From positions 1 to 55,256 of the forward strand of contig JABDKN010000277.1 of NCBI GenBank assembly GCA_013002205.1: a stretch of 55,256 bases of DNA. Reading direction: 5' to 3'. This DNA comes from Granulosicoccus sp. (GTDB lineage Bacteria > Pseudomonadota > Gammaproteobacteria > Granulosicoccales > Granulosicoccaceae). The notes under the pieces were generated by a model, which was not told the origin of the DNA, ran no database searches, and worked only from the letters and a program-made list of their open reading frames with translations. This document shows positions 1 to 55,256 of the stretch, in pieces; within the stretch, counting starts at the first letter, position 1; the number at the start of each line of letters is the position of its first letter. Position numbers and translations under genes: made by a program.

Positions 1-153
1 GTCTACGTGATGACCGAGGACATGCGCCGGATCGGGATTGGCGAAGCGGTCAATGAAACGATAACCCTGGCAGGTGTGACCGCTGATCGGCTGACGCTCG
101 AACACAACGGCGAGCTGATGCTGCTAAGACTGCCGGATCCGGCCGTGGAATAG
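1..153 (+). CDS. C-terminal end of a possible GspB/GspC-like secretion protein (partial)
   Basis: An open frame enters from the left edge and stops at a TAG at 151-153, giving the last 50 residues of a protein. The tail has the pattern G-E-A-V-N-E, then a hydrophobic strand, then L-T-L-E-H-N-G-E and a final L-L-R-L. This looks like the small C-terminal beta domain of type II secretion GspB or GspC proteins, in which a glycine-rich turn is followed by two short strands. The match is weak because so little is present, and a PilP-like or other periplasmic domain is possible. No terminator is evident before the next gene. Confidence 0.35.
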   Translation, partial: VYVMTEDMRRIGIGEAVNETITLAGVTADRLTLEHNGELMLLRLPDPAVE

Positions 154-258
154 CAGCCGTCCGGCGCCTGCCGTGTGCAGTTTTGCAGACAGGGCAGCGT
201 CTGACCGGACTCTCCCTGGAGTCATCCGCCCCGGTGGCAACGGACTACGTCCCCCTGA

Positions 259-1368
259 ATGGATACTCATCAAATGACAACACAAAGCCTCTATCTTCTG
301 ACTTCATCCGCCGTATCCCGAACGCTCACGTTGGCGTTCTCCTGTGTGCTTCTGGCTGCCTGTTCCGGTAGCGATGGCACGTCCAGCGGCAACGCATTCG
401 CCGATCCGAGTACGCTCGAACCGGGGGCGGTGCCGCTTATCAATGTCGATGTCGTCGACCCCGGCCCGATCGAATACGAGCCTCCGGTGGTGGCTACCCC
501 CGATCTCTACGACACCCTGACGGCCAGTGGAACCTTCACGCGCCTGCTGGAACTGATCGACAGGGCCGGACTTGCATCGGTGCTGCACGAAGATGCCGCA
601 CTGACGCTGTTTGCTCCCACCGACGATGCATTCCTGGCGTTGGATGAAGCCATTGGTCAGGGTGTCGTGGACACCTTCACCAGCGAGGAGCTGATTGACC
701 GGCTGCGTTACCACACGGTATCGGGTGTTGCCCTGGAGTCCACACTGCTTCGCTCATACGACGGCCTGGCAATCCAGATGGGTAATGAACTGCCGGCGGC
801 AATCACGGTCCGGGACGACGGCGCACTGTTGATCAACAATGGCGTGGTCAGCTCTGCGGATGTACTGGCCAGCAACGGCATCCTGCATGTTCTGGATAAT
901 GTGTTGACACCACCGGAGCGTCCGGGAGACCCGAACACGAACATCCCCCCACCCTCCGATGAAGACATTGCGGCCACCCTGCTGGACCGACCGGATTATT
1001 CGATTCTGATGCTGACCATCGAAACGGGTGGATTGACGGAGTTGCTGCAGAGTGATAACGGCGGGTTGGGGTGGACGCTTTTCGCACCGTCGGATGATGA
1101 CTTTGCCAACAGTCCCGACGCAGACACTGTATTCGACCTGGACATGCAGGGAGCCTCGTCACTGGTACAGAGGCACCTGTATCCCGGTCGACTGCTGGCG
1201 CAGGACCTGCCTGACGGGGCGCTGCAGATGAGTCAGGGCACGGTAGAGGTCGAACGAACGGATGCGGGGATTCGTGTCGGTGGGGCGCTGATCGTGGGCC
1301 GTGACCGGGTCGTGAGTAACGGTATCATCCATTATGTCGATGCACCGGTGATTTCCAGCGTTCCGTGA
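259..1368 (+). CDS. Lipoprotein with two fasciclin (FAS1) domains
   Basis: A 369-residue exported protein. The N-terminus has a hydrophobic stretch ending in a lipobox (L-A-A-C, Cys35), so it should be a lipid-anchored envelope protein. Two FAS1 domains follow, at about residues 80-200 and 235-365. Each carries the family signature L-F-A-P-T/S-D-D-A/D-F and a later S-N-G-I-L/I-H-V/Y segment. FAS1 domains mediate adhesion or protein-protein contacts; the partner here is unknown. The linker between domains is rich in Pro and acidic residues. A second in-frame ATG at 274 would also keep the signal peptide, and neither start has a clear Shine-Dalgarno. It appears to be a single-gene unit. Confidence 0.85.
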   Translation: MDTHQMTTQSLYLLTSSAVSRTLTLAFSCVLLAACSGSDGTSSGNAFADPSTLEPGAVPLINVDVVDPGPIEYEPPVVATPDLYDTLTASGTFTRLLELIDRAGLASVLHEDAALTLFAPTDDAFLALDEAIGQGVVDTFTSEELIDRLRYHTVSGVALESTLLRSYDGLAIQMGNELPAAITVRDDGALLINNGVVSSADVLASNGILHVLDNVLTPPERPGDPNTNIPPPSDEDIAATLLDRPDYSILMLTIETGGLTELLQSDNGGLGWTLFAPSDDDFANSPDADTVFDLDMQGASSLVQRHLYPGRLLAQDLPDGALQMSQGTVEVERTDAGIRVGGALIVGRDRVVSNGIIHYVDAPVISSVP

Positions 1369-1432
1369 AGCCGGGGTCGGACCGGCGCGGCGCCCATCTC
1401 CTGAAAACCGGCACAGCTCTCATTGCGCCTGT

Positions 1433-1482
1433 GGTTTGCGGCAGAGTACTTGCACGAATCTTTGCCAATTAGGCCGCAAACC
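1433..1482 (+). promoter_or_regulatory. Perfect 10-bp inverted repeat directly upstream of a ribosome binding site
   Basis: GGTTTGCGGC at 1433-1442 is repeated in inverted form as GCCGCAAACC at 1473-1482, separated by 30 bases. The right arm abuts the GGGAG ribosome-binding sequence (about 1483-1487) of the small lipoprotein that starts at 1494. It could be an operator, or a leader hairpin affecting translation. Confidence 0.5.
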
Positions 1483-1493
1483 GGGAGTCTGCC

Positions 1494-1673
1494 ATGTCCA
1501 GATACGTATTGATCGTCGCTACCTGCATGGCTCTGTCGGGTTGTATAGTCGGCACGGCAGTCGGCGTTGCCACCGATGTGGTGGTCGGTACCGTGGACAT
1601 CGCTACCGATGTGGTCGGTACGACCGTGGACATCGTCAAGCCTGGCAAGAAGAAATCGAAATTCAGTGATTGA
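1494..1673 (+). CDS. Small 59-residue repeat-bearing lipoprotein
   Basis: A 59-codon gene. ATG at 1494 is preceded by GGGAG at suitable spacing. The first 17 residues form a short lipoprotein signal ending in A-L-S-G-C, so Cys17 would be lipidated. The mature part is about 43 residues: two near-identical 11-residue units (ATDVVVGTVDI and ATDVVGTTVDI), then a Lys-rich tail ending K-K-K-S-K-F-S-D. It resembles the short lipoproteins with Val/Thr-rich repeats seen in Acinetobacter and Pseudomonas (the NF038104-like group, from memory). Function is unknown. A bidirectional terminator follows. The intact lipobox, ribosome binding site and terminator support a real gene despite its size. Confidence 0.8.
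   Translation: MSRYVLIVATCMALSGCIVGTAVGVATDVVVGTVDIATDVVGTTVDIVKPGKKKSKFSD
1569..1634 (+). repeat. Two tandem 33-bp repeats inside the small lipoprotein gene
   Basis: Copy one is 1569-1601 and copy two 1602-1634. They encode ATDVVVGTVDI and ATDVVGTTVDI. Both start with GC-acc-gatgtggt and end with accgtggacatc. The period is a multiple of three, so gain or loss of a unit keeps the frame. Confidence 0.75.
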
Positions 1674-1715
1674 TGGCTACGCACGCCTGCTCCCGGGACT
1701 CGGTTCAGCAGGCAT

Positions 1716-1744
1716 AAAAAAGGCCAGCTGAAGCTGGCCTTTTC
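1716..1744. terminator. Bidirectional rho-independent terminator
   Basis: The stem GGCCAGCT/AGCTGGCC is flanked by an A-run on the left and a T-run on the right, so a hairpin with a U-tract forms on either strand. It separates the small lipoprotein gene (plus strand, ends 1673) from the OmpA-family gene (minus strand, ends 1786) and probably ends both transcripts. Confidence 0.9.
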
Positions 1745-1785
1745 GAAGTACTGGACGTCAGGCGGCCAACGCCGCCTGGCGATCG

Positions 1786-2451
1786 CTAGTTGAAAATCAT
1801 GCGCGTCGCCGTGACTTCAACCTCAACTCGACGATTCAGTTGCCGGCCCTCTGCGGTATCGTTACTGGCAACCGGTGCCGTCTCGCCCATCCCTTTGACG
1901 TCGATACGGGCATCGGTGTAGCGTGCCGCGAGAATCGAGGCAATGGTCTGTGCGCGTCTTTCTGACAGTGCCTGGTTATACTCTTCAGTGCCACGGCTGT
2001 CGGTGTGTCCTACAACCGAAATGCCGGTAATGCCCTTGTACTCGGAGAGCGCTTCGAACAGGGAATTCATCACGGATTCACCCGCGGCGGTCAGTTCCGC
2101 TGAATTGGTATCGAACAGAGCCTGTTCACTGAACTGACGGGTGTCGATCCTGCCCTGTGGAGCGGCGGGAGCCTGGGCCACCGCTGTCTCTTCCACGACC
2201 GGCTCTACCTCTTCGGCCTGTTCGGCAACGTCGGCAATGCCGGCGCATACATTGATTTGATTGTCTGCGGACAGTGTGCCCGTCCCCAGGCATTCACCGA
2301 GACCGGATTTCAACACCGTGCCGCCGGTATTCACATAACCGCTGCCGGTTGCGTCGACATCCTCTTCTACCGCGATAATGGGACCTGCATGGACACCAAG
2401 TGACAGCAGTGACAGGCACGCACCCAGCGCGATGGATTGACGAGTATTCAT
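1786..2451 (-). CDS. OmpA-family peptidoglycan-binding protein, paralog 1
   Basis: A 221-residue exported protein. The signal peptide ends near residue 22 (G-V-H-A). Residues 30-80 hold a conserved head with G-Y-V-N-T-G-G and a Cys pair (C-L-G-T ... V-C-A-G-I). An acidic, Ala/Pro-rich linker follows, then a C-terminal OmpA domain at about 110-215. That domain has the key elements F-D-T-N-S-A-E-L, V-V-G-H-T-D-S-R-G and the closing N-R-R-V-E-V-E-V, which bind peptidoglycan meso-DAP in this family. There is no N-terminal beta-barrel, so it is a small periplasmic or envelope-associated protein. GGAGA precedes the ATG. The gene lies 169 bp downstream of its paralog. Confidence 0.9.
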   Translation of the reverse strand: MNTRQSIALGACLSLLSLGVHAGPIIAVEEDVDATGSGYVNTGGTVLKSGLGECLGTGTLSADNQINVCAGIADVAEQAEEVEPVVEETAVAQAPAAPQGRIDTRQFSEQALFDTNSAELTAAGESVMNSLFEALSEYKGITGISVVGHTDSRGTEEYNQALSERRAQTIASILAARYTDARIDVKGMGETAPVASNDTAEGRQLNRRVEVEVTATRMIFN

Positions 2452-2575
2452 TTAGGTTCTCCGTGGTGGATTGTTCGTGCGATCAGTCGATTCGACAAAA
2501 TATCGGGCATGGTATCCGGGAATGCAAGCACTTGAGGTGGTGACGTGCAGGTAGCTATGACAACAATACCCGGCA

Positions 2576-2612
2576 GCACGGCGAAGAGGCCTGGCCGGCC
2601 TCTCCACCGTGC
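2576..2612 (-). terminator. Strong hairpin after OmpA paralog 2, weak U-tract
   Basis: GCACGG (2576-2581) pairs with CCGTGC (2607-2612), and AGAGGCC (2585-2591) pairs with GGCCTCT (2597-2603). The hairpin begins 9 bases past the stop codon of the minus-strand gene. The following RNA is U-rich but interrupted, so it may be a partial terminator or a 3' stabiliser between the two ompA-like genes. Confidence 0.55.
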
Positions 2613-2620
2613 TGGCAGAG

Positions 2621-3283
2621 TTACTCGGTGATGCTCTTTGCGGTGACCTGAACCTCGACTCGGCGGTTCAGCTGGCGACCTTCGCGCGTCGAGTTGGTGG
2701 CAACCGGGCTGGTCTCACCCATGCCACTGCTGGTTATCTGTACATTGGGATAGGCAGCGTTCAGGAATGCCTCGACAGAGGCCGCACGGCGCTCCGACAA
2801 GCCCTGGTTGTAGTCGGCTTCACCGGTCGAGTCGGTATGGCCGACAACCTCGATAGACGAAATCTCCTGGAATTTCTCCAGTTGAGAAACGAGATCGGCC
2901 AAGGCCTGCTCGCTGGCAGCGGTCAGCTCCGCAGAGTTGTTGTCGAACAGCGCCTCTCCACCGAGTGTTGCGGTGGTGACGATGGGCTCCTTCTTGACAG
3001 GTTCTGGTGCCGGTGCCGCTTCAGGCGCTGGCTCGACTTCCGCAACTTCCGGAGTCGGCTCGATTCCCGCACAGGCGTCTACCTGTTGCTCGTCGCTGTA
3101 CAGGCCGATCTTGACGCAATCGCCCAGGCCTGTCTTGAGGGCATTGCCACCGGAGTTGGCGTATCCGCCGTTACCAGCTGGTATCTCGATGGTGCCCTCC
3201 AGGGCTGTACCCTGTGCAAGTACCACGCTGCTGCCCAATAGCAAGGCCGCGATTGAACTGACTGTACCGATGTTTCTATTCAT
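2621..3283 (-). CDS. OmpA-family peptidoglycan-binding protein, paralog 2
   Basis: A 220-residue paralog of the gene immediately downstream on the same strand. It has a signal peptide ending near residue 24, then the same head with G-G-Y-A-N-S-G-G and paired Cys (D-C-V-K ... A-C-A-G-I). A Glu/Pro/Ala linker follows, and then a C-terminal OmpA domain with F-D-N-N-S-A-E-L, V-V-G-H-T-D-S-T-G and N-R-R-V-E-V-Q-V. The shared architecture and adjacency show a local duplication. GGGAG precedes the ATG, and a good sigma70-type promoter lies about 190 bp upstream, implying a long leader. The likely role is envelope-peptidoglycan tethering. Confidence 0.9.
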   Translation of the reverse strand: MNRNIGTVSSIAALLLGSSVVLAQGTALEGTIEIPAGNGGYANSGGNALKTGLGDCVKIGLYSDEQQVDACAGIEPTPEVAEVEPAPEAAPAPEPVKKEPIVTTATLGGEALFDNNSAELTAASEQALADLVSQLEKFQEISSIEVVGHTDSTGEADYNQGLSERRAASVEAFLNAAYPNVQITSSGMGETSPVATNSTREGRQLNRRVEVQVTAKSITE

Positions 3284-3616
3284 AGCTAGCTCCCACTAGT
3301 TGACAATTGAAAAACTCAGATTTCAATGAAGTGCTGATTCCGGAGCAGTCAGGGGTCTGTCTGACCTCTGAGCGGCGTCCGTCGCCAGCCGATGGCTAAA
3401 CAACCTCAGCAAGTCCGGCTACGCACAGGTATACGACCAATGCATCACACAGACTTGTTGTATTTTTGTCTTGTATAGCGGCAAATGCAGTCATTGTAAA
3501 CTGATTCCACAGATTTCATGTGTGAAAAAAACAACAAATACGGCCCTGCCACTGCCAGGACTCACCACAGAGTGTAGGCTATTCACCACGATCTATTAGC
3601 AAAAGGACACTTGCTG
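3284..3616. other. Divergent intergenic region between ompA-like and comF genes
   Basis: This gap holds the leader and promoter of the minus-strand OmpA paralog and the ribosome binding site of comF (AAGGA at 3603-3607). The middle is AT-rich compared with its surroundings (about 3450-3540). I see no ORF with coding character. Confidence 0.6.
3472..3500 (-). promoter_or_regulatory. Sigma70-type promoter for OmpA paralog 2
   Basis: Read on the minus strand, TTTACA (3500-3495) and TATACA (3477-3472) are separated by exactly 17 bases. Transcription would start near 3465 and give a leader of roughly 180 nt before the ATG at 3283. Confidence 0.6.
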
Positions 3617-4399
3617 ATGCGTTTTTACATACCCGACTGGCGGGATGCGCGTGAATTGGCCGCCAGGTGCCTGAAAATTGGCTCGCGATGCGTGATTTGT
3701 GACCGTCCGGGACGCCCGGATGTCGATATCTGTGACGATTGTGAAAGCTGGCTGCCACGCTGCCACCAGACTGATGGGTCAGGTTTGACGCGATGGCTGT
3801 GTCTGGCCTGCGGTGATGAATCGACTCACCGGGCACCGGCGATAGCCAGGCACTCGGGGTGCTGTGAGGATTGCCTGGCGGCCGGCGGGCCATTCTCCCG
3901 AATCGTGGCACCTTATCGCTACGATTTCCCGGTCGACCGATTGATTCGACGGCTTAAATACCATGATCAACGGTCACTGGCCAGAGTGTTCGGGACATTG
4001 CTGGCCGATGCGGTCAAGGCGGCTGATGAGACCCGGCCGTTGCCCGATCTGCTGGTGCCTGTGCCCCTGCACCGCAGCCGTCGACGCGTGCGTGGCTATA
4101 ACCAGTCCGCCGATCTGGCACGCTGGTGCGCACGGGAGCTGGGGCTCAGGTGCGCTCAGCGAGCCGCTGACAGGGAATATGACACCGGATCCCTGGCAGG
4201 TCTGAGCAGGCTGCAGCGGCAACACCGTATCCTGGGTGCCTTCCGTGCAGACCCACTGGTTGCCGGGCAGCACGTGGCCATTGTCGATGACGTGCTGACC
4301 AGTGGTTCGACGGCGCGAGAGCTGGCCAGGGAGCTCTACGACACCGGTGTGTCATCGGTGGAACTCTGGGTTCTGGCGCGTACTGCCAGTTCGCGCTGA
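3617..4399 (+). CDS. comF: ComF family phosphoribosyltransferase-like protein
   Basis: A 260-residue protein. The N-terminal third is a cysteine-rich zinc-finger region with several CxxC pairs (C-V-I-C, C-D-D-C, C-L-A-C, C-E-D-C). The C-terminus is a type I phosphoribosyltransferase fold with the PRPP-binding motif V-A-I-V-D-D-V-L-T-S-G-S-T near residues 223-235. ComF proteins support uptake of transforming DNA in naturally competent bacteria, and the gene is often simply conserved in gammaproteobacteria. I chose ATG at 3617 because AAGGA lies 9 bases upstream; a TTG at 3611 would be too close. The 3' end overlaps the convergent GTPase gene by 64 bp. Confidence 0.88.
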   Translation: MRFYIPDWRDARELAARCLKIGSRCVICDRPGRPDVDICDDCESWLPRCHQTDGSGLTRWLCLACGDESTHRAPAIARHSGCCEDCLAAGGPFSRIVAPYRYDFPVDRLIRRLKYHDQRSLARVFGTLLADAVKAADETRPLPDLLVPVPLHRSRRRVRGYNQSADLARWCARELGLRCAQRAADREYDTGSLAGLSRLQRQHRILGAFRADPLVAGQHVAIVDDVLTSGSTARELARELYDTGVSSVELWVLARTASSR

Positions 4400-6054
4400 T
4401 CCGGTTTACTGATCTCGCCGACCAGCATGCGGCGCAGTGCATCGGGCAGCGCCTGTGATTCGGCGGGTGCTAACGATCTCCACAGCTCGTGATATTCCTG
4501 ACGCAGCGCATGCGAATGCGCGGCCATCTCCCGAAGTCCGCCGCCAACGGCCGCCCCGGTTTGCGCCAATGCCGCCTGCAGTCCCTGTTGCATGCCCCGC
4601 ATGGCTGCCTTTTCCCATGATGGCTGCACCAGGCGCTGCAGGAACGCTGGAACCGACCATGCCACGGCCAGCAACAGTGAGGCATTGATGGCGAAGCGAC
4701 TACCCAGATAAGCTGCCGGGTTGCTGCCACCGTCGATGAAGCCGACCACCACGCGCGTACCAATCCAGACCAGGGCAGCCAGTGGCAGCAACAGGCAGAG
4801 CAGGCCCAGGATGCTGTGCAGTCGACGCTGCCAGGCATCGCCGGGCAGAGCAAGTGACAGGTTCACGGCCGCTGCCACGGTGGCCTTGACATCACCACGC
4901 GCCCGCGCAAAGGGCGCGGCAACGAATCTCTGCATGGCACCCAACGGAACTGGCAAACTTTGCGCTTGCTGGTTCAGGAAATCGCCGAGAATGTTATCCA
5001 GGCGGGTCAGCAGAGACTCGTCCACCAGTGTGTCGGTGTCCATTGCCGGTACCGCGGGTACGGCGCCTCGCAAGCGACTGAGCCATGGCGCCCGGCGCGG
5101 CTGGCAGCGTTGCGCAAGTGTTCGCATCGTGTGTGTAAGTGCCGGCGGGATGCCGTCGCTGGCGCGCAGCCAGTGTTCCTGCCAGCGCCGCTGTAATTCG
5201 TCAAACAGTTCATCAGTGGCCAGTGGTTCGAGCCAGTGATCGCTGACTGCTTTGAGACCCTTCAGTCGCGCCAGTATGCCGTATGCATCCAGAGACTCGA
5301 TGATGGAGCGCTCAGCCAATTGCCCGAGGGTGGACTGCAGGGACTCGAAGTCGTCATCCGTACTGTTGGACCCTGCGCTGAAGGTCTCGTCCGCGCTGCG
5401 CGATGAGTCGCTGCGAAAGATCACCGGCTCATCCAATCCGGCCATACCCAGCTGCTGACGGAAATCTTCCAGTTGTTGCGCATCGCCGCGATCCCAGTGA
5501 TTCATGACGAACAGCCAGGCGTGCTCCTGCGCATGGTGCAACAGCAGGCGCCAGCCCTGGTCATCGCGGTAGCGCTCCGGGCTGACGACATACAGCACCA
5601 CATCCAGGTGAGGCAGCCACAGCTCGACCAGCTCCCGATTGGCAGTCTCGACACTGTCGAAATCGGGCATATCGATGAACAGGATATGGCGGTACCGTTC
5701 ATTACTGTGCAGCGCCGTGCGCATGCGCTCCATGGGGAATGCCGCGGGCAGTTTGTCGACCTGCAGGGAGCGATGCACGTACACGGTGATATGGCGGGAG
5801 GTGGGGCGTTCCGCACTGACACGCGCAACTGGTTCGCCTGCCAGACGATTCAACAGGGTGCTCTTGCCGACGCCGGTACCACCGAACAGGCCGACCACCA
5901 GTGGTCGCGGACCGCTGTGGAACAACTGCGCAGGTGTTGCGCTCGTCACGCCGGACAGGGAGTCCGTGTCGGCCTGCGTCAGCCATCCTGCGTCGAGTGC
6001 CCGTGCGGCCCAGTTTTGCAGCGCGTGTTGTTGAGCCGATGGCAGGTCTGACAT
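4336..6054 (-). CDS. Membrane-associated dynamin-like or YfjP-like GTPase
   Basis: A 572-residue protein with an N-terminal GTPase domain and a C-terminal membrane region. G1 is G-G-T-G-V-G-K-S (58-65). G3 reads D-M-P-D-F-D-S (128-134), so the usual DxxG glycine is Asp. G4 is N-H-W-D (185-188) instead of NKxD. A long helical middle follows, then two hydrophobic segments at about 413-437 and 455-473 and an amphipathic tail. I chose the start at 6054 (M-S-D-L-P-S); upstream in-frame Met codons at 6117 and 6192 run into the divergent peroxiredoxin leader. A related soluble GTPase lies at 16267-18036, with the same D-x-P-D-F-D-S signature. The role is unknown; membrane remodelling or stress signalling is possible. 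Confidence 0.75.
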   Translation of the reverse strand: MSDLPSAQQHALQNWAARALDAGWLTQADTDSLSGVTSATPAQLFHSGPRPLVVGLFGGTGVGKSTLLNRLAGEPVARVSAERPTSRHITVYVHRSLQVDKLPAAFPMERMRTALHSNERYRHILFIDMPDFDSVETANRELVELWLPHLDVVLYVVSPERYRDDQGWRLLLHHAQEHAWLFVMNHWDRGDAQQLEDFRQQLGMAGLDEPVIFRSDSSRSADETFSAGSNSTDDDFESLQSTLGQLAERSIIESLDAYGILARLKGLKAVSDHWLEPLATDELFDELQRRWQEHWLRASDGIPPALTHTMRTLAQRCQPRRAPWLSRLRGAVPAVPAMDTDTLVDESLLTRLDNILGDFLNQQAQSLPVPLGAMQRFVAAPFARARGDVKATVAAAVNLSLALPGDAWQRRLHSILGLLCLLLPLAALVWIGTRVVVGFIDGGSNPAAYLGSRFAINASLLLAVAWSVPAFLQRLVQPSWEKAAMRGMQQGLQAALAQTGAAVGGGLREMAAHSHALRQEYHELWRSLAPAESQALPDALRRMLVGEISKPDQRELAVRARTQSSTDDTPVS

Positions 6055-6211
6055 AGCAGGCAGATCGGACCGATGGAGGTCAAGGGTAAATGCAACAGGA
6101 TACACGCAACCCTTCATGGATAAGCACTGCAACGACAAGGCGGACGGTGTGACCCTGCGGTATAGTCCTGAACTCGACCACCGTCCACCCAAACTTAGGG
6201 AGCAACACGAG

Positions 6212-6694
6212 ATGATAAAAGAAGGCGACAGAATTCCAGCGGTTACCTTGAAGCAGATGACCGCGGCCGGTCCGACCGACGTACCCCTGGCTGACTACTG
6301 CGCAGGCCGTAAGGTGATCCTGTTCGGTCTGGTCGGCGCGTTTACCCCTCCCTGCTCTGCGTCCCACGTACCCGGGTATGTGGATCAGGCACAGGCACTG
6401 CGGGCTAAAGGGGTGGAGGCGATCGCCTGTGTGTCCACCAGTGATTTCTTTGTCATGGATGCCTGGGGAAAGAGTCTGGGCACCGGAGACAGCGTTGATA
6501 TGCTGGCAGATGGCAACCATGAATTCACGCGTGCGGCGGGTCTGACGCTGGATCTCAGCAGCGTGGGACTGGGTGAGCGTATTCATCGGTCTGCCATGGT
6601 TGTGGATGACGGTGTGATCACGTATCTGGCCGTCGAGCCAGATTCCAATTCGGTGACCGTCAGCTCCGCCGAGGCCGTACTGGCCAAGCTGTGA
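6212..6694 (+). CDS. Peroxiredoxin of the Prx5 type
   Basis: A 160-residue thiol peroxidase that reduces hydrogen peroxide and alkyl hydroperoxides. The peroxidatic site reads F-T-P-P-C-S-A-S-H-V-P-G-Y, with Cys48 in the position expected for Prx5/AHP1-like enzymes. Length fits the single-domain family, with no fused glutaredoxin. I chose the start at 6212 because AGGGAG lies 9 bases upstream; the longer frame from 6116 adds a non-conserved N-terminus. The next gene follows after 18 bp, so both may be cotranscribed. A further Cys (residue 30) could act as a resolving partner, but this is uncertain. Confidence 0.88.
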   Translation: MIKEGDRIPAVTLKQMTAAGPTDVPLADYCAGRKVILFGLVGAFTPPCSASHVPGYVDQAQALRAKGVEAIACVSTSDFFVMDAWGKSLGTGDSVDMLADGNHEFTRAAGLTLDLSSVGLGERIHRSAMVVDDGVITYLAVEPDSNSVTVSSAEAVLAKL

Positions 6695-6712
6695 CGTAGC
6701 GCCCGCGCCGGC

Positions 6713-7777
6713 ATGAGGCGACTGCTGAGCACCCGCCCGATCCGTTATCTGCCGACGGTAAGCCTGGGAATAGCCGGAGGGGGGATCGCACTGCTCCTGC
6801 AATTTCCCATCCCCTGGTTACTCGGTAGTCTGCTTTTCTGTGCCGTGGGCAGCCGGGCAGGTCTGCCGGTGCGCAGCCTGCCTGGTGTACTGGAGCGCTG
6901 GATGCGCGTGGCCATTGGTGTGTCGCTGGGTCCATCGGTGGCCTCCAGTATGCAGGTGTCCGGGGCGGACCTGCCATTTGCCGTGGTGGCGGCATTGGGC
7001 ATCACCACATTGACCGTGGCTGCCGGAACACCCTGGTTCGAACAGCGCGTCGGATTGCCCAGGCCTGCTGCATTCCTGTGCGCTTTACCGGGCGGTCTGT
7101 CCATGTTGCTGGCACTGTCCGGTGACACGGGCAATCGTGCCGAGGTGCTGCTGGTGCATGCCGTCAGGGTCGTCATCGTGGTGGTCTCCATCTCGTTGCT
7201 GGCCCGCATGCTGGGGGTGCCCCCGGAACCTGATCCGTTGCTTGCCAGCCTCGACTGGCACAACGACACTTCACCCTGGGTACTGGCCGGTCTGGTCATC
7301 GTCTGTTTCATGCTGGCCGAGAGACTGAGGATCGCCGGCGGGCATGTCATCATTCCCATGATCATTGCTGCGTGCATAGCCGCCTTCACTGAGATCGACA
7401 TCGCACCGCCGATGGTGGTCAAGACCATTGCCATGCTGGTCTTCGGCATGGTCATCGGTTGTGAGGTCGCCAACGGCCCGCGTGAACGGTATTACCAGCT
7501 GTTTGCCGCGTCTGCGGTTTTCACGATCGTCATCATGGCCGTGGCCGCGATGTTTGCCATGGTGCTGACACAATTGATCGATCAGCATTTTCTGGTGCTG
7601 TTCCTGTCACTGGCACCGGGTGGTATTGCCGAGGTCAGTCTGGTTGCCCTGGCACTGGGTCTGGATGCGGGCCTGGTCGCACTGGTTCACAGCTGTCGCT
7701 TCATCTATATCATCACCGCCGGGCCCGTCGGGTTGCGCATGCTGCGCAAGCGACAGGTTCGCACCCCGAAGGCGTAA
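6713..7777 (+). CDS. AbrB-type (COG3180) inner-membrane protein
   Basis: A 354-residue, highly hydrophobic protein with about ten predicted membrane segments arranged as two related halves. Each half begins with a short G-G-I/A-L-L or P-W-L-L-G-S type segment. This matches the Gneg_AbrB_dup family, often misnamed as ammonia monooxygenase or as an AbrB transcriptional regulator. No DNA-binding domain is present. Members are thought to be transporters, but no substrate is established. The ATG lies 18 bp after the peroxiredoxin stop, which suggests an operon. The gene ends 56 bp before the LacI promoter. Confidence 0.75.
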   Translation: MRRLLSTRPIRYLPTVSLGIAGGGIALLLQFPIPWLLGSLLFCAVGSRAGLPVRSLPGVLERWMRVAIGVSLGPSVASSMQVSGADLPFAVVAALGITTLTVAAGTPWFEQRVGLPRPAAFLCALPGGLSMLLALSGDTGNRAEVLLVHAVRVVIVVVSISLLARMLGVPPEPDPLLASLDWHNDTSPWVLAGLVIVCFMLAERLRIAGGHVIIPMIIAACIAAFTEIDIAPPMVVKTIAMLVFGMVIGCEVANGPRERYYQLFAASAVFTIVIMAVAAMFAMVLTQLIDQHFLVLFLSLAPGGIAEVSLVALALGLDAGLVALVHSCRFIYIITAGPVGLRMLRKRQVRTPKA

Positions 7778-7833
7778 TCGGCGACTCGCTGAGCCTGCGA
7801 TTCACCCACTGACAGCCCTGCCTGAATTGTGTC

Positions 7834-7861
7834 TTGACTGGAACAACAATTGTGTTAGGAT
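7834..7861 (+). promoter_or_regulatory. Sigma70-like promoter of the sugar-uptake operon
   Basis: TTGACT at 7834-7839 and TAGGAT at 7856-7861 are spaced by 16 bp. The predicted start of transcription falls at about 7867-7869, inside the adjacent operator, so repressor binding would block initiation. Confidence 0.75.
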
Positions 7862-7865
7862 GTAT

Positions 7866-7879
7866 CCGAAACGTTTCGG
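7866..7879. promoter_or_regulatory. LacI-family operator (perfect 14-bp palindrome)
   Basis: CCGAAACGTTTCGG is a perfect palindrome with the central CG typical of LacI/GalR-family sites. It lies 4 bp after the -10 element and 70 bp before the lacI-type gene, so the regulator probably represses its own operon. I did not notice a second copy in the window by eye. Confidence 0.8.
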
Positions 7880-7949
7880 GTCACAGTATCCAGGTGACGA
7901 AACAGGAATCGGTCGGGGCGCATTCCGACAACGGATTTGCCGAGGTTTG

Positions 7950-9077
7950 ATGTCGAACACAGGCAACAGGAAGGGAACCTTGAAGCGGCTGGCTGCAGAA
8001 CTGGAGCTGTCGGTGACCACCGTATCGCGGGCACTCGGCGGATATACCGATGTGGCGGACGCTACCCGGCAGCGCGTTCTGGACGCTGCCACACGCAACG
8101 CTTATGTGCCCAATGCGGCAGGCAGGATGCTGGTCACCGGGCGCAGCGGTTTCATCGGTCTGTTGCTGCCGCTGCGCGATCGCGCCAGACTGGACCCGTT
8201 CCTGGGCGAGTACATTGCCGGTCTCAGTGAAGCACTGGCCGAGCGCGGACGCGACCTGTTCATGGCGACGGTGGCATCCCGGCAATCCGAGCTCGATGTG
8301 CTCAGGCACGTGGTGGAGTCGGGTCGGGCCGACGGCATCGTGCTCAACCGCATCGGCGAGTGTGATGAGCGTGTCGACTACCTCGTCAGCCGGGGTTTTC
8401 CCTTCGTGACGCACGGCCGCACGCTGGAGGCGCAAGATCGGTACAGCTGGGTCGACACCGATGGCGCAACGGCGTTCGCTGACACTTTCCGATGGCTGTA
8501 CCAGCTGGGGCATCGCCGTTTCGGACTGCTGTCGATTACTGAAAACATGACGTTTCGCAGACATCGCGAAGAGGGCTTCAGGCGAGCCGTCGCCGAGCAG
8601 GACGATCCACAGGTCAGTGTCGTCGCCACTCACGTCCCCCGTTTCGATGTGGCAGCGCGCCAGCAGGCCGTGCACACCATGCTCGCAGACACCGCTCGTC
8701 CTACCGCGATTCTGGCCCTGACCGATGAACTGGCACTGTGCGCGCTGGAACTGGCCAGCGGACTCGGTATCCAGGTGCCGGATCAGCTGAGTGTCGTCGG
8801 TTTCGACAACATTCCCGAATCTGCCTTTTCCACGCCGGGCCTGACCACCTTTGATCAGTGCACGCGCGAAGCTGCCCGACAGTTGGCTACCCTGCTGCTG
8901 GACTCACTGGACTCACTGGACTCGCCGGACGGGCAGAGCGGCACCACCCACACATTGATCACTCCAGCGTTGGTCAAGCGCGGCAGTCATGCGCCAGCAC
9001 CTGGCGCACCCCACACTGTTCACGGAACTGTGCCGGCGAACAGAGCAACCACTACCACCAGAGGAAGTTATTCATGA
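7950..9077 (+). CDS. LacI-family transcriptional repressor of the uptake operon
   Basis: A 375-residue regulator. The N-terminal helix-turn-helix is typical (L-K-R-L-A-A-E-L-E-L-S-V-T-T-V-S-R-A-L, then Y-V-P-N-A-A-G-R hinge). A periplasmic-binding-protein-like ligand domain follows, with A-L-T-D-E-L-A and V-V-G-F-D-N-I-P-E-S near residues 255-295. I chose ATG at 7950 because the longer frame starting at 7620 overlaps the AbrB-type gene and puts 110 foreign residues before the helix-turn-helix. The stop overlaps the next gene's ATG (ATGA at 9074-9077), so regulator and binding protein are translationally coupled. The C-terminus has a Ser/Thr/Gly-rich extension beyond the usual family end and a triple L-D-S repeat. 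Confidence 0.92.
   Translation: MSNTGNRKGTLKRLAAELELSVTTVSRALGGYTDVADATRQRVLDAATRNAYVPNAAGRMLVTGRSGFIGLLLPLRDRARLDPFLGEYIAGLSEALAERGRDLFMATVASRQSELDVLRHVVESGRADGIVLNRIGECDERVDYLVSRGFPFVTHGRTLEAQDRYSWVDTDGATAFADTFRWLYQLGHRRFGLLSITENMTFRRHREEGFRRAVAEQDDPQVSVVATHVPRFDVAARQQAVHTMLADTARPTAILALTDELALCALELASGLGIQVPDQLSVVGFDNIPESAFSTPGLTTFDQCTREAARQLATLLLDSLDSLDSPDGQSGTTHTLITPALVKRGSHAPAPGAPHTVHGTVPANRATTTTRGSYS
8898..8924 (+). repeat. Three 9-bp tandem repeats in the LacI-type gene
   Basis: CTGGACTCA, CTGGACTCA, CTGGACTCG occur in tandem and encode L-D-S three times. It is in frame and lies past the conserved ligand-binding core. Confidence 0.8.
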
Positions 9078-10342
9078 AATCGAGAAATATCCTGATGTCG
9101 CTGGCCATGGCCACCGGCTTGTCCACTGTCGCAACCGGAGCCGCCAACGCGGAAGTTCTGTTCTGGTCGACACAGGCCAATCCCCCCGAGGAAGCCCAGG
9201 CCATGCGGGAGACCGTGCTGTCCGGCTTTGCGGCGGGCGCCGACTTCCAACCCAGTGAAGGCGGGCCCTGGCTGACGCGTATCCAGGCTGAACTGCAGGC
9301 AGGTGAAGGCAAGATCGGTGTTCTCGGTTCACTGCACGGTGACCTGATCGAACTCAGTGATGGCCTCACTGATCTGTCGGATATCGATACCGCCGGTGTC
9401 AACAGCACGTTTCTGGAACTGGGCAAGCTGGGGACCGACCAGCAGAAGTATTTCCCCTGGATGCAGGCGACCTACATCATGGCAGCCAACAGGAAGGCGC
9501 TGGAATTCCTTCCCGAGGGGGCCGATGTCAATGCACTGAGCTATGACCAGCTGATCGCCTGGGCAAAAACGCTGGCAGAGGAGACCGGTTCTCCCAAGTT
9601 CGGGTTTCCGGCAGGCCCCAAGGGATTGAAACACCGTTTCTTCCAGGGGTATCTGTACCCCTCCTACACCAACTCCATGGTCACCAAGTTCCGCTCTGCC
9701 GAGGCCGAAACTGCCTGGAACAAGTTCAAGGAGCTGTGGAGCTATACGAACCCCGGCTCCACCAGTTATTCATTCATGCAGGAGCAGTTGCTGACCGATG
9801 AAGTCTGGGTCGTGTTCGATCATACCTCCCGACTGGCGGACGCATTCAACCAGCGGCCCGATGATTTCATCGGCTTTCCGGCACCTGCAGGTCCGACCGG
9901 CCGGGGTTTCATGCCGGTGGTCGTCGGCATCGGGGTGCCCACCTCAGCTCCTGACGTGGATGCGGCCAAGAGTCTGGTCACCTACCTGAGCCAGCCTGAG
10001 GTGCAGGTGGAGACACTCAGGGCTACCAACTTCTTCCCGGTGGTCGAGGTGGCTTTGCCCGATGACATGCCCGATTCGGTGAAAATTGCCGGTGCCGCCA
10101 TTGCCGCGATGACCGGCTCAGCCGATGCAAACCCTGGTCTTCTGCCGGTGGGTCTGGGCGACCTGGGTGGTAAATTCAATGCGGTTTACGTGGATAGCTT
10201 CGAGCGAATCGTGCTGGCCGGCCAGGATGTGCGCACAGTGCTCGATGATCAGGCCGATGCGCTGCGCAAGATCATGGATGAGGCAGGTGCTCCCTGCTGG
10301 GCGCCGGATGCAGCCTCGGATGGTGCGTGCCCGGTCGACTAG
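9074..10342 (+). CDS. ABC sugar transporter, periplasmic solute-binding protein
   Basis: A 422-residue family 1 extracellular solute-binding protein (COG1653). The signal peptide ends at A-N-A (residue 26) before E-V-L-F-W-S. The mature region has the two-lobe features of sugar binders, including W-V-V-F-D-H-T-S-R and a P-A-P-A-G-P-T-G-R-G-F loop. Two Cys near the C-terminus (A-P-C-W and G-A-C-P) may form a disulfide. A GAGGAAG ribosome binding site sits inside the end of the LacI gene. From the GH63 hydrolase in the same operon, the ligand may be a glycosyl-glycerate or a related small heteroside. A strong hairpin follows the gene, as is common where the binding protein must outnumber the permeases. 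Confidence 0.9.
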   Translation: MKSRNILMSLAMATGLSTVATGAANAEVLFWSTQANPPEEAQAMRETVLSGFAAGADFQPSEGGPWLTRIQAELQAGEGKIGVLGSLHGDLIELSDGLTDLSDIDTAGVNSTFLELGKLGTDQQKYFPWMQATYIMAANRKALEFLPEGADVNALSYDQLIAWAKTLAEETGSPKFGFPAGPKGLKHRFFQGYLYPSYTNSMVTKFRSAEAETAWNKFKELWSYTNPGSTSYSFMQEQLLTDEVWVVFDHTSRLADAFNQRPDDFIGFPAPAGPTGRGFMPVVVGIGVPTSAPDVDAAKSLVTYLSQPEVQVETLRATNFFPVVEVALPDDMPDSVKIAGAAIAAMTGSADANPGLLPVGLGDLGGKFNAVYVDSFERIVLAGQDVRTVLDDQADALRKIMDEAGAPCWAPDAASDGACPVD

Positions 10343-10358
10343 TGTCAATGTAACTGTC

Positions 10359-10382
10359 CCGCCCGGCATGCTTGCCGGGCGG
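10359..10382 (+). terminator. Intercistronic hairpin after the binding-protein gene
   Basis: CCGCCCGGCA (10359-10368) and TGCCGGGCGG (10373-10382) form a perfect 10-bp stem with a 4-base loop, followed by TTTGAT. It lies between the binding protein and first permease. It probably acts as a partial terminator or mRNA stabiliser that skews expression toward the binding protein. Confidence 0.75.
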
Positions 10383-10429
10383 TTTGATCGTCACTCCGGA
10401 ATTTAACGGTTTTTCTCAAGAGGTATTCC

Positions 10430-11278
10430 ATGTATCCGAAAAGCCTTCCCTACCTGTTGCTGTTGCCCGCTACCCTGTTTCTGGTGTTGTTTTTCCTGTA
10501 TCCATTCACCCTGGTGGCCTGGCAGGCCTTTACCACCGACACCGGAGACTTCACCGGCGAGTTTTTCCAGGAGATGGCCACTCACTGGAAATTCAATACG
10601 GCCATGTTGAACACGTTCCTGCTGGTCCTGGCCGTGGTGCCGTTCCAGATGGTCCTGGCCCTGTATATGGCGACGCTGGTCAATGGTATGACACGTGGCC
10701 GGGACTTCATCCTCTATATCTGGACCATACCGCTGGGCATTTCGGATCTGGCCGCAGGACTCATCTGGCTGGCGATCTTTGAACAATCGGGATTTCTCAA
10801 CAGCATGCTGCACGGGCTCGGCGTCATCGAGCAGCCTGTGGGCTTTCTCGGCTACCAGAACAAGGGCACCATCTTCCTGGCCATCGTGCTGGCCGAGACC
10901 TGGCGCGCAACCGCGATCGTCCTGGTCATCCTGGTGTCCGGCATGGGGCTGATTCCAAAGGAGTACGCGGAAGCAGCTGAAGTGTTCGGTGCCAGTCGCT
11001 GGCAGCGCTTCATTCGGGTCACCCTGCCGATGCTCAAACCGAGCCTGCAGACCGCGATGATATTGCGCGTCATCCTGGCCTTTGAAGTATTCGCCGTCGT
11101 CGTGGCCCTGGGGGGAACCAACCTGCCGGTGCTGATGAGTGAAGTCTTTACCTGGCAGTATGAACTGCGCGATGCCAATGTGGCTGCGGCCTATGCACTG
11201 GTCATCCTGGCGATCTCCATTGCCTGCACACTGGTGATCATGTGGGCGCTGCGTGTACCCAAGGGAGCAAGAGTATGA
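10430..11278 (+). CDS. ABC sugar transporter permease, MalF/UgpA type
   Basis: A 282-residue inner-membrane permease with six predicted transmembrane segments. The cytoplasmic EAA loop, which docks on the ATPase, is visible near residues 180-205 as E-Y-A-E-A-A-E-V-F-G-A-S, followed by R-V-T-L-P-M-L. Length and loop fit the CUT1 family of carbohydrate importers. The gene follows the binding-protein gene by 87 bp, across the hairpin, and its stop overlaps the next permease start (ATGA). Confidence 0.9.
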   Translation: MYPKSLPYLLLLPATLFLVLFFLYPFTLVAWQAFTTDTGDFTGEFFQEMATHWKFNTAMLNTFLLVLAVVPFQMVLALYMATLVNGMTRGRDFILYIWTIPLGISDLAAGLIWLAIFEQSGFLNSMLHGLGVIEQPVGFLGYQNKGTIFLAIVLAETWRATAIVLVILVSGMGLIPKEYAEAAEVFGASRWQRFIRVTLPMLKPSLQTAMILRVILAFEVFAVVVALGGTNLPVLMSEVFTWQYELRDANVAAAYALVILAISIACTLVIMWALRVPKGARV

Positions 11279-12132
11279 GTCAGTCTACGCAAACCGCCAA
11301 ACTCATGGTCGATGGTCCGGTACACGGACGCGGTCCCTGGCATCGATACGTGTTCACCGGCATCGTCGTGCTGCTATGCCTGTGGGTGCTGGTACCCATC
11401 TATCTGCTGGTGGTCAATACCCTCTCTTCACCGGCTGATGTCAACGCCTTTCCCAAGCGACTGGTTCCGGACGTGAACACGGAAAGCGTCCGGTTCTTCC
11501 TCAACTTTGCGGGAGTCGGGCAGGCCCTGTGGAGCTCGGTCAAGGTGGCGACATTGACCATGATCCTCTCCATCCTGGCAGGTGCACCCGCAGGATATGC
11601 GCTGTCGCGTTTCGATTTCAGGGGCAAGGGTTCGTTTCGTGTGCTGGTCCTGATGACCCGGGCGTTTCCCCTGCCATTGCTGGCGCTGCCCCTGGCGGTC
11701 ATGTACATCCGTGTGGGCCTGGATGATTCGATACTGGGACTGGCGCTGGTGCATACGACACTGGCACTGCCGTTTGCAGTGCTGATTACCTATTCCCTGT
11801 TTTCCGGCATCCCGATCGAACTCGAGGAAGCCGCCTGGACACTGGGTTGCAACCGGCTCGAGGCATTCCAGAAAGTGATACTGCCGCTTGTCCTGCCGGG
11901 TATCACGGCCTCGGCGATATTTGCCTTCGTCATTTCGTGGAACGAGGTGTTTGCAGCGGCGGTCCTGACCATCGAGAACCGAACGCTGCCGGCGTTCCTG
12001 TTACAGGGTCTGTCCGTGGCACCGCTGCACCTGAAGTTTGCCGGTGGAGCCGTGCTGGTACTACCGGCGCTGATATTCATCTTCCTGGTCAGGAAGTATC
12101 TGTTTTCCATGTGGGGCATAGCCAATCGCTAG
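11275..12132 (+). CDS. ABC sugar transporter permease, MalG/UgpE type
   Basis: A 285-residue inner-membrane permease, partner of the preceding one. Six membrane segments are evident, and the EAA loop reads E-L-E-E-A-A-W-T-L-G-C-N, then V-I-L-P-L-V-L-P-G. The ATG at 11275 overlaps the upstream TGA by four bases; the longer frame from 11242 is not needed. MalG-type permeases carry the second half of the translocation path. The ATPase gene begins 62 bp downstream. Confidence 0.9.
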   Translation: MSQSTQTAKLMVDGPVHGRGPWHRYVFTGIVVLLCLWVLVPIYLLVVNTLSSPADVNAFPKRLVPDVNTESVRFFLNFAGVGQALWSSVKVATLTMILSILAGAPAGYALSRFDFRGKGSFRVLVLMTRAFPLPLLALPLAVMYIRVGLDDSILGLALVHTTLALPFAVLITYSLFSGIPIELEEAAWTLGCNRLEAFQKVILPLVLPGITASAIFAFVISWNEVFAAAVLTIENRTLPAFLLQGLSVAPLHLKFAGGAVLVLPALIFIFLVRKYLFSMWGIANR

Positions 12133-12194
12133 CGAGCAATGTTCACTGTCGACCAACGCTTCCTCTCACCACTCAACTCATAGCAGGTGTCATC

Positions 12195-13268
12195 GTGGCA
12201 GAAATCAAAATCAGGCAAGTCGCCAAACAGTACGGATCGACCCATGCCTTGCATTCCATCGATCTGGAAATCGCCGACCAGGAATTTCTGGTTCTACTCG
12301 GTGCGTCGGGATGTGGCAAGACCACGTTGCTGAGAATCGTCGCAGGTCTGGAAACCGCCACCTCGGGCGAAGTCTGGATTGGCGACAAGCGCGTCGATAA
12401 GCTGCCGCCGCGTGATCGCAATATTGCCATGGTATTCCAGAACTACGCCGTGTTTCCGCACCTGACGGTGTTCGAGAATATCGCCTTTGGCCTGCGCATG
12501 GCCAAGTTGCCGCAAACCGAAGTGGATCGGCGGGTTACTCGAACGGCGGAGCTCATGCACATCGAGGCTCTGCTGAAGCGCTATTCAGGGCAACTCAGTG
12601 GAGGCCAGCGACAGCGTGTGGCAGTGGCCCGCGCGCTGGCCATGGAGCCGGAAGTTCTGCTGATGGATGAGCCACTGTCCAACCTCGATGCACTGTTGCG
12701 TATGGAAATGCGCGCCGAACTGAAAACCGTGCTGGCCGAGAGCAAGACCACGACCATCTATGTGACCCATGATCAGGTGGAAGCCATGAGCATGGCTGAT
12801 CGAATCGCCATCATGAACAAGGGCGAAATCGTCCAGGCCTCCTCTGCGGTGGAGGTCTATCGTAATCCTGCAGCGCACTTCGTCGGCTCCTTCATCGGTA
12901 ATCCACCGATGAACTTCCTGGATGCAACATCTGCCGGAGAAGGGGTCTGGAATGTGGCAGGCGTGCAGTTGAAAGGGCCCGTCAGTACCCAGAAGAAACT
13001 GCAGTTCGGCATTCGCCCGGAAGATATCATCGTGCATCAGGAAGGTTCGGCGGAGGCGATGGGTGATCGACCTTCTATGGTCGCCACCGTTCGTGTCCTG
13101 GAGCCGCTTGGCTCGCACTTGCTGGCCAGCTGCAGGATCGGTGATGAGATACTCCGGGTCGTGCTGGACAGTGATGCCCCGGTCAAGCCCGGGGATGAGT
13201 TGCGATGGTCGCCGGCGCCGGACAGGATCCGCTGGTTCGATCCTGCGTCCGAGCTTGCCGTCGCCTGA
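12195..13268 (+). CDS. ABC sugar transporter ATPase, MalK/UgpC type
   Basis: A 357-residue nucleotide-binding subunit. Walker A is G-A-S-G-C-G-K-T-T, the signature is L-S-G-G-Q-R-Q-R-V, Walker B is V-L-L-M-D-E-P-L-S-N-L-D, and the H-loop is T-H-D-Q-V-E-A-M. A C-terminal TOBE/OB regulatory domain (about 240-357) includes F-G-I-R-P-E-D-I, as in MalK-like proteins. I chose GTG at 12195, preceded by AGCAGG, because residue 2 onward matches the family N-terminus (A-E-I-K-I-R-Q-V). The long upstream frame from 11847 overlaps the permease. It powers import by the two permeases. Confidence 0.92.
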   Translation: MAEIKIRQVAKQYGSTHALHSIDLEIADQEFLVLLGASGCGKTTLLRIVAGLETATSGEVWIGDKRVDKLPPRDRNIAMVFQNYAVFPHLTVFENIAFGLRMAKLPQTEVDRRVTRTAELMHIEALLKRYSGQLSGGQRQRVAVARALAMEPEVLLMDEPLSNLDALLRMEMRAELKTVLAESKTTTIYVTHDQVEAMSMADRIAIMNKGEIVQASSAVEVYRNPAAHFVGSFIGNPPMNFLDATSAGEGVWNVAGVQLKGPVSTQKKLQFGIRPEDIIVHQEGSAEAMGDRPSMVATVRVLEPLGSHLLASCRIGDEILRVVLDSDAPVKPGDELRWSPAPDRIRWFDPASELAVA

Positions 13269-13319
13269 GCGCCCGTCCTGATACGCTCCTGTCAACCACC
13301 GTAGTCGAGCCTGCCTGCC

Positions 13320-14603
13320 ATGACCCAGACCACCCATCGTGAAGACCTTTATCAACGCGCGTCAGAAATCCTGAGGCTCAATGATCGTGGGCACTACACG
13401 GTTCCGACCAGTGGACTGTATCCCTTTCAGTGGAACTGGGATTCCTGCCTGGTATCACTCGGACAGCAGCACCTGGACGAAGAGCGTGCCTGGACGGAAC
13501 TCACCACCCTGTTCGAGCACCAGTGGGATGACGGCATGGTGCCTCATATCATTTTCCACCAGCACGATGATGGCTATTTCCCCGGGCCGGATGTGTGGAA
13601 CACTGGCCGGGTCGTGCAGACAACCGGTATCACGCAGCCGCCGGTGGCCGGCTTTGCCGCCGCCCGCCTGTTCGAACGTGCACAGGACACGGCGCTGGCC
13701 AGGCGACAGGCGGGGCATCTACTGCACGGAATCGATCGCTGGCATGAGTGGTTTTATCGTTGCCGTGATCCACATGGCACTGGCCTTGTGGCACTGATTC
13801 ACCCGTGGGAGTCCGGACGCGATAATTCGGTTGATTGGGACACTGCACTGGACGCTGTGTCGACAGACGGGCTGGAGCCTTATCAGCGCCGCGATCTTCA
13901 GCACGCCCATGCCGATCATCGGCCAACCATGGCACAGTATGATCGGTATATCTCGCTGGTACAGCATTTCCGTTCACTCAAATGGGACAATGCACTGCTG
14001 CATGACATGTCGCCGTTCAAGGTAGTCGATCCCGGTTTCAATGCCATTCTCATTCGTTCCTGCACCGACATTGCCAAGCTGGCCGATGAACTGGGTGAAG
14101 CGGCCATTGCCGCACGAAATCGCGCGCGTGCAGACAAGGCTCTGGCAGCACTGGATACGCTGTGGAGTGACATGCTGCAACAGTACGTCTGTTTCGACCG
14201 GGTCAGTGGCAAGGCGGTGGACAGCGCATCAGTGGGCGGGATTCTGCCAGCGTTTGCAGGTGTTCCCCCGGCGCGCATGGACTGCCTGGCCAGGCGACTC
14301 ACGGCATTGGCAAAGCAGGTCAACTACCTCGTACCCAGTCATGACCCGGCAGACAGTCGCTATGATGGCAAACGGTACTGGCGCGGACCCGCCTGGCTCA
14401 TCATCAACTACCTGATCGCCGATGGATTGGACAGGGCTGGTCACCATGAGCTGGTCGAGGACATCAGGCAGGCCAGCCTGAAACTGATCGATGAATCCGG
14501 ATTCGCCGAGTATTATGACCCGCAGACCGGTGAGGCACTGGGTGGCGATACTTTCACCTGGACTGCAGCCATGGTCATGGAATTTCTGCGCAGTTCCGAT
14601 TGA
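13320..14603 (+). CDS. GH63-type glycoside hydrolase, probable mannosylglycerate/glucosylglycerate hydrolase
   Basis: A 427-residue cytoplasmic enzyme, no signal peptide. The sequence has the (alpha/alpha)6-barrel features of the GH63 MGH/GGH group. These are G-L-Y-P-F-Q-W-N-W-D-S near residue 40, G-I-T-Q-P-P-V near 105, H-P-W-E-S-G-R-D-N-S near 162 with the likely general-acid Asp, and G-F-A-E-Y-Y-D-P near 395 with the likely general base. These enzymes split alpha-mannosyl- or alpha-glucosyl-glycerate into sugar and glycerate. It is the last gene of the LacI/ABC operon, 51 bp after the ATPase, so it should process the imported substrate. Substrate choice cannot be set from sequence alone; trehalase-like activity on another alpha-glucoside is possible. 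Confidence 0.78.
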   Translation: MTQTTHREDLYQRASEILRLNDRGHYTVPTSGLYPFQWNWDSCLVSLGQQHLDEERAWTELTTLFEHQWDDGMVPHIIFHQHDDGYFPGPDVWNTGRVVQTTGITQPPVAGFAAARLFERAQDTALARRQAGHLLHGIDRWHEWFYRCRDPHGTGLVALIHPWESGRDNSVDWDTALDAVSTDGLEPYQRRDLQHAHADHRPTMAQYDRYISLVQHFRSLKWDNALLHDMSPFKVVDPGFNAILIRSCTDIAKLADELGEAAIAARNRARADKALAALDTLWSDMLQQYVCFDRVSGKAVDSASVGGILPAFAGVPPARMDCLARRLTALAKQVNYLVPSHDPADSRYDGKRYWRGPAWLIINYLIADGLDRAGHHELVEDIRQASLKLIDESGFAEYYDPQTGEALGGDTFTWTAAMVMEFLRSSD

Positions 14604-14624
14604 GAGCACATCACCGGCATCCTG

Positions 14625-15440
14625 TTAGCGGGATCGTCGGTACAGGATCAGACTCAGGTCATCCGGATACCCCACTTCACTGTGCATGATCTGCTGGCAG
14701 CGTGCCTGCAGAGCCTCGATACGACTGCGCAGAGGGCCCGATCGGATGATGCTGGCGATATCGTCCAGTTCGACGTTGTCCGTCAGACCATCGCTGCACA
14801 GGAGCAGGGTATCAAAGCGGGCAAGCGACAGCGTTGCCCCTATCTCTATGCGCATCTCCTGTGTGCCTACCAGATTGAGCACGATGTTACGTTCCTCGCT
14901 GCGAGTTGCCTGATCCGCATCCAGCAGACCGGCTTCGATGCCAAGCGACACTGGCGAGTGGGAAACGGTCTGCAGGCGCATGCGTCCACGCTGGCCGGTA
15001 ATCAGCACACTGGAGTCGCCGACATGGTAGGGGCGGATCTGGTTATGGCTGATCTCCACGACTGTCACGGTCGTGGCGGAACCCTTGCCCTCGCCAAGCA
15101 GCTCCTGGTTGCAGGTTTCAATGGCATTGAGAATCGGGTTGCGCAGGTTTTCCGGGTCAACATCGGCATGGCTTAACATCTCCCTGAGCAGGGATACCTG
15201 TCGCTCAGAGGCCATTTCGCCCAGTGGATGCCCCCCCACACCATCTGCCACCGCCAGTATGGCGTGCTCATCATCCACCTGCAGGGCAAGGCAGGCATCC
15301 TCATTGGGGCCGGTCTTGATGTAACTCTTGGTGTAGTGCATGGCGCACTGGCCATTGGCGAGGGCGAAGGGTTCGGCAGAGAATTGCTCGGAGCGATGGC
15401 ACTGCAATACGCTGTGGCAGCACTGATCAGGGCTTAGCAT
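14625..15440 (-). CDS. PP2C-type Ser/Thr protein phosphatase
   Basis: A 271-residue phosphatase. Metal-binding motifs are visible: G-P-N-E-D (44-48), A-V-A-D-G-V-G-G-H (64-72), L-L-C-S-D-G-L-T-D-N and a final D-D-L-S. It belongs with PPM/PP2C enzymes that oppose Ser/Thr kinases. The ATG at 15440 overlaps the stop of the kinase gene by 7 bp (ATGCTAA), which supports coupled translation; a shorter version from Met34 (15341) is possible. It is the last gene of a minus-strand run with the kinase and a GTPase. The likely substrates are the kinase, the GTPase or a shared target. The gene converges on the GH63 gene with 21 bp between. Confidence 0.88.
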   Translation of the reverse strand: MLSPDQCCHSVLQCHRSEQFSAEPFALANGQCAMHYTKSYIKTGPNEDACLALQVDDEHAILAVADGVGGHPLGEMASERQVSLLREMLSHADVDPENLRNPILNAIETCNQELLGEGKGSATTVTVVEISHNQIRPYHVGDSSVLITGQRGRMRLQTVSHSPVSLGIEAGLLDADQATRSEERNIVLNLVGTQEMRIEIGATLSLARFDTLLLCSDGLTDNVELDDIASIIRSGPLRSRIEALQARCQQIMHSEVGYPDDLSLILYRRSR

Positions 15441-16165
15441 TCCAGGGATTCCAGGGATTCCAGGTACTGACGCATCTGCGTCGCATTGTTGTAGTTTTTC
15501 AGTATCAACGAACGTTTCAATCCTCGGCAGACCTGCTTGATCGCGGGTGGCTGATGCCGGTAATGCCTTGGTCCGCCAATCAGTTCATGGAGGATCTGGG
15601 TCATGAAAATGACATCCTCGGCCAGATGGCTTTTGGTGGACCTGCCCCAATAGAACATGTCCAGTAACTTCAGTTCAAAGTTGAGACCGCTGCGCACGAT
15701 GATGATGTTATCCGTGTGCAGGTCGCCATGGTACTCGCCCAGCGAATGGATTTCTTCCATGCCACGTACCAGGGCATACAGTACATGCAAAGCCTCATAG
15801 GGATGCAGTCGCTTGCCGGGTTTGCCTTGCTGGTATTCGGACAGTAGCTGGCCTTCGACCAGCTCGGAAATCAGCACCATGACACGCTGCTTGCGAAACT
15901 GGATGTGTTCCTCGGTATGGTACCTGACGACCATGGAACAACAGCGCAGCTTGTGCAGTTTTTGCGCATAGGCAGTGACCGATCGGTGGTTGTTGTCCCG
16001 GTGAGGAAAAAACAGCTTGGCTGCGTGTTCGATATCGGTTCTCAGGTCGCGTATCTTGTAGACCTCGCCTTCCCAGCCCTGGCCGAGTTTTTCCAGCACC
16101 TCGTATTTACCCGCAATTACACGTCCAGCAGTAAAATTGAACGACTGTATCGGACTGCTTTCCAT
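15434..16165 (-). CDS. Atypical eukaryotic-like Ser/Thr kinase
   Basis: A 243-residue soluble protein with a compact kinase fold. The glycine loop is L-G-Q-G-W-E-G-E-V-Y (27-36) and the ATP lysine is probably Lys50 (A-A-K-L). The catalytic loop reads Y-H-G-D-L-H-T-D-N (145-153), with Asp148 and Asn153. The DFG position reads L-L-D-M-F (167-171), so Phe and Gly of DFG are altered while the metal Asp169 remains. HGDLHxxN is seen in aminoglycoside-kinase-like and LPS-kinase-like families as well as some Ser/Thr kinases. It has no transmembrane or sensor domain. Its 3' end overlaps the PP2C start and it lies 101 bp after a GTPase gene, suggesting one signalling unit. The C-terminus carries a triple L-E-S/C repeat. 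Confidence 0.82.
   Translation of the reverse strand: MESSPIQSFNFTAGRVIAGKYEVLEKLGQGWEGEVYKIRDLRTDIEHAAKLFFPHRDNNHRSVTAYAQKLHKLRCCSMVVRYHTEEHIQFRKQRVMVLISELVEGQLLSEYQQGKPGKRLHPYEALHVLYALVRGMEEIHSLGEYHGDLHTDNIIIVRSGLNFELKLLDMFYWGRSTKSHLAEDVIFMTQILHELIGGPRHYRHQPPAIKQVCRGLKRSLILKNYNNATQMRQYLESLESLEC
15439..15465 (-). repeat. Three 9-bp tandem repeats at the kinase 3' end
   Basis: On the plus strand ATTCCAGGG occurs at 15439-15447 and 15448-15456, and ATTCCAGGT at 15457-15465. On the coding strand this gives L-E-S, L-E-S, L-E-C before the stop. The last unit includes the start codon of the PP2C gene. Confidence 0.8.
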
Positions 16166-16266
16166 GGAGCGGATTCTCTGGAGCCACTGTCAACGCACGC
16201 TACCAGCCTGACGATGTTTCGACGACTGTCGAGTCCATCGTCCCTGATTGCACGCACGACGCCCTG

Positions 16267-18036
16267 TCAATTCACGGCTTGTTCCAGCACCTTGCGAAGT
16301 TCAGGTTCAAGCTGTTGAGCAAACAGATTCTCATGCGTCAGGGTCGAGGTCAATGCATCGAGTTCCTGCACGAGTACACCCTGAAGCAGATGGGTATGAA
16401 TGTGCTGGCGCTGCCGCTCTTTCAGTTCGTGCTTGATGGTATCGAGGTATTTTCCCAACGCACTTTCGGTCAATAATGTGGTGACCGAGAGCATGGCCGG
16501 AGCCAGGACCAGATCGGCTGGCGCCAGTCCACCGCTCTTCAGGGCCAGCGCAACGCCGGCTGCGTCGGCCGTGGCTCTGGCAGCGCGCAGGGTGTTCAGC
16601 AAGGTCGGTTGTGCCTGCAGTTGCTCGAACAAACGATGAGCTGCGGCCTCGACCTCGGGTTCAAATTGCTTGCGTACCGCCTCACTCTGCGCCAGATAGC
16701 GTTGACGGATCAGCGGTTCACGGTGTCGAAAGGCCTGCGCCAGCGCTTGCCAGAATGGGTGTGGCGGTTGTTCAAGCAGTGCGCCCTGCAGGGACACCAG
16801 TGTGGTATCGAGTATTCGTTCCAGTACCTGTGCTTCCTGGCTGATGGGTACCACTTGCCTGGCCCTGTATCCGACCGGATCCACCTGCCTGTCATACGCA
16901 TCCCGACCAAGCCCCAGTAATTTGCGTGCAGGCCAGGTGACCAGGTGACGCGCGCGGCCCAGCGCTGGTGCAATGCCGGGAATTTCCAGCAGGGTCAGCA
17001 GTTCAGCCAGCGCGCGATTGAACGTGTCGTATTTGCCCGGATCGTCGAGATAGTCACGCTCATACTGAACCCGGGCGCGCACGATGGCTGAGTCGATGAG
17101 TTCTCTCCAGCTGGTCGCTGCCGATCGCTCCTCGATCAGGGGCGCCAGCCACTGCTCGCGGTGCTGCTCGATGAAGGCCTGGGCGAAGCGCACGGTCGCC
17201 TGTCGGTCAACCTGGTTCCGCAGCGTGTGAAGTGCCGCCTGCAGCGCAGACAGTTGGGCGTCGGGTAGTGCGACGGACCAGGCCGTCGTATTGCGACGCA
17301 CGAAGGGCAGCGGGATGATGGGTGGCAGCGAGGTGTCGAGGCGTTCCTGGTAACGGATCGTGAACGCCCGCAATACCGTCGTTTCATCCTGTGGGTCGAG
17401 CTTGTTGATGCACACCAGCAGTGGCTGATGCAACGGCTCGATCAGCTGCAACATGTCCCAGACACGTTTGTCACCATACTTGTCCTTGCTGACCACCAGG
17501 ATGACGACGTCGGCAATGGCCACGCTCCTCATGACGGCGTGTGTATAGCTTGTTGCATCGATAGAATCAAAATCCGGGGTATCCCATACAACCGCCGGGT
17601 TGATCAGCGCTGCCGGGCCGGCTGTGACCGATTCCAGGACATAGCTATCCAGTGAGGCGGTTGCCAGCGCGTCAGCGGATACCCGGTGCAGCGGTTTCAG
17701 CATCGGGCTCAGGAGCTGCAGTGCCTGTTCGGAATAACCGTTGGCATAGCCCTGGGCATGAACCGTGAAACCAGCCAGGGCGCTGATGCCGGCAGCGTTC
17801 GTATCCAGCAGGACATTGACCAGTGTGCTTTTACCCGATTGAGTCGGACCGACGAGCGCGACCTGCAGGGCGTGGTCCGGGTGAGACTCGCACAGGCGGC
17901 ACTTGTCAAGCAATGCATCGGCCAGTTGCAGGGTGTTCAAGGCAGTCAGGGACTGCGCTGAAGGCGTACTCTGCTTTCCCAGTACTGCGGCATGCCTGTG
18001 CAGCAGTTGAGAGACCCACGAATTGTCGTCACTCAT
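16267..18036 (-). CDS. Soluble GTPase paralog next to kinase and phosphatase
   Basis: A 589-residue protein with an N-terminal GTPase domain and a long helical C-terminus. G1 is G-P-T-Q-S-G-K-S (63-70), G3 is D-T-P-D-F-D-S (152-158) with the DxxG glycine replaced by Asp, and G4 is a canonical N-K-L-D (211-214). The region around 505-535 is hydrophobic and alanine-rich (A-P-A-D-L-V-L-A-P-A-M-L), but no clear transmembrane pair is seen, unlike the relative at 4336-6054. Its ATG overlaps the ubiA stop by one base (TGATG), so it is coupled to ubiA. Downstream are the kinase and PP2C genes. It may be a dynamin-like or AAA-like switch controlled by phosphorylation; function is unknown. Confidence 0.75.
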   Translation of the reverse strand: MSDDNSWVSQLLHRHAAVLGKQSTPSAQSLTALNTLQLADALLDKCRLCESHPDHALQVALVGPTQSGKSTLVNVLLDTNAAGISALAGFTVHAQGYANGYSEQALQLLSPMLKPLHRVSADALATASLDSYVLESVTAGPAALINPAVVWDTPDFDSIDATSYTHAVMRSVAIADVVILVVSKDKYGDKRVWDMLQLIEPLHQPLLVCINKLDPQDETTVLRAFTIRYQERLDTSLPPIIPLPFVRRNTTAWSVALPDAQLSALQAALHTLRNQVDRQATVRFAQAFIEQHREQWLAPLIEERSAATSWRELIDSAIVRARVQYERDYLDDPGKYDTFNRALAELLTLLEIPGIAPALGRARHLVTWPARKLLGLGRDAYDRQVDPVGYRARQVVPISQEAQVLERILDTTLVSLQGALLEQPPHPFWQALAQAFRHREPLIRQRYLAQSEAVRKQFEPEVEAAAHRLFEQLQAQPTLLNTLRAARATADAAGVALALKSGGLAPADLVLAPAMLSVTTLLTESALGKYLDTIKHELKERQRQHIHTHLLQGVLVQELDALTSTLTHENLFAQQLEPELRKVLEQAVN

Positions 18037-18911
18037 CAGGCATCGAGTGCGTAATCCAGCACCAGAGCAGCAAACAGGGTCATGCCCAGCCAGTGGTTGT
18101 TGAGGAAGGCCTGCACACAGCGCGCTGGTTCACGATCACGGGAAATCCGGAGCTGGTAGACGATGAATCCGAACGACAGAGCCCAACCGGCAAAGTAGAT
18201 GACTCCGCGCCCGGCCTGCCAACCGATCGCGGCGAGCATGAGCATCACCAGTACCTGTAGAAAACCAACGACCAGCAGGTCGAACTCACCAAAGAGAATA
18301 GCGGTGGATTTGACCCCCAGCTTCAGGTCATCGGGTCGATCTGCCATCGCATACAGGGTGTCATACGCCACTGCCCAGATCACTGCCGCCAGATACAGCC
18401 ACCAGGCCTGTGCCGGCAAGGTGTTGGTCTGCGCTGCATATGCCATGGGAATGGCGAATCCGAACGCAGCGCCGAGAACGATCTGCGGCCAGTGTGTGTA
18501 GCGCTTGGCATAGGGGTAGGCGATAGCCAGGATGGCGGCCACCAGAGACAGGCGAATGGTCAGCGCATTGGTCAGCAACACGAGCAGGAATGCAATGCCC
18601 AGAAGCACGGCAGTTGCCAGCAGTGCATCGGTTTCACTCAAGGCTCCGGTTGCCAATGGTCGGTGCCGTGTTCTTGCCACATGCCCGTCGATATGCCGAT
18701 CGGCGTAATCGTTGATGGCGCAGCCTGCAGATCGGGTCAGTACGGTGCCCAGGACGAAGATCGCCAATACATCGAGTCTCGGTACACCTTCTGCGGCAAA
18801 CCAGAGTGACCAGAGCATGGGCCACATCAGCAGGTAGATGCCGATTGGACGATGCAGTCTGGTCAATTCAACGAAATGCGGTAATTTGCGTCCAAGTTCG
18901 GTGATATTCAC
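18036..18911 (-). CDS. ubiA: 4-hydroxybenzoate octaprenyltransferase
   Basis: A 291-residue integral membrane prenyltransferase of ubiquinone synthesis. It joins an all-trans polyprenyl chain to 4-hydroxybenzoate. Both Asp-rich motifs are present: I-N-D-Y-A-D-R-H-I-D near residues 68-77 and Y-D-T-L-Y-A-M-A-D-R-P-D-D near 190-202. Conserved K-S-T-A-I-L-F-G follows. I chose GTG at 18911 because the resulting N-terminus (N-I-T-E-L-G-R-K, then R-P-I-G) aligns in length with E. coli UbiA; another GTG at 18965 adds 18 non-conserved residues. It is divergent from gor. The stop is coupled to the GTPase gene, so the operon may read ubiA-GTPase-kinase-PP2C. Confidence 0.93.
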   Translation of the reverse strand: MNITELGRKLPHFVELTRLHRPIGIYLLMWPMLWSLWFAAEGVPRLDVLAIFVLGTVLTRSAGCAINDYADRHIDGHVARTRHRPLATGALSETDALLATAVLLGIAFLLVLLTNALTIRLSLVAAILAIAYPYAKRYTHWPQIVLGAAFGFAIPMAYAAQTNTLPAQAWWLYLAAVIWAVAYDTLYAMADRPDDLKLGVKSTAILFGEFDLLVVGFLQVLVMLMLAAIGWQAGRGVIYFAGWALSFGFIVYQLRISRDREPARCVQAFLNNHWLGMTLFAALVLDYALDA

Positions 18912-18988
18912 GGTCGGGCAAGTTCGATCAGCAGTTGGCGTGGGTATAGTAGCCTGAATGCCCACAGTGTGAAGACGAGGAAACCGAT

Positions 18989-20344
18989 ATGTCCCGACAG
19001 TATGACTATGACCTGATCACCATCGGCGGCGGCAGTGGGGGCATAGCCACGGCCAACCGTGCGGGCAGTTACGGTGCGCGTGGCCTGGTCATCGAAAGCG
19101 ACGAGGTGCTCGGTGGTACCTGTGTCAATCGAGGCTGCGTGCCCAAGAAGGTCATGTGGTATGCCGGCGTCATGGCGCATTCCCTGCGCGATGCCGAGGG
19201 TTACGGATTCGATGTCACGGTCAATGATTTCGACTGGCACGCCCTGGTGGGCAAACGCCAGCAATACATCAGTAATATCAACAATGCCTACGCTGAATAC
19301 CTTGGCAGGAACAATGTAGAGATTCTGGGCGGCCGTGCCCGGCTGCTGGACAGGCACACGGTTGAGGTGAAAGGTCAGCGTTACAGCGCAGAGCGCATCG
19401 TACTGGCACCGGGTGGTACTCCCCGGGTACCGGATATTCCGGGTAAGGAGCACGCCGTTACCTCCGACGGATTCTTCGAATTTACCTACCAGCCGCGTCG
19501 TGTCCTGGTTCTGGGTGCCGGTTACATTGCCGTGGAGCTGACTGGCATGATGAACGCCATGGGAACCGAGGTGACGCTGGCGATACGCCATGATGCTTTC
19601 CTGCGAGACTTCGATCTGCTGCTGCAGGAACGGCTCATGGAGGAGATGGTCGGCGATGGCGTCGATATCCAGACCTATTTCACTGCGGCGGCGCTTGAGC
19701 GCACTGGTGATCTCATCCATGCCATCGGAGAGGATGGTGAACGGCTCGAGGATTATGATGCGGTCATCTTTGCCATCGGCCGATCACCGGCCACGGCGGA
19801 GTTGGGTCTGGAAGCAGTAGGCGTCGAGCTGGACGAACGGGGCTATATCACGGTGGACAAATACCAGGAAACCAGCGTTTCGGGAATCTACGCCATCGGT
19901 GATGTCACCGGTCAGGCCGAACTGACACCGGTGGCCATCGCCGCCGGTCGTCGCCTGGCCGATCGCCTGTACGATCATCAGGCCGGCCGGCATCTCGACT
20001 ACGGGTTGATACCCACCGTGGTTTTCAGCCATCCGCCGCTGGCGACGGTGGGCATGACCGAGGCCCAGGCCAGGGAACGGTACGGCGAAGCGGTACGCTG
20101 CTATGAAGTCAACTTCACCGCCATGTACAACTCGTTCACGGAGCACAAGACGAAAACCGCCATGAAACTGATTGTCATGGGAGACGATGAAAAGGTCATC
20201 GGTATTCACATGATCGGACTGGCAGCAGACGAAATGCTGCAGGGCTTTGCCGTCGCGATGCGCATGGGGGCGACGAAACGGGATTTTGATGACACGATAG
20301 CCATTCACCCCACCAGTAGTGAGGAGCTGGTCACACTCCGATAG
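18989..20344 (+). CDS. gor: Glutathione-disulfide reductase
   Basis: A 451-residue FAD enzyme that reduces oxidised glutathione with NADPH. FAD-binding G-G-G-S-G-G is at 13-18, and the redox motif [13 protein letters not shown] gives Cys45 and Cys50. A second nucleotide-binding segment reads [10 protein letters not shown] near 170, and A-I-G-D-V-T precedes the dimerisation domain. The catalytic His-Pro pair sits in A-I-H-P-T-S-S-E-E near the C-terminus. Length matches Gor. GAGGAAA precedes the ATG. It is divergent from ubiA, with 77 bp between their starts. Confidence 0.95.
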
Positions 20345-20471
20345 CGTGAAGGCTGGTCCGGTGCCGCCCTCGGGTCAACCACTGTGAAGAGTGGTCGCTA
20401 CACAGGGTGTCAGTAGCACGTTCGGGAATCTCTGCCTGAATCTGCACAACGCACAAGGTGACCACGCTAGC

Positions 20472-21017
20472 ATGTCCAGTACGCGCCATCCACAGACAGG
20501 ATTCTCCTTGCTGGAGTTAGTCATTACACTGGCTATCAGCGCGATACTGGTCGGCATGGCGATGCCGTCCCTGCAGTCGTTCATGGGTGACTCGGAGATG
20601 ACAGCCACCAGTAACGAATTCGTCTATGCGCTGCAGACGGCGCGATCCGAAGCCATCAAGCGGGCACGACCCGTGGGCATGTGCCCCAGCCGTAATTCCA
20701 TGACCGTTACACCCTCCTGCACAGGTGCGGACTACGCTGGCGGCTGGATCGTGTTCGTCGACACCGATGGCAATGGCTCACGGGATGCGGACGATGAGGT
20801 GCTCCTGCAGGCTGAGCCGCGCTCCACAGCCTTCAGCTTCACGGCGGATACCGTTTTCGCGCAACGCGTCTACTTTGGTGAAGCCGGTAGCAGTATCAAC
20901 CCTGCCGGTGTGCCCCTGTCAGGAACCATCGATATCAGCCGGGCAGGCAATGCCGAGCAGCGGACCATCCGGGTGGCCGCCAACGGCCGGATCACCACCA
21001 AGCCTGCGGGGTCATGA
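20472..21017 (+). CDS. fimT: Type IV minor pilin FimT/GspH-like
   Basis: A 181-residue prepilin. The class III leader is short, with cleavage expected after the G in T-G-F-S-L-L-E-L, followed by a hydrophobic helix with Glu5. The globular part has Y-A-L-Q-T-A-R-S-E-A-I-K-R, typical of FimT/GspH. FimT-type minor pilins help prime pilus assembly, and in some species bind DNA. AAGGTG lies 11 bases before the ATG at 20472; the longer frame from 20391 adds residues before the leader. The stop overlaps the pilV start by four bases. It is the first gene of a five-gene minor pilin operon. Confidence 0.9.
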   Translation: MSSTRHPQTGFSLLELVITLAISAILVGMAMPSLQSFMGDSEMTATSNEFVYALQTARSEAIKRARPVGMCPSRNSMTVTPSCTGADYAGGWIVFVDTDGNGSRDADDEVLLQAEPRSTAFSFTADTVFAQRVYFGEAGSSINPAGVPLSGTIDISRAGNAEQRTIRVAANGRITTKPAGS

Positions 21018-21589
21018 TGACATCGGCCGGACGGCGCGCAGCGCCATTGAAACAGCAGGGTATCGGCATCATCGAGGTGCTGGTTGCGCTGGTCGTCGTC
21101 TCCTTCGGTGTACTGGGGATGGCTGGTCTGCAACTCACCGGTATGAAACAAAGTACCAACAGTTTCAATCGTTCCAAGGCACTGATGCTCACGGAAAACA
21201 TGGCCACACGCATGCGTATCAATCGGCCGGGCGTCGTCAACCTGGCCTACGCCGGTTTTGATTCAGGTGCCAATGCCGACTACTGCCAGGCCAGGCCGGT
21301 GCCGTATTGCCAGGCTACCTCGTCGGCACCGGCCCAGAGCTGCACGGTGGATGAGCTGGCAGCATTCGATCTATTCTCGGTTTCCTGTGGCGACTGGGGT
21401 TCAGCAGGTGCAAACGACGGCGTTCAGGGCCTGTTGCCCGAGGGTGCGCGGCTGCAGGTAATCTGCAACGATGCGCCGTGCGCTGTCGATTCCACGTATA
21501 CATTGAGCGTCAGCTGGCCGGAGAACAGAACCGCCTCATCCGGGGAGGCTCCGGAGATACGCCAGGTTCAGATGCGCCTGCGGCCATGA
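21014..21589 (+). CDS. pilV: Type IV minor pilin PilV
   Basis: A 191-residue prepilin. The leader ends with Q-Q-G before I-G-I-I-E-V-L-V-A-L, with Glu5 of the mature helix. The motif G-V-L-G-M-A-G-L-Q is characteristic of PilV, followed by M-L-T-E-N-M-A-T-R-M-R-I-N. Several Cys pairs may stabilise the C-terminal domain. The start codon overlaps the fimT stop (ATGATGA; 21014 or 21017 would both work), and its own stop overlaps pilW. Confidence 0.9.
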   Translation: MMTSAGRRAAPLKQQGIGIIEVLVALVVVSFGVLGMAGLQLTGMKQSTNSFNRSKALMLTENMATRMRINRPGVVNLAYAGFDSGANADYCQARPVPYCQATSSAPAQSCTVDELAAFDLFSVSCGDWGSAGANDGVQGLLPEGARLQVICNDAPCAVDSTYTLSVSWPENRTASSGEAPEIRQVQMRLRP

Positions 21590-22281
21590 AAAATCAACAT
21601 ACTTGCAGACGCGGACAGACAGGTCTGTCGCTGATCGAATTGATGATCACCATGGTACTGGGCCTGATCATCATTGCAGCGGTGTTCAACATGTATGCCG
21701 GTAACAGCAAGTCGGCACGGTTTACCGAAGGCTTGCAGAACATGCAGGAGAACGGCCGCTACGGAGTCTCCGTACTGCAGCACGGTATGCGCCTGGCCGG
21801 CTATTCACCGGACGGCTACATCGACTCACTGGACATGGCCGCCAGCAGCAGCAACAGCATAGCCATTCGCTCCCGGCAACCATACGACTGCAATGGCCGG
21901 TTGACGAGCGCAACCGACGGACTGGCAGTGAACGTCTACCGGCATGATGCAGCCACCAGTCAATTGACCTGTCAGGGTAACCAGGGGGGACAGCCGATGG
22001 CGGTCGTCGAGGGGGTGGAAGCCTTCCGCCTGCTGTACGGAGTCGATGCGGATGGCGATGATACAACTGATGAGCCGCAGAGCTACAGAACCTATGATCC
22101 AGCCCTCGATCCCTCCGAGGTGGTTGCACTGCGTTTTGCCTTGCTGGTCAACTCCGGGCAGCCCATCCGTTCAAGGAATGTTCAGGAGAGTTTCGTGGTT
22201 CTCACTGAAGAGCTGCAACGGAATGACAGGTTTGCCCGGGAAATTTTCAGCAGTACCGTCAAATTGCGGAATCGACGATGA
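21586..22281 (+). CDS. pilW: Type IV minor pilin PilW
   Basis: A 231-residue prepilin. The leader ends with Q-T-G before L-S-L-I-E-L-M-I-T-M, and the motif L-Q-N-M-Q-E-N-G-R-Y just after the helix is typical of PilW. The C-terminal part has two Cys (Y-D-C-N-G and L-T-C-Q-G). I chose ATG at 21586 because it overlaps the pilV stop (ATGA) and gives a proper leader; the longer frame from 21478 lies inside pilV. PilW is part of the pilus-tip priming complex with PilV and PilX. Confidence 0.9.
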   Translation: MKNQHTCRRGQTGLSLIELMITMVLGLIIIAAVFNMYAGNSKSARFTEGLQNMQENGRYGVSVLQHGMRLAGYSPDGYIDSLDMAASSSNSIAIRSRQPYDCNGRLTSATDGLAVNVYRHDAATSQLTCQGNQGGQPMAVVEGVEAFRLLYGVDADGDDTTDEPQSYRTYDPALDPSEVVALRFALLVNSGQPIRSRNVQESFVVLTEELQRNDRFAREIFSSTVKLRNRR

Positions 22282-22838
22282 TGACTACCCATCGAGTACC
22301 AGGCGTACCGCGGCGCAGAGAACGTGGCGTTGCCCTGGCGATCAGCCTGGTATTGCTGGTAGCCATGACGATACTCGGCGTGGCTACGCTCTCCGGTACC
22401 CGCCTCAACGAAAAACGAACGGCCAATGCACAACAGAAATCGATCGCCTTCGAAGTGGCCGAATCAGCGATTGCATCAGTCTGGGACAAGGCCTACCTGA
22501 GCAAGTCCGTGACATCCGACCCCAACAACAGCGGCAATGACCCGGTGCCTGTTCCGGCACCGGATGCCGATACCGGTATCAGTTCGGAATTCGATCAGGG
22601 AAACGCGGACCGGGGGGTGGATATCGATGGCACGCTGACTGTTCAGTACTGCGGCGAAACTGCACCGGTGGGGAGCGATCTGAATGCCGATGAATCGGCT
22701 ACGCAGTTCGTCTACATGCTGATCGATGTGAACAGTGTCGTGCAGATCGCCAACTCCAGTACGCGCGCAGATCACGTTCAACGCGGTGCCGCCACTTCTG
22801 CAAGGACCAATCGCACGGGCAATTGTCCGGCCCCATGA
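22278..22838 (+). CDS. pilX: Type IV minor pilin PilX
   Basis: A 186-residue protein. A basic N-terminus (R-R-R-E-R-G) is followed by V-A-L-A-I-S-L-V-L-L-V-A-M-T, the long hydrophobic segment with a PilX-type GVAL processing site. The motif A-F-E-V-A-E-S-A-I near residue 57 is characteristic. ATG at 22278 overlaps the pilW stop; 22281 is an alternative. In most gammaproteobacteria pilX is followed by the large pilY1 gene, which is absent here: pilE comes next. Confidence 0.88.
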   Translation: MMTTHRVPGVPRRRERGVALAISLVLLVAMTILGVATLSGTRLNEKRTANAQQKSIAFEVAESAIASVWDKAYLSKSVTSDPNNSGNDPVPVPAPDADTGISSEFDQGNADRGVDIDGTLTVQYCGETAPVGSDLNADESATQFVYMLIDVNSVVQIANSSTRADHVQRGAATSARTNRTGNCPAP

Positions 22839-22852
22839 CAGGAAGACACAGC

Positions 22853-23281
22853 ATGCCAAGACACGCTCATGTGCAGGCGGGATTTACCCTCATCGAAGTG
22901 ATGATCGTGGTCGCGATCATTGCCATCATTGCGGCCATCGCAGTGCCCAGCTATGGCCAGTACGTGACCAATGCCAGGCGTACCGATGCCATCTCGTTTC
23001 TGTCCGAGGCGGCCGGTGAGCAGGAACGATTCTTTTCCAACAACAATCGTTATGCCACGGACATGAAGGAGCTGGGTTACGGAAATGCTGCGACTTTCCA
23101 GACCCCTGAAGCACATTATGTCGTGAGCGTAACCAACCCGGGTGGTACCGGTACCTATCTGCTGAGTGCAACACCCGTCGTCGGTGGCAAGCAGGCCGGC
23201 GACGACCAATGCAAGGCCTTCACGATCAGTCACACCGGCCAGAAGAAGAACACGGGCGAGGCCACCGCGAACTGCTGGTAA
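22853..23281 (+). CDS. pilE: Type IV pilin-like protein PilE
   Basis: A 142-residue pilin. The leader ends with Q-A-G before F-T-L-I-E-V-M-I-V-V, and the mature N-terminal helix is classical, with A-V-P-S-Y-G-Q-Y-V. The C-terminal disulfide pair is probably D-Q-C and the terminal N-C-W. It matches the PilE minor pilin that ends fim/pil minor-pilin operons. I chose ATG at 22853, which has AGGAAG seven bases upstream and gives a 10-residue leader; an ATG at 22835 overlapping the pilX stop is the alternative. The gene converges on ybiT with 26 bp between, and I see no hairpin terminator. Confidence 0.88.
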   Translation: MPRHAHVQAGFTLIEVMIVVAIIAIIAAIAVPSYGQYVTNARRTDAISFLSEAAGEQERFFSNNNRYATDMKELGYGNAATFQTPEAHYVVSVTNPGGTGTYLLSATPVVGGKQAGDDQCKAFTISHTGQKKNTGEATANCW

Positions 23282-23307
23282 AGCGCTCGACCCCGGGTGC
23301 TGGCGGC

Positions 23308-24900
23308 TCAGACAATGCCCTGGCTTTGCAGGTACTCCTCGTAGTTGCCACGATAGTCGGTATACGAGTCATCACCGAGTTCAATGATGCGACTGGCCAG
23401 TGAGCTGACGAACTCGCGGTCGTGACTGACGAATACGACAGTGCCCGGGTAGAGCTCCATGGCAAGGTTCAGCGATTCAATGGATTCCATGTCCAGATGG
23501 TTGGTCGGTTCGTCCATGATCATCACATTGGGCGCCTGCAGCATGAGCTTGCCGAACAGCAGGCGACCCTTTTCACCGCCTGATACCACACTGACCGGTT
23601 TGTTGATGTCATCCTTGCCGAACAGCAAACGGCCCAGTATGCCGCGAATTTCCTGCTCATCCTGGTTCTCCCTGCCCCACTGGCTCATCCAGTCCAGGAT
23701 ACTGGTGTCCGCGTCGAAGTCTGCTTCGTGATCCTGTGCAAAATAGCCCAGCGTGGCGTTTTCAGCCCACTTCAGTTCGCCGCTGGCAGGCGTCAGCTCG
23801 CCTGCCAGCACTTTCACGAAGGTGGACTTGCCAATGCCATTGGGCCCGATGACGGCCACCTTCTCACCGGCTTCAATCATCAGGCTCATATTACCGAGAA
23901 TCTGCTTGCCGTCGTAGCCGGCTGATATCCCATCCAGCTCCAGAGCATTGCGGAACAGCTTTTTTTCCAGCTCGAAACGGATATAGGGATTGACACGACT
24001 TGAAGGTTTCATCTTCTCGATGGCCAGTTTGTCGATCTGCTTCTGCCGTGAGGTAGCCTGCCGGGCCTTGGATTTGTTGGCTTTGAAGCGTTGTACGAAT
24101 GCCTGCAGATCGGCGATCTGTGCCTTCTTCCGGGCATTGTCGGCATACTGGCGTTCTCGCGCCTGTGTCGAGGCGAGCATGAAGTCGTCATAGTTGCCCG
24201 GGTAGATCCTGATCTCGCCGTAATCCAGGTCCGCCATATGCGTGCAGATGCTATTGAGAAAGTGCCGATCGTGGGAGATGACGATCATGGTGCTGTTGCG
24301 TTCGTTGAGTACCCCTTCCAGCCAGCGGATCGTATTGATGTCCAGGTTGTTGGTAGGCTCGTCAAGCAGCAGCAGATCCGGATCGGCAAACAGCACCTGT
24401 GCCAGCAGTACGCGCAGCTTGTCGCCAGGTGCCACCTCACTCATGGGTACATTGTGCTGTTCAAGGGGTATGGCCGCACCGAGCAACAGCTCTCCCGCAC
24501 GGGCTTCGGCCGAGTACCCGTCCATCTCGGCAAACTGCACTTCCAGCTCTGCCACGCGCATACCGTCGTCTTCACTCATCTGCGCCATCGAGTAAATCCT
24601 GTCGCGCTCCTGCTTGATCGTCCACAACTCCCTGTGGCCCATGATGACCGTATCGATGACAGTGAATTCTTCAAAGCCGAACTGGTTCTGCTGCAGGGTG
24701 GCCATGCGGACACCGGGCAACAGGGTTATCGTGCCGGAGCTTGGCTCCAGCTCGCCGCCGAGTATCTTCATGAAGGTGGACTTGCCACTGCCATTGGCAC
24801 CGATCAGTCCATAGCGGTTTCCCTCGCCAAACTTGATCGAGACATTCTCGAACAGAGGCTTGGCACCAAACTGGATGGTGATGTTAGCTGTTGAAATCAC
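23308..24900 (-). CDS. ybiT: ABC-F family ATPase YbiT
   Basis: A 530-residue soluble protein with two ABC domains, same length as E. coli YbiT and very similar in motif wording. First Walker A is G-A-N-G-S-G-K-S-T, the second G-P-N-G-I-G-K-S-T. The usual first-domain signature is degenerate (M-S-E-V-A-P-G-D-K), as in YbiT, and the second is V-S-G-G-E-K-G-R. Both D-E-P-T-N segments are present. ABC-F proteins act on the ribosome to rescue or regulate translation. I chose GTG at 24900 because the N-terminus then matches ([10 protein letters not shown]); the frame open to 25509 runs antisense through the next gene. Confidence 0.94.
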
Positions 24901-25092
24901 GGCGTTGCGAAATGGTCGGTAACAACCGCCTATTGTATCGGGTTTCGCCCGGGACGTTGCCCGCCGGCGGGCGTGAGGCCGCTGGGCGTCAAGGTCGAAT
25001 TGTTTAAAAATCGAACTCTGTTGTCGTCCACCGCAATCATTCACCCGGACCGCGGCGATACAATGGATCGAGCAACCGGGAACAGACGCACG

Positions 25093-26286
25093 ATGAGTGA
25101 AGAGAGCGAATTCGATACGGTGATCACACGCCGTGATACGGGAAGCCTGAAATGGGAGCGATACAGGCATCGGGATGTGCTGCCTTTCTGGGTTGCCGAC
25201 ATGGACTTCAAGGTGGCAGCGCCCATTCGGCAGGCGCTGGAAGAGCGTTTGCAGCATCCCTTCTATGGCTACACCGTCCCCCCCGAGGACATGGCCGATG
25301 TGGTCATTGCCCACCTGGCTGACGAATTCCACTGGCAGGTGAAACCCGAGTGGATCGTGTGGCTGCCGGGCGTGGTACCAGGGCTGGCCGTCAGTTGCCG
25401 CGCATTCTGCCCCGACGGAGACGAGATCGTCGTCAATCCTCCGATCTACCATAATTTCTTCGATGCGCATGAACCGCAACGACAGACACTGGTGAGAGTG
25501 CCACTGCACCGGCAGGACGGGCGATGGACCTACGATATGCCGGCGATGGAGGCGGCCTTCAATGACAAAACCCGGCTGTTGATGATGTGCTCACCACATA
25601 ACCCCACGGGTACGGTGTTTACCCTCGAGGAGTTGCACCGAATGGCCGAACTGTGTTCCCGGTATGGAGTCATCATGGTCTCGGACGAGATCCACGCTGA
25701 TCTTGTCATCGACACACAGGCCAGGCATTACCCGACGGCGGCAGCCTGCCCGGCGATGGCAGATCACATCATCACGTTGATGAGCGCCAGCAAGACGTGG
25801 AATATTGCCGGATTGAACTGCTCGTATGCCATCATCAGCAACCCGGATCTGCGCCGGCGTTTCAGGGCTGTCAGTCAGTCCATCCTGCCCTCGGTTCCGC
25901 CACTGGCCTACTGTGCCACGCGTGCCGCCTATCTCCATGGAGGTCCGTGGCGAGCTGAATTGCTGAACTACCTGGCCGGCAACTACGCCTGCGTCCAGGC
26001 GCAGCTGGCAGGGGTGAAGGGTCTGGTCGTGGAGCCGATCCAGGCTACCTTTCTGGCCTGGATCGATGCCAGGGGTCTCGGGCTCGAGGATGCAAAGGGA
26101 TTCTTTGAAGATCACGGGGTGGGCCTGTCCGCCGGTGAGCAGTTCGGCCAGCCGCACTACCTGCGGCTCAATTTTGCCTGTCCGCGTTCTGTACTGGAGG
26201 AGGGACTGCGGCGCATGAAAATTGCCGTAGCCACACTGGAGTCTCAGGGCGACGCGGAATCCGGGTCAGCCGTTTCCCGGCGGTAG
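25093..26286 (+). CDS. MalY/PatB-type PLP-dependent C-S lyase
   Basis: A 397-residue fold-type I aminotransferase relative. Family features are [10 protein letters not shown] near residue 33, C-S-P-H-N-P-T-G near 170, S-D-E-I-H-A-D near 200, and the PLP lysine Lys234 in [10 protein letters not shown]. These enzymes cleave cystathionine or other cysteine-S-conjugates to pyruvate, ammonia and a thiol. I preferred ATG at 25093 (M-S-E-E-S-E-F) over upstream Met codons at 25063 and 24973. The 3' end overlaps the convergent Nudix gene by 21 bp. Confidence 0.85.
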
Positions 26287-26895
26287 CGGGATCTTGCCAT
26301 CGTCGATGGCCTTGAGAAAATTCAGGGTCATGCGGGCGGTGGCACCCCAGAGAATTTCGCCATCGAATTCGTTATAGACGATGATCGGATGACGCCGGGC
26401 AGAAAGCGGATCCATCTCAAGGCGTGCGCGCATGGTGAAATTGGCCTGGTCGCGCAGCCAGCTCAGGGGAATGAGGAAGGCTCTTGCTACCTCCGAGCTT
26501 TGCAGGCGCAGGGTAGTGGGCCAGTCGACGACGCCCACGATGGGGGTCACCTGATAATGGCTGATGGTGATATAGGGTCGGATATGCCCGACGATATTGA
26601 CACGCCCGGGATCCACACCGATCTCTTCCTGTGTTTCACGCAGTGCCGCGGCAATGTGTGTCGAATCGCCCGCTTCCAGTCGACCACCCGGGAAGGCGAC
26701 CTGGCCGCTGTGCCTGTCCTGCTTGTTGGCGGCGCGGCGGATGAACAGCACCTGCCATTGATCGTCGTGCTGAACCACCGGAATAAGCACGGCAGCCTGC
26801 TTGAACTGACCGGCAGGCGTCAAAACCGGCACATCCGAGTCATGATGCAATGCATCATCATCGTGCGGTACCACCCTGGTCAGTTTGTCGTGCAT
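26266..26895 (-). CDS. Nudix hydrolase, CoA-pyrophosphatase type
   Basis: A 209-residue protein. The Nudix box is G-G-R-L-E-A-G-D followed by R-E-T-Q-E-E-I-G-V. Upstream is the CoA-hydrolase variant of the neighbouring motif (F-I-R-R, then H-S-G-Q-V-A-F-P-G-G). This matches NudL/YeaB enzymes that split CoA or acyl-CoA into 4'-phosphopantetheine derivatives and 3',5'-ADP. I chose ATG at 26895; another Met at 26949 would overlap the divergent flavin reductase start. Confidence 0.88.
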   Translation of the reverse strand: MHDKLTRVVPHDDDALHHDSDVPVLTPAGQFKQAAVLIPVVQHDDQWQVLFIRRAANKQDRHSGQVAFPGGRLEAGDSTHIAAALRETQEEIGVDPGRVNIVGHIRPYITISHYQVTPIVGVVDWPTTLRLQSSEVARAFLIPLSWLRDQANFTMRARLEMDPLSARRHPIIVYNEFDGEILWGATARMTLNFLKAIDDGKIPLPPGNG

Positions 26896-26943
26896 CACTT
26901 GAGTATAGTGTGAAGTCGTGATCCAACGTTCCCCGGTAATCCC

Positions 26944-27552
26944 ATGCATATCGACATGTCCGACCTGACGCCGGCCGAGACCTACGCGACAATGACCCAG
27001 ACCATCGTGCCGCGCCCGGTGGCCTGGATACTGACAGGGAATGATTCAGGCAATTATAATCTGGCTCCTTTCTCGTATTTCAATGCCATGGGCAGCTCAC
27101 CCCCTGTCGTGGTTCTGTCGGTGGGTGTCAGAGCAGACGGTGAAATCAAGGATACTCGCTACAATCTTGAACGGCGGGCCGACTGTGTCATACACATCGC
27201 ACACCGTGAAATGGCGGCGGCGATGACGGCAAGCTCTGCTACGTCTTCACGCGGTATCTCGGAAGTGGGTGAGCTGGGGCTGGCGACCGCCACGATGCCG
27301 GGCAGTCCCCTGCCGCGACTGGCAGAGTGTCGGGTCGCCTACGCGGCATGCCTGGTCGATACCAGGATGATCAACCAGCAATGGATCGCATTTCTGGAGC
27401 TCACCAACCTGTACCTGGCAGATTCCGTGGTCGGGCAGGACCACAAGGGCAGGGTCAAGGTCATGGCAGACAAACTGGATCCTATAGGTCGACTCGGCGG
27501 CGGAGAGTACGTGATGGCCGGTGACATCGTGTCCATAGAACGACCTGCCTGA
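26944..27552 (+). CDS. Flavin reductase family (FMN-binding split-barrel) protein
   Basis: A 202-residue protein of the flavin reductase-like domain family (PF01613). Early motif P-R-P-V-A-W-I is followed by N-L-A-P-F-S-Y-F-N, the FMN-contact region, and then P-P-V-V-V-L-S-V-G. Many members bind FMN and supply reduced flavin to a partner oxygenase, but others are orphan proteins, and no monooxygenase is nearby. It is possibly cotranscribed with the VTT-domain gene 34 bp downstream. Confidence 0.82.
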   Translation: MHIDMSDLTPAETYATMTQTIVPRPVAWILTGNDSGNYNLAPFSYFNAMGSSPPVVVLSVGVRADGEIKDTRYNLERRADCVIHIAHREMAAAMTASSATSSRGISEVGELGLATATMPGSPLPRLAECRVAYAACLVDTRMINQQWIAFLELTNLYLADSVVGQDHKGRVKVMADKLDPIGRLGGGEYVMAGDIVSIERPA

Positions 27553-27586
27553 GTCGAGATCGAGGGATGTCTGAGACTGCCGGACG

Positions 27587-28255
27587 ATGAAATTGCATTG
27601 GCGCTTGACGCTTGGATTCTCTGCACTCGTGCTGATCCTGCTGCTGTGGGGGCAGTTACCTCTGGCCGAGTGGATCGAACGCTTTCGTGTGTGGATACTG
27701 GATCTGGGTGTCGCCGGAGTCGTCGCCTTCGTGGCCATGTACGTGGGTGTGACTCTGGTACTTGGTCCCACCTCCGCGCTGGCGCTGAGTGCCGGGCTGG
27801 CCTATGGCTTCTGGGGTTTCCCGCTGGTGGTCGTCTCGACCACCCTGGCCGCCAGTGTCGCCTTCCTCATTGGTCGTTATCTGGCCCACGAGCGGGTCAC
27901 AACGTGGATACAGCGGAACCAGCGACTGAGTTCCGTGCATGCAGCGTTCAGTGCGCAGGGCTGGCGGGTGATTCTGCTGCTGAGGTTGTGCCCGCTGATT
28001 CCATACTCCATGCAGAATTATCTGTTCTCCGTCATGCATATTCGATTCGTACCCTATGTACTGGCTACGCTGATCGGCATCATGCCGGGCACTGCACTGG
28101 TTGTGTACATTGGATCTCTAGGCCAGGCAGTCGGCACAGCAGGAACAGGGCAATTGATGATCGTGATTGCCGGCCTGGTCGCGGCCGTCGTCCTGGTCTG
28201 GATTGCCAGCAGACGCGCGCGTGCGCGCCTGGCGGATCGGGCAGGCGGCCGTTGA
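27587..28255 (+). CDS. VTT-domain (TVP38/TMEM64, DedA-superfamily) membrane protein
   Basis: A 222-residue inner-membrane protein. It has the SNARE-associated/VTT core G-L-A-Y-G-F-W-G-F-P near residue 70, G-R-Y-L-A-H at about 101, and the reentrant segment L-R-L-C-P-L-I-P-Y-S-M-Q-N-Y near 128-141. The last hydrophobic segment is near 190-215. Relatives are implicated in lipid scrambling or undecaprenyl-phosphate recycling. The N-terminal segment is a signal anchor. A perfect inverted repeat lies just downstream. Confidence 0.85.
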   Translation: MKLHWRLTLGFSALVLILLLWGQLPLAEWIERFRVWILDLGVAGVVAFVAMYVGVTLVLGPTSALALSAGLAYGFWGFPLVVVSTTLAASVAFLIGRYLAHERVTTWIQRNQRLSSVHAAFSAQGWRVILLLRLCPLIPYSMQNYLFSVMHIRFVPYVLATLIGIMPGTALVVYIGSLGQAVGTAGTGQLMIVIAGLVAAVVLVWIASRRARARLADRAGGR

Positions 28256-28273
28256 TGGGTTATGTTAACTTGA

Positions 28274-28300
28274 CAGTCACCTGATTGACGCAGGTGACTG
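28274..28300. promoter_or_regulatory. Perfect 10-bp inverted repeat before the hybrid kinase gene
   Basis: CAGTCACCTG (28274-28283) is repeated inverted as CAGGTGACTG (28291-28300), separated by 7 bases. It ends 13 bp before the kinase ATG at 28314. There is no T-run, so it may be an operator or an RNA hairpin near the ribosome binding site. Confidence 0.6.
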
Positions 28301-28313
28301 AATAGACGAGTTG

Positions 28314-29945
28314 ATGCCTGGAGACGACCTGCAACCAGAAAACGAACGGCTTCGTCGCGAGCTGGATGAACTCGAACGAGCCAACCGGGAATTGCTGGTC
28401 TACAAACAGCAGCTCGATGCCATCTTAAACAACGCACCCGTTGAGATCTACCTGAAAGATCGTGAGGGACGATACCTGAGAATCAACCGGGAATTTGAAC
28501 GAATCTTCGGGGTAAGGAACGAGGAACTCGTTGGCCTGTTTCCGGCCGATGTGCATGATCCGGAGCTGGCAGTAGCCACTCGACAACATGATCTGCAAGT
28601 GCTGCAGCACGGCGTCGCGATACAGCTTGAACAGGAGGCCCTGCTGGTACACGACCAGCAGTGGCACACCCTGTTGACGATCAAGTTCCCGGTTTTCAAT
28701 GATCAGGGAGAAATCGACGGACTGGGCGCCGTGGTCACCGACATCACAGAACGCAAGCAGCTTGAAGACAGCCTGCGTCGCGCTCAGAGAATGGAGACGG
28801 TGGGTCAGCTCACGGGAGGTATCGCCCACGATTTCAACAATATACTCGGTATCGTCATGGGCAACCTGGAACTCATGGAGAATCTGCTGGCACACGATGA
28901 AAAGTTACTCAGGCTGGTTCAGTCTGCGTACAAGGGGGCCAGTCGTGGTGCAGAGCTGACACATAGACTGCTTGGCTTTTCGCGAACCAGGCCCGGCTTG
29001 GTTAAGTGCGTATCCCTCAACGGACTCATCCGCGCAATGGAGGCACTGCTGGCGAAATCCCTGACGGCATCCATCAGCACCAGAATCAGTCTGCAGGAGG
29101 ATCTGTGGAGTGTGGAAATCGATCCTGGAGAATTTGAGGACGCCATATTGAATCTTTCACTCAACGCGCGTGATGCAATGCCTGCAGGTGGTGAATTAGT
29201 CATCAGCACATCCAACCAGGTCATCGATGACGGACATCCGGACCGGCAGCTGCAGATCAGCTCAGGTGAGTATGTGATGCTGTCCGTTCTTGACAATGGT
29301 CATGGCATGACGCCGGAAGTGAGCAAGAGGGCGACCGAGCCATTCTTTACCACCAAGGGGGCAAGCGGGGGAACGGGTCTTGGTCTGAGCATGGTTTACG
29401 GTTTCCTCCATCGCTCAGGGGGCCAACTGGAGATCATTTCTGCCCCTGGTGAAGGATGCGAGGTGAGACTGTATTTGCCGCGCGCCGGGCGGGAGGTCGA
29501 CACCGCACCGGCTGACAGCCGGACATCAGAGCTGCAATACGGGTACGAGACCATACTGATCGTTGATGATGAAACCGCACTGGTCGACATCGCCGTGTCA
29601 AACCTGCGTGATCTCGGCTATGAAACGTTCACGGCCAGTGACAGCCAGGCGGCGCTGGAGCTGCTCGAGGCTAACGCCAATATCGATCTGTTGTTTGCCG
29701 ATGTGATCATGCCTGGCGCGATGAACGGCTATGAACTGGCGATGGCCGCTCGCCAGGTCTGTCCAGCGCTGAAGGTGCTGATTACCAGCGGGTTCACCAG
29801 TAATGATGACATGCCAATGGCTGCCGAAGCGGAATACAGGGCCGGGTTGCTGGACAATCTCCTGCGAAAACCGTACGACAAGGCCAGCCTGTCGACTGCC
29901 GTACGGCGAGTTCTCGATCGGGAAGACACTCAGCGCTCGATGTGA
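28314..29945 (+). CDS. Hybrid sensor histidine kinase (PAS-HisKA-HATPase-REC)
   Basis: A 543-residue soluble sensor without transmembrane segments. A short coiled coil (about 5-36) precedes a PAS domain (about 35-150), then a HisKA domain with G-G-I-A-H-D-F-N-N (His172). The HATPase part has N-A-R-D-A-M-P, D-N-G-H-G-M and G-G-T-G-L-G-L-S motifs. A C-terminal receiver (about 410-535) has phosphoacceptor Asp463 in F-A-D-V-I-M-P-G. His172 lies in an AHDFNN-type box seen in hybrid kinases of the NtrB-like group. The stop overlaps the GTG start of an AEC transporter (GTGA), which suggests the two are made together. Confidence 0.9.
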   Translation: MPGDDLQPENERLRRELDELERANRELLVYKQQLDAILNNAPVEIYLKDREGRYLRINREFERIFGVRNEELVGLFPADVHDPELAVATRQHDLQVLQHGVAIQLEQEALLVHDQQWHTLLTIKFPVFNDQGEIDGLGAVVTDITERKQLEDSLRRAQRMETVGQLTGGIAHDFNNILGIVMGNLELMENLLAHDEKLLRLVQSAYKGASRGAELTHRLLGFSRTRPGLVKCVSLNGLIRAMEALLAKSLTASISTRISLQEDLWSVEIDPGEFEDAILNLSLNARDAMPAGGELVISTSNQVIDDGHPDRQLQISSGEYVMLSVLDNGHGMTPEVSKRATEPFFTTKGASGGTGLGLSMVYGFLHRSGGQLEIISAPGEGCEVRLYLPRAGREVDTAPADSRTSELQYGYETILIVDDETALVDIAVSNLRDLGYETFTASDSQAALELLEANANIDLLFADVIMPGAMNGYELAMAARQVCPALKVLITSGFTSNDDMPMAAEAEYRAGLLDNLLRKPYDKASLSTAVRRVLDREDTQRSM

Positions 29946-30853
29946 ATACGCTGGTCTCCCTGCTGCCCGATTTCGGCATCATAGCCGTTGGCGCCCTGAT
30001 CGGATCGCGTATCGCACTGGCGAGCTGGTTGCAGATCGACAAACTGTGTTACTACCTGTTCTACCCCGCCCTGCTGTTTGCGGCGGCATCGCAACGCCCG
30101 ATTGCTGCAGAAGCGCTGGTGCAGACCGGACTGCTGGCGTGTGCCATCGTCACGGCCGGATTTCTGCTGGTGCTCTGCGCAGGCTCGCTCTCCAGAGGGT
30201 ATTCACGCAGTACCCGGGCTGGCGTGTCGCAAAATGCCTGGCGCTTCAATACTGCACTCGGGTTCGTTGCTGTTTCAGCCCTGCCCGCCGAAGCCGCCAG
30301 CGTGCTGGCCATCATCGTCGGTCTGGCCATTCCATTGGCCAATCTCTACGCGGTGTTGGCCATGACCCGCGAGCAATCGGATTCGCGATGGAGACGACTG
30401 TCGGAAATCGCCTTGAATCCGTTCCTGCTGGCAAGCCTTGCCGGAATTACCGTCGGTCTGGTCGGCAAGCCGTTGCCACCGATGGCCTCGGCCTTTGTCA
30501 ACAGGCTGGCCGATGCTGCTATTCCAGTTGTTCTATTGTCACTGGGTGCTGCACTTCGACAGTTCCGCATCTGGCCACCTGATCGCTACGCCCTGGCCAT
30601 CATCGGTATCAAGCTGCTGGCGCTGCCTGCGCTCGTCGGGTCGGTTGTGCTGCTGGGTGATTACCGCGGAATATTGCCAGCGACATTACTCATTTTCTCG
30701 GCGTTGCCCACCGCTTCCGCAGCCCATGTACTGGCGGCTCGTTATGGTGCGGATCGTTCGCAGGTGGCGACGGTGGTCATGCAGTCGACAACCATGGGCT
30801 TGCTGACTTTACCGCTGTGGACGGCGCTGGCATTACGCATCGCCGGCGTCTGA
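29942..30853 (+). CDS. AEC (auxin efflux carrier) family transporter
   Basis: A 303-residue membrane protein with about ten predicted segments in two inverted halves. The start is GTG at 29942, overlapping the kinase stop by four bases. Family features are G-L-A-I-P-L-A-N near residue 120 and a late segment P-T-A-S-A-A-H-V-L-A, where polar helix breaks typical of the BART/bile-acid-like fold occur. Bacterial AEC proteins export or exchange small carboxylates and amino acids. Coupling to a sensor kinase suggests a regulated transport response. Substrate is unknown. Confidence 0.82.
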   Translation: MNTLVSLLPDFGIIAVGALIGSRIALASWLQIDKLCYYLFYPALLFAAASQRPIAAEALVQTGLLACAIVTAGFLLVLCAGSLSRGYSRSTRAGVSQNAWRFNTALGFVAVSALPAEAASVLAIIVGLAIPLANLYAVLAMTREQSDSRWRRLSEIALNPFLLASLAGITVGLVGKPLPPMASAFVNRLADAAIPVVLLSLGAALRQFRIWPPDRYALAIIGIKLLALPALVGSVVLLGDYRGILPATLLIFSALPTASAAHVLAARYGADRSQVATVVMQSTTMGLLTLPLWTALALRIAGV

Positions 30854-30935
30854 CGCTCGCTCGCCAGTTTCCAATGGCGCTACGCAGCCGAAGAAGTTAG
30901 GCTTCCCCTTACGAATAGAGCAGGAGAATGCCTTC

Positions 30936-32630
30936 ATGAAACCACCCCTGTATGCAGCCACAATGGGGATAGTCATTATCACCCTGGCACTTGTCAATCA
31001 CGTCCACGCAGAGCAGACACTGACCCGCATCGCCACGATGCCCGATGGTGCCGAAGTGACAGGCCTGTCCACCACGGCTCTGGGCGATATCCTGCTCAAC
31101 GCCCAGCATCCGGGCGGCAAGAACACGTTCAGGGATGATGCACCACCGGCACTGCTGGGCTATCTGCACGGGTTCGATGCAGCCAGTTTTACCGCTGGCA
31201 GTATGGCGGTGCCCGAAGAGGGGCAGCGGGATGGCGTCTCCGTTGCCGACGGTCAATACATCATTCTTGGCAAAGCCGGTGATGCGCTGGGTTCCGGACA
31301 GGTACTGGGGGGTGTCTATGATGTCAAAGGCGATCTGATGTATATCTCCAACGCGCCTGATTTCAATGGCTTCGTGCCAACGGGTGCCAATTCCGCCTTG
31401 CTGTACACCGCCTGGGAGGGAGCCGGACGCAACGGCATAGGTGCCCTCAGCCGCCTTGCCTTGAACCGGGTCGACGGCAAATGGCAGGCGGATCACGACC
31501 AGTCGAAAATGGTGGATCTCTCATCGGTAGATGGCGGCTTCGTGTTGTGCTCCGGCATCCTGACACCCTGGGGAACACCGCTACTGGCAGAAGAGTATTT
31601 CTTCTACAACACGGCGGTCTGGAATCATCCGGACAATCACGACGACGATGAGCGCGCCAGTTTTCAGGATGGCAACGACAACAGCTATATCAAGCCGAAG
31701 AATGTCAGTGACTACCTGGGCAGAATGTCCAATCCATATCGCTACGGATACATGATCGAGATAAACCAGCCTGCATCCGCTAATGAGCAGCCGCTGAAAC
31801 ACTACGCAACCGGGAGGCTGTCACATGAGACGGCGGCCATCATGCCGGACATGAAAACCGTATACATGAGCGATGATGATTCCGCCGCCTACAGTGACAG
31901 CAAATACAACACCGCATCCGGCGGTGTGCTGTTCAAGTTCGTTGCCCGGCAAAAGGGAGACTTGTCAGCCGGTACACTGTACGCGGCAAAACTTGTACAG
32001 GACGATGAGGATGATGCCGAAAGGGCCGGCTTCGATGTCACCTGGATAGAGCTTGGCAGTGGTAACAACGAACAGATAGCGCTGTGGATTGCCGAGTACG
32101 ATACGGTCACTGTCGATGACTACGTGGATGGACAGAGCAGCTATATCTCGGACGAAGAGATAATCGCCTACGCAAATGGCCAGGCCGCTGATGCACGTGC
32201 GGCATTCCTGGAGAGCCGCAGGACGGCTGCCGCCATGGGTGCAAGCAACGAATGGGACAAGCTCGAGGGCGTTACCGCGGTGGGCAATACGGTCTACCTG
32301 TCTGCATCCAGCCTGTCTGTCACCATGGACAAAAGCTGGGGGCATAAACACTGGTCCAGCGGGGAAATGGATCTGCACGATGGGGGTGACATCGCACTGA
32401 CTGCAGAAAGCTGCGGGGGTACCTACATTGCACGGACCGGTGCGGATTACGACATTACCCGAATCGATCCCTACGTCATTGGTAAAACGACTGCTGATGG
32501 GCGCTGTGATGAGGACAGGCCTGCCAACCCGGACAATATTCTCGCGCTGAGCGATGGCACTTTATTGATCGGTGAGGATGCCGGCGCCAAGAAGCACTCG
32601 GTCGATATGCTCTGGATGGTGAAGCAGTGA
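30936..32630 (+). CDS. Exported PhoX-like (DUF839) protein
   Basis: A 564-residue secreted protein. The N-terminal hydrophobic signal peptide ends near residue 25 (V-H-A before E-Q-T-L-T-R); no twin-arginine is visible. The PhoX/DUF839 beta-propeller is indicated by W-G-T-P-L-L-A-E-E-Y near 210-220, G-R-L-S-H-E-T-A near 290, Y-M-S-D-D-D-S near 310, and N-P-D-N-I with L-I-G-E-D near the end. PhoX enzymes are Ca/Fe alkaline phosphatases, but members lacking the Tat signal and some metal ligands may have other roles. It has its own promoter region and appears monocistronic. A phosphatase role is plausible but not shown. Confidence 0.78.
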   Translation: MKPPLYAATMGIVIITLALVNHVHAEQTLTRIATMPDGAEVTGLSTTALGDILLNAQHPGGKNTFRDDAPPALLGYLHGFDAASFTAGSMAVPEEGQRDGVSVADGQYIILGKAGDALGSGQVLGGVYDVKGDLMYISNAPDFNGFVPTGANSALLYTAWEGAGRNGIGALSRLALNRVDGKWQADHDQSKMVDLSSVDGGFVLCSGILTPWGTPLLAEEYFFYNTAVWNHPDNHDDDERASFQDGNDNSYIKPKNVSDYLGRMSNPYRYGYMIEINQPASANEQPLKHYATGRLSHETAAIMPDMKTVYMSDDDSAAYSDSKYNTASGGVLFKFVARQKGDLSAGTLYAAKLVQDDEDDAERAGFDVTWIELGSGNNEQIALWIAEYDTVTVDDYVDGQSSYISDEEIIAYANGQAADARAAFLESRRTAAAMGASNEWDKLEGVTAVGNTVYLSASSLSVTMDKSWGHKHWSSGEMDLHDGGDIALTAESCGGTYIARTGADYDITRIDPYVIGKTTADGRCDEDRPANPDNILALSDGTLLIGEDAGAKKHSVDMLWMVKQ

Positions 32631-32712
32631 GCTCATTCAGGTGGGTGTGGCGGTGCCTTTGCGACGGTAGGCTGTGGTTCCGGAAATGCCTGACCCGACG
32701 AGCGTGCCCGTC

Positions 32713-33912
32713 TCAGCCAAACTCGTCCTTGTAGATGTGGGTATCCTGCACACCTGCAGCATGCAGCTCATCGACGACGGCCCGGATCATCAATGGCGGG
32801 CCGCACAGGTAGTAGTCGCAACTGGCGGGAACAGGGTGTGCATCGAGAAACTGTTTTCTCAGCACGGTATGGATGAATCCCTGTTCTCCGCTCCATGAGG
32901 GATCCGGCTCGGACAAGGCCGGCGTCCATGAAAAGCCGTTTTCAGCTGCACTCAGGGAGTCGAACTCCTCGCGATACAAAAGATCAGCCTGTGTGCGTGC
33001 ACCGTAATAGAAATTCATGGGCAGCGCATGCTGGCGAGCAGTCTGGCGGTGAATCATCGAGCGCAGTGGCGCCATGCCCACACCGCCGCCAACGAAGACC
33101 AGCTCGCGTGATTCATCCACGATGCGAAACCCCCTGTGGGGCCCTGATAATTCAACCCTGTCACCTGGCCGCCGGGTGCACAGGTAGCTCGATACCACGC
33201 CAGGTGCGACGCCGGGGGCAGGCGGCAGGGCGAGCCGGATCATCAGGATGACGGACTGCGTATCTTCCGGGCGATTGGCCAGAGAATACGCACGGGTTTG
33301 AGGGTGTTCCGAGCGCACACCCAGCTGACTGATGTTCAGGGACTGCCAGGCAGCACGGTGCGTATCTCCCGGGTCCACATCCTTCAGCAGGGTGGTGCCT
33401 GCCGGTGCGGTGAGCTGCATGAAGTCTCCGGATTCGAACTGAAAGGGTTGTGTGTCAGCGGCCAGCTCTATCTCGTGTATCAGGGGTGACAGCGAACGGT
33501 TGCACACTACCCGGGCTTGCCAGGAGCTGGTCGACAGCACCTCGTCCGCCAGCGTGATCTCGATATCGGTCCGCAGGCTCAACTGACAGGCAAGTCGTTC
33601 ACCGGACCTGATCTGGTCAGGGTTCAGCAGGGCCTTGTCTATCGGTGTCGGTGGCGGTGCTGTGTGTGTGAGGTGCACATGGCACAGTCCACAGGTGCCG
33701 GCTCCGGCACAGGCAGAGGGCAGATGAATATCGCACTCATTCAGGGCCTGCAGTAGTTTCTGGCCAAAGTGTCCGGTGATTTGCCTGTCGCTGTTGAGCC
33801 TGATGGCGATGGGTCTGTCGGGTACCAGCCAGCGGCGTGCCAGTAGAATGAACAGTGCCAGCAGAGTGGCAAATGCCACAAACAGCAGTAACGAATAGAC
33901 TATCGTGGACAT
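32713..33912 (-). CDS. nqrF: Na+-translocating NADH:quinone reductase subunit F
   Basis: A 399-residue subunit that takes electrons from NADH. It has one N-terminal membrane anchor (5-27), then a 2Fe-2S ferredoxin domain with C68, C74, C77 and C109 (A-C-A-G-A-G-T-C-G-L-C, then A-C-Q). FAD binding is indicated by R-A-Y-S-L-A-N and the NADH site by G-G-G-V-G-M-A-P-L-R-S. All redox ligands expected from Vibrio NqrF are intact. It is the last gene of the nqr operon, 2 bp after nqrE. No apbE or nqrM gene follows, although NqrB/C flavinylation and Nqr assembly normally need them, so these may lie elsewhere. Confidence 0.93.
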   Translation of the reverse strand: MSTIVYSLLLFVAFATLLALFILLARRWLVPDRPIAIRLNSDRQITGHFGQKLLQALNECDIHLPSACAGAGTCGLCHVHLTHTAPPPTPIDKALLNPDQIRSGERLACQLSLRTDIEITLADEVLSTSSWQARVVCNRSLSPLIHEIELAADTQPFQFESGDFMQLTAPAGTTLLKDVDPGDTHRAAWQSLNISQLGVRSEHPQTRAYSLANRPEDTQSVILMIRLALPPAPGVAPGVVSSYLCTRRPGDRVELSGPHRGFRIVDESRELVFVGGGVGMAPLRSMIHRQTARQHALPMNFYYGARTQADLLYREEFDSLSAAENGFSWTPALSEPDPSWSGEQGFIHTVLRKQFLDAHPVPASCDYYLCGPPLMIRAVVDELHAAGVQDTHIYKDEFG

Positions 33913-33914
33913 GG

Positions 33915-34511
33915 TCAGCCAGCCCCGGCCAGACTGGCAAATCCCAGGGACAACAGTCCGGTGACGATGAAGCTGATGCCAAGTCCCCGGAGGCCTTCGG
34001 GTATGCGGCTGAATTCGAGTCTTTCGCGGATGGCCGCCAGCATGATGACGGCCAGCGCCCAGCCGATCCCGCTGCCGATGCCATAGACTGCGCTCTCTGC
34101 GAGTGTGTACTGCCGCTCGACCATGAACAGGCTGCCGCCGAGAATGGCACAGTTGACGGTGATCAGTGGCAGGAAGACGCCCAGGGCATCAAACAGCTCG
34201 GGTACGTACCGGTACAGCAGCATCTCGAGAACCTGCACGACGGCTGCGATCAGGCCGATGGCACAGACCAGTGTCAGAAAGGACAGATCGAGCTCGGGAA
34301 GCCCCCAGCCGGCCAGGGCGCCTGGACGCAGAAAATGGGTGTAGACGAGCTGATTCAGCGGCAGTGTCAACCCCAGCACCACGATCATGCAGATGCCCAG
34401 CCCGACGGCCGTCGCCACACGCCTGGATACGGCCAGGAAGGTACACATGCCGAGGAAGAAGGCCAGTGCAAGATTGTCGGCAACGATGGCCGTCACGAAC
34501 AGCTCGGTCAC
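33915..34511 (-). CDS. nqrE: Nqr subunit E
   Basis: A 198-residue membrane subunit with six predicted helices. The two Cys that help bind the intramembrane iron centre with NqrD are conserved: [10 protein letters not shown] near residue 23, and V-N-C-A-I-L-G-G near 119. The start is GTG at 34511, overlapping the nqrD stop (GTGA). Length is standard. Confidence 0.95.
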
Positions 34512-35185
34512 GGGCGTTGCCTCCCTTCCTGCGCCTGGGTGATGACCAGATGGCTGTCATGGTCCGGCAACTCCACACTGTCAGCGTCGTCCCGCCGATG
34601 GCCCAGCCAGACCAGTAGTCCGATGATGAAAAAAGCACTGGGTGCCTTGAGTAAAAAGGACAGGGGTTCGAACCAGCCACCTTCGCTGGCAAGTGGCAGA
34701 ATGGCGTAACCCATGAGCGACCCGCTGCCACCGAGCTCCCGTATACTCGCCACGATGATCAGTACAAGACTGTAGCCTGCACTGTTGCCCATGGCATCGA
34801 GCAGGCTGCGCCCAACCGGTTGTTTCATCGCAAACGCCTCTGCACGCCCCAGTACCAGGCAATTGGTCACAATCAGAGACACAAAGACGGACAGGCGCAC
34901 GCTGATGTCGTAGACATAGGCCTTCAGCAACAGGTCCACGACAATGACCAGTGAAGCGATGATGGTGATCTGGATGATCAACCGGGTTGAATTGGGAATG
35001 TGATGGCGCAGGGCGCTGATGATCGTACTGGCGGCGCATAGCACCACGCTCAGGGCTGCACACATGGTCAGGGCCGTGGTCAGTGATGTGGTCACAGCCA
35101 GTGCCGAGCAGATGCCCAGCACCTGCACGGTCACTGGATTGTTTCGACGCAGTGGTGCCCGCATCAGGCTCGCTGGTGATTTCAT
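34508..35185 (-). CDS. nqrD: Nqr subunit D
   Basis: A 225-residue membrane subunit. The Cys residues for the iron centre are seen in V-L-G-I-C-S-A-L near residue 26 and V-T-N-C-L-V-L-G near 110. I chose ATG at 35185 because it overlaps the nqrC stop by one base (TGATG); a GTG two codons upstream (35191) is possible. The C-terminal tail beyond about residue 205 is hydrophilic. Confidence 0.94.
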
Positions 35186-36015
35186 CAGCACGGATCTCCA
35201 CGTCGCAGGTGCTGCAGCAATGGCCCGAAACCCAGGTCGGACATCCAGAAACGCACCATGTTGCTCACGCCCTGACTGGTACGCGTTGCCCCCGAAATAC
35301 CGTCAACCTGATTGGGCGAGCCATCTGCGTTCCTGACCACGCGAATCGCCACCTGATCGTTTTCGTCCAGAATCTGCTTGCCACTCCAGGACTGTTGCCA
35401 CTGCGGATTCTCTATGCGGCTTCCAATACCCGGTGTTTCACCCTGTTCGCTGATCGCCAGGGCGACGATGGTGTTCAGATCCGCCGCCAGTACCAGCCAT
35501 GCGTGCAGGGTTGACTGGTAGCCTGGACCGGAAACGGGCAGAATGGCCATTTGCAGCCTCTCCCTGTCATAGAGTAGATCCACCTTCGCGAAATGCGCTC
35601 GGCGACTGGGCATCATTGTCACATCACCGTCAGCTGCGCTCAGCTCACGACTCTGGGAGGGCTCCTCCAGAGCCTTGCGCGCATCGAAGGCGTCGGCATC
35701 CATTCCCGCTACGAAACAACCTGTGTCAAGTTCCACGATCCGGCTCTGCAGCGAATCCGCCGTGCTGGACAGGACGATGCTCTGCAGCTGCGGAATCGAT
35801 TCGATGAGCCTGGCCATGCTGGCCTGACGTGCCGCCTGCAGATGGGCGGCATGACGCGGTTGCAGCAGGACGGCGGCAGTCGCTACCAGCAAGGCGCATA
35901 GGCCGGCCACGGTTGCAGTGGCGATGACATTGCGCACGACCCCATCGGGCGGCCGTCCTGTGAGGTGGCTGTGCTCGGGAGAGCCGAGCCTGTCTGTCAT
36001 GTGCCGCTCAGACAT
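35185..36015 (-). CDS. nqrC: Nqr subunit C
   Basis: A 276-residue subunit with one N-terminal membrane anchor (about 27-50) and a periplasmic FMN domain. The covalent FMN attachment motif is intact: D-G-I-S-G-A-T-R-T-S (238-247), Thr244 being the acceptor. Q-G-E-T-P-G-I-G near 191 also matches the family. It is slightly longer than Vibrio NqrC owing to the N-terminus. The start at 36015 overlaps nqrB by 8 bp; Met at 36000 is the alternative. Confidence 0.93.
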   Translation of the reverse strand: MSERHMTDRLGSPEHSHLTGRPPDGVVRNVIATATVAGLCALLVATAAVLLQPRHAAHLQAARQASMARLIESIPQLQSIVLSSTADSLQSRIVELDTGCFVAGMDADAFDARKALEEPSQSRELSAADGDVTMMPSRRAHFAKVDLLYDRERLQMAILPVSGPGYQSTLHAWLVLAADLNTIVALAISEQGETPGIGSRIENPQWQQSWSGKQILDENDQVAIRVVRNADGSPNQVDGISGATRTSQGVSNMVRFWMSDLGFGPLLQHLRRGDPC

Positions 36016-36955
36016 CGGCTTGGTCCCGCTCCGGCCCTGCTGCCGGCGACCGCCCCTCTTTCCCGGCAGCCATCACTGCATCGACCACTGCACGGCGCTG
36101 CAGCAGCAGGCGTTGCCCACGTCGATATGCCAGCATCTGCACGACCAGGTGGTCCAGCAGAGGTGCCGAGAGACTGGCCAGCAGGGCAGCATTGATGGCC
36201 GCTGCCAGCACGTCCTGGTCAGCGTGCAGTAAGACCATCGCCAGCACACCGAACAACAGACCATGAGCAAAGCGAGACGCATCGGTGGAGCCGCCCGCTG
36301 CAGGATCGGTGACCAGGTACAGGGCGACCAGTGCCAGGGTGCTCGACTGCTCAAGCTGCCAGGACGCTGCCTCGCCTGGGGATCCTGCGAGCAGGAACAC
36401 GGCACTGGCCAGTATACCCAGTAGCGTCCGTATCGATATCAATTCGACACTGGTCAGCACGATGGCAGGTATCAGCAGGGCTGCAATGGGAACAGCAGAC
36501 AGCGGAATGTCGCTGCTGGTCGATGAAAAGGTGAACAGGGCAAAGCCCATCCCGGTGACCACCGGATTGAGAAACGAAAAACCCCGTCCGCCAAAGAGAC
36601 GGTCGCCGAATACGCTGCCGAAGCTCACCGTGAAGACGATTTCCCGGATGCCGAAATCAACCGGCAGCAACAGGGCAAAAAGCAGTGCGTGAACCAGGTC
36701 CTGGATGCTGAACAGCGCTCCTGCCGGCGGCAGCATCAGGCGAAACAAGAGTTGCCAGGCTTGCAGTAACAGCGCGACGAGAAACGCTGTTCGCAGCCAG
36801 CCCGCCGGCTCCTGCCAGATGGCGAAACCGACTGCCGGGGCCAGTGCAAGCAGCCAGAGCAAGGCGATCCGTTCTGCCTGCCAGACACTGGTCAGCGGGC
36901 TTGTGACTGGCGTGTTGCCACTGGTATGGCCCGGCCGCCACTCGGGAAGATTCAT
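36008..36955 (-). CDS. nqrB: Shortened Nqr subunit B
   Basis: A 315-residue membrane subunit, about 85-100 residues shorter than usual NqrB. F-L-N-P-V-V-T-G-M-G and Y-L-V-T-D-P-A-A-G-G are recognisable and colinear with the family. The stretch between them is about 70 residues instead of about 125, and the usual G-Y-S-G-A-T-A FMN-attachment motif is not found; the sequence there is F-S-S-T-S-S-D-I-P-L. So this copy seems to lack the covalent FMN site (Thr236 in Vibrio) on NqrB. The start at 36955 overlaps the nqrA stop (ATGA). Electron transfer may be rewired, or this may be a divergent Nqr variant. Confidence 0.85.
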   Translation of the reverse strand: MNLPEWRPGHTSGNTPVTSPLTSVWQAERIALLWLLALAPAVGFAIWQEPAGWLRTAFLVALLLQAWQLLFRLMLPPAGALFSIQDLVHALLFALLLPVDFGIREIVFTVSFGSVFGDRLFGGRGFSFLNPVVTGMGFALFTFSSTSSDIPLSAVPIAALLIPAIVLTSVELISIRTLLGILASAVFLLAGSPGEAASWQLEQSSTLALVALYLVTDPAAGGSTDASRFAHGLLFGVLAMVLLHADQDVLAAAINAALLASLSAPLLDHLVVQMLAYRRGQRLLLQRRAVVDAVMAAGKEGRSPAAGPERDQADV

Positions 36956-38259
36956 GGATGACCTGTCAACTGTCGATGACAACGGGTCAGCGCAGCCGGA
37001 TAGTCGTTACCGACCGGGCAGACGAAGGCATGCAGTTCAAGGTCTTCGGCCGCCAGATCAAGGCAACCCATGGATTCGGCCGCAGCGAAATCCAGTCTGG
37101 CCAGAGTCCGGAGAAGCGGCACAGCGGGCATGCTCAGAGCGCTGATTCGATCAAACCGGGGTTCGGCGGCGAAGCCATTCAGCTGAATGTCCCCAGATTC
37201 TGCCCCGGACCTTGTCCCGGACCTTGTCCCGGACTTTGCCCCGGACTTTGACATGAACGAGACTGCCGTGCCTGAACGCATCGACAACATGCCCGATGAC
37301 ACGACTTGTCGATCAAATCGATCAAGCCATCGTCTGTGCTTCCCTGCAAACACGCTGCCACAGATCGGATCGGTATTTTTAGTATCCCGTAATTGACCTG
37401 CCAGCAGATCGTCCAGCCTGGCACCCAGGCGGGTCTTCAGCAGTCTGGGTTGACGTACGTTCGATCCTGCCAATGCGATCACGCGCCCGAAGTCCAGGGT
37501 ACCCGATTGCAGCAAGGTGCCGATGGCAATGACGTCCTGGCAGTCGATATGCCAGACCGGGTGTTCCCGGTCGCAAGGGTATAACTGCTGAATATGCACA
37601 CCTGCCAGTCCTGCTGGATGAGTACCGGAGAAAGCCACCACCTGGACCCGCTTACATTGCCTGTCGGGAAGTCTGCTTGCCTTCTCCTGGCAGACATACA
37701 CTGGTCCAGCGGTCAGCATGGCGAGCGCATCGACACCGATGCCGAATTCGGTGGCGCGGGCTGCGATGATGACGGCAGGGTCGGCGGCCAGTGGCCGGGT
37801 ATCCATGGCCGTGATGAAAATGGCCGCCGGGGTGGCATCGGGTGGTGGCGTCGTTTCGAAAGGCCGCTGGCGCAGATGCGTCCAGAGTCCCGAACGCTGC
37901 AACAGGTCACGCAACTGGTGGGCATTGTCTACCGGGGCAAAGCGCTCGACGCGGCAGGCCATAGACGCGTCGCAGCGTATTTCGATGGCAGTCAGTTGCT
38001 GCCGCGAGTCTCTCTCGATGCGGGAGACGATTCCGCTTGCCGGGGCAAGGTGTCGCACCTGGGGCGCATGTCGATCCCGAAACAGCCCCTCGCCCATGCG
38101 CACCGGCTGCCCCTCGGTAACTGCTTCCTCAGGCTGTAATAGCGTGTTCGCCGGCCGCTGCCAGGCAACATGCCGTATTGGCGGTCCGTCATGTAATGTC
38201 TGCTCGGGAGCACCGTCGAGTGCCAGGGCCAGACCGCGCTTGAGTGTTACGGTTTTCAC
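36952..38259 (-). CDS. nqrA: Nqr subunit A
   Basis: A 435-residue peripheral subunit with the family N-terminus (L-K-R-G-L-A-L-A-L-D-G-A-P), T-A-M-D-T-R-P-L-A near 150 and H-P-A-G-L-A-G near 214. The C-terminal A-F-V-C-P resembles F-V-C-P of Vibrio NqrA. The segment at about 325-356 is unlike typical NqrA: it is a Ser/Gly/Thr/Arg-rich run (S-G-A-K, S-G-T-R twice, S-G-A-E) encoded by a 12-bp tandem repeat. The start is GTG at 38259. This is the first gene of the operon; a FNR-type site lies 35-48 bp upstream of the start. Confidence 0.93.
   Translation of the reverse strand: MKTVTLKRGLALALDGAPEQTLHDGPPIRHVAWQRPANTLLQPEEAVTEGQPVRMGEGLFRDRHAPQVRHLAPASGIVSRIERDSRQQLTAIEIRCDASMACRVERFAPVDNAHQLRDLLQRSGLWTHLRQRPFETTPPPDATPAAIFITAMDTRPLAADPAVIIAARATEFGIGVDALAMLTAGPVYVCQEKASRLPDRQCKRVQVVAFSGTHPAGLAGVHIQQLYPCDREHPVWHIDCQDVIAIGTLLQSGTLDFGRVIALAGSNVRQPRLLKTRLGARLDDLLAGQLRDTKNTDPICGSVFAGKHRRWLDRFDRQVVSSGMLSMRSGTAVSFMSKSGAKSGTRSGTRSGAESGDIQLNGFAAEPRFDRISALSMPAVPLLRTLARLDFAAAESMGCLDLAAEDLELHAFVCPVGNDYPAALTRCHRQLTGHP
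37201..37248 (-). repeat. Four 12-bp tandem repeats inside nqrA
   Basis: Plus-strand units are TGCCCCGGACCT, TGTCCCGGACCT, TGTCCCGGACTT and TGCCCCGGACTT. They encode Ser-Gly-(Ala/Thr)-(Lys/Arg/Glu) units and keep the reading frame. The repeat lies in a region where normal NqrA has different sequence. Confidence 0.9.
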
Positions 38260-38293
38260 CTGCTCATTACAGCCCTCTGCAGTGCGACGCTAT

Positions 38294-38307
38294 TTGATCC
38301 TGGTCAA
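38294..38307. promoter_or_regulatory. FNR/Anr-like binding site between nqrA and a multiheme cytochrome gene
   Basis: TTGATCCTGGTCAA matches TTGAT-N4-ATCAA at 9 of 10 fixed positions. The centre (38300.5) lies 41.5 bp upstream of about 38342. A CAGAAT -10-like hexamer at 38330-38335 sits at the right place for a class II activated plus-strand promoter of the cytochrome gene. It could also affect the minus-strand nqr promoter. Confidence 0.6.
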
Positions 38308-38405
38308 GATACCACGTGAAGACGTCGTCCAGAATCGGGGCAGGGTCTTGCATCATATGCAGAACCCCGCTGGATGTCTGATCAGGCTGGCTGGAGTGAG
38401 TCGAT

Positions 38406-39563
38406 ATGTGGTTGAGAGTACTCGGTGAATTCGTCAGTCGCGCGCACCAGGCATCGACATGCCGGCCGCGCCCGCCCGGACTGTGGCGTGATCTGCCAGG
38501 CGCCATCGGCCTGCTGCTGGCAAGCGGCTTTCTCGCTCCTGTGCAGGTTTACGCCGATGAACCGGCCATCGAATCGCTGTGGTCCGGATCAGCGCATGCT
38601 GACGACAGCTCCGAGTCGTTTCGCCACTGGGACAAGGAGGGTGAAATTCCCACGGGATGCGCAAGCTGCCATTCGACGACCGGCTTTCTCGACTTTCTGG
38701 GCGAGGATGGATCTGCCGCCGGCACGGTGGAGCATGCTGCCAGGACCGGCACGGTGATCGAGTGCGCAAGTTGCCACAATGACGCACTCCGCCAACTCGA
38801 CAAGGTGGTCTTTCCGTCCGGGCTCTCCGTGACCGATACGGGTACATCGACCAGTTGCACGCTGTGTCACCAGGGACGTATGTCAACGCCCGGTGTGAAT
38901 GAAAATCTTGAGGCTCTGCCGGACGATGGTGTCTCGGCGGATCTGTCATTCATGAATATACATTATCGAGCTGCCGCGGCGAGTCTGTATGGCAGTGAGG
39001 TACGGGGCGGGTATGAATACGCGGGAAAGGCATACGCCGCTCGTTTCACTCATCCAGAGCCCTTGAACAACTGTGTCGGCTGTCACGATCCTCATGCGTT
39101 GAGCGTGCGATCGCAGCAGTGCACGGAGTGCCATGAAGGAATCGCCGAAGATCAGCTCGCCAGCATACGACTCGGGTCGCCGGATCATGATGGTGATGGA
39201 GACACGACGGCTGGTGTCTCCGTGGAACTTGCCAATCTTCACCGCCTGCTGTACGACGCCATTACCCTGTATGCCACCGGCGTGTCGAAGTCACCGGTGG
39301 TGTACGATTCAGGTAGCTACCCCTACTTCTTCCAGGACACTGACGCGAACGGGCAGGTCGATGAGGGCGAGGCGGTGTTCCCCAATCGATATCAGTCCTG
39401 GACGCCCCGACTGCTACGTGCAGCCTATAACTATCAGTTCGTCGCCAAGGACCCGGGAAGCTGGGCGCATAACCCCCGCTACGCTGCCCAGTTGTTGATA
39501 GACAGTATCGAGGACCTGCAGGAGAGCATCGATCTCGATACCCCGGCAATGATCCGCCAGTAG
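38406..39563 (+). CDS. Exported five-heme cytochrome c
   Basis: A 385-residue protein. A hydrophobic segment (about 31-50) follows a basic N-terminus, a signal peptide or anchor. Five CxxCH heme sites are present at 85-89, 120-124, 151-155, 223-227 and 239-243. A likely Ca-binding D-H-D-G-D-G-D (260-266) and an EF-hand-like loop D-T-D-A-N-G-Q-V-D-E-G-E (311-322) follow, then a helical tail with W-T-P-R-L-L-R-A-A-Y-N-Y-Q. This layout resembles multiheme cytochromes of anaerobic respiratory chains (cytochrome c3-like proteins). It is divergent from nqrA and may be under the FNR-type site. The electron partner is not known. Confidence 0.85.
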   Translation: MWLRVLGEFVSRAHQASTCRPRPPGLWRDLPGAIGLLLASGFLAPVQVYADEPAIESLWSGSAHADDSSESFRHWDKEGEIPTGCASCHSTTGFLDFLGEDGSAAGTVEHAARTGTVIECASCHNDALRQLDKVVFPSGLSVTDTGTSTSCTLCHQGRMSTPGVNENLEALPDDGVSADLSFMNIHYRAAAASLYGSEVRGGYEYAGKAYAARFTHPEPLNNCVGCHDPHALSVRSQQCTECHEGIAEDQLASIRLGSPDHDGDGDTTAGVSVELANLHRLLYDAITLYATGVSKSPVVYDSGSYPYFFQDTDANGQVDEGEAVFPNRYQSWTPRLLRAAYNYQFVAKDPGSWAHNPRYAAQLLIDSIEDLQESIDLDTPAMIRQ

Positions 39564-39631
39564 ACCGGGGGGGTGACTCCTGGACAGGCGACCAGCGGAG
39601 TCCACACGCTGGCAACCGCGTAAGCTGCGAA

Positions 39632-39877
39632 TCAGGGCCGCTTACGCAGCAGCGCATCCAGTTGGTCCACGGCCATGGCCCACTGAGCATCCTCGGCGAT
39701 TGCCTCCTGCAGGAACGCTGCCTGCGAATCATTCCAGAAGGGCGCGTCGGCAATTTTCATGGTGGCAGGTAAGGGACCGTGGGTGGCAAGAAAAGCCTGC
39801 AGCGCATCATCACTGTCATCCAGACCCAGTTGTTCCATGAGGTGTTCAAGTGTTGCTTCACTCGAGGGTGATTCCAT
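39632..39877 (-). CDS. Small DUF2789-family protein
   Basis: An 81-residue soluble protein. It matches DUF2789, with L-M-E-Q-L-G-L near the start, then H-G-P-L-P, A-D-A-P-F-W and Q-A-A-F-L-Q-E-A. I chose ATG at 39877 because AGGAG lies six bases upstream; the open frame to 39952 adds an unsupported Cys-rich start. No function is established. It converges on the cytochrome gene and is divergent from the DUF481 gene. Confidence 0.85.
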   Translation of the reverse strand: MESPSSEATLEHLMEQLGLDDSDDALQAFLATHGPLPATMKIADAPFWNDSQAAFLQEAIAEDAQWAMAVDQLDALLRKRP

Positions 39878-40124
39878 GATGATCTCCTGGGTATATCGGT
39901 TGGCGCGTGCAAGGGTGTCGAGAGTGTAACAAGCACGTTTCTCGCAGGACATCCTTCGCCTGATTTGTAAGAAATACCTGCACTGCCGTCAAACTTCTGT
40001 CCACAGCCCCCGTTCGACGTCGCCAGGCACAGACTGGCGCGGATATTGATATTGGATTCCATGTGGTGTTTCGCATTCGTGGCGGCACATCGGTCACCAG
40101 AGAGAACGGGGGAATGTGAATTCA

Positions 40125-40955
40125 ATGGTTCGAAACAGCATCGCCACCGGCCTGACGGGCATGCTGGTGTACCTGGTCATGTCCGGCAACGCACTGGCGG
40201 GTTACCAGATGCCGCGAAATCTCCAGCAGGGCTGGGATGGCAAGGTGCAGCTCGGTGCTCTGGCAACGTTCGGTGCCACCGATAGCAGTGCGGTATCTGC
40301 ACGCACTGATTTCACCTATCGGGGTGCTCGACTCGAACACGAGATTACGACCAAGGTGTATCGCAGTTCCAGCGAATCGCTGGTTACCAGGCGCAATGCG
40401 CAGGGGGAGGAGATCAGGGATGAGGACGGCCTGCCGGTTCGGGATATGGTCAAGAGCACGACCAATGACCGGCGGTTCATCAGTGTCCAGCCGCGCTGGT
40501 TTTTCACCTCGGTGCACTATGCCTTCCTCCTTGCGGATGCTGAATTCAACGAGCCTGCGGACATTGAGTCGTCAACTCGGCAGGTAGCCGGTGTCGGTTA
40601 CAAGCTGTGGAAGAGCCGCAGGGATTTCATCAGTGCCGCCGTGGGTGTAGGACGCAAGAAGCTGGTGCAGGTTTCCGGAGAATCCGAGGAAGGCGCCATC
40701 GGGTACGTGGGACTGAGATTGAATCGACGGCTGAATGACAAGATCGCCGTGGCGCTTGATTTCGATTCCGACTTTGGTGGCAGGAATCGCTTCTCGGAAG
40801 CCGAGGCGTCACTGTCCTGGAAAGTACGGGGGCCAGTAGCTGTCAAGTTCAAGTACGAGGCCAGATTCAACAGTAACTTCGTCAACCCCTGGAATACCTT
40901 TGATGCCGGAGTCGAGGCGGCCATGAGCGTCAATCTGGAAATTGAGATTTTCTGA
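40125..40955 (+). CDS. DUF481-family outer-membrane beta-barrel protein
   Basis: A 276-residue protein. The signal peptide ends near residue 26 (A-L-A before G-Y-Q-M-P). The rest alternates polar and hydrophobic residues and has the pattern of DUF481/YdiY salt-induced outer-membrane proteins, including R-T-D-F-T-Y-R-G and a final F (E-I-E-I-F). I preferred ATG at 40125 (11 bases after a GGGGGA sequence) to GTG at 40116. The kinase gene starts 3 bp after the stop, so the barrel, kinase and regulator form one operon. Confidence 0.8.
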   Translation: MVRNSIATGLTGMLVYLVMSGNALAGYQMPRNLQQGWDGKVQLGALATFGATDSSAVSARTDFTYRGARLEHEITTKVYRSSSESLVTRRNAQGEEIRDEDGLPVRDMVKSTTNDRRFISVQPRWFFTSVHYAFLLADAEFNEPADIESSTRQVAGVGYKLWKSRRDFISAAVGVGRKKLVQVSGESEEGAIGYVGLRLNRRLNDKIAVALDFDSDFGGRNRFSEAEASLSWKVRGPVAVKFKYEARFNSNFVNPWNTFDAGVEAAMSVNLEIEIF

Positions 40956-40958
40956 ACC

Positions 40959-42437
40959 ATGACTGCACGAGAAGAGATGCTGCAGCTTGACCAGTACCAG
41001 CTGGCTCTGGCCATTTCACCGGTTCCGATGCTGCTGGTATCCAAGACAGGCGAGATCATGTTGACCAACCAGTTGCTTGACGGCCTGTTTGGCTACGAGC
41101 CATCGGAACTGAGTGGTGAGCGGGTCGAGATCCTCATTCCTGAATCGTTTCACAAACACCATCCGGATCTGCGGGAGGCCTATTTCAGGCTTCCGTCGAA
41201 GAGAAACATGGGGCATGGACGAGATCTCAATGGCATTACCAAAACAGGCGAGATCATCCCGCTGGAGCTGGGCCTGGACTCGGTGACGGTGGACGGGGAG
41301 ATTTGTGCCCTGGTGGTTGCACTGGATATCCGGTATCGAAAGCTGCACGAAAACCGCATGAATCTGGCCATGGATGCTGCTGCCAGCGCGATGATCATGG
41401 TGGATGAGCAAGGCTTGATCGTTTTCGTCAACAAGGCTGCATTGCTGCTGTTCGGCTATGAAGAAACCGAATTGCTGAACAGTCCGGTGGAGCGGCTCGT
41501 TCCCCGCGAGATACGGCACGTCCACCCGACCTATCGCAACAGTTTCATGAGTGCCAGCAACGCGCGACCAATGGCAAAGGAACTGGATCTCCACGCGTTG
41601 CACAGGGATGGTCACAGGATACCGGTGGAAATCGCGCTCACCCCGGTTGAAACGCCTACCCAGACCATGGTGGTCAGTACCATCATTGATCTTTCCGAGC
41701 GGTTGGAAGCGGAGCGGATGGTCGCTGCGAAGTCCAGGGAGCTTGCTCAGGTGAACAATGAACTCACGCAGTTTGCCTACAGCGCCAGCCATGATCTCAA
41801 AGCACCCTTGTCGTCGATAGTGGGGCTCCTGGCCGTCTGTCACGAGGACCTGGATGACGGGAATCTTGAGGAAGTGCGCGAGAATCTGCAAAAGTGTCTG
41901 CAGATCAGCCGTCGAAGTGCCGATAAGGTTGAAGGTGTACTGGCGATAGCGCGCGTCGATCGGGATGCGTTCACGTACGAGACAGTCATGCTGGAGCCGA
42001 TCATTCGGGAAATGTGGCTGGACCTGACGGGGCCCAATGAGTTCAATGTCCGGTTGCTTCTGGAACTGGATCATGCGGATCCGGTATCGGTCGAGCTCAA
42101 TACTTTCAAGGTCATTCTTGAGAACCTGCTGTCAAACGCCATTCGGTATCGTGACTATGACAAGGAAAACAACGACATCATCATCAGAACCAGCAGTAGA
42201 GACGAGAACCTGACAGTTGCCGTGACAGACAACGGTATCGGTATACCCGAAGGGAGTCAGCATGCAGTATTCGAAATGTTCAAGCGTATTGACGAGCGTA
42301 GCGACGACGGTCTGGGACTGGCGCTGGTGAAGAAGCAGATAGAACGATTGAATGGAACCATAGCACTGGAAAGCATCGAGGGCACGGGAACGACCTTCAC
42401 TATTACGCTTCCCCTGCACGAAGGGAATGGCCAATGA
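40959..42437 (+). CDS. PAS-PAS sensor histidine kinase
   Basis: A 492-residue soluble kinase. Two PAS domains (about 10-130 and 130-250), a coiled coil, then HisKA with Y-S-A-S-H-D-L-K-A-P-L (His278), a phytochrome-type H-D-L-K-A-P box. HATPase motifs are N-A-I-R-Y, D-N-G-I-G-I-P and G-L-G-L-A-L-V. There are no membrane segments. A full-length kinase with no output domain on its own fits the next gene as its receiver. Its start is 3 bp after the DUF481 gene and it overlaps the regulator gene (ATGA). Confidence 0.9.
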   Translation: MTAREEMLQLDQYQLALAISPVPMLLVSKTGEIMLTNQLLDGLFGYEPSELSGERVEILIPESFHKHHPDLREAYFRLPSKRNMGHGRDLNGITKTGEIIPLELGLDSVTVDGEICALVVALDIRYRKLHENRMNLAMDAAASAMIMVDEQGLIVFVNKAALLLFGYEETELLNSPVERLVPREIRHVHPTYRNSFMSASNARPMAKELDLHALHRDGHRIPVEIALTPVETPTQTMVVSTIIDLSERLEAERMVAAKSRELAQVNNELTQFAYSASHDLKAPLSSIVGLLAVCHEDLDDGNLEEVRENLQKCLQISRRSADKVEGVLAIARVDRDAFTYETVMLEPIIREMWLDLTGPNEFNVRLLLELDHADPVSVELNTFKVILENLLSNAIRYRDYDKENNDIIIRTSSRDENLTVAVTDNGIGIPEGSQHAVFEMFKRIDERSDDGLGLALVKKQIERLNGTIALESIEGTGTTFTITLPLHEGNGQ

Positions 42438-42850
42438 AGATACCGGTAGTGGTTGTCGATGATCAGGAGGTGGATCGTTACCTGATCCGTCGTCGACTGG
42501 CCAGGACAGACGACTTTGAATTGCTCGATGAATTGCCAAGTGGCGATCGGTTTCTGCAGCAATACTTCATGGCCGACCGGTCTGGCCGCGATGGCCCTGC
42601 CACCCTGCTGGTACTGATGGACATCAATATGCCCGGGCTTGACGGGTTCCAGACGATAGACGCGGCTCAGAAACTGATCTCTGATGGCCAGGGCCCCGAT
42701 AATCTGGTGGTCCTGATATTTACCTCGTCCGATAGTGCGCAGGACAGGGAGCGCGCAGAGGAATTTCCCCTGGTCAAAGGCTATATATCCAAGCCGGTCG
42801 ACAATGAGGGCATTTCGCGTATACGCGAGATCTATCTCTCGATCAGCTGA
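42434..42850 (+). CDS. Single-domain response regulator
   Basis: A 138-residue receiver with no DNA-binding domain. The acidic pair is D-D-Q-E (9-12), the phosphoacceptor is probably Asp63 (L-M-D-I-N-M-P-G), and the conserved Lys is in S-K-P-V. It resembles Rcp1/CheY-like regulators that are partners of HDLKAP kinases. ATG at 42434 overlaps the kinase stop, so the two are a cognate pair. Confidence 0.9.
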   Translation: MKIPVVVVDDQEVDRYLIRRRLARTDDFELLDELPSGDRFLQQYFMADRSGRDGPATLLVLMDINMPGLDGFQTIDAAQKLISDGQGPDNLVVLIFTSSDSAQDRERAEEFPLVKGYISKPVDNEGISRIREIYLSIS

Positions 42851-42978
42851 TCTTTTCGGCGTCGGTATGCAAGGGTCGATGCCATTCACTGTTTGAGACC
42901 ACTTTTCGGGACGACAGCAGAGCTTGTCGGCGTTAGTCTACTGGCTGCACAATAGACTCACTCCCGGGGAGGCCCTTC

Positions 42979-44034
42979 ATGCCGTCTATCTACGACACAG
43001 ACGAGAAGCGCTGGCAGGCAGTCCAGGCGCGCGAAAGCGCAGCAGATGGCAGTTTTCTGTATGGCGTCGTTACCACGGGCATCTACTGTCATCCATCGTG
43101 TCCTTCGCGAGCAGCCCTGAAGCGTAACACGCGATTTTATGCCAACCGGAGCGCGGCCATCGCCGATGGCATGAGACCGTGCAGGCGGTGTCGCTCAGAT
43201 GAGCCACCATTGCTGGAGCGCCAGCGCCAGCTGGTCGAGAAAGCCTGTGTGCTGATTTCCGACTCTGAGGAAGCTGTCAAGGTCGATGCGCTGGCCATGC
43301 AACTCGGCGTCAGTCGATTCCATCTGCAGAAACTGTTCAGGCAATTCCTGCAAATAGGTCCTAAGCAATACATCAAATCAGTGCGTGCTCAACGTGCAGC
43401 CCACATTCTGGGTGGCGATGGGGAAGTCCTGGATGGCATCTATGAAGCCGGCTACCACAGTTCTGCTGCCTATTATGCAGACGGTGCACAGCGGTTGGGC
43501 ATGCCTGCCCGTGTCTATAAACGACAGGGTGAGGGCATGCACATTCGCTATGCGTTCGCCACGACGCGTTTCGGAAAAATCGTGGTCGCCGCTACCCGCA
43601 TCGGTGTGTGCAGCATCCTGTTCGGCGAGTCTCAGACGCAGCTTGTCGAGGATCTCACGGCGCGCTTCTGCAAGGCCAGCCTGGTGCGTGACCGGGAGAC
43701 GTTGCAGCAACTGGTTGAGCAGGTAGTGGCTGGCATCGAGGATCCGTCACTGGCTGCACGACTGCCTCTTGATATCCAGGGTACCGCGTTCCAGGAGAAA
43801 GTGTGGTCTGCCCTGCGTGACATTGCGCCTGGTGACACGGCCACCTATGCCGAAGTGGCTGCCAGCATTGGCAAGCCTGAGGCGGCGCGCGCGGTGGCCA
43901 GCGCCTGCGCGGCAAATCCGGTTGCCGTCATCGTGCCCTGTCATCGCGTACTGGGTGCCGGCAGCAAGCTGGCGGGATACCGGTGGGGAGTGGACAGAAA
44001 GCGCCGCCTGCTGGCACACGAGGAAACCCACTGA
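42979..44034 (+). CDS. ada: Ada: methylphosphotriester sensor, AraC regulator and O6-methylguanine methyltransferase
   Basis: A 351-residue protein with the three Ada parts. The N-terminal zinc domain has C37, C41, C68 and C71 (C-H-P-S-C and C-R-R-C), the first being the methylphosphotriester acceptor. An AraC-type helix-turn-helix lies at about 85-175. The C-terminal methyltransferase has the active P-C-H-R-V, Cys321. The Zn ligands have the same spacing as E. coli Ada (C38, C42, C69, C72). It repairs methylated DNA and induces the adaptive response. No alkA or alkB neighbour is seen. Confidence 0.95.
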   Translation: MPSIYDTDEKRWQAVQARESAADGSFLYGVVTTGIYCHPSCPSRAALKRNTRFYANRSAAIADGMRPCRRCRSDEPPLLERQRQLVEKACVLISDSEEAVKVDALAMQLGVSRFHLQKLFRQFLQIGPKQYIKSVRAQRAAHILGGDGEVLDGIYEAGYHSSAAYYADGAQRLGMPARVYKRQGEGMHIRYAFATTRFGKIVVAATRIGVCSILFGESQTQLVEDLTARFCKASLVRDRETLQQLVEQVVAGIEDPSLAARLPLDIQGTAFQEKVWSALRDIAPGDTATYAEVAASIGKPEAARAVASACAANPVAVIVPCHRVLGAGSKLAGYRWGVDRKRRLLAHEETH

Positions 44035-44046
44035 GGCCTGGCCTCC

Positions 44047-45978
44047 TCAACTGCCACTCAACGTTGCAGGCTGCGTGAGTTTGCTGAGGCTGTACTGCTT
44101 GCCGGTGAACAGATCATTGATGAGCAGCCGCGTACGGGCCAGCCAGCTGGCGGACGCGGCGCAGTTGGCAGCGACCACGGTTTCATCGGGGCAGGCAATG
44201 GCTGAGTCTCCCTGTACGCTGACATGCATGCCGTAAATCGGCCGAATCACCTCTCCCACCGGATTGACAGTCCAGTTCAGCATCCCGGCACCGTCCTGAT
44301 CGCCCAGCAATTCGAGAATCAGTGCGGGCAGTCTGTACAGGGGAAGTTTGCCGAGAGTCAGTGGACCCCTGTCACCGTCGATCACGATCAACGGCGTGCT
44401 GACCAGATACTCGAGCATGGCGCCGGTAAAATCGGCGCGATCGGCCGGAAGATTCTTCGCCTCCGTATAGACGCCATAGTTGGGGCCGAGAAAAGGCAGG
44501 TGATCACCGAAGAGGACAATCAGTGAATCGGGATCCTGGGCTCTGAGCAATTCGACCCGGGCCATCAGATCGCGTGACTTGTACCAGAGCTGGTTCAGGT
44601 ACCCGTGGAGCAGAGGCGCATCCTGCCCGGCCTTTATCCTGTCGGGATACTGCTCGTTGCTGGGGTAGGGAAGGTGACCATGGTAGGTGAGCATGTAGTT
44701 CAGTACCGGGGCATGATCATCGGGCTGGCTGATCCTGGCAAATACCTGATCATAAAAACTGTGGTCCAGCAGAAGGCCCTGTACCGAGTCGTCCAGGTTG
44801 AAGTATTCCTTGCTCAGGTAACGTTCGAATCCCACCAGATTGTAGGCATGCGTGCGGTTCCAGAAACCCGCAACGTTGGGATGCGAGGCAATGGTGCGGT
44901 ATCCCCTTTCAGCCAGCATGGCAGGCAGGCAGGGGACTTTTCGGCGCAGCCAGCCTTCGAAGAACACGGCATTTTCTGTCACCGGAAATCCGCACAGGGT
45001 TTCAAACTCCGCGTTGGCCGTATAGCCACCAAATACCGGTGACAGTGCATGCGTATTGCCAGACTGCGCCCACAATTCACGAAACGAGGCGGGAAAAGGA
45101 TCCTCGGGCACCCAATCCGGTCCAAGAGTCATCGGATCGAAAAACGACTCGAGGACGATGATGTGAACGTTGCGCTGTTCCTCGTGTGGCGCCGGCCGGG
45201 ACGCTGTTGCGATATTGAACTCTCCCTTCAGGGTGGGTAGTTGGCCGGTCAGTGACTGTGTGGCCGCCAGTACGGCAGCCCTGTCGGGGTGCTTGCCGAT
45301 CTTGGCCAGCGTGCGCACCGATTCCTGGGTAACGTGCAATGCCAATCCACGTCGTTTGAAATTCTCAGGCTGGTTCCAGACCGAATTGCCGAATCGTGCG
45401 TCCAGGTACACCCGCAGCGGTTCGCTGTACTGATTGACGAGAACCAGCGTGCCGCTGAGCATTGCCAGCAGCACCCATGCCGATTTACGCCGGAACGGTA
45501 TCAACAGCACCGCGGTAATCAGTGGCAGGGCTGCCAGCAGCATCAGTGCAATGCGTCGCCAGCCTTCAGTCAGGTAGAACAGGTTCTGCACGTTCATGAA
45601 GTCATCCGGGCTGACCGGTGTTCCCAGCACGGACAGCTTGCCGCCGTTGGCCATCTGGAAGCCAATCACGATGACGCTGGTCAGCACCAGCGCGCGGTTT
45701 CTTGACTGCACCAGCGCGTAGGCCAGCAGAGCAATCAGCAGATTGCCAAGATAGTCACGATGCCAGAACTCGGCCAGCAGATTCAGTTCGAAAACGGTAT
45801 CCAGCACGTAGCGGCAGGCAAGTGTGATCAGCAGCGTGAACACTGCCAGGATAAGGATCTGTGTGAACAGGTGACCCACACCCTGACTGACAGCACGTAC
45901 CTGCGTGGCCTTGCTCTGCGCAAGTCCGGCTTCCGCGCTGTCTGCTGCCGGTGATGATTCGACCCTGTGCATCATCAT
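44047..45978 (-). CDS. LTA-synthase-like membrane phosphoglycerol transferase
   Basis: A 643-residue protein with about five N-terminal membrane helices and a periplasmic sulfatase-fold domain from about 265. Features of LtaS/OpgB enzymes are I-V-L-E-S-F (Glu277), the nucleophile Thr in G-G-Y-T-A-N (Thr320), and F-G-D-H-L-P near 515. In Gram-negatives this family puts phosphoglycerol on periplasmic or cyclic glucans. The ATG overlaps the stop of the glucan synthase gene (ATGA), so the natural substrate is likely the glucan made there. The extreme N-terminus before the first helix is about 35 residues and variable. Confidence 0.85.
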   Translation of the reverse strand: MMMHRVESSPAADSAEAGLAQSKATQVRAVSQGVGHLFTQILILAVFTLLITLACRYVLDTVFELNLLAEFWHRDYLGNLLIALLAYALVQSRNRALVLTSVIVIGFQMANGGKLSVLGTPVSPDDFMNVQNLFYLTEGWRRIALMLLAALPLITAVLLIPFRRKSAWVLLAMLSGTLVLVNQYSEPLRVYLDARFGNSVWNQPENFKRRGLALHVTQESVRTLAKIGKHPDRAAVLAATQSLTGQLPTLKGEFNIATASRPAPHEEQRNVHIIVLESFFDPMTLGPDWVPEDPFPASFRELWAQSGNTHALSPVFGGYTANAEFETLCGFPVTENAVFFEGWLRRKVPCLPAMLAERGYRTIASHPNVAGFWNRTHAYNLVGFERYLSKEYFNLDDSVQGLLLDHSFYDQVFARISQPDDHAPVLNYMLTYHGHLPYPSNEQYPDRIKAGQDAPLLHGYLNQLWYKSRDLMARVELLRAQDPDSLIVLFGDHLPFLGPNYGVYTEAKNLPADRADFTGAMLEYLVSTPLIVIDGDRGPLTLGKLPLYRLPALILELLGDQDGAGMLNWTVNPVGEVIRPIYGMHVSVQGDSAIACPDETVVAANCAASASWLARTRLLINDLFTGKQYSLSKLTQPATLSGS

Positions 45979-48617
45979 TGCCTGGCCCTTGCCAGCGATT
46001 CAGACATGCGTCCGAGCAGGGAGTCCTCGGGCCTGTCGTTGAAAAGCCGGGTCGGCAGTTTTTCGAATGTACTGATCAGTGACAGTATGACGGCGGATAC
46101 GTAGGGTACGCTCTGGATCAGCAGCAGGGTCATCCACAACCTGGTATCGGTCAGGTAGAAATCATCCCGTGCACCCATCGCACAGGCTGCGAGGATCAAT
46201 GCCACGGCAATCAGGGCTTCTTCGCGCACCACCATGATCGCCTGCAGGACGCAATGACCACTGGCCAGCTTTGGCGTGCGGACAAATCCGATGCTGGTGG
46301 TATGCAGCCCTGCCAGCATGGCACGTGCAATGGTATGGGACACGGACAGACCGGCAATGCCAGCCCCGATGCTTTGCCAGATATTGGCGCGCAGTCGCCA
46401 GCGGTAGAGCACCATCATCTTGGACAGCTTGAACACGAAGAATCCGATGGGTAGCAGGCTCATCATCACTTCCGGCGGATTGAATACGTGCGGATAGAGA
46501 ACCATGAGGACCGAGTAGGCCAGCGCTATGCAGTTGAACATCAGGCACAGGCCGTCAGCCATCCAGGGAAGCCATCCTGCAATGAAATGGTAGCGTTGTC
46601 CGGCAGTCAGTTTCGAGCGTGACAACGACAGAAAGTACCGCATGTGATGGCGCAGGATAAGCACCGAACCGTAAGCCCAGCGGAAACGCTGTTTCTTGTA
46701 GTCCAGAAAATTGTCCGGCATGACACCGCGGCCATAGGACATCGGTACATAGGCGGTCTGATGACCCTGTTCCAGTATCCTCAGGCCAAGTTCCGCATCC
46801 TCGGTGATGCACCACTCCGACCAGCCATCGACATCTTCCAGAACCGAGCGTCGCACGATGGTCATGGTGCCGTGCTGAATGATGGCATTGCGTGAGTCCC
46901 GGTTGACCATGCCGATGCCGAAAAAGCCTGCGTATTCAGCATAGATCATGGATTTGAACAGGCTCTGACCCGCGTCCCGGTAATCCTGTGGCGCCTGCAC
47001 GATGGCGATGTTGGCGTCCTCGAAAGCGGCTGTGCAGTCGACCAGCCAGTTCGGATCGACGATGTAGTCACTGTCGATCACCGCAATCAGCTCGGCATCA
47101 TCAGCGGTGTGACGCATGGCATGGTTGAGTGCCCCCGCCTTGTAACCTGCAAGCGGGTTGACGTGATGGAAACTGAACCTGCTGTCCTGTCGATCGCACC
47201 AGCGTTCTACCGGTTCCCAGCAGTCGGGGTCATCGGTGTTATTGTCCACGACGATGACTTCATAGTTGGCGTAATTCAGCCGGCGCAAGGCGGCCAGCGT
47301 TTCGATGACCATGTCCGGTGGTTCATCGTGTATCGGCACGTGGATGGATACTTTCGGTGCAGGACCCTGGCTGCTGACCCTGAGTTGGCGGTGCAGCGCA
47401 TGTCGACGATTCCAGATGGATTCGGCCCACTCATGTGCTTCGGCGAGCAACACGATAGTGATGCAGAAGGCTGCCAGCAGAAGCCCGATGCCTACCACAA
47501 CCTGCTCCCAGGTCATGTACTTCTGCGAATAGTCATAGACCATCCACACCACGGCCATCGAGATGGCATAGGAGACCAGTACCAGGAAACCCCGGCCGCC
47601 ATGAACCAGTCCGCGACTGTCGCGCAGAAGCAGTGCCAGTATCAATACCGTGAAAGCGAGTGAAAACCCGGCAATGGCCCGCCATTCCGGTACCGGTGTC
47701 ACTGGCGCGGCGAAGGGAAACTTGGGCTCGCGGGCGGCATTGAAGATTCCCCAGTAACGCCCCACCGCGCCTTCATCTGTTTTCCATATCTGGTCAAAGG
47801 CTTCCAGCACGAAATAGTTGACTCCGCGCGTGTCGGCCTGCTGCAGAAACTTGCGCAGGAACTTGGCCTGATTCGGCAGAGAGGGTATGGCCCCGCCACG
47901 TTGACGTCCTTCGCTTGGCCAGCCTACTTCACCCAGTACCAGTGGCATGCCGGTAAAGGCTTTACGCAGATTGTCGTAGCGCTCGAAGACATAGTCGTGT
48001 GCGATGCTGGCAGGAATGCCCTCCCAGTAAGGCAGAACATGGGCTGTGACATAGTCGACATGATCAGCCAGATCCGCATTCTTGAGCCACACGTCCCAGG
48101 TTTCCGCAACGGTGACCGGAATACCCCCAGACATGCTGCGCACGATGTCGACATAACTGCTGAGTTGATCAACGGTAATTTCGCCGCGCAACAGCACTTC
48201 ATTGCCAACGACAATACCCGTGATGTTGCCGGTGTTCTCCGCCAACAAGCGACGCAGCGTGCCTATCTCTGCCCAGTTACGATCGATATCGCTGGAGATC
48301 CATACGCCCACCATCACCTCCAGGCCGAGGGGGGCGGCTAGGCGAGGAATACTGCCAAGCGACTCTTCCACCGAATAGGTACGGACCTCGCGCACCCGAT
48401 CAGCGAGCAGCTCCAGATCACGGGTGATCTGTTCCTCGCTGGGAAAATCCGTTTTTTGTGGAGACTGACCGGGGCGGAACGGTGAGAATGAGACGCCCTC
48501 TATCGTGTCCGGCCAGGAAGGGACATCGTCCGGGCGGTTGAATACCGCCCACATGGTCAGCAGCAACGCGCCAACGAGACTGATGATGATCCATGATGCG
48601 CGGTCGATCTTGAACAC
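45975..48617 (-). CDS. ndvB: Cyclic beta-glucan synthase NdvB type (GH17 plus GT2)
   Basis: An 880-residue membrane protein. After an N-terminal helix, a GH17-like domain (about 35-290) carries G-N-E-V (Glu140, acid/base) and G-E-V-G-W-P-S (Glu230, nucleophile). Then two helices and a GT2 domain with D-S-D-Y near 490, T-E-D and K-Q-R-F-R-W follow, and a multi-helix membrane end. This is the layout of NdvB of Pseudomonas and Bradyrhizobium, which makes cyclic beta-glucans: GT2 polymerises and GH17 transglycosylates. The start is GTG at 48617. It is upstream of and coupled to the LTA-synthase-like gene. Confidence 0.9.
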   Translation of the reverse strand: MFKIDRASWIIISLVGALLLTMWAVFNRPDDVPSWPDTIEGVSFSPFRPGQSPQKTDFPSEEQITRDLELLADRVREVRTYSVEESLGSIPRLAAPLGLEVMVGVWISSDIDRNWAEIGTLRRLLAENTGNITGIVVGNEVLLRGEITVDQLSSYVDIVRSMSGGIPVTVAETWDVWLKNADLADHVDYVTAHVLPYWEGIPASIAHDYVFERYDNLRKAFTGMPLVLGEVGWPSEGRQRGGAIPSLPNQAKFLRKFLQQADTRGVNYFVLEAFDQIWKTDEGAVGRYWGIFNAAREPKFPFAAPVTPVPEWRAIAGFSLAFTVLILALLLRDSRGLVHGGRGFLVLVSYAISMAVVWMVYDYSQKYMTWEQVVVGIGLLLAAFCITIVLLAEAHEWAESIWNRRHALHRQLRVSSQGPAPKVSIHVPIHDEPPDMVIETLAALRRLNYANYEVIVVDNNTDDPDCWEPVERWCDRQDSRFSFHHVNPLAGYKAGALNHAMRHTADDAELIAVIDSDYIVDPNWLVDCTAAFEDANIAIVQAPQDYRDAGQSLFKSMIYAEYAGFFGIGMVNRDSRNAIIQHGTMTIVRRSVLEDVDGWSEWCITEDAELGLRILEQGHQTAYVPMSYGRGVMPDNFLDYKKQRFRWAYGSVLILRHHMRYFLSLSRSKLTAGQRYHFIAGWLPWMADGLCLMFNCIALAYSVLMVLYPHVFNPPEVMMSLLPIGFFVFKLSKMMVLYRWRLRANIWQSIGAGIAGLSVSHTIARAMLAGLHTTSIGFVRTPKLASGHCVLQAIMVVREEALIAVALILAACAMGARDDFYLTDTRLWMTLLLIQSVPYVSAVILSLISTFEKLPTRLFNDRPEDSLLGRMSESLARARQ

Positions 48618-48986
48618 TATGACGTCAGGTCCCGAATAAAGATGATAGCGCGTCGGTGGGCTGAAGGAGGGGACTGACTGCCCGTGGCTCTACCAGAGTT
48701 CCCGTCCTTGCCCACTTGGTGCGCCGGACCGATAAGCTGACGTATCCCGCATGTTCTTTCAATGAACTGATGGAAAATTTCCTGGTCCTTTTCGTCCTCA
48801 ATCCTCGCCGATCGCAGCTAACGATCTGATGTATACGGATATTTGCCGTAAACAGGCGCAAATTACAAATACGTAGCCTGGTCAACCCCGTCACACTTAT
48901 TTCATGAAGTTGTACTAGGGCCCGGATACTGGACCATCGTGTGCCCGTCGATGTCCGAGCCCCCGGTGTTTGAAAAAACTAGCTGC
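48618..48986. other. 369-bp region upstream of the glucan synthase gene
   Basis: This holds the promoter and leader of the minus-strand ndvB gene and the space after the SDR gene. I see no convincing coding frame. A short interrupted palindrome, ATTTGC-N11-GCAAAT, lies at 48841-48863 in an AT-richer part and may be a regulator site. No hairpin terminator after the SDR gene is obvious. Confidence 0.5.
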
Positions 48987-49718
48987 TCATTTCTTTTTCT
49001 GCACGACATGCTGCCTGGGCTGTACCACCAGTTCATTGATGACGGCATGGTCGGGTGAACGGATCATGTTCAGCACGGCACTGGCCACATCGGATTCATG
49101 CAGCGCATGAGCCGACTCCGGCCCCGGCTGGAAATCCAGTTGGTCAAAGAACCCGGTGCGCACCATGCCCGGTTGCACGATACCCACATGGCAATTGGCA
49201 CCTGCCACCTCATGACCCAGCGCCTGTGCAACGCCGCGCAGACCGAATTTCGCAGCACTGTAGAGACTGCCATAGCGTGCTCCCTGCAGGGCGCTGGTGG
49301 AGCCTATGAAGACGATGTCGCTGCGTGGCTGACGGCGCAGTGCAGGCAGGCACAGCCTGGCTATGCTCAGTGGGCTTATCAGGTTCAGTGTGATGCTCTG
49401 CTGGATCTGCCGTGGTGAAAAATTCTCCAGAGATCCGATGTCACCGCGACCTGCGTTGCAGACGAGCGCTGTCAGTTCATGATGCGCCAGGACTTGCCTG
49501 AGAAGTTGGGCAGTTGCACCCAGATCGGACAGGTCCACGCTGTAATGAGTATCAGAGGGCAGCTTGTCTTCAGGCGGATTACGCGACAGTGACACTGTCC
49601 GGAAACCACTCGCTCCCAGCAATTGGCAGCAGGCGCGACCGATTCCACGACTGCCTCCGGTGACCAGTACGCAGGACTGGGAACTCATGGCCGGCAGATG
49701 AGCATCGGAGCGTGGCAT
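48987..49718 (-). CDS. Short-chain dehydrogenase/reductase
   Basis: A 243-residue NAD(P)-dependent oxidoreductase. The cofactor motif is V-T-G-G-S-R-G-I-G, then C-N-A-G-R-G, and the active site is S-T-S followed by Y-S-A-A-K. The substrate is unknown. I chose ATG at 49718, two bases after the stop of the photoproduct-lyase-like gene; Met at 49688 is a shorter option. It is the third gene of a run with the nucleosidase and the radical SAM enzyme. The C-terminus is Lys-rich. Confidence 0.85.
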   Translation of the reverse strand: MPRSDAHLPAMSSQSCVLVTGGSRGIGRACCQLLGASGFRTVSLSRNPPEDKLPSDTHYSVDLSDLGATAQLLRQVLAHHELTALVCNAGRGDIGSLENFSPRQIQQSITLNLISPLSIARLCLPALRRQPRSDIVFIGSTSALQGARYGSLYSAAKFGLRGVAQALGHEVAGANCHVGIVQPGMVRTGFFDQLDFQPGPESAHALHESDVASAVLNMIRSPDHAVINELVVQPRQHVVQKKK

Positions 49719-49720
49719 TT

Positions 49721-50704
49721 TCAACTGCAGGGAAACAGCTGTTCCGGCCTGATCGCCGTTTTCAGTCGTGCCAGGCAGAAACTCCGCATGGCATCTGTCG
49801 TCGCTTCCGGGTAGCTCATCATGGCACCACGTTGTTCGATCGGAGCTGCCAGCAATCGAGCATCGGGATAGAGTCGAACCAGTCGCTTGTGGAACCCCCG
49901 GGGCAGCCTGAACACTCCCAGGCTGACTGAGTGCACGGCAGACATGTCCAGTTGCCTGAATACCGTGTCGAACATTTCACCATACAGATCGTTGAAGTTG
50001 TCGGCATGCAGGAGCGGATCGAAACGCAGGCCGATTTTCCAGCCGTGCGCCTGCAGTCTGCCCAGTGCATCGAGCCGTTTGGCCAGCGAGGGCGTTCCAT
50101 GTTCCTCAGCGGCGATGATGGGTTGCGGCGACACGCTGTAGGCCACCACGACATTGGGCAGTGCTGCCCGCTTGAGCAGTGGACGAATCTGTGTGCTTTT
50201 CGTCCGCAGCTCCAGCCAGGCATTCGGTAATTCGCTGAAATGATCCAGGCAGTCATCGACGAATTGCGTCACGGGGTCCAGCGCCAGGGAATCACAGTCA
50301 TACCCCGAGAAGTACCAGCTGTCAGCGCTGTGCTGCCCGGCAGTCGAGCGGATGTCAGTCATGAAATCCTCGCTGTTCACAAACACCACGTGATTGGCCG
50401 ATTGATACATGCCCTGCAGAAAACAGTAACGGCAATCGTAGATGCAGTTCAGCATGTGGGAGAAATAGTAGTTGTGCTGACCACCTATGTGATAACCCGG
50501 TGGGGTGGCATGGACCCGCTTGCCGGCTTTGTAAGCCAGAATCAGCGATGGATTCTTCTTCTGTTGACGGAAATCCTGTGATCGTGCATTGAACAGGTCG
50601 GAGTGTCGCTCAATGGTGATATGACGTGCATCCGGGAAGCGATTGCAGATTCTCAGGGCCCGGGGATGAGATAACACGCTGCGTTCGATGTAGATCGTAT
50701 CCAT
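49721..50704 (-). CDS. Spore photoproduct lyase-like radical SAM enzyme
   Basis: A 327-residue protein. The radical SAM cluster is C87-x3-C91-x2-C94 (C-I-Y-D-C-R-Y-C). The next Cys, C137 (S-G-Y-D-C-D-S-L), is 43 residues after the last cluster Cys, the same spacing as to the H-donor Cys of Bacillus SplB (C98 to C141). The following Y-C-F-L-Q and F-V-N-S-E-D segments also align with SplB. SplB splits the 5-thyminyl-5,6-dihydrothymine lesion made by UV in spores. No sporulation genes are seen here. It lies between a nucleosidase gene (6 bp upstream) and an SDR. A related but different DNA or nucleotide substrate is possible. Confidence 0.85.
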   Translation of the reverse strand: MDTIYIERSVLSHPRALRICNRFPDARHITIERHSDLFNARSQDFRQQKKNPSLILAYKAGKRVHATPPGYHIGGQHNYYFSHMLNCIYDCRYCFLQGMYQSANHVVFVNSEDFMTDIRSTAGQHSADSWYFSGYDCDSLALDPVTQFVDDCLDHFSELPNAWLELRTKSTQIRPLLKRAALPNVVVAYSVSPQPIIAAEEHGTPSLAKRLDALGRLQAHGWKIGLRFDPLLHADNFNDLYGEMFDTVFRQLDMSAVHSVSLGVFRLPRGFHKRLVRLYPDARLLAAPIEQRGAMMSYPEATTDAMRSFCLARLKTAIRPEQLFPCS

Positions 50705-50710
50705 CGATGG

Positions 50711-51529
50711 TCAGGGTTCATAGCGCAGCGTGATGGCCTGCACTGCCTGCTGCAGTCGGGCGCGAACCTGACGGGCACTGCCAAGCCGCTGCAGGGTACT
50801 GATATCCGGTGCGCGCCCGGCAAGACTGAGATGCCGCTGCAACAGCCGTTGCAGTTGCCGGGTGTCGCTGACACTGTGGCGAACCTTGCCCAGGATGTCC
50901 CGGCTGCAGCTTTCAATGATGCGGGCGCTGTCATCAGCGAGGTGGTTTTGCCTGAACCAGTCGCACAGCGTCATCACAGCTGGCAGGCAGGCGCTCATGA
51001 GTTCGCTAGCCCGGGCAGGCTCGAACGCTGCCAGTGTGGCGCTGGAATTGTCCGACACCACCTTGACATACTGGATGGCATCACTGGACAGGTAGGTGCT
51101 GGCTGCCATGGCGATACCGGCGGCCTCCATGTCGAACAGCACGCCGTCTCTGTAGCTGATGTCCACGTTGTCACAGGTATGCACCGCGCAGCTTGGCAAT
51201 TGCCCTGCATGCCGCTGTGGTGGCAGATGCGGAAACCAGCGCCTGCCAGTGGCGACATCGACTACCTCATGCGCCAGGTGCACTGAGCCGATCTCTGCGG
51301 CGGATCCACAGACGCCGGCATTGAGCACTGCGCCGACATCGGGACGTGAATGCAGCAGTGCCGCCATTGCCGAGGCCGCCTGCAGTTTACCCAGACCGGT
51401 CTGCAACAGTAAAAAACCGTCCCCGGCGTACAGGCGGATGCCGCGCGTGTGCACATGGCGCAAATTCAGTGCGTCGATGAAGGGTCGGGATTCTGCTGCC
51501 AGTGCAGTGCTGATGCAAACGAGGCTCAT
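50711..51529 (-). CDS. MTA/SAH-nucleosidase-like enzyme with a C-terminal extension
   Basis: A 272-residue protein of the nucleoside phosphorylase/nucleosidase family. Recognisable sites are A-A-E-S-R-P near the start (Glu13, position of E. coli MTAN Glu12), F-D-M-E-A-A-G (Glu135) and V-V-S-D-N (Asp160, position of Asp197). So the nucleosidase active site looks intact. An extra ~70-residue helical C-terminus follows. I chose ATG at 51529 (M-S-L-V-C-I-S) over the longer frame to 51610, which has no family match. It starts the operon with the radical SAM enzyme and may clear the 5'-deoxyadenosine that enzyme makes. Confidence 0.78.
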   Translation of the reverse strand: MSLVCISTALAAESRPFIDALNLRHVHTRGIRLYAGDGFLLLQTGLGKLQAASAMAALLHSRPDVGAVLNAGVCGSAAEIGSVHLAHEVVDVATGRRWFPHLPPQRHAGQLPSCAVHTCDNVDISYRDGVLFDMEAAGIAMAASTYLSSDAIQYVKVVSDNSSATLAAFEPARASELMSACLPAVMTLCDWFRQNHLADDSARIIESCSRDILGKVRHSVSDTRQLQRLLQRHLSLAGRAPDISTLQRLGSARQVRARLQQAVQAITLRYEP

Positions 51530-51693
51530 ACCGTCAGTGTATCGAAACTGCGTCACCGTGACCGGTATAAGCACCGGCACGTACCCGGGAGCCTGTCCAG
51601 TGCTGGACACGGTGCGCGGATGCGTGAAGCGCGGGCAACGGCGGATATACGGTACAGTGCAGGAATTGAATCCATCAAGGCACAGGAGGCATC

Positions 51694-52014
51694 ATGCTGG
51701 TTTCCAATCTCGAGATCCTGCCCGGCCGCACGATCGTGCGACATCTCGGGCTGGTTCAGGGAAGTTCTGTCCGTTCGAAGCATGTCGGTCGCGACATTGC
51801 CGCCTCGCTCAAGAATATTTTTGGCGGCGAACTTCGTGGCTATACGGAACTGTTGTCCGATTCGCGTGAAGAGGCTACCGAGCGTATGCTGGCGCAGGCC
51901 AGCGCCGTGGGTGCCAATGCCGTACTCAACATCCGCTACAGTACATCGAGTATTGCCGCCGGTGCAGCCGAGATTTTCGTCTACGGCACAGCGGTAGAGC
52001 TGCAGGATGTCTAG
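51694..52014 (+). CDS. YbjQ/UPF0145-family protein
   Basis: A 106-residue soluble protein. Typical YbjQ features are V-R-H-L-G-L-V-Q-G near the start, R-D-I-A-A-S-L-K-N-I-F-G-G-E-L near 33-50, and G-A-N-A-V-L-N-I-R-Y near 73-82. The family forms ring-like oligomers, and a metal-binding role has been suggested from structure, without a proven function. AGGAGG precedes the ATG by four bases. It overlaps the next gene by 8 bp, and the three genes (YbjQ, YbjQ-TM, M48 peptidase) form one unit. Confidence 0.9.
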   Translation: MLVSNLEILPGRTIVRHLGLVQGSSVRSKHVGRDIAASLKNIFGGELRGYTELLSDSREEATERMLAQASAVGANAVLNIRYSTSSIAAGAAEIFVYGTAVELQDV

Positions 52015-52459
52015 CCTCCTGGGACAGGCCGCAGGCGTTGTGATACTGCTGGTCCTGGGCTACCTGTTCGGTCGCCTGGCCGAGAGAAGGCATTTCCAAC
52101 GGCTGGTCAGGCAGGAGGCCGAGATACAATACCTGCCGGTCGTGGCATCGCGCTATCCACCGGAAGACCGTCCGTACCGACAACAACTGGTCAGCGGCAA
52201 TGTCGTCATTGCATCGGATTACTTCAAGGCCTTCATGGCCGCACTCATCAATATATTCGGTGGTCGGGTCACGCCCTTCGAATCCATGCTGGATCGCGCA
52301 CGGCGCGAATCGATCCTGCGCATGAAGGCAGCTGCCATCGAGCTCGATGCCGCCTATGTGTTCAATATCAAATTTGATACCACACGTATCGCTACGGGCA
52401 GACTCGGGGCCATGGAGGTGCTGGCATACGGTACGGCCATGATTCCGCAGGACACCTGA
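52007..52459 (+). CDS. YbjQ-family protein with an N-terminal membrane anchor
   Basis: A 150-residue protein. One hydrophobic segment (about 7-23) is followed by a basic/charged linker and a YbjQ domain (about 60-150) with I-N-I-F-G-G, M-K-A-A-A-I-E-L-D-A-A-Y-V-F-N and V-L-A-Y-G-T-A-M. It looks like an anchored paralog of the gene before it, so a membrane-bound hetero-ring is possible. The start overlaps the upstream stop by 8 bp, and the peptidase gene starts one base after its stop. Confidence 0.85.
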   Translation: MSSLLGQAAGVVILLVLGYLFGRLAERRHFQRLVRQEAEIQYLPVVASRYPPEDRPYRQQLVSGNVVIASDYFKAFMAALINIFGGRVTPFESMLDRARRESILRMKAAAIELDAAYVFNIKFDTTRIATGRLGAMEVLAYGTAMIPQDT

Positions 52460-52460
52460 G

Positions 52461-53324
52461 GTGGAGTATGAAAATCGTTTGCCACCGGAGGGCATCAATA
52501 CCAGTCGCCAGCATCCGCTGAAACAGTTTCTGCAGCTTGTCATCGGCGCCCTGGTGCTGGTGGTGATGATCGTTGCCATGCTGCAGGTCTCCGGTTCATT
52601 CCTGGCCAGGAAAATACCCTTCTCCTATGAGCTGGCGGTCATGCAGCGGTTGAACATACCGCTGGGTGATGCCCGCAGGCATGCGGACATGACGGCCTAC
52701 CTGAACGGCCTGGCCAGTCGGGTAGGTGCACACATGGCCATGCCGGAAGATATGCAGCTTACCGTTCACTATGATGACGATGAGGTATTCAATGCCTTTG
52801 CAACGGTTGGCGGCAACCTGCTGTTCTACCGCGGGCTGCTGTCACGCATGCCGGATGAAAATACGCTGGCCATGGTCATGGCCCATGAGATTGCGCATGT
52901 GCTGCATCGTGATCCGGTGGCAGCACTGGGCGGCGGAGTAGCCAGCACCATAGCCCTGCTGGCTCTGACCGGAAACTCCGGCACCGGCATGGCCGGTCAG
53001 CTGCTGAACAATGCAGGCATGCTGACCAGCATCCAGTTCACGCGCAGGATGGAGGTGGCTGCGGACCGTGCAGCGCTGGCCGCAGTCAATGGTCTGTACG
53101 GCCACGTCAACGGTGCCGCCCGTTTGTTCGAACTGTTTCGCGACGGTCGCGATCCACACTCGCAGGATAAAGAGCCTGGAGTGCTGGAGCGGTTTGTCAG
53201 TACGCATCCACTGGATGCAGAGCGCATCAGCAACATCTCCAGACTGGCAGTGGCTGAACACTGGCAGCAGCAGGGAGAGCTGACGCCTCTACCGGCCGAC
53301 TTCAAACGCTGGCTGGAGAGATGA
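52461..53324 (+). CDS. M48-family zinc metallopeptidase with a membrane anchor
   Basis: A 287-residue protein. One membrane segment (about 22-45) is followed by an M48 peptidase domain. The zinc site is H142-E143-x2-H146 (A-H-E-I-A-H), and the third ligand is probably Glu198 in E-V-A-A-D. The late motif S-T-H-P-L-D-A-E-R is typical of M48B/LoiP-like peptidases. The start is GTG at 52461. Its neighbours are two YbjQ genes, suggesting that they regulate, tether or are cut by the peptidase. The end overlaps nudC convergently by 23 bp. Confidence 0.88.
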   Translation: MEYENRLPPEGINTSRQHPLKQFLQLVIGALVLVVMIVAMLQVSGSFLARKIPFSYELAVMQRLNIPLGDARRHADMTAYLNGLASRVGAHMAMPEDMQLTVHYDDDEVFNAFATVGGNLLFYRGLLSRMPDENTLAMVMAHEIAHVLHRDPVAALGGGVASTIALLALTGNSGTGMAGQLLNNAGMLTSIQFTRRMEVAADRAALAAVNGLYGHVNGAARLFELFRDGRDPHSQDKEPGVLERFVSTHPLDAERISNISRLAVAEHWQQQGELTPLPADFKRWLER

Positions 53325-54282
53325 GATCGGCATCTTCGGACAGCCACCGGTCGATCAGGAATCGGGCGATGGAATCCTTGCGTGGCATCTTGTAGCCACC
53401 GCCCTCATCACCCCAACTGCCAAAGCGGCGCAATTGCCCGCGGGTAAACCACTGGGCATCGGCAAGTTCCAGCGGATCGCAGCAAATCTCCGTACTGAGT
53501 GCTCTCGCTTCGAATCCCAGCATGATCGAACGTGGGAACGGCCACGGTTGCGAGGCGACATAGCGTACCTCGCCGGTGCGGATGGCGGCCTCTTCCAGTA
53601 CTTCCCGTCGTACAGCATTCTCCAGGCTCTCGCCCGGTTCCACGAATCCTGCCAGTGTGGAGAATACGCCCTCAGGCCAGGACGGATGCCTGCCCAGCAG
53701 GCACACGGGTTCACCTGCTTCCGGGGTATGGCTGACGAGCATGATGACCGCCGGGTCAGTGCGGGGAAATACGATGTAGCCACAACTATCGCGAGTGCAT
53801 TGCCGGGTATGTCCTGCATTGGTCGAACGCATCAGGGTTCCGCAGCGAAGACAATGCCGCGTATTGTTGTTCCAGTAAATCATGCCTCGGGCATAGGCGA
53901 GAAGGGAGCCATCCTCGTCGGGCAGCAGGGGGCCTGCGACACGCAGCTCGGTAAAGCAGCCGGCCACGCTCAGACCGGTTCTGGTCAGGGCATGGCCTGC
54001 CAGTTCATCGCGCGCAGCTTCGTCAAGACTGGAAACATCCACGGCAAACAGTGGAACCGTGTCCAGCAGTCCCAGGAATACACAGAGACCAGGAGGCAAT
54101 GCAGTGTCGGCAGGCAGTAGCAAGGCCTGGGGTAGTATGTCCTCCCGTGCTGAATTGACCAGGGACTGTCCCTGCCAGAGCGGCACCAGGCGAGTATCGT
54201 GGTGTTGGCGCAATGCCTGCATCCGGGTATCGTCCTTGCGCAGATGATCAGCACGGTCCAGGGTGCTTTGGGTATAGAACAT
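53302..54282 (-). CDS. nudC: NADH pyrophosphatase NudC
   Basis: A 326-residue protein. The zinc ribbon (C-L-R-C-G, then C-T-R-D-S-C-G) is in the middle. The Nudix box is G-F-V-E-P-G-E-S-L followed by R-R-E-V-L-E-E-A-A. The NudC hallmark S-Q-P-W-P-F-P-R-S follows. NudC hydrolyses NADH and removes NAD caps from RNA. I chose ATG at 54282 because L-D-R-A-D-H-L-R comes soon after, as in relatives; an ATG at 54429 also has an AGGAGA sequence but too close to the codon. It diverges from the MipA-like gene. Confidence 0.88.
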   Translation of the reverse strand: MFYTQSTLDRADHLRKDDTRMQALRQHHDTRLVPLWQGQSLVNSAREDILPQALLLPADTALPPGLCVFLGLLDTVPLFAVDVSSLDEAARDELAGHALTRTGLSVAGCFTELRVAGPLLPDEDGSLLAYARGMIYWNNNTRHCLRCGTLMRSTNAGHTRQCTRDSCGYIVFPRTDPAVIMLVSHTPEAGEPVCLLGRHPSWPEGVFSTLAGFVEPGESLENAVRREVLEEAAIRTGEVRYVASQPWPFPRSIMLGFEARALSTEICCDPLELADAQWFTRGQLRRFGSWGDEGGGYKMPRKDSIARFLIDRWLSEDADLISPASV

Positions 54283-54459
54283 GGTCAACGGTCTCGTGCG
54301 GCGGTCGGGTAGTGATCCTGGTGCTTGCAGAGTGTCGAACAGGTAATCGTGACGGATCGGGTTCCCTACGGCCTCGTCGATAATTTTTCTATGGGTCCCT
54401 GACTTGCTCTGCAACCGTATGATAGTCATTCTCCTGACAAGAACCTTATCGACACACGC

Positions 54460-55256
54460 ATGAAGTCAGACTATGGACGTGCACTGCTGCTGCTTTTACT
54501 GCTGGCGCCCGACTGGGCGCTGTCACGCACTCCCCGCCATTCACCGGACGAGGGTGCCATCGTGCAGTCGAATAGTGACCTCGCTGGGGAGGAGCAGGTG
54601 GAAGCGGCGGGCCAGGCTCAAGCGGTGGAGCACACGGAGCTTACGCTACCGCGGTCGATTTCGCTGCAGCGTCGCCCTGTCTGGGAAGTCGGTGTGGGTG
54701 GCGGATATTTCTCGGGATTCGACTACCCGGCCTCCAGCGATTCCAATCAGCGATTCGTCGCACTGCCTTTTTTCATTTATCGCACCCCGAAGTTCCGCTT
54801 CGGCGATGGTGGCGTGCGCGCTGTGGCCATCGAGAGGCCGACGATAAAGCTGGATCTGTCCGTTGGTGGGTCATTGAATGCCAGTTCGGAAGGCAACAGT
54901 GCCCGTGAGGGCATGCCGAATCTGGATTTTCTGTTCGAGATCGGGCCGCAACTGGAAATCAGCCTGTTCGAGCGCGCCATGCCCTCTGGCGGGCGCGTGC
55001 TGCTGCGTTTCACCTCCGAGGTACGGGCTGTGCTGGCTACCGATTTCGGTTATGTGGCGCACCGTGGTTTCGTGGCCGAGGCCGGGCTGGGGATCAACTA
55101 TCGCAATGTCAGGCGATCCGGTATCGATCTGCTGTCGGCTGTCGACGTCACGTTTGCCGACGAACGGTTGCAGGACTATTTCTATCAGGTTGACCCGGCG
55201 TACGTAAACGAGCAGCGTCCGCTCTATGATGCCTCAGGCGGCTACCTGGAAACCAG
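54460..55256 (+). CDS. MipA/OmpV-family outer-membrane protein (partial, open at right edge)
   Basis: ATG at 54460 opens a frame that runs, without a stop, past the end of the window (265 residues seen). A signal peptide of about 24 residues is followed by an acidic, Glu/Gln/Ala-rich linker and then the beta-barrel start with W-E-V-G-V-G-G-G-Y, typical of MipA/OmpV. Later G-G-S-L-N-A-S-S-E-G-N-S-A-R and P-N-L-D-F-L-F-E-I-G-P also match. MipA-like proteins scaffold peptidoglycan enzymes, while OmpV relatives are envelope barrels. The C-terminal part is missing, and the frame is divergent from nudC. Confidence 0.82.
   Translation, partial: MKSDYGRALLLLLLLAPDWALSRTPRHSPDEGAIVQSNSDLAGEEQVEAAGQAQAVEHTELTLPRSISLQRRPVWEVGVGGGYFSGFDYPASSDSNQRFVALPFFIYRTPKFRFGDGGVRAVAIERPTIKLDLSVGGSLNASSEGNSAREGMPNLDFLFEIGPQLEISLFERAMPSGGRVLLRFTSEVRAVLATDFGYVAHRGFVAEAGLGINYRNVRRSGIDLLSAVDVTFADERLQDYFYQVDPAYVNEQRPLYDASGGYLET

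Follow-up and report, generated by a model that had tools for sequence, protein, structure and literature searches.

The window (the whole stretch of 55,256 nucleotides of Granulosicoccus DNA that was analyzed) most probably contains parts of two units that are independent of each other and have two genes each, a reading to which we assign a probability of about 0.85. One unit encodes the GTPases GTPA and GTPB, the other a small kinase and a PP2C phosphatase. The original prediction had taken GTPA, the kinase, and the phosphatase as a single coupled set. The part of it that joins kinase to phosphatase stands; the GTPase most probably does not belong to their unit, and a module of all three is rejected on the distribution of the genes.

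Genes at the locus

The locus itself had been described accurately. The genes encoding GTPA, the kinase, and PP2C are adjacent on one strand (Table 1), the ORFs of the kinase and PP2C overlapping by 7 bases (ATGCTAA) and those of ubiA and GTPA by one (TGATG). The motifs that had been quoted, of the DxPD type in the GTPase and HGDLHxxN in the kinase, are present as well. The only junction of the set without an overlap is that between GTPA and the kinase, where there is a gap of 101 bases (16166-16266). Pfam matches lie above the gathering score for the kinase (Pkinase, 56.1 bits), the phosphatase (PP2C_2, 51.2 bits), GTPA (MMR_HSR1, 33.3 bits), and the product of ubiA (UbiA, 215.9 bits), while no Rfam match to an RNA element reaches its gathering score. 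The set had not been recognized as a named system, and this is consistent with what was found: GTPA, the kinase, and PP2C fall below every curated NCBIfam cut-off, and Pfam places them only in general families.

Table 1. Positions of the pertinent features within the window
Feature	Position	Strand	Remarks
GTPB (membrane GTPase)	4336-6054	-	ORF extends to 6192; start probably the ATG at 6054, matching the family start
Variable segment between GTPA and GTPB	6713-16165	.	From synteny maps of 36 loci, Pfam, and gene reading
PP2C phosphatase gene	14625-15440	-	271 aa
Kinase gene	15434-16165	-	243 aa
GTPA (GTPase) gene	16267-18036	-	589 aa, read as soluble
ubiA	18036-18965	-	Adjoins GTPA upstream

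The counts per genome sample given below refer to samples drawn automatically (57 relatives, 369 from the class, and 299 from the phylum), and the ORFs in the neighborhood analyses were selected on their length without use of a gene finder.

GTPA and its partner GTPB

The constant partner of GTPA is GTPB. The two are present in the identical 37 of the 57 relatives, and within the class sample, where each has 27 matches in the 369 genomes, they occur together in 26 (Fisher p 1.3e-37, a value that ignores phylogeny). Only one of the 299 genomes of the phylum sample, that of the window itself, carries GTPA. Outside the genus, GTPA directly adjoins GTPB at 29 of the 30 loci carrying both, and the thirtieth (L270) is an exception only through an artifact of ORF calling, the matches to the two proteins being 36 bases apart. 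Inside the genus, the genes lie 0.6-10 kb apart, on the same strand in all 18 stretches that contain both. The suggestion that a membrane GTPase 10 kb away might be a further part thus proved sound, insofar as GTPB is the partner of GTPA by both co-occurrence and adjacency. GTPA is therefore best studied jointly with GTPB, its paralog in the membrane, rather than with the kinase, and the two GTPases make up a genetic unit that has no name.

By hhalign (probability 99.0), GTPA and GTPB are homologs. GTPA carries G1 (GPTQSGKS, at 63), G3 (DTPDFDS, at 152), and G4 (NKLD, at 211), besides a further conserved block at about 466-530. The corresponding motifs of GTPB are GGTGVGKS, DMPDFDS, and a degenerate G4, NHWD, and its C-terminal part has two strongly hydrophobic stretches. 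In an alignment of 15 of the 36 GTPA sequences, the D, P, D, F, D, and S of DxPDFDS are invariant; in one of 14 of the 28 GTPB sequences, D, M, P, D, D, and S are. The nearest relatives of GTPA that were found are merely 66-67% identical to it.

What might such a pair do? Most likely, soluble GTPA and membrane-anchored GTPB would act at the inner membrane as a heterotypic pair in which GTPA engages GTPB via their G domains, and the hydrolysis of GTP may power a membrane or assembly task, as with paired bacterial dynamin-like proteins. Such proteins include Cj-DLP1/2 of Campylobacter jejuni, DynA/DynB of Streptomyces, and LeoA/B/C, and the encoding of two large GTPases side by side is among the grounds for expecting that they form a heterotypic complex (PMC6104087). 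GTPA and GTPB are likewise two large GTPases whose genes stand side by side. The PADLOC model of LeoA matches both GTPA (E 1.4e-8) and GTPB (E 5.1e-5), although in GTPA the best stretch, 50-86, covers no more than a portion of the G domain; the model of LeoBC matches residues 57-186 of GTPA (E 0.0002). Against the gathering score of 27 for Pfam's Dynamin_N, GTPB lies above (29.7) and GTPA below (14.4), but GTPB fits MMR_HSR1 (32.9 bits) better. In dynamins the G3 motif is DxPG, from which the DxPD of both proteins differs. No dynamin or bacterial dynamin-like protein is named among the PDB profile matches listed (60 of 66 for GTPA, 14 of 14 for GTPB); most are Der, Era, and other P-loop proteins, and immunity-related GTPases, a group placed close to the dynamins, are matched weakly (E 0.026-0.058). 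Since the single-sequence structure model of GTPA is of low confidence (pLDDT 42.2), the dynamin-like reading draws on the gene arrangement and on weak profile matches.

The kinase and the PP2C phosphatase

The partner of the kinase is PP2C. The phosphatase gene adjoins that of the kinase at 32 of 43 gammaproteobacterial loci (at one of these, L277, as a PP2C frame overlapping the kinase) and at 39 of 84 loci across phyla. Two more loci that were counted as near, L096 and L135, have PP2C frames that seemingly overlap the kinase and so are probably adjacent too. The pairing is not obligate, since no PP2C of the family was found in the stretch at 35 of the 84 loci and 11 of the 43. The gammaproteobacterial loci represent 43 of the 44 genomes of the class sample with the kinase (G293 was left out). 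Pooled, the kinase loci number 124, of which 114 are distinct; some genomes recur between samples, and L088 and L121 are the identical place. Distances between kinases correlate with those between their phosphatases (r 0.61 over 59 loci, that is, 59 of the 114 distinct kinases, with phylogeny uncontrolled), and the highest value in 2000 shuffles was 0.30. Other neighbors within 6 kb of the kinase are less frequent, the largest cluster being response-regulator-like, a name given from sequence (8 loci), and the second comprising 7 loci. A cluster of the MscS type occurs somewhere in the stretch at 8 of the 84 loci.

Judged by its sequence and its AlphaFold2 model (pLDDT 91.5), the kinase is a minimal one, having the protein-kinase fold and no activation segment. 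A search with the model finds PknB, of the Hanks-type pknB family, as the closest fold (Z 20.9, rmsd 3.3 over 222 residues). The protein has a G-loop (GQGWEGEV), K50, HGDLHTDN (146-153), and the metal-binding D169, while no strongly hydrophobic stretch and, by Pfam, no extra domain was found. In an alignment of 42 sequences, from 41 of the 80 kinase loci and the window, K50, H146, D148, N153, and D169 are conserved throughout, and glycine (G147) replaces the arginine of HRD in every case. The distance from D169 to D184 is 15 residues in 40 of the 42, leaving out an activation segment. Nor do the 42 sequences have a conserved acid in helix C (58-72 in the model): position 60 is acidic in 12, and each other position in at most 3. 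The kinase thus departs from Hanks-type kinases in having HGD for HRD and in lacking the activation segment and helix-C acid, and its family is naturally suited to asking what regulates a protein kinase that lacks an activation segment. PMC1821047 ascribes an extended activation loop, along with a family-selective HRD arginine, to the pknB family, and the loop otherwise to ePK and HRK kinases alone.

The kinase shares HGDLxxxN, and the absence of an extended activation loop, with Bud32/PRPK and similar proteins, and the Bud32 profile matches it (E 0.0011). It is nearer to Pkinase by sequence, however, and to PknB by fold, and it is partnered by PP2C, not by Kae1, which is the partner of Bud32. 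Pairs of a Hanks-type Ser/Thr kinase and a PP2C phosphatase are familiar as PrkC/PrpC, Stk1/Stp1, and PknB/PstP. The window likewise has a PknB-like kinase adjoining an Stp1-like PP2C, one that scores 117 bits against the cut-off of 230 for Stp1-like phosphatases and contains the motifs NEDA, DGVGGH, DGLTD, and DDLSL, within which lie the aspartates that we take to bind metal. Some such pairs are named in PMC1262709 and PMC1821047.

Of the 119 relatives of the kinase found in genome contigs, 80 were kept; they are 45-56% identical to that of the window over almost the full length and are labeled as belonging to many phyla, although all have MAG titles and so some of the phylum labels may be mis-binned. 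The 57 relatives of the window's genome include 4 with a close relative of the kinase and 28 more with weak matches typical of general kinases. The nearest, at 64% identity, comes from a genome of the same family (G032) and is the sister of the window's kinase in the tree (support 0.991). It lies near mnmE, and the GTPA of that genome is on a separate contig.

Together, the small cytosolic kinase and PP2C would control the phosphorylation state of targets whose genes lie elsewhere. Or perhaps the kinase acts on small molecules or in peptide-ligase metabolism rather than on signaling proteins. Some kinase loci do lie beside genes for RimK-like ATP-grasp ligases, AstE/AspA hydrolases, and gamma-glutamyltransferase-like or oxoprolinase proteins: AstE/AspA-type genes (assigned through clustering; Pfam confirms one member) are within 6 kb of the kinase at 5 loci and directly beside it at one more (L137), and an ATP-grasp gene accompanies a gamma-glutamyltransferase-like gene in 3. 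Moreover, confining the loop to ePK, pknB, and HRK kinases, as in PMC1821047, implies that the small-molecule families are loop-less too. These loci, however, are a minority of the 84, some being close relatives, and no such gene is near the kinase of the window. Protein substrates are favored by the fold, which resembles that of PknB, and by the frequency with which PP2C is the partner, and we consider action on small molecules unlikely.

A fuller reading of both pairs, to which we would give somewhat less than even odds, is that GTPA and GTPB constitute an undescribed gammaproteobacterial heterotypic GTPase machine at the inner membrane, co-inherited, with a shared DxPDFDS switch II and a two-helix GTPB, and that the kinase and PP2C constitute an unnamed signaling unit whose kinase, devoid of the loop, is distributed among many uncultured phyla. 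Searches of a library of open-access papers listed nothing on either pair.

Independence and meeting of the two pairs

The original prediction had proposed a GTPase switched by the kinase and phosphatase as a unit. When the three-gene set was sought in other genomes, it was found, among all the sequences searched, in the window alone, an outcome that the original prediction had itself named as counting against it. No gene of the kinase or PP2C families occurs in the 36 other GTPA stretches, some of which end close to GTPA, nor in 20 GTPA stretches from other families. Conversely, neither GTPA nor GTPB was found in the 83 other kinase loci, where the one weak match is MnmE, nor in 40 further kinase stretches, apart from one weak match of 17 bits in L299. 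In the class sample, the kinase is present in 44 of the 369 genomes and shares 3 with GTPA, as against 3.2 expected, so the kinase is independent of GTPA. In both shared genomes other than that of the window, the two genes are on different contigs.

A single switch, in which the kinase phosphorylates GTPA (or both GTPases) and PP2C reverses this, would account for the common strand, the tight spacing, the overlap of the kinase and PP2C ORFs, and a gap free of terminator-like sites. Against it stand the absence of the kinase from those 36 and 20 GTPA stretches, that of GTPA from the 83 loci and 40 stretches with the kinase, and the co-occurrence at chance level, and it seems to us very improbable. 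A private regulatory link between GTPA and the kinase, limited to the organism of the window, may nonetheless exist.

Under the reading of two independent units, the place where they come together is a variable site bounded by GTPA and GTPB. In the window, this segment holds the kinase, PP2C, a glucosylglycerate-type hydrolase, ABC transporter genes, and an AbrB-type membrane protein; in other members of the genus, different genes lie between GTPA and GTPB, according to synteny maps of the 36 loci. A chimeric contig is unlikely, because genes of the genus border the segment on either side. In the lineage of the window, the kinase and PP2C lie between GTPA and GTPB along with genes for sugar uptake, presumably through insertion, and their position after GTPA is most probably happenstance.

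A phage, plasmid, or mobile-element source was considered and set aside. Viral contigs yielded no relative of either GTPA or the kinase, the 19 plasmid matches to the kinase have just 27-33% identity over 60-77% coverage, and the repeats within 4300-18100, sought as ends of a mobile element, are short, imperfect, and chance-like. As for a defense system, matches are at the level of domains only: the anti-phage models PD-T4-6, MADS, and Leo match the kinase domain and P-loop, and no match spans a whole model.

The genes may now be expressed together. They lie on one strand, and a simple scan found no terminator-like site in the 101-base gap, so co-transcription of GTPA, the kinase, and PP2C is possible. 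Perhaps, then, the lineage has been rewired, the kinase and PP2C keeping their own targets and being co-expressed downstream of GTPA under the same conditions. The strand and the gap fit such an arrangement, but a promoter scan of 14000-19200, confined to the sigma-70 type, turned up one site as against 1.8 expected by chance, and none in the gap, and we think rewiring improbable. Upstream of GTPA, the usual neighbor within the GTPA family is ubiA, as seen in the synteny maps, and it adjoins GTPA in 3 of 20 loci of other families (L268, L272, and L273).

Two GTPases that form an unnamed pair

The GTPase (GTPA), the kinase and the PP2C phosphatase had been proposed to form one coupled module, and their coordinates and common strand (see the table) were given correctly. 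The two overlaps noted between genes are also present: 7 bases are common to kinase and PP2C, and the end of ubiA is the first base of the GTPase gene, an overlap of 1 base. GTPase and kinase are separated by 101 bases.

Principal features of the window
Feature	Coordinates	Strand	Remarks
GTPB, second GTPase	4336-6192 (ORF)	-	probable start ATG at 6054; C-terminal part with two strongly hydrophobic stretches
Solute-binding protein, two permease-like ORFs, ABC ATPase-like ORF, hydrolase	8858-14603	+	permeases and ATPase assigned by sequence
PP2C	14625-15440	-	Pfam-supported
Kinase	15434-16165	-	Pfam-supported
GTPA, GTPase	16267-18036	-	Pfam-supported

GTPA belongs with GTPB, the membrane GTPase 10 kb away that the original prediction rightly suspected of being a second part. 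Within the 57 genomes compared, GTPA occurs in 37 (all 36 of its own family and 1 of the 21 others), and GTPB occurs in exactly the same 37. A sample of 369 class genomes yielded 27 with GTPA and 27 with GTPB, and 26 of these genomes hold both; the exceptions are G398, with GTPA alone, and G339, with GTPB alone, at a contig edge. Outside the genus, the two genes are directly adjacent on one strand in 29 of the 30 loci holding both, and the thirtieth (L270) is an artefact of ORF calling, the matches lying 36 bases apart. Members of the genus have the pair split: in all 18 loci where the stretch includes both genes, they share a strand but lie 0.6 to 10 kb apart. For nine stretches, including those of the four closest relatives (L047-L050), GTPB is beyond the DNA covered; in G023, for example, it lies about 27 kb from GTPA. 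The other neighbours of the pair vary from family to family, and it therefore looks self-sufficient. In 17 genus loci (L035, L046, L051-L053 and L055-L066, the window not among them), the two genes are separated by antisense genes, which we take from their sequences to encode a CobT-like vWA protein (about 600 aa) and/or a peroxiredoxin (about 160 aa).

Homology between GTPA and GTPB covers the G domain and extends past it (hhalign probability 99.0, E 4e-18), and both carry the G3 motif DxPDFDS. Our best guess, by analogy with bacterial dynamin-like pairs, is that they would act as a heterotypic GTPase pair at a membrane. Such pairs are described, in PMC6104087, as lying in the majority of cases side by side in operons. 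This reading is favoured because the LeoA profile matches both proteins (E 1.4e-8 for GTPA, 5.1e-5 for GTPB) and the Dynamin_N score of GTPB is above the cut-off. The pair is not filed as dynamin, however, since the G3 motif differs from dynamin's, the Dynamin_N score of GTPA falls below the cut-off, and the PDB profile matches listed (60 of 66 for GTPA, 14 of 14 for GTPB) are mostly to Der, Era and further P-loop proteins, immunity-related GTPases being matched weakly. GTPA also has a second conserved block outside the G domain, at residues 466-530 (LNxLRAAR...KSGGL...DL..APAMLSVTTLLTESALG), and the hydrophobic peak within it, near residue 504, might be a membrane-dipping element.

The kinase and its phosphatase

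The kinase belongs with PP2C, again as an unnamed pair. Close relatives of the kinase were found in only 4 of the 57 genomes (its own, G032, G036 and G046), the G032 kinase being its sister in the tree (support 0.991); 28 others gave weak matches typical of general kinases. Among named genomes there were 119 relatives; the labels of the 80 kept, which are 45-56% identical, span many phyla, including Nitrospinota and Planctomycetota, and extend to a Woesearchaeota archaeon. Every one of the 80 loci (L090-L169) is a MAG record; the family may be rare in the cultured bacteria of the collection searched. Of 84 kinase loci, 39 have a PP2C of the family on the kinase's strand no more than 600 bases away, and 3 more have one near; 7 loci are truncated, and at 35 no family PP2C was found in the stretch. 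In gammaproteobacterial genomes (43 of the class sample's 44 genomes with the kinase), PP2C adjoins the kinase in 32 of 43 loci and was not found at 11. Distance matrices of the two proteins correlate (r 0.61, 59 loci; maximum of 2000 shuffles 0.30), organism phylogeny not being controlled. The pair would, as a best guess, reversibly phosphorylate targets encoded elsewhere.

A minority of kinase loci offer a lead, and only that, to the role of the pair: AstE/AspA-type hydrolases lie near the kinase in L091, L122, L134, L137, L154 and L162 (Pfam-confirmed in L134), joined in L091 and L162 by a RimK-like ATP-grasp ligase (confirmed in L162). Other loci have a D-Ala-D-Ala-ligase-like ATP-grasp protein (L092, L098 and L130, confirmed in L130), together with what is presumably a gamma-glutamyltransferase-like protein, or an oxoprolinase (L109 and L136, confirmed in L109).

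The model of the kinase is confident (pLDDT 91.5, from 42 sequences) and closest to PknB (Z 20.9, rmsd 3.3 over 222 residues). K50, HGD (146-148), N153 and D169 are invariant in all 42 sequences, the HRD arginine is replaced by glycine in every one, and helix C lacks a conserved acid across the set. In 40 of 42, D169 is only 15 residues from D184, which we interpret as the aspartate of helix F; neither an activation segment nor an APE region is therefore present, so that control by loop phosphorylation is unlikely. Output may be set by expression, by a partner or by the phosphatase. Kannan et al. (PMC1821047) characterise ePK, pknB and HRK kinases by an extended loop and the HRD arginine; lacking both, the family falls outside the pknB definition despite its PknB fold.

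Independence of the pairs and the interval between the GTPases

The two pairs are independent, and the evidence does not support the proposed GTPase-kinase-PP2C module. Genes of the kinase or PP2C family were found neither in 36 other GTPA stretches (L031-L066), some of which end close to GTPA, nor in 20 from other families, and 83 other kinase loci yielded no GTPA or GTPB. A weak match in L087 proved to be MnmE. Forty further gammaproteobacterial kinase stretches likewise yielded neither GTPase, except for a 17-bit match in L299. Across the 369 genomes of the class, the kinase occurs in 44, GTPA in 27 and both in 3, versus 3.2 expected, and in the two co-occurring genomes besides the window's they are on different contigs. 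GTPA-GTPB and kinase-PP2C merit separate study; the three-gene set does not.

The interval between GTPA and GTPB seems to be a variable site where the kinase-PP2C pair arrived, presumably by insertion; no mobile-element ends were found at the site in the window. There the interval holds kinase, PP2C, a glucosylglycerate-type hydrolase, ABC transporter genes and an AbrB-type membrane protein. The space from GTPA to the AbrB gene is occupied by different genes in L048 and L050, and by a single 223-aa gene in L051. The genes on the opposite strand of the interval probably constitute an operon for uptake and breakdown of a compatible solute, the hydrolase being of the glucosylglycerate/mannosylglycerate type (NF047898, 359.6 bits versus a cut-off of 550).
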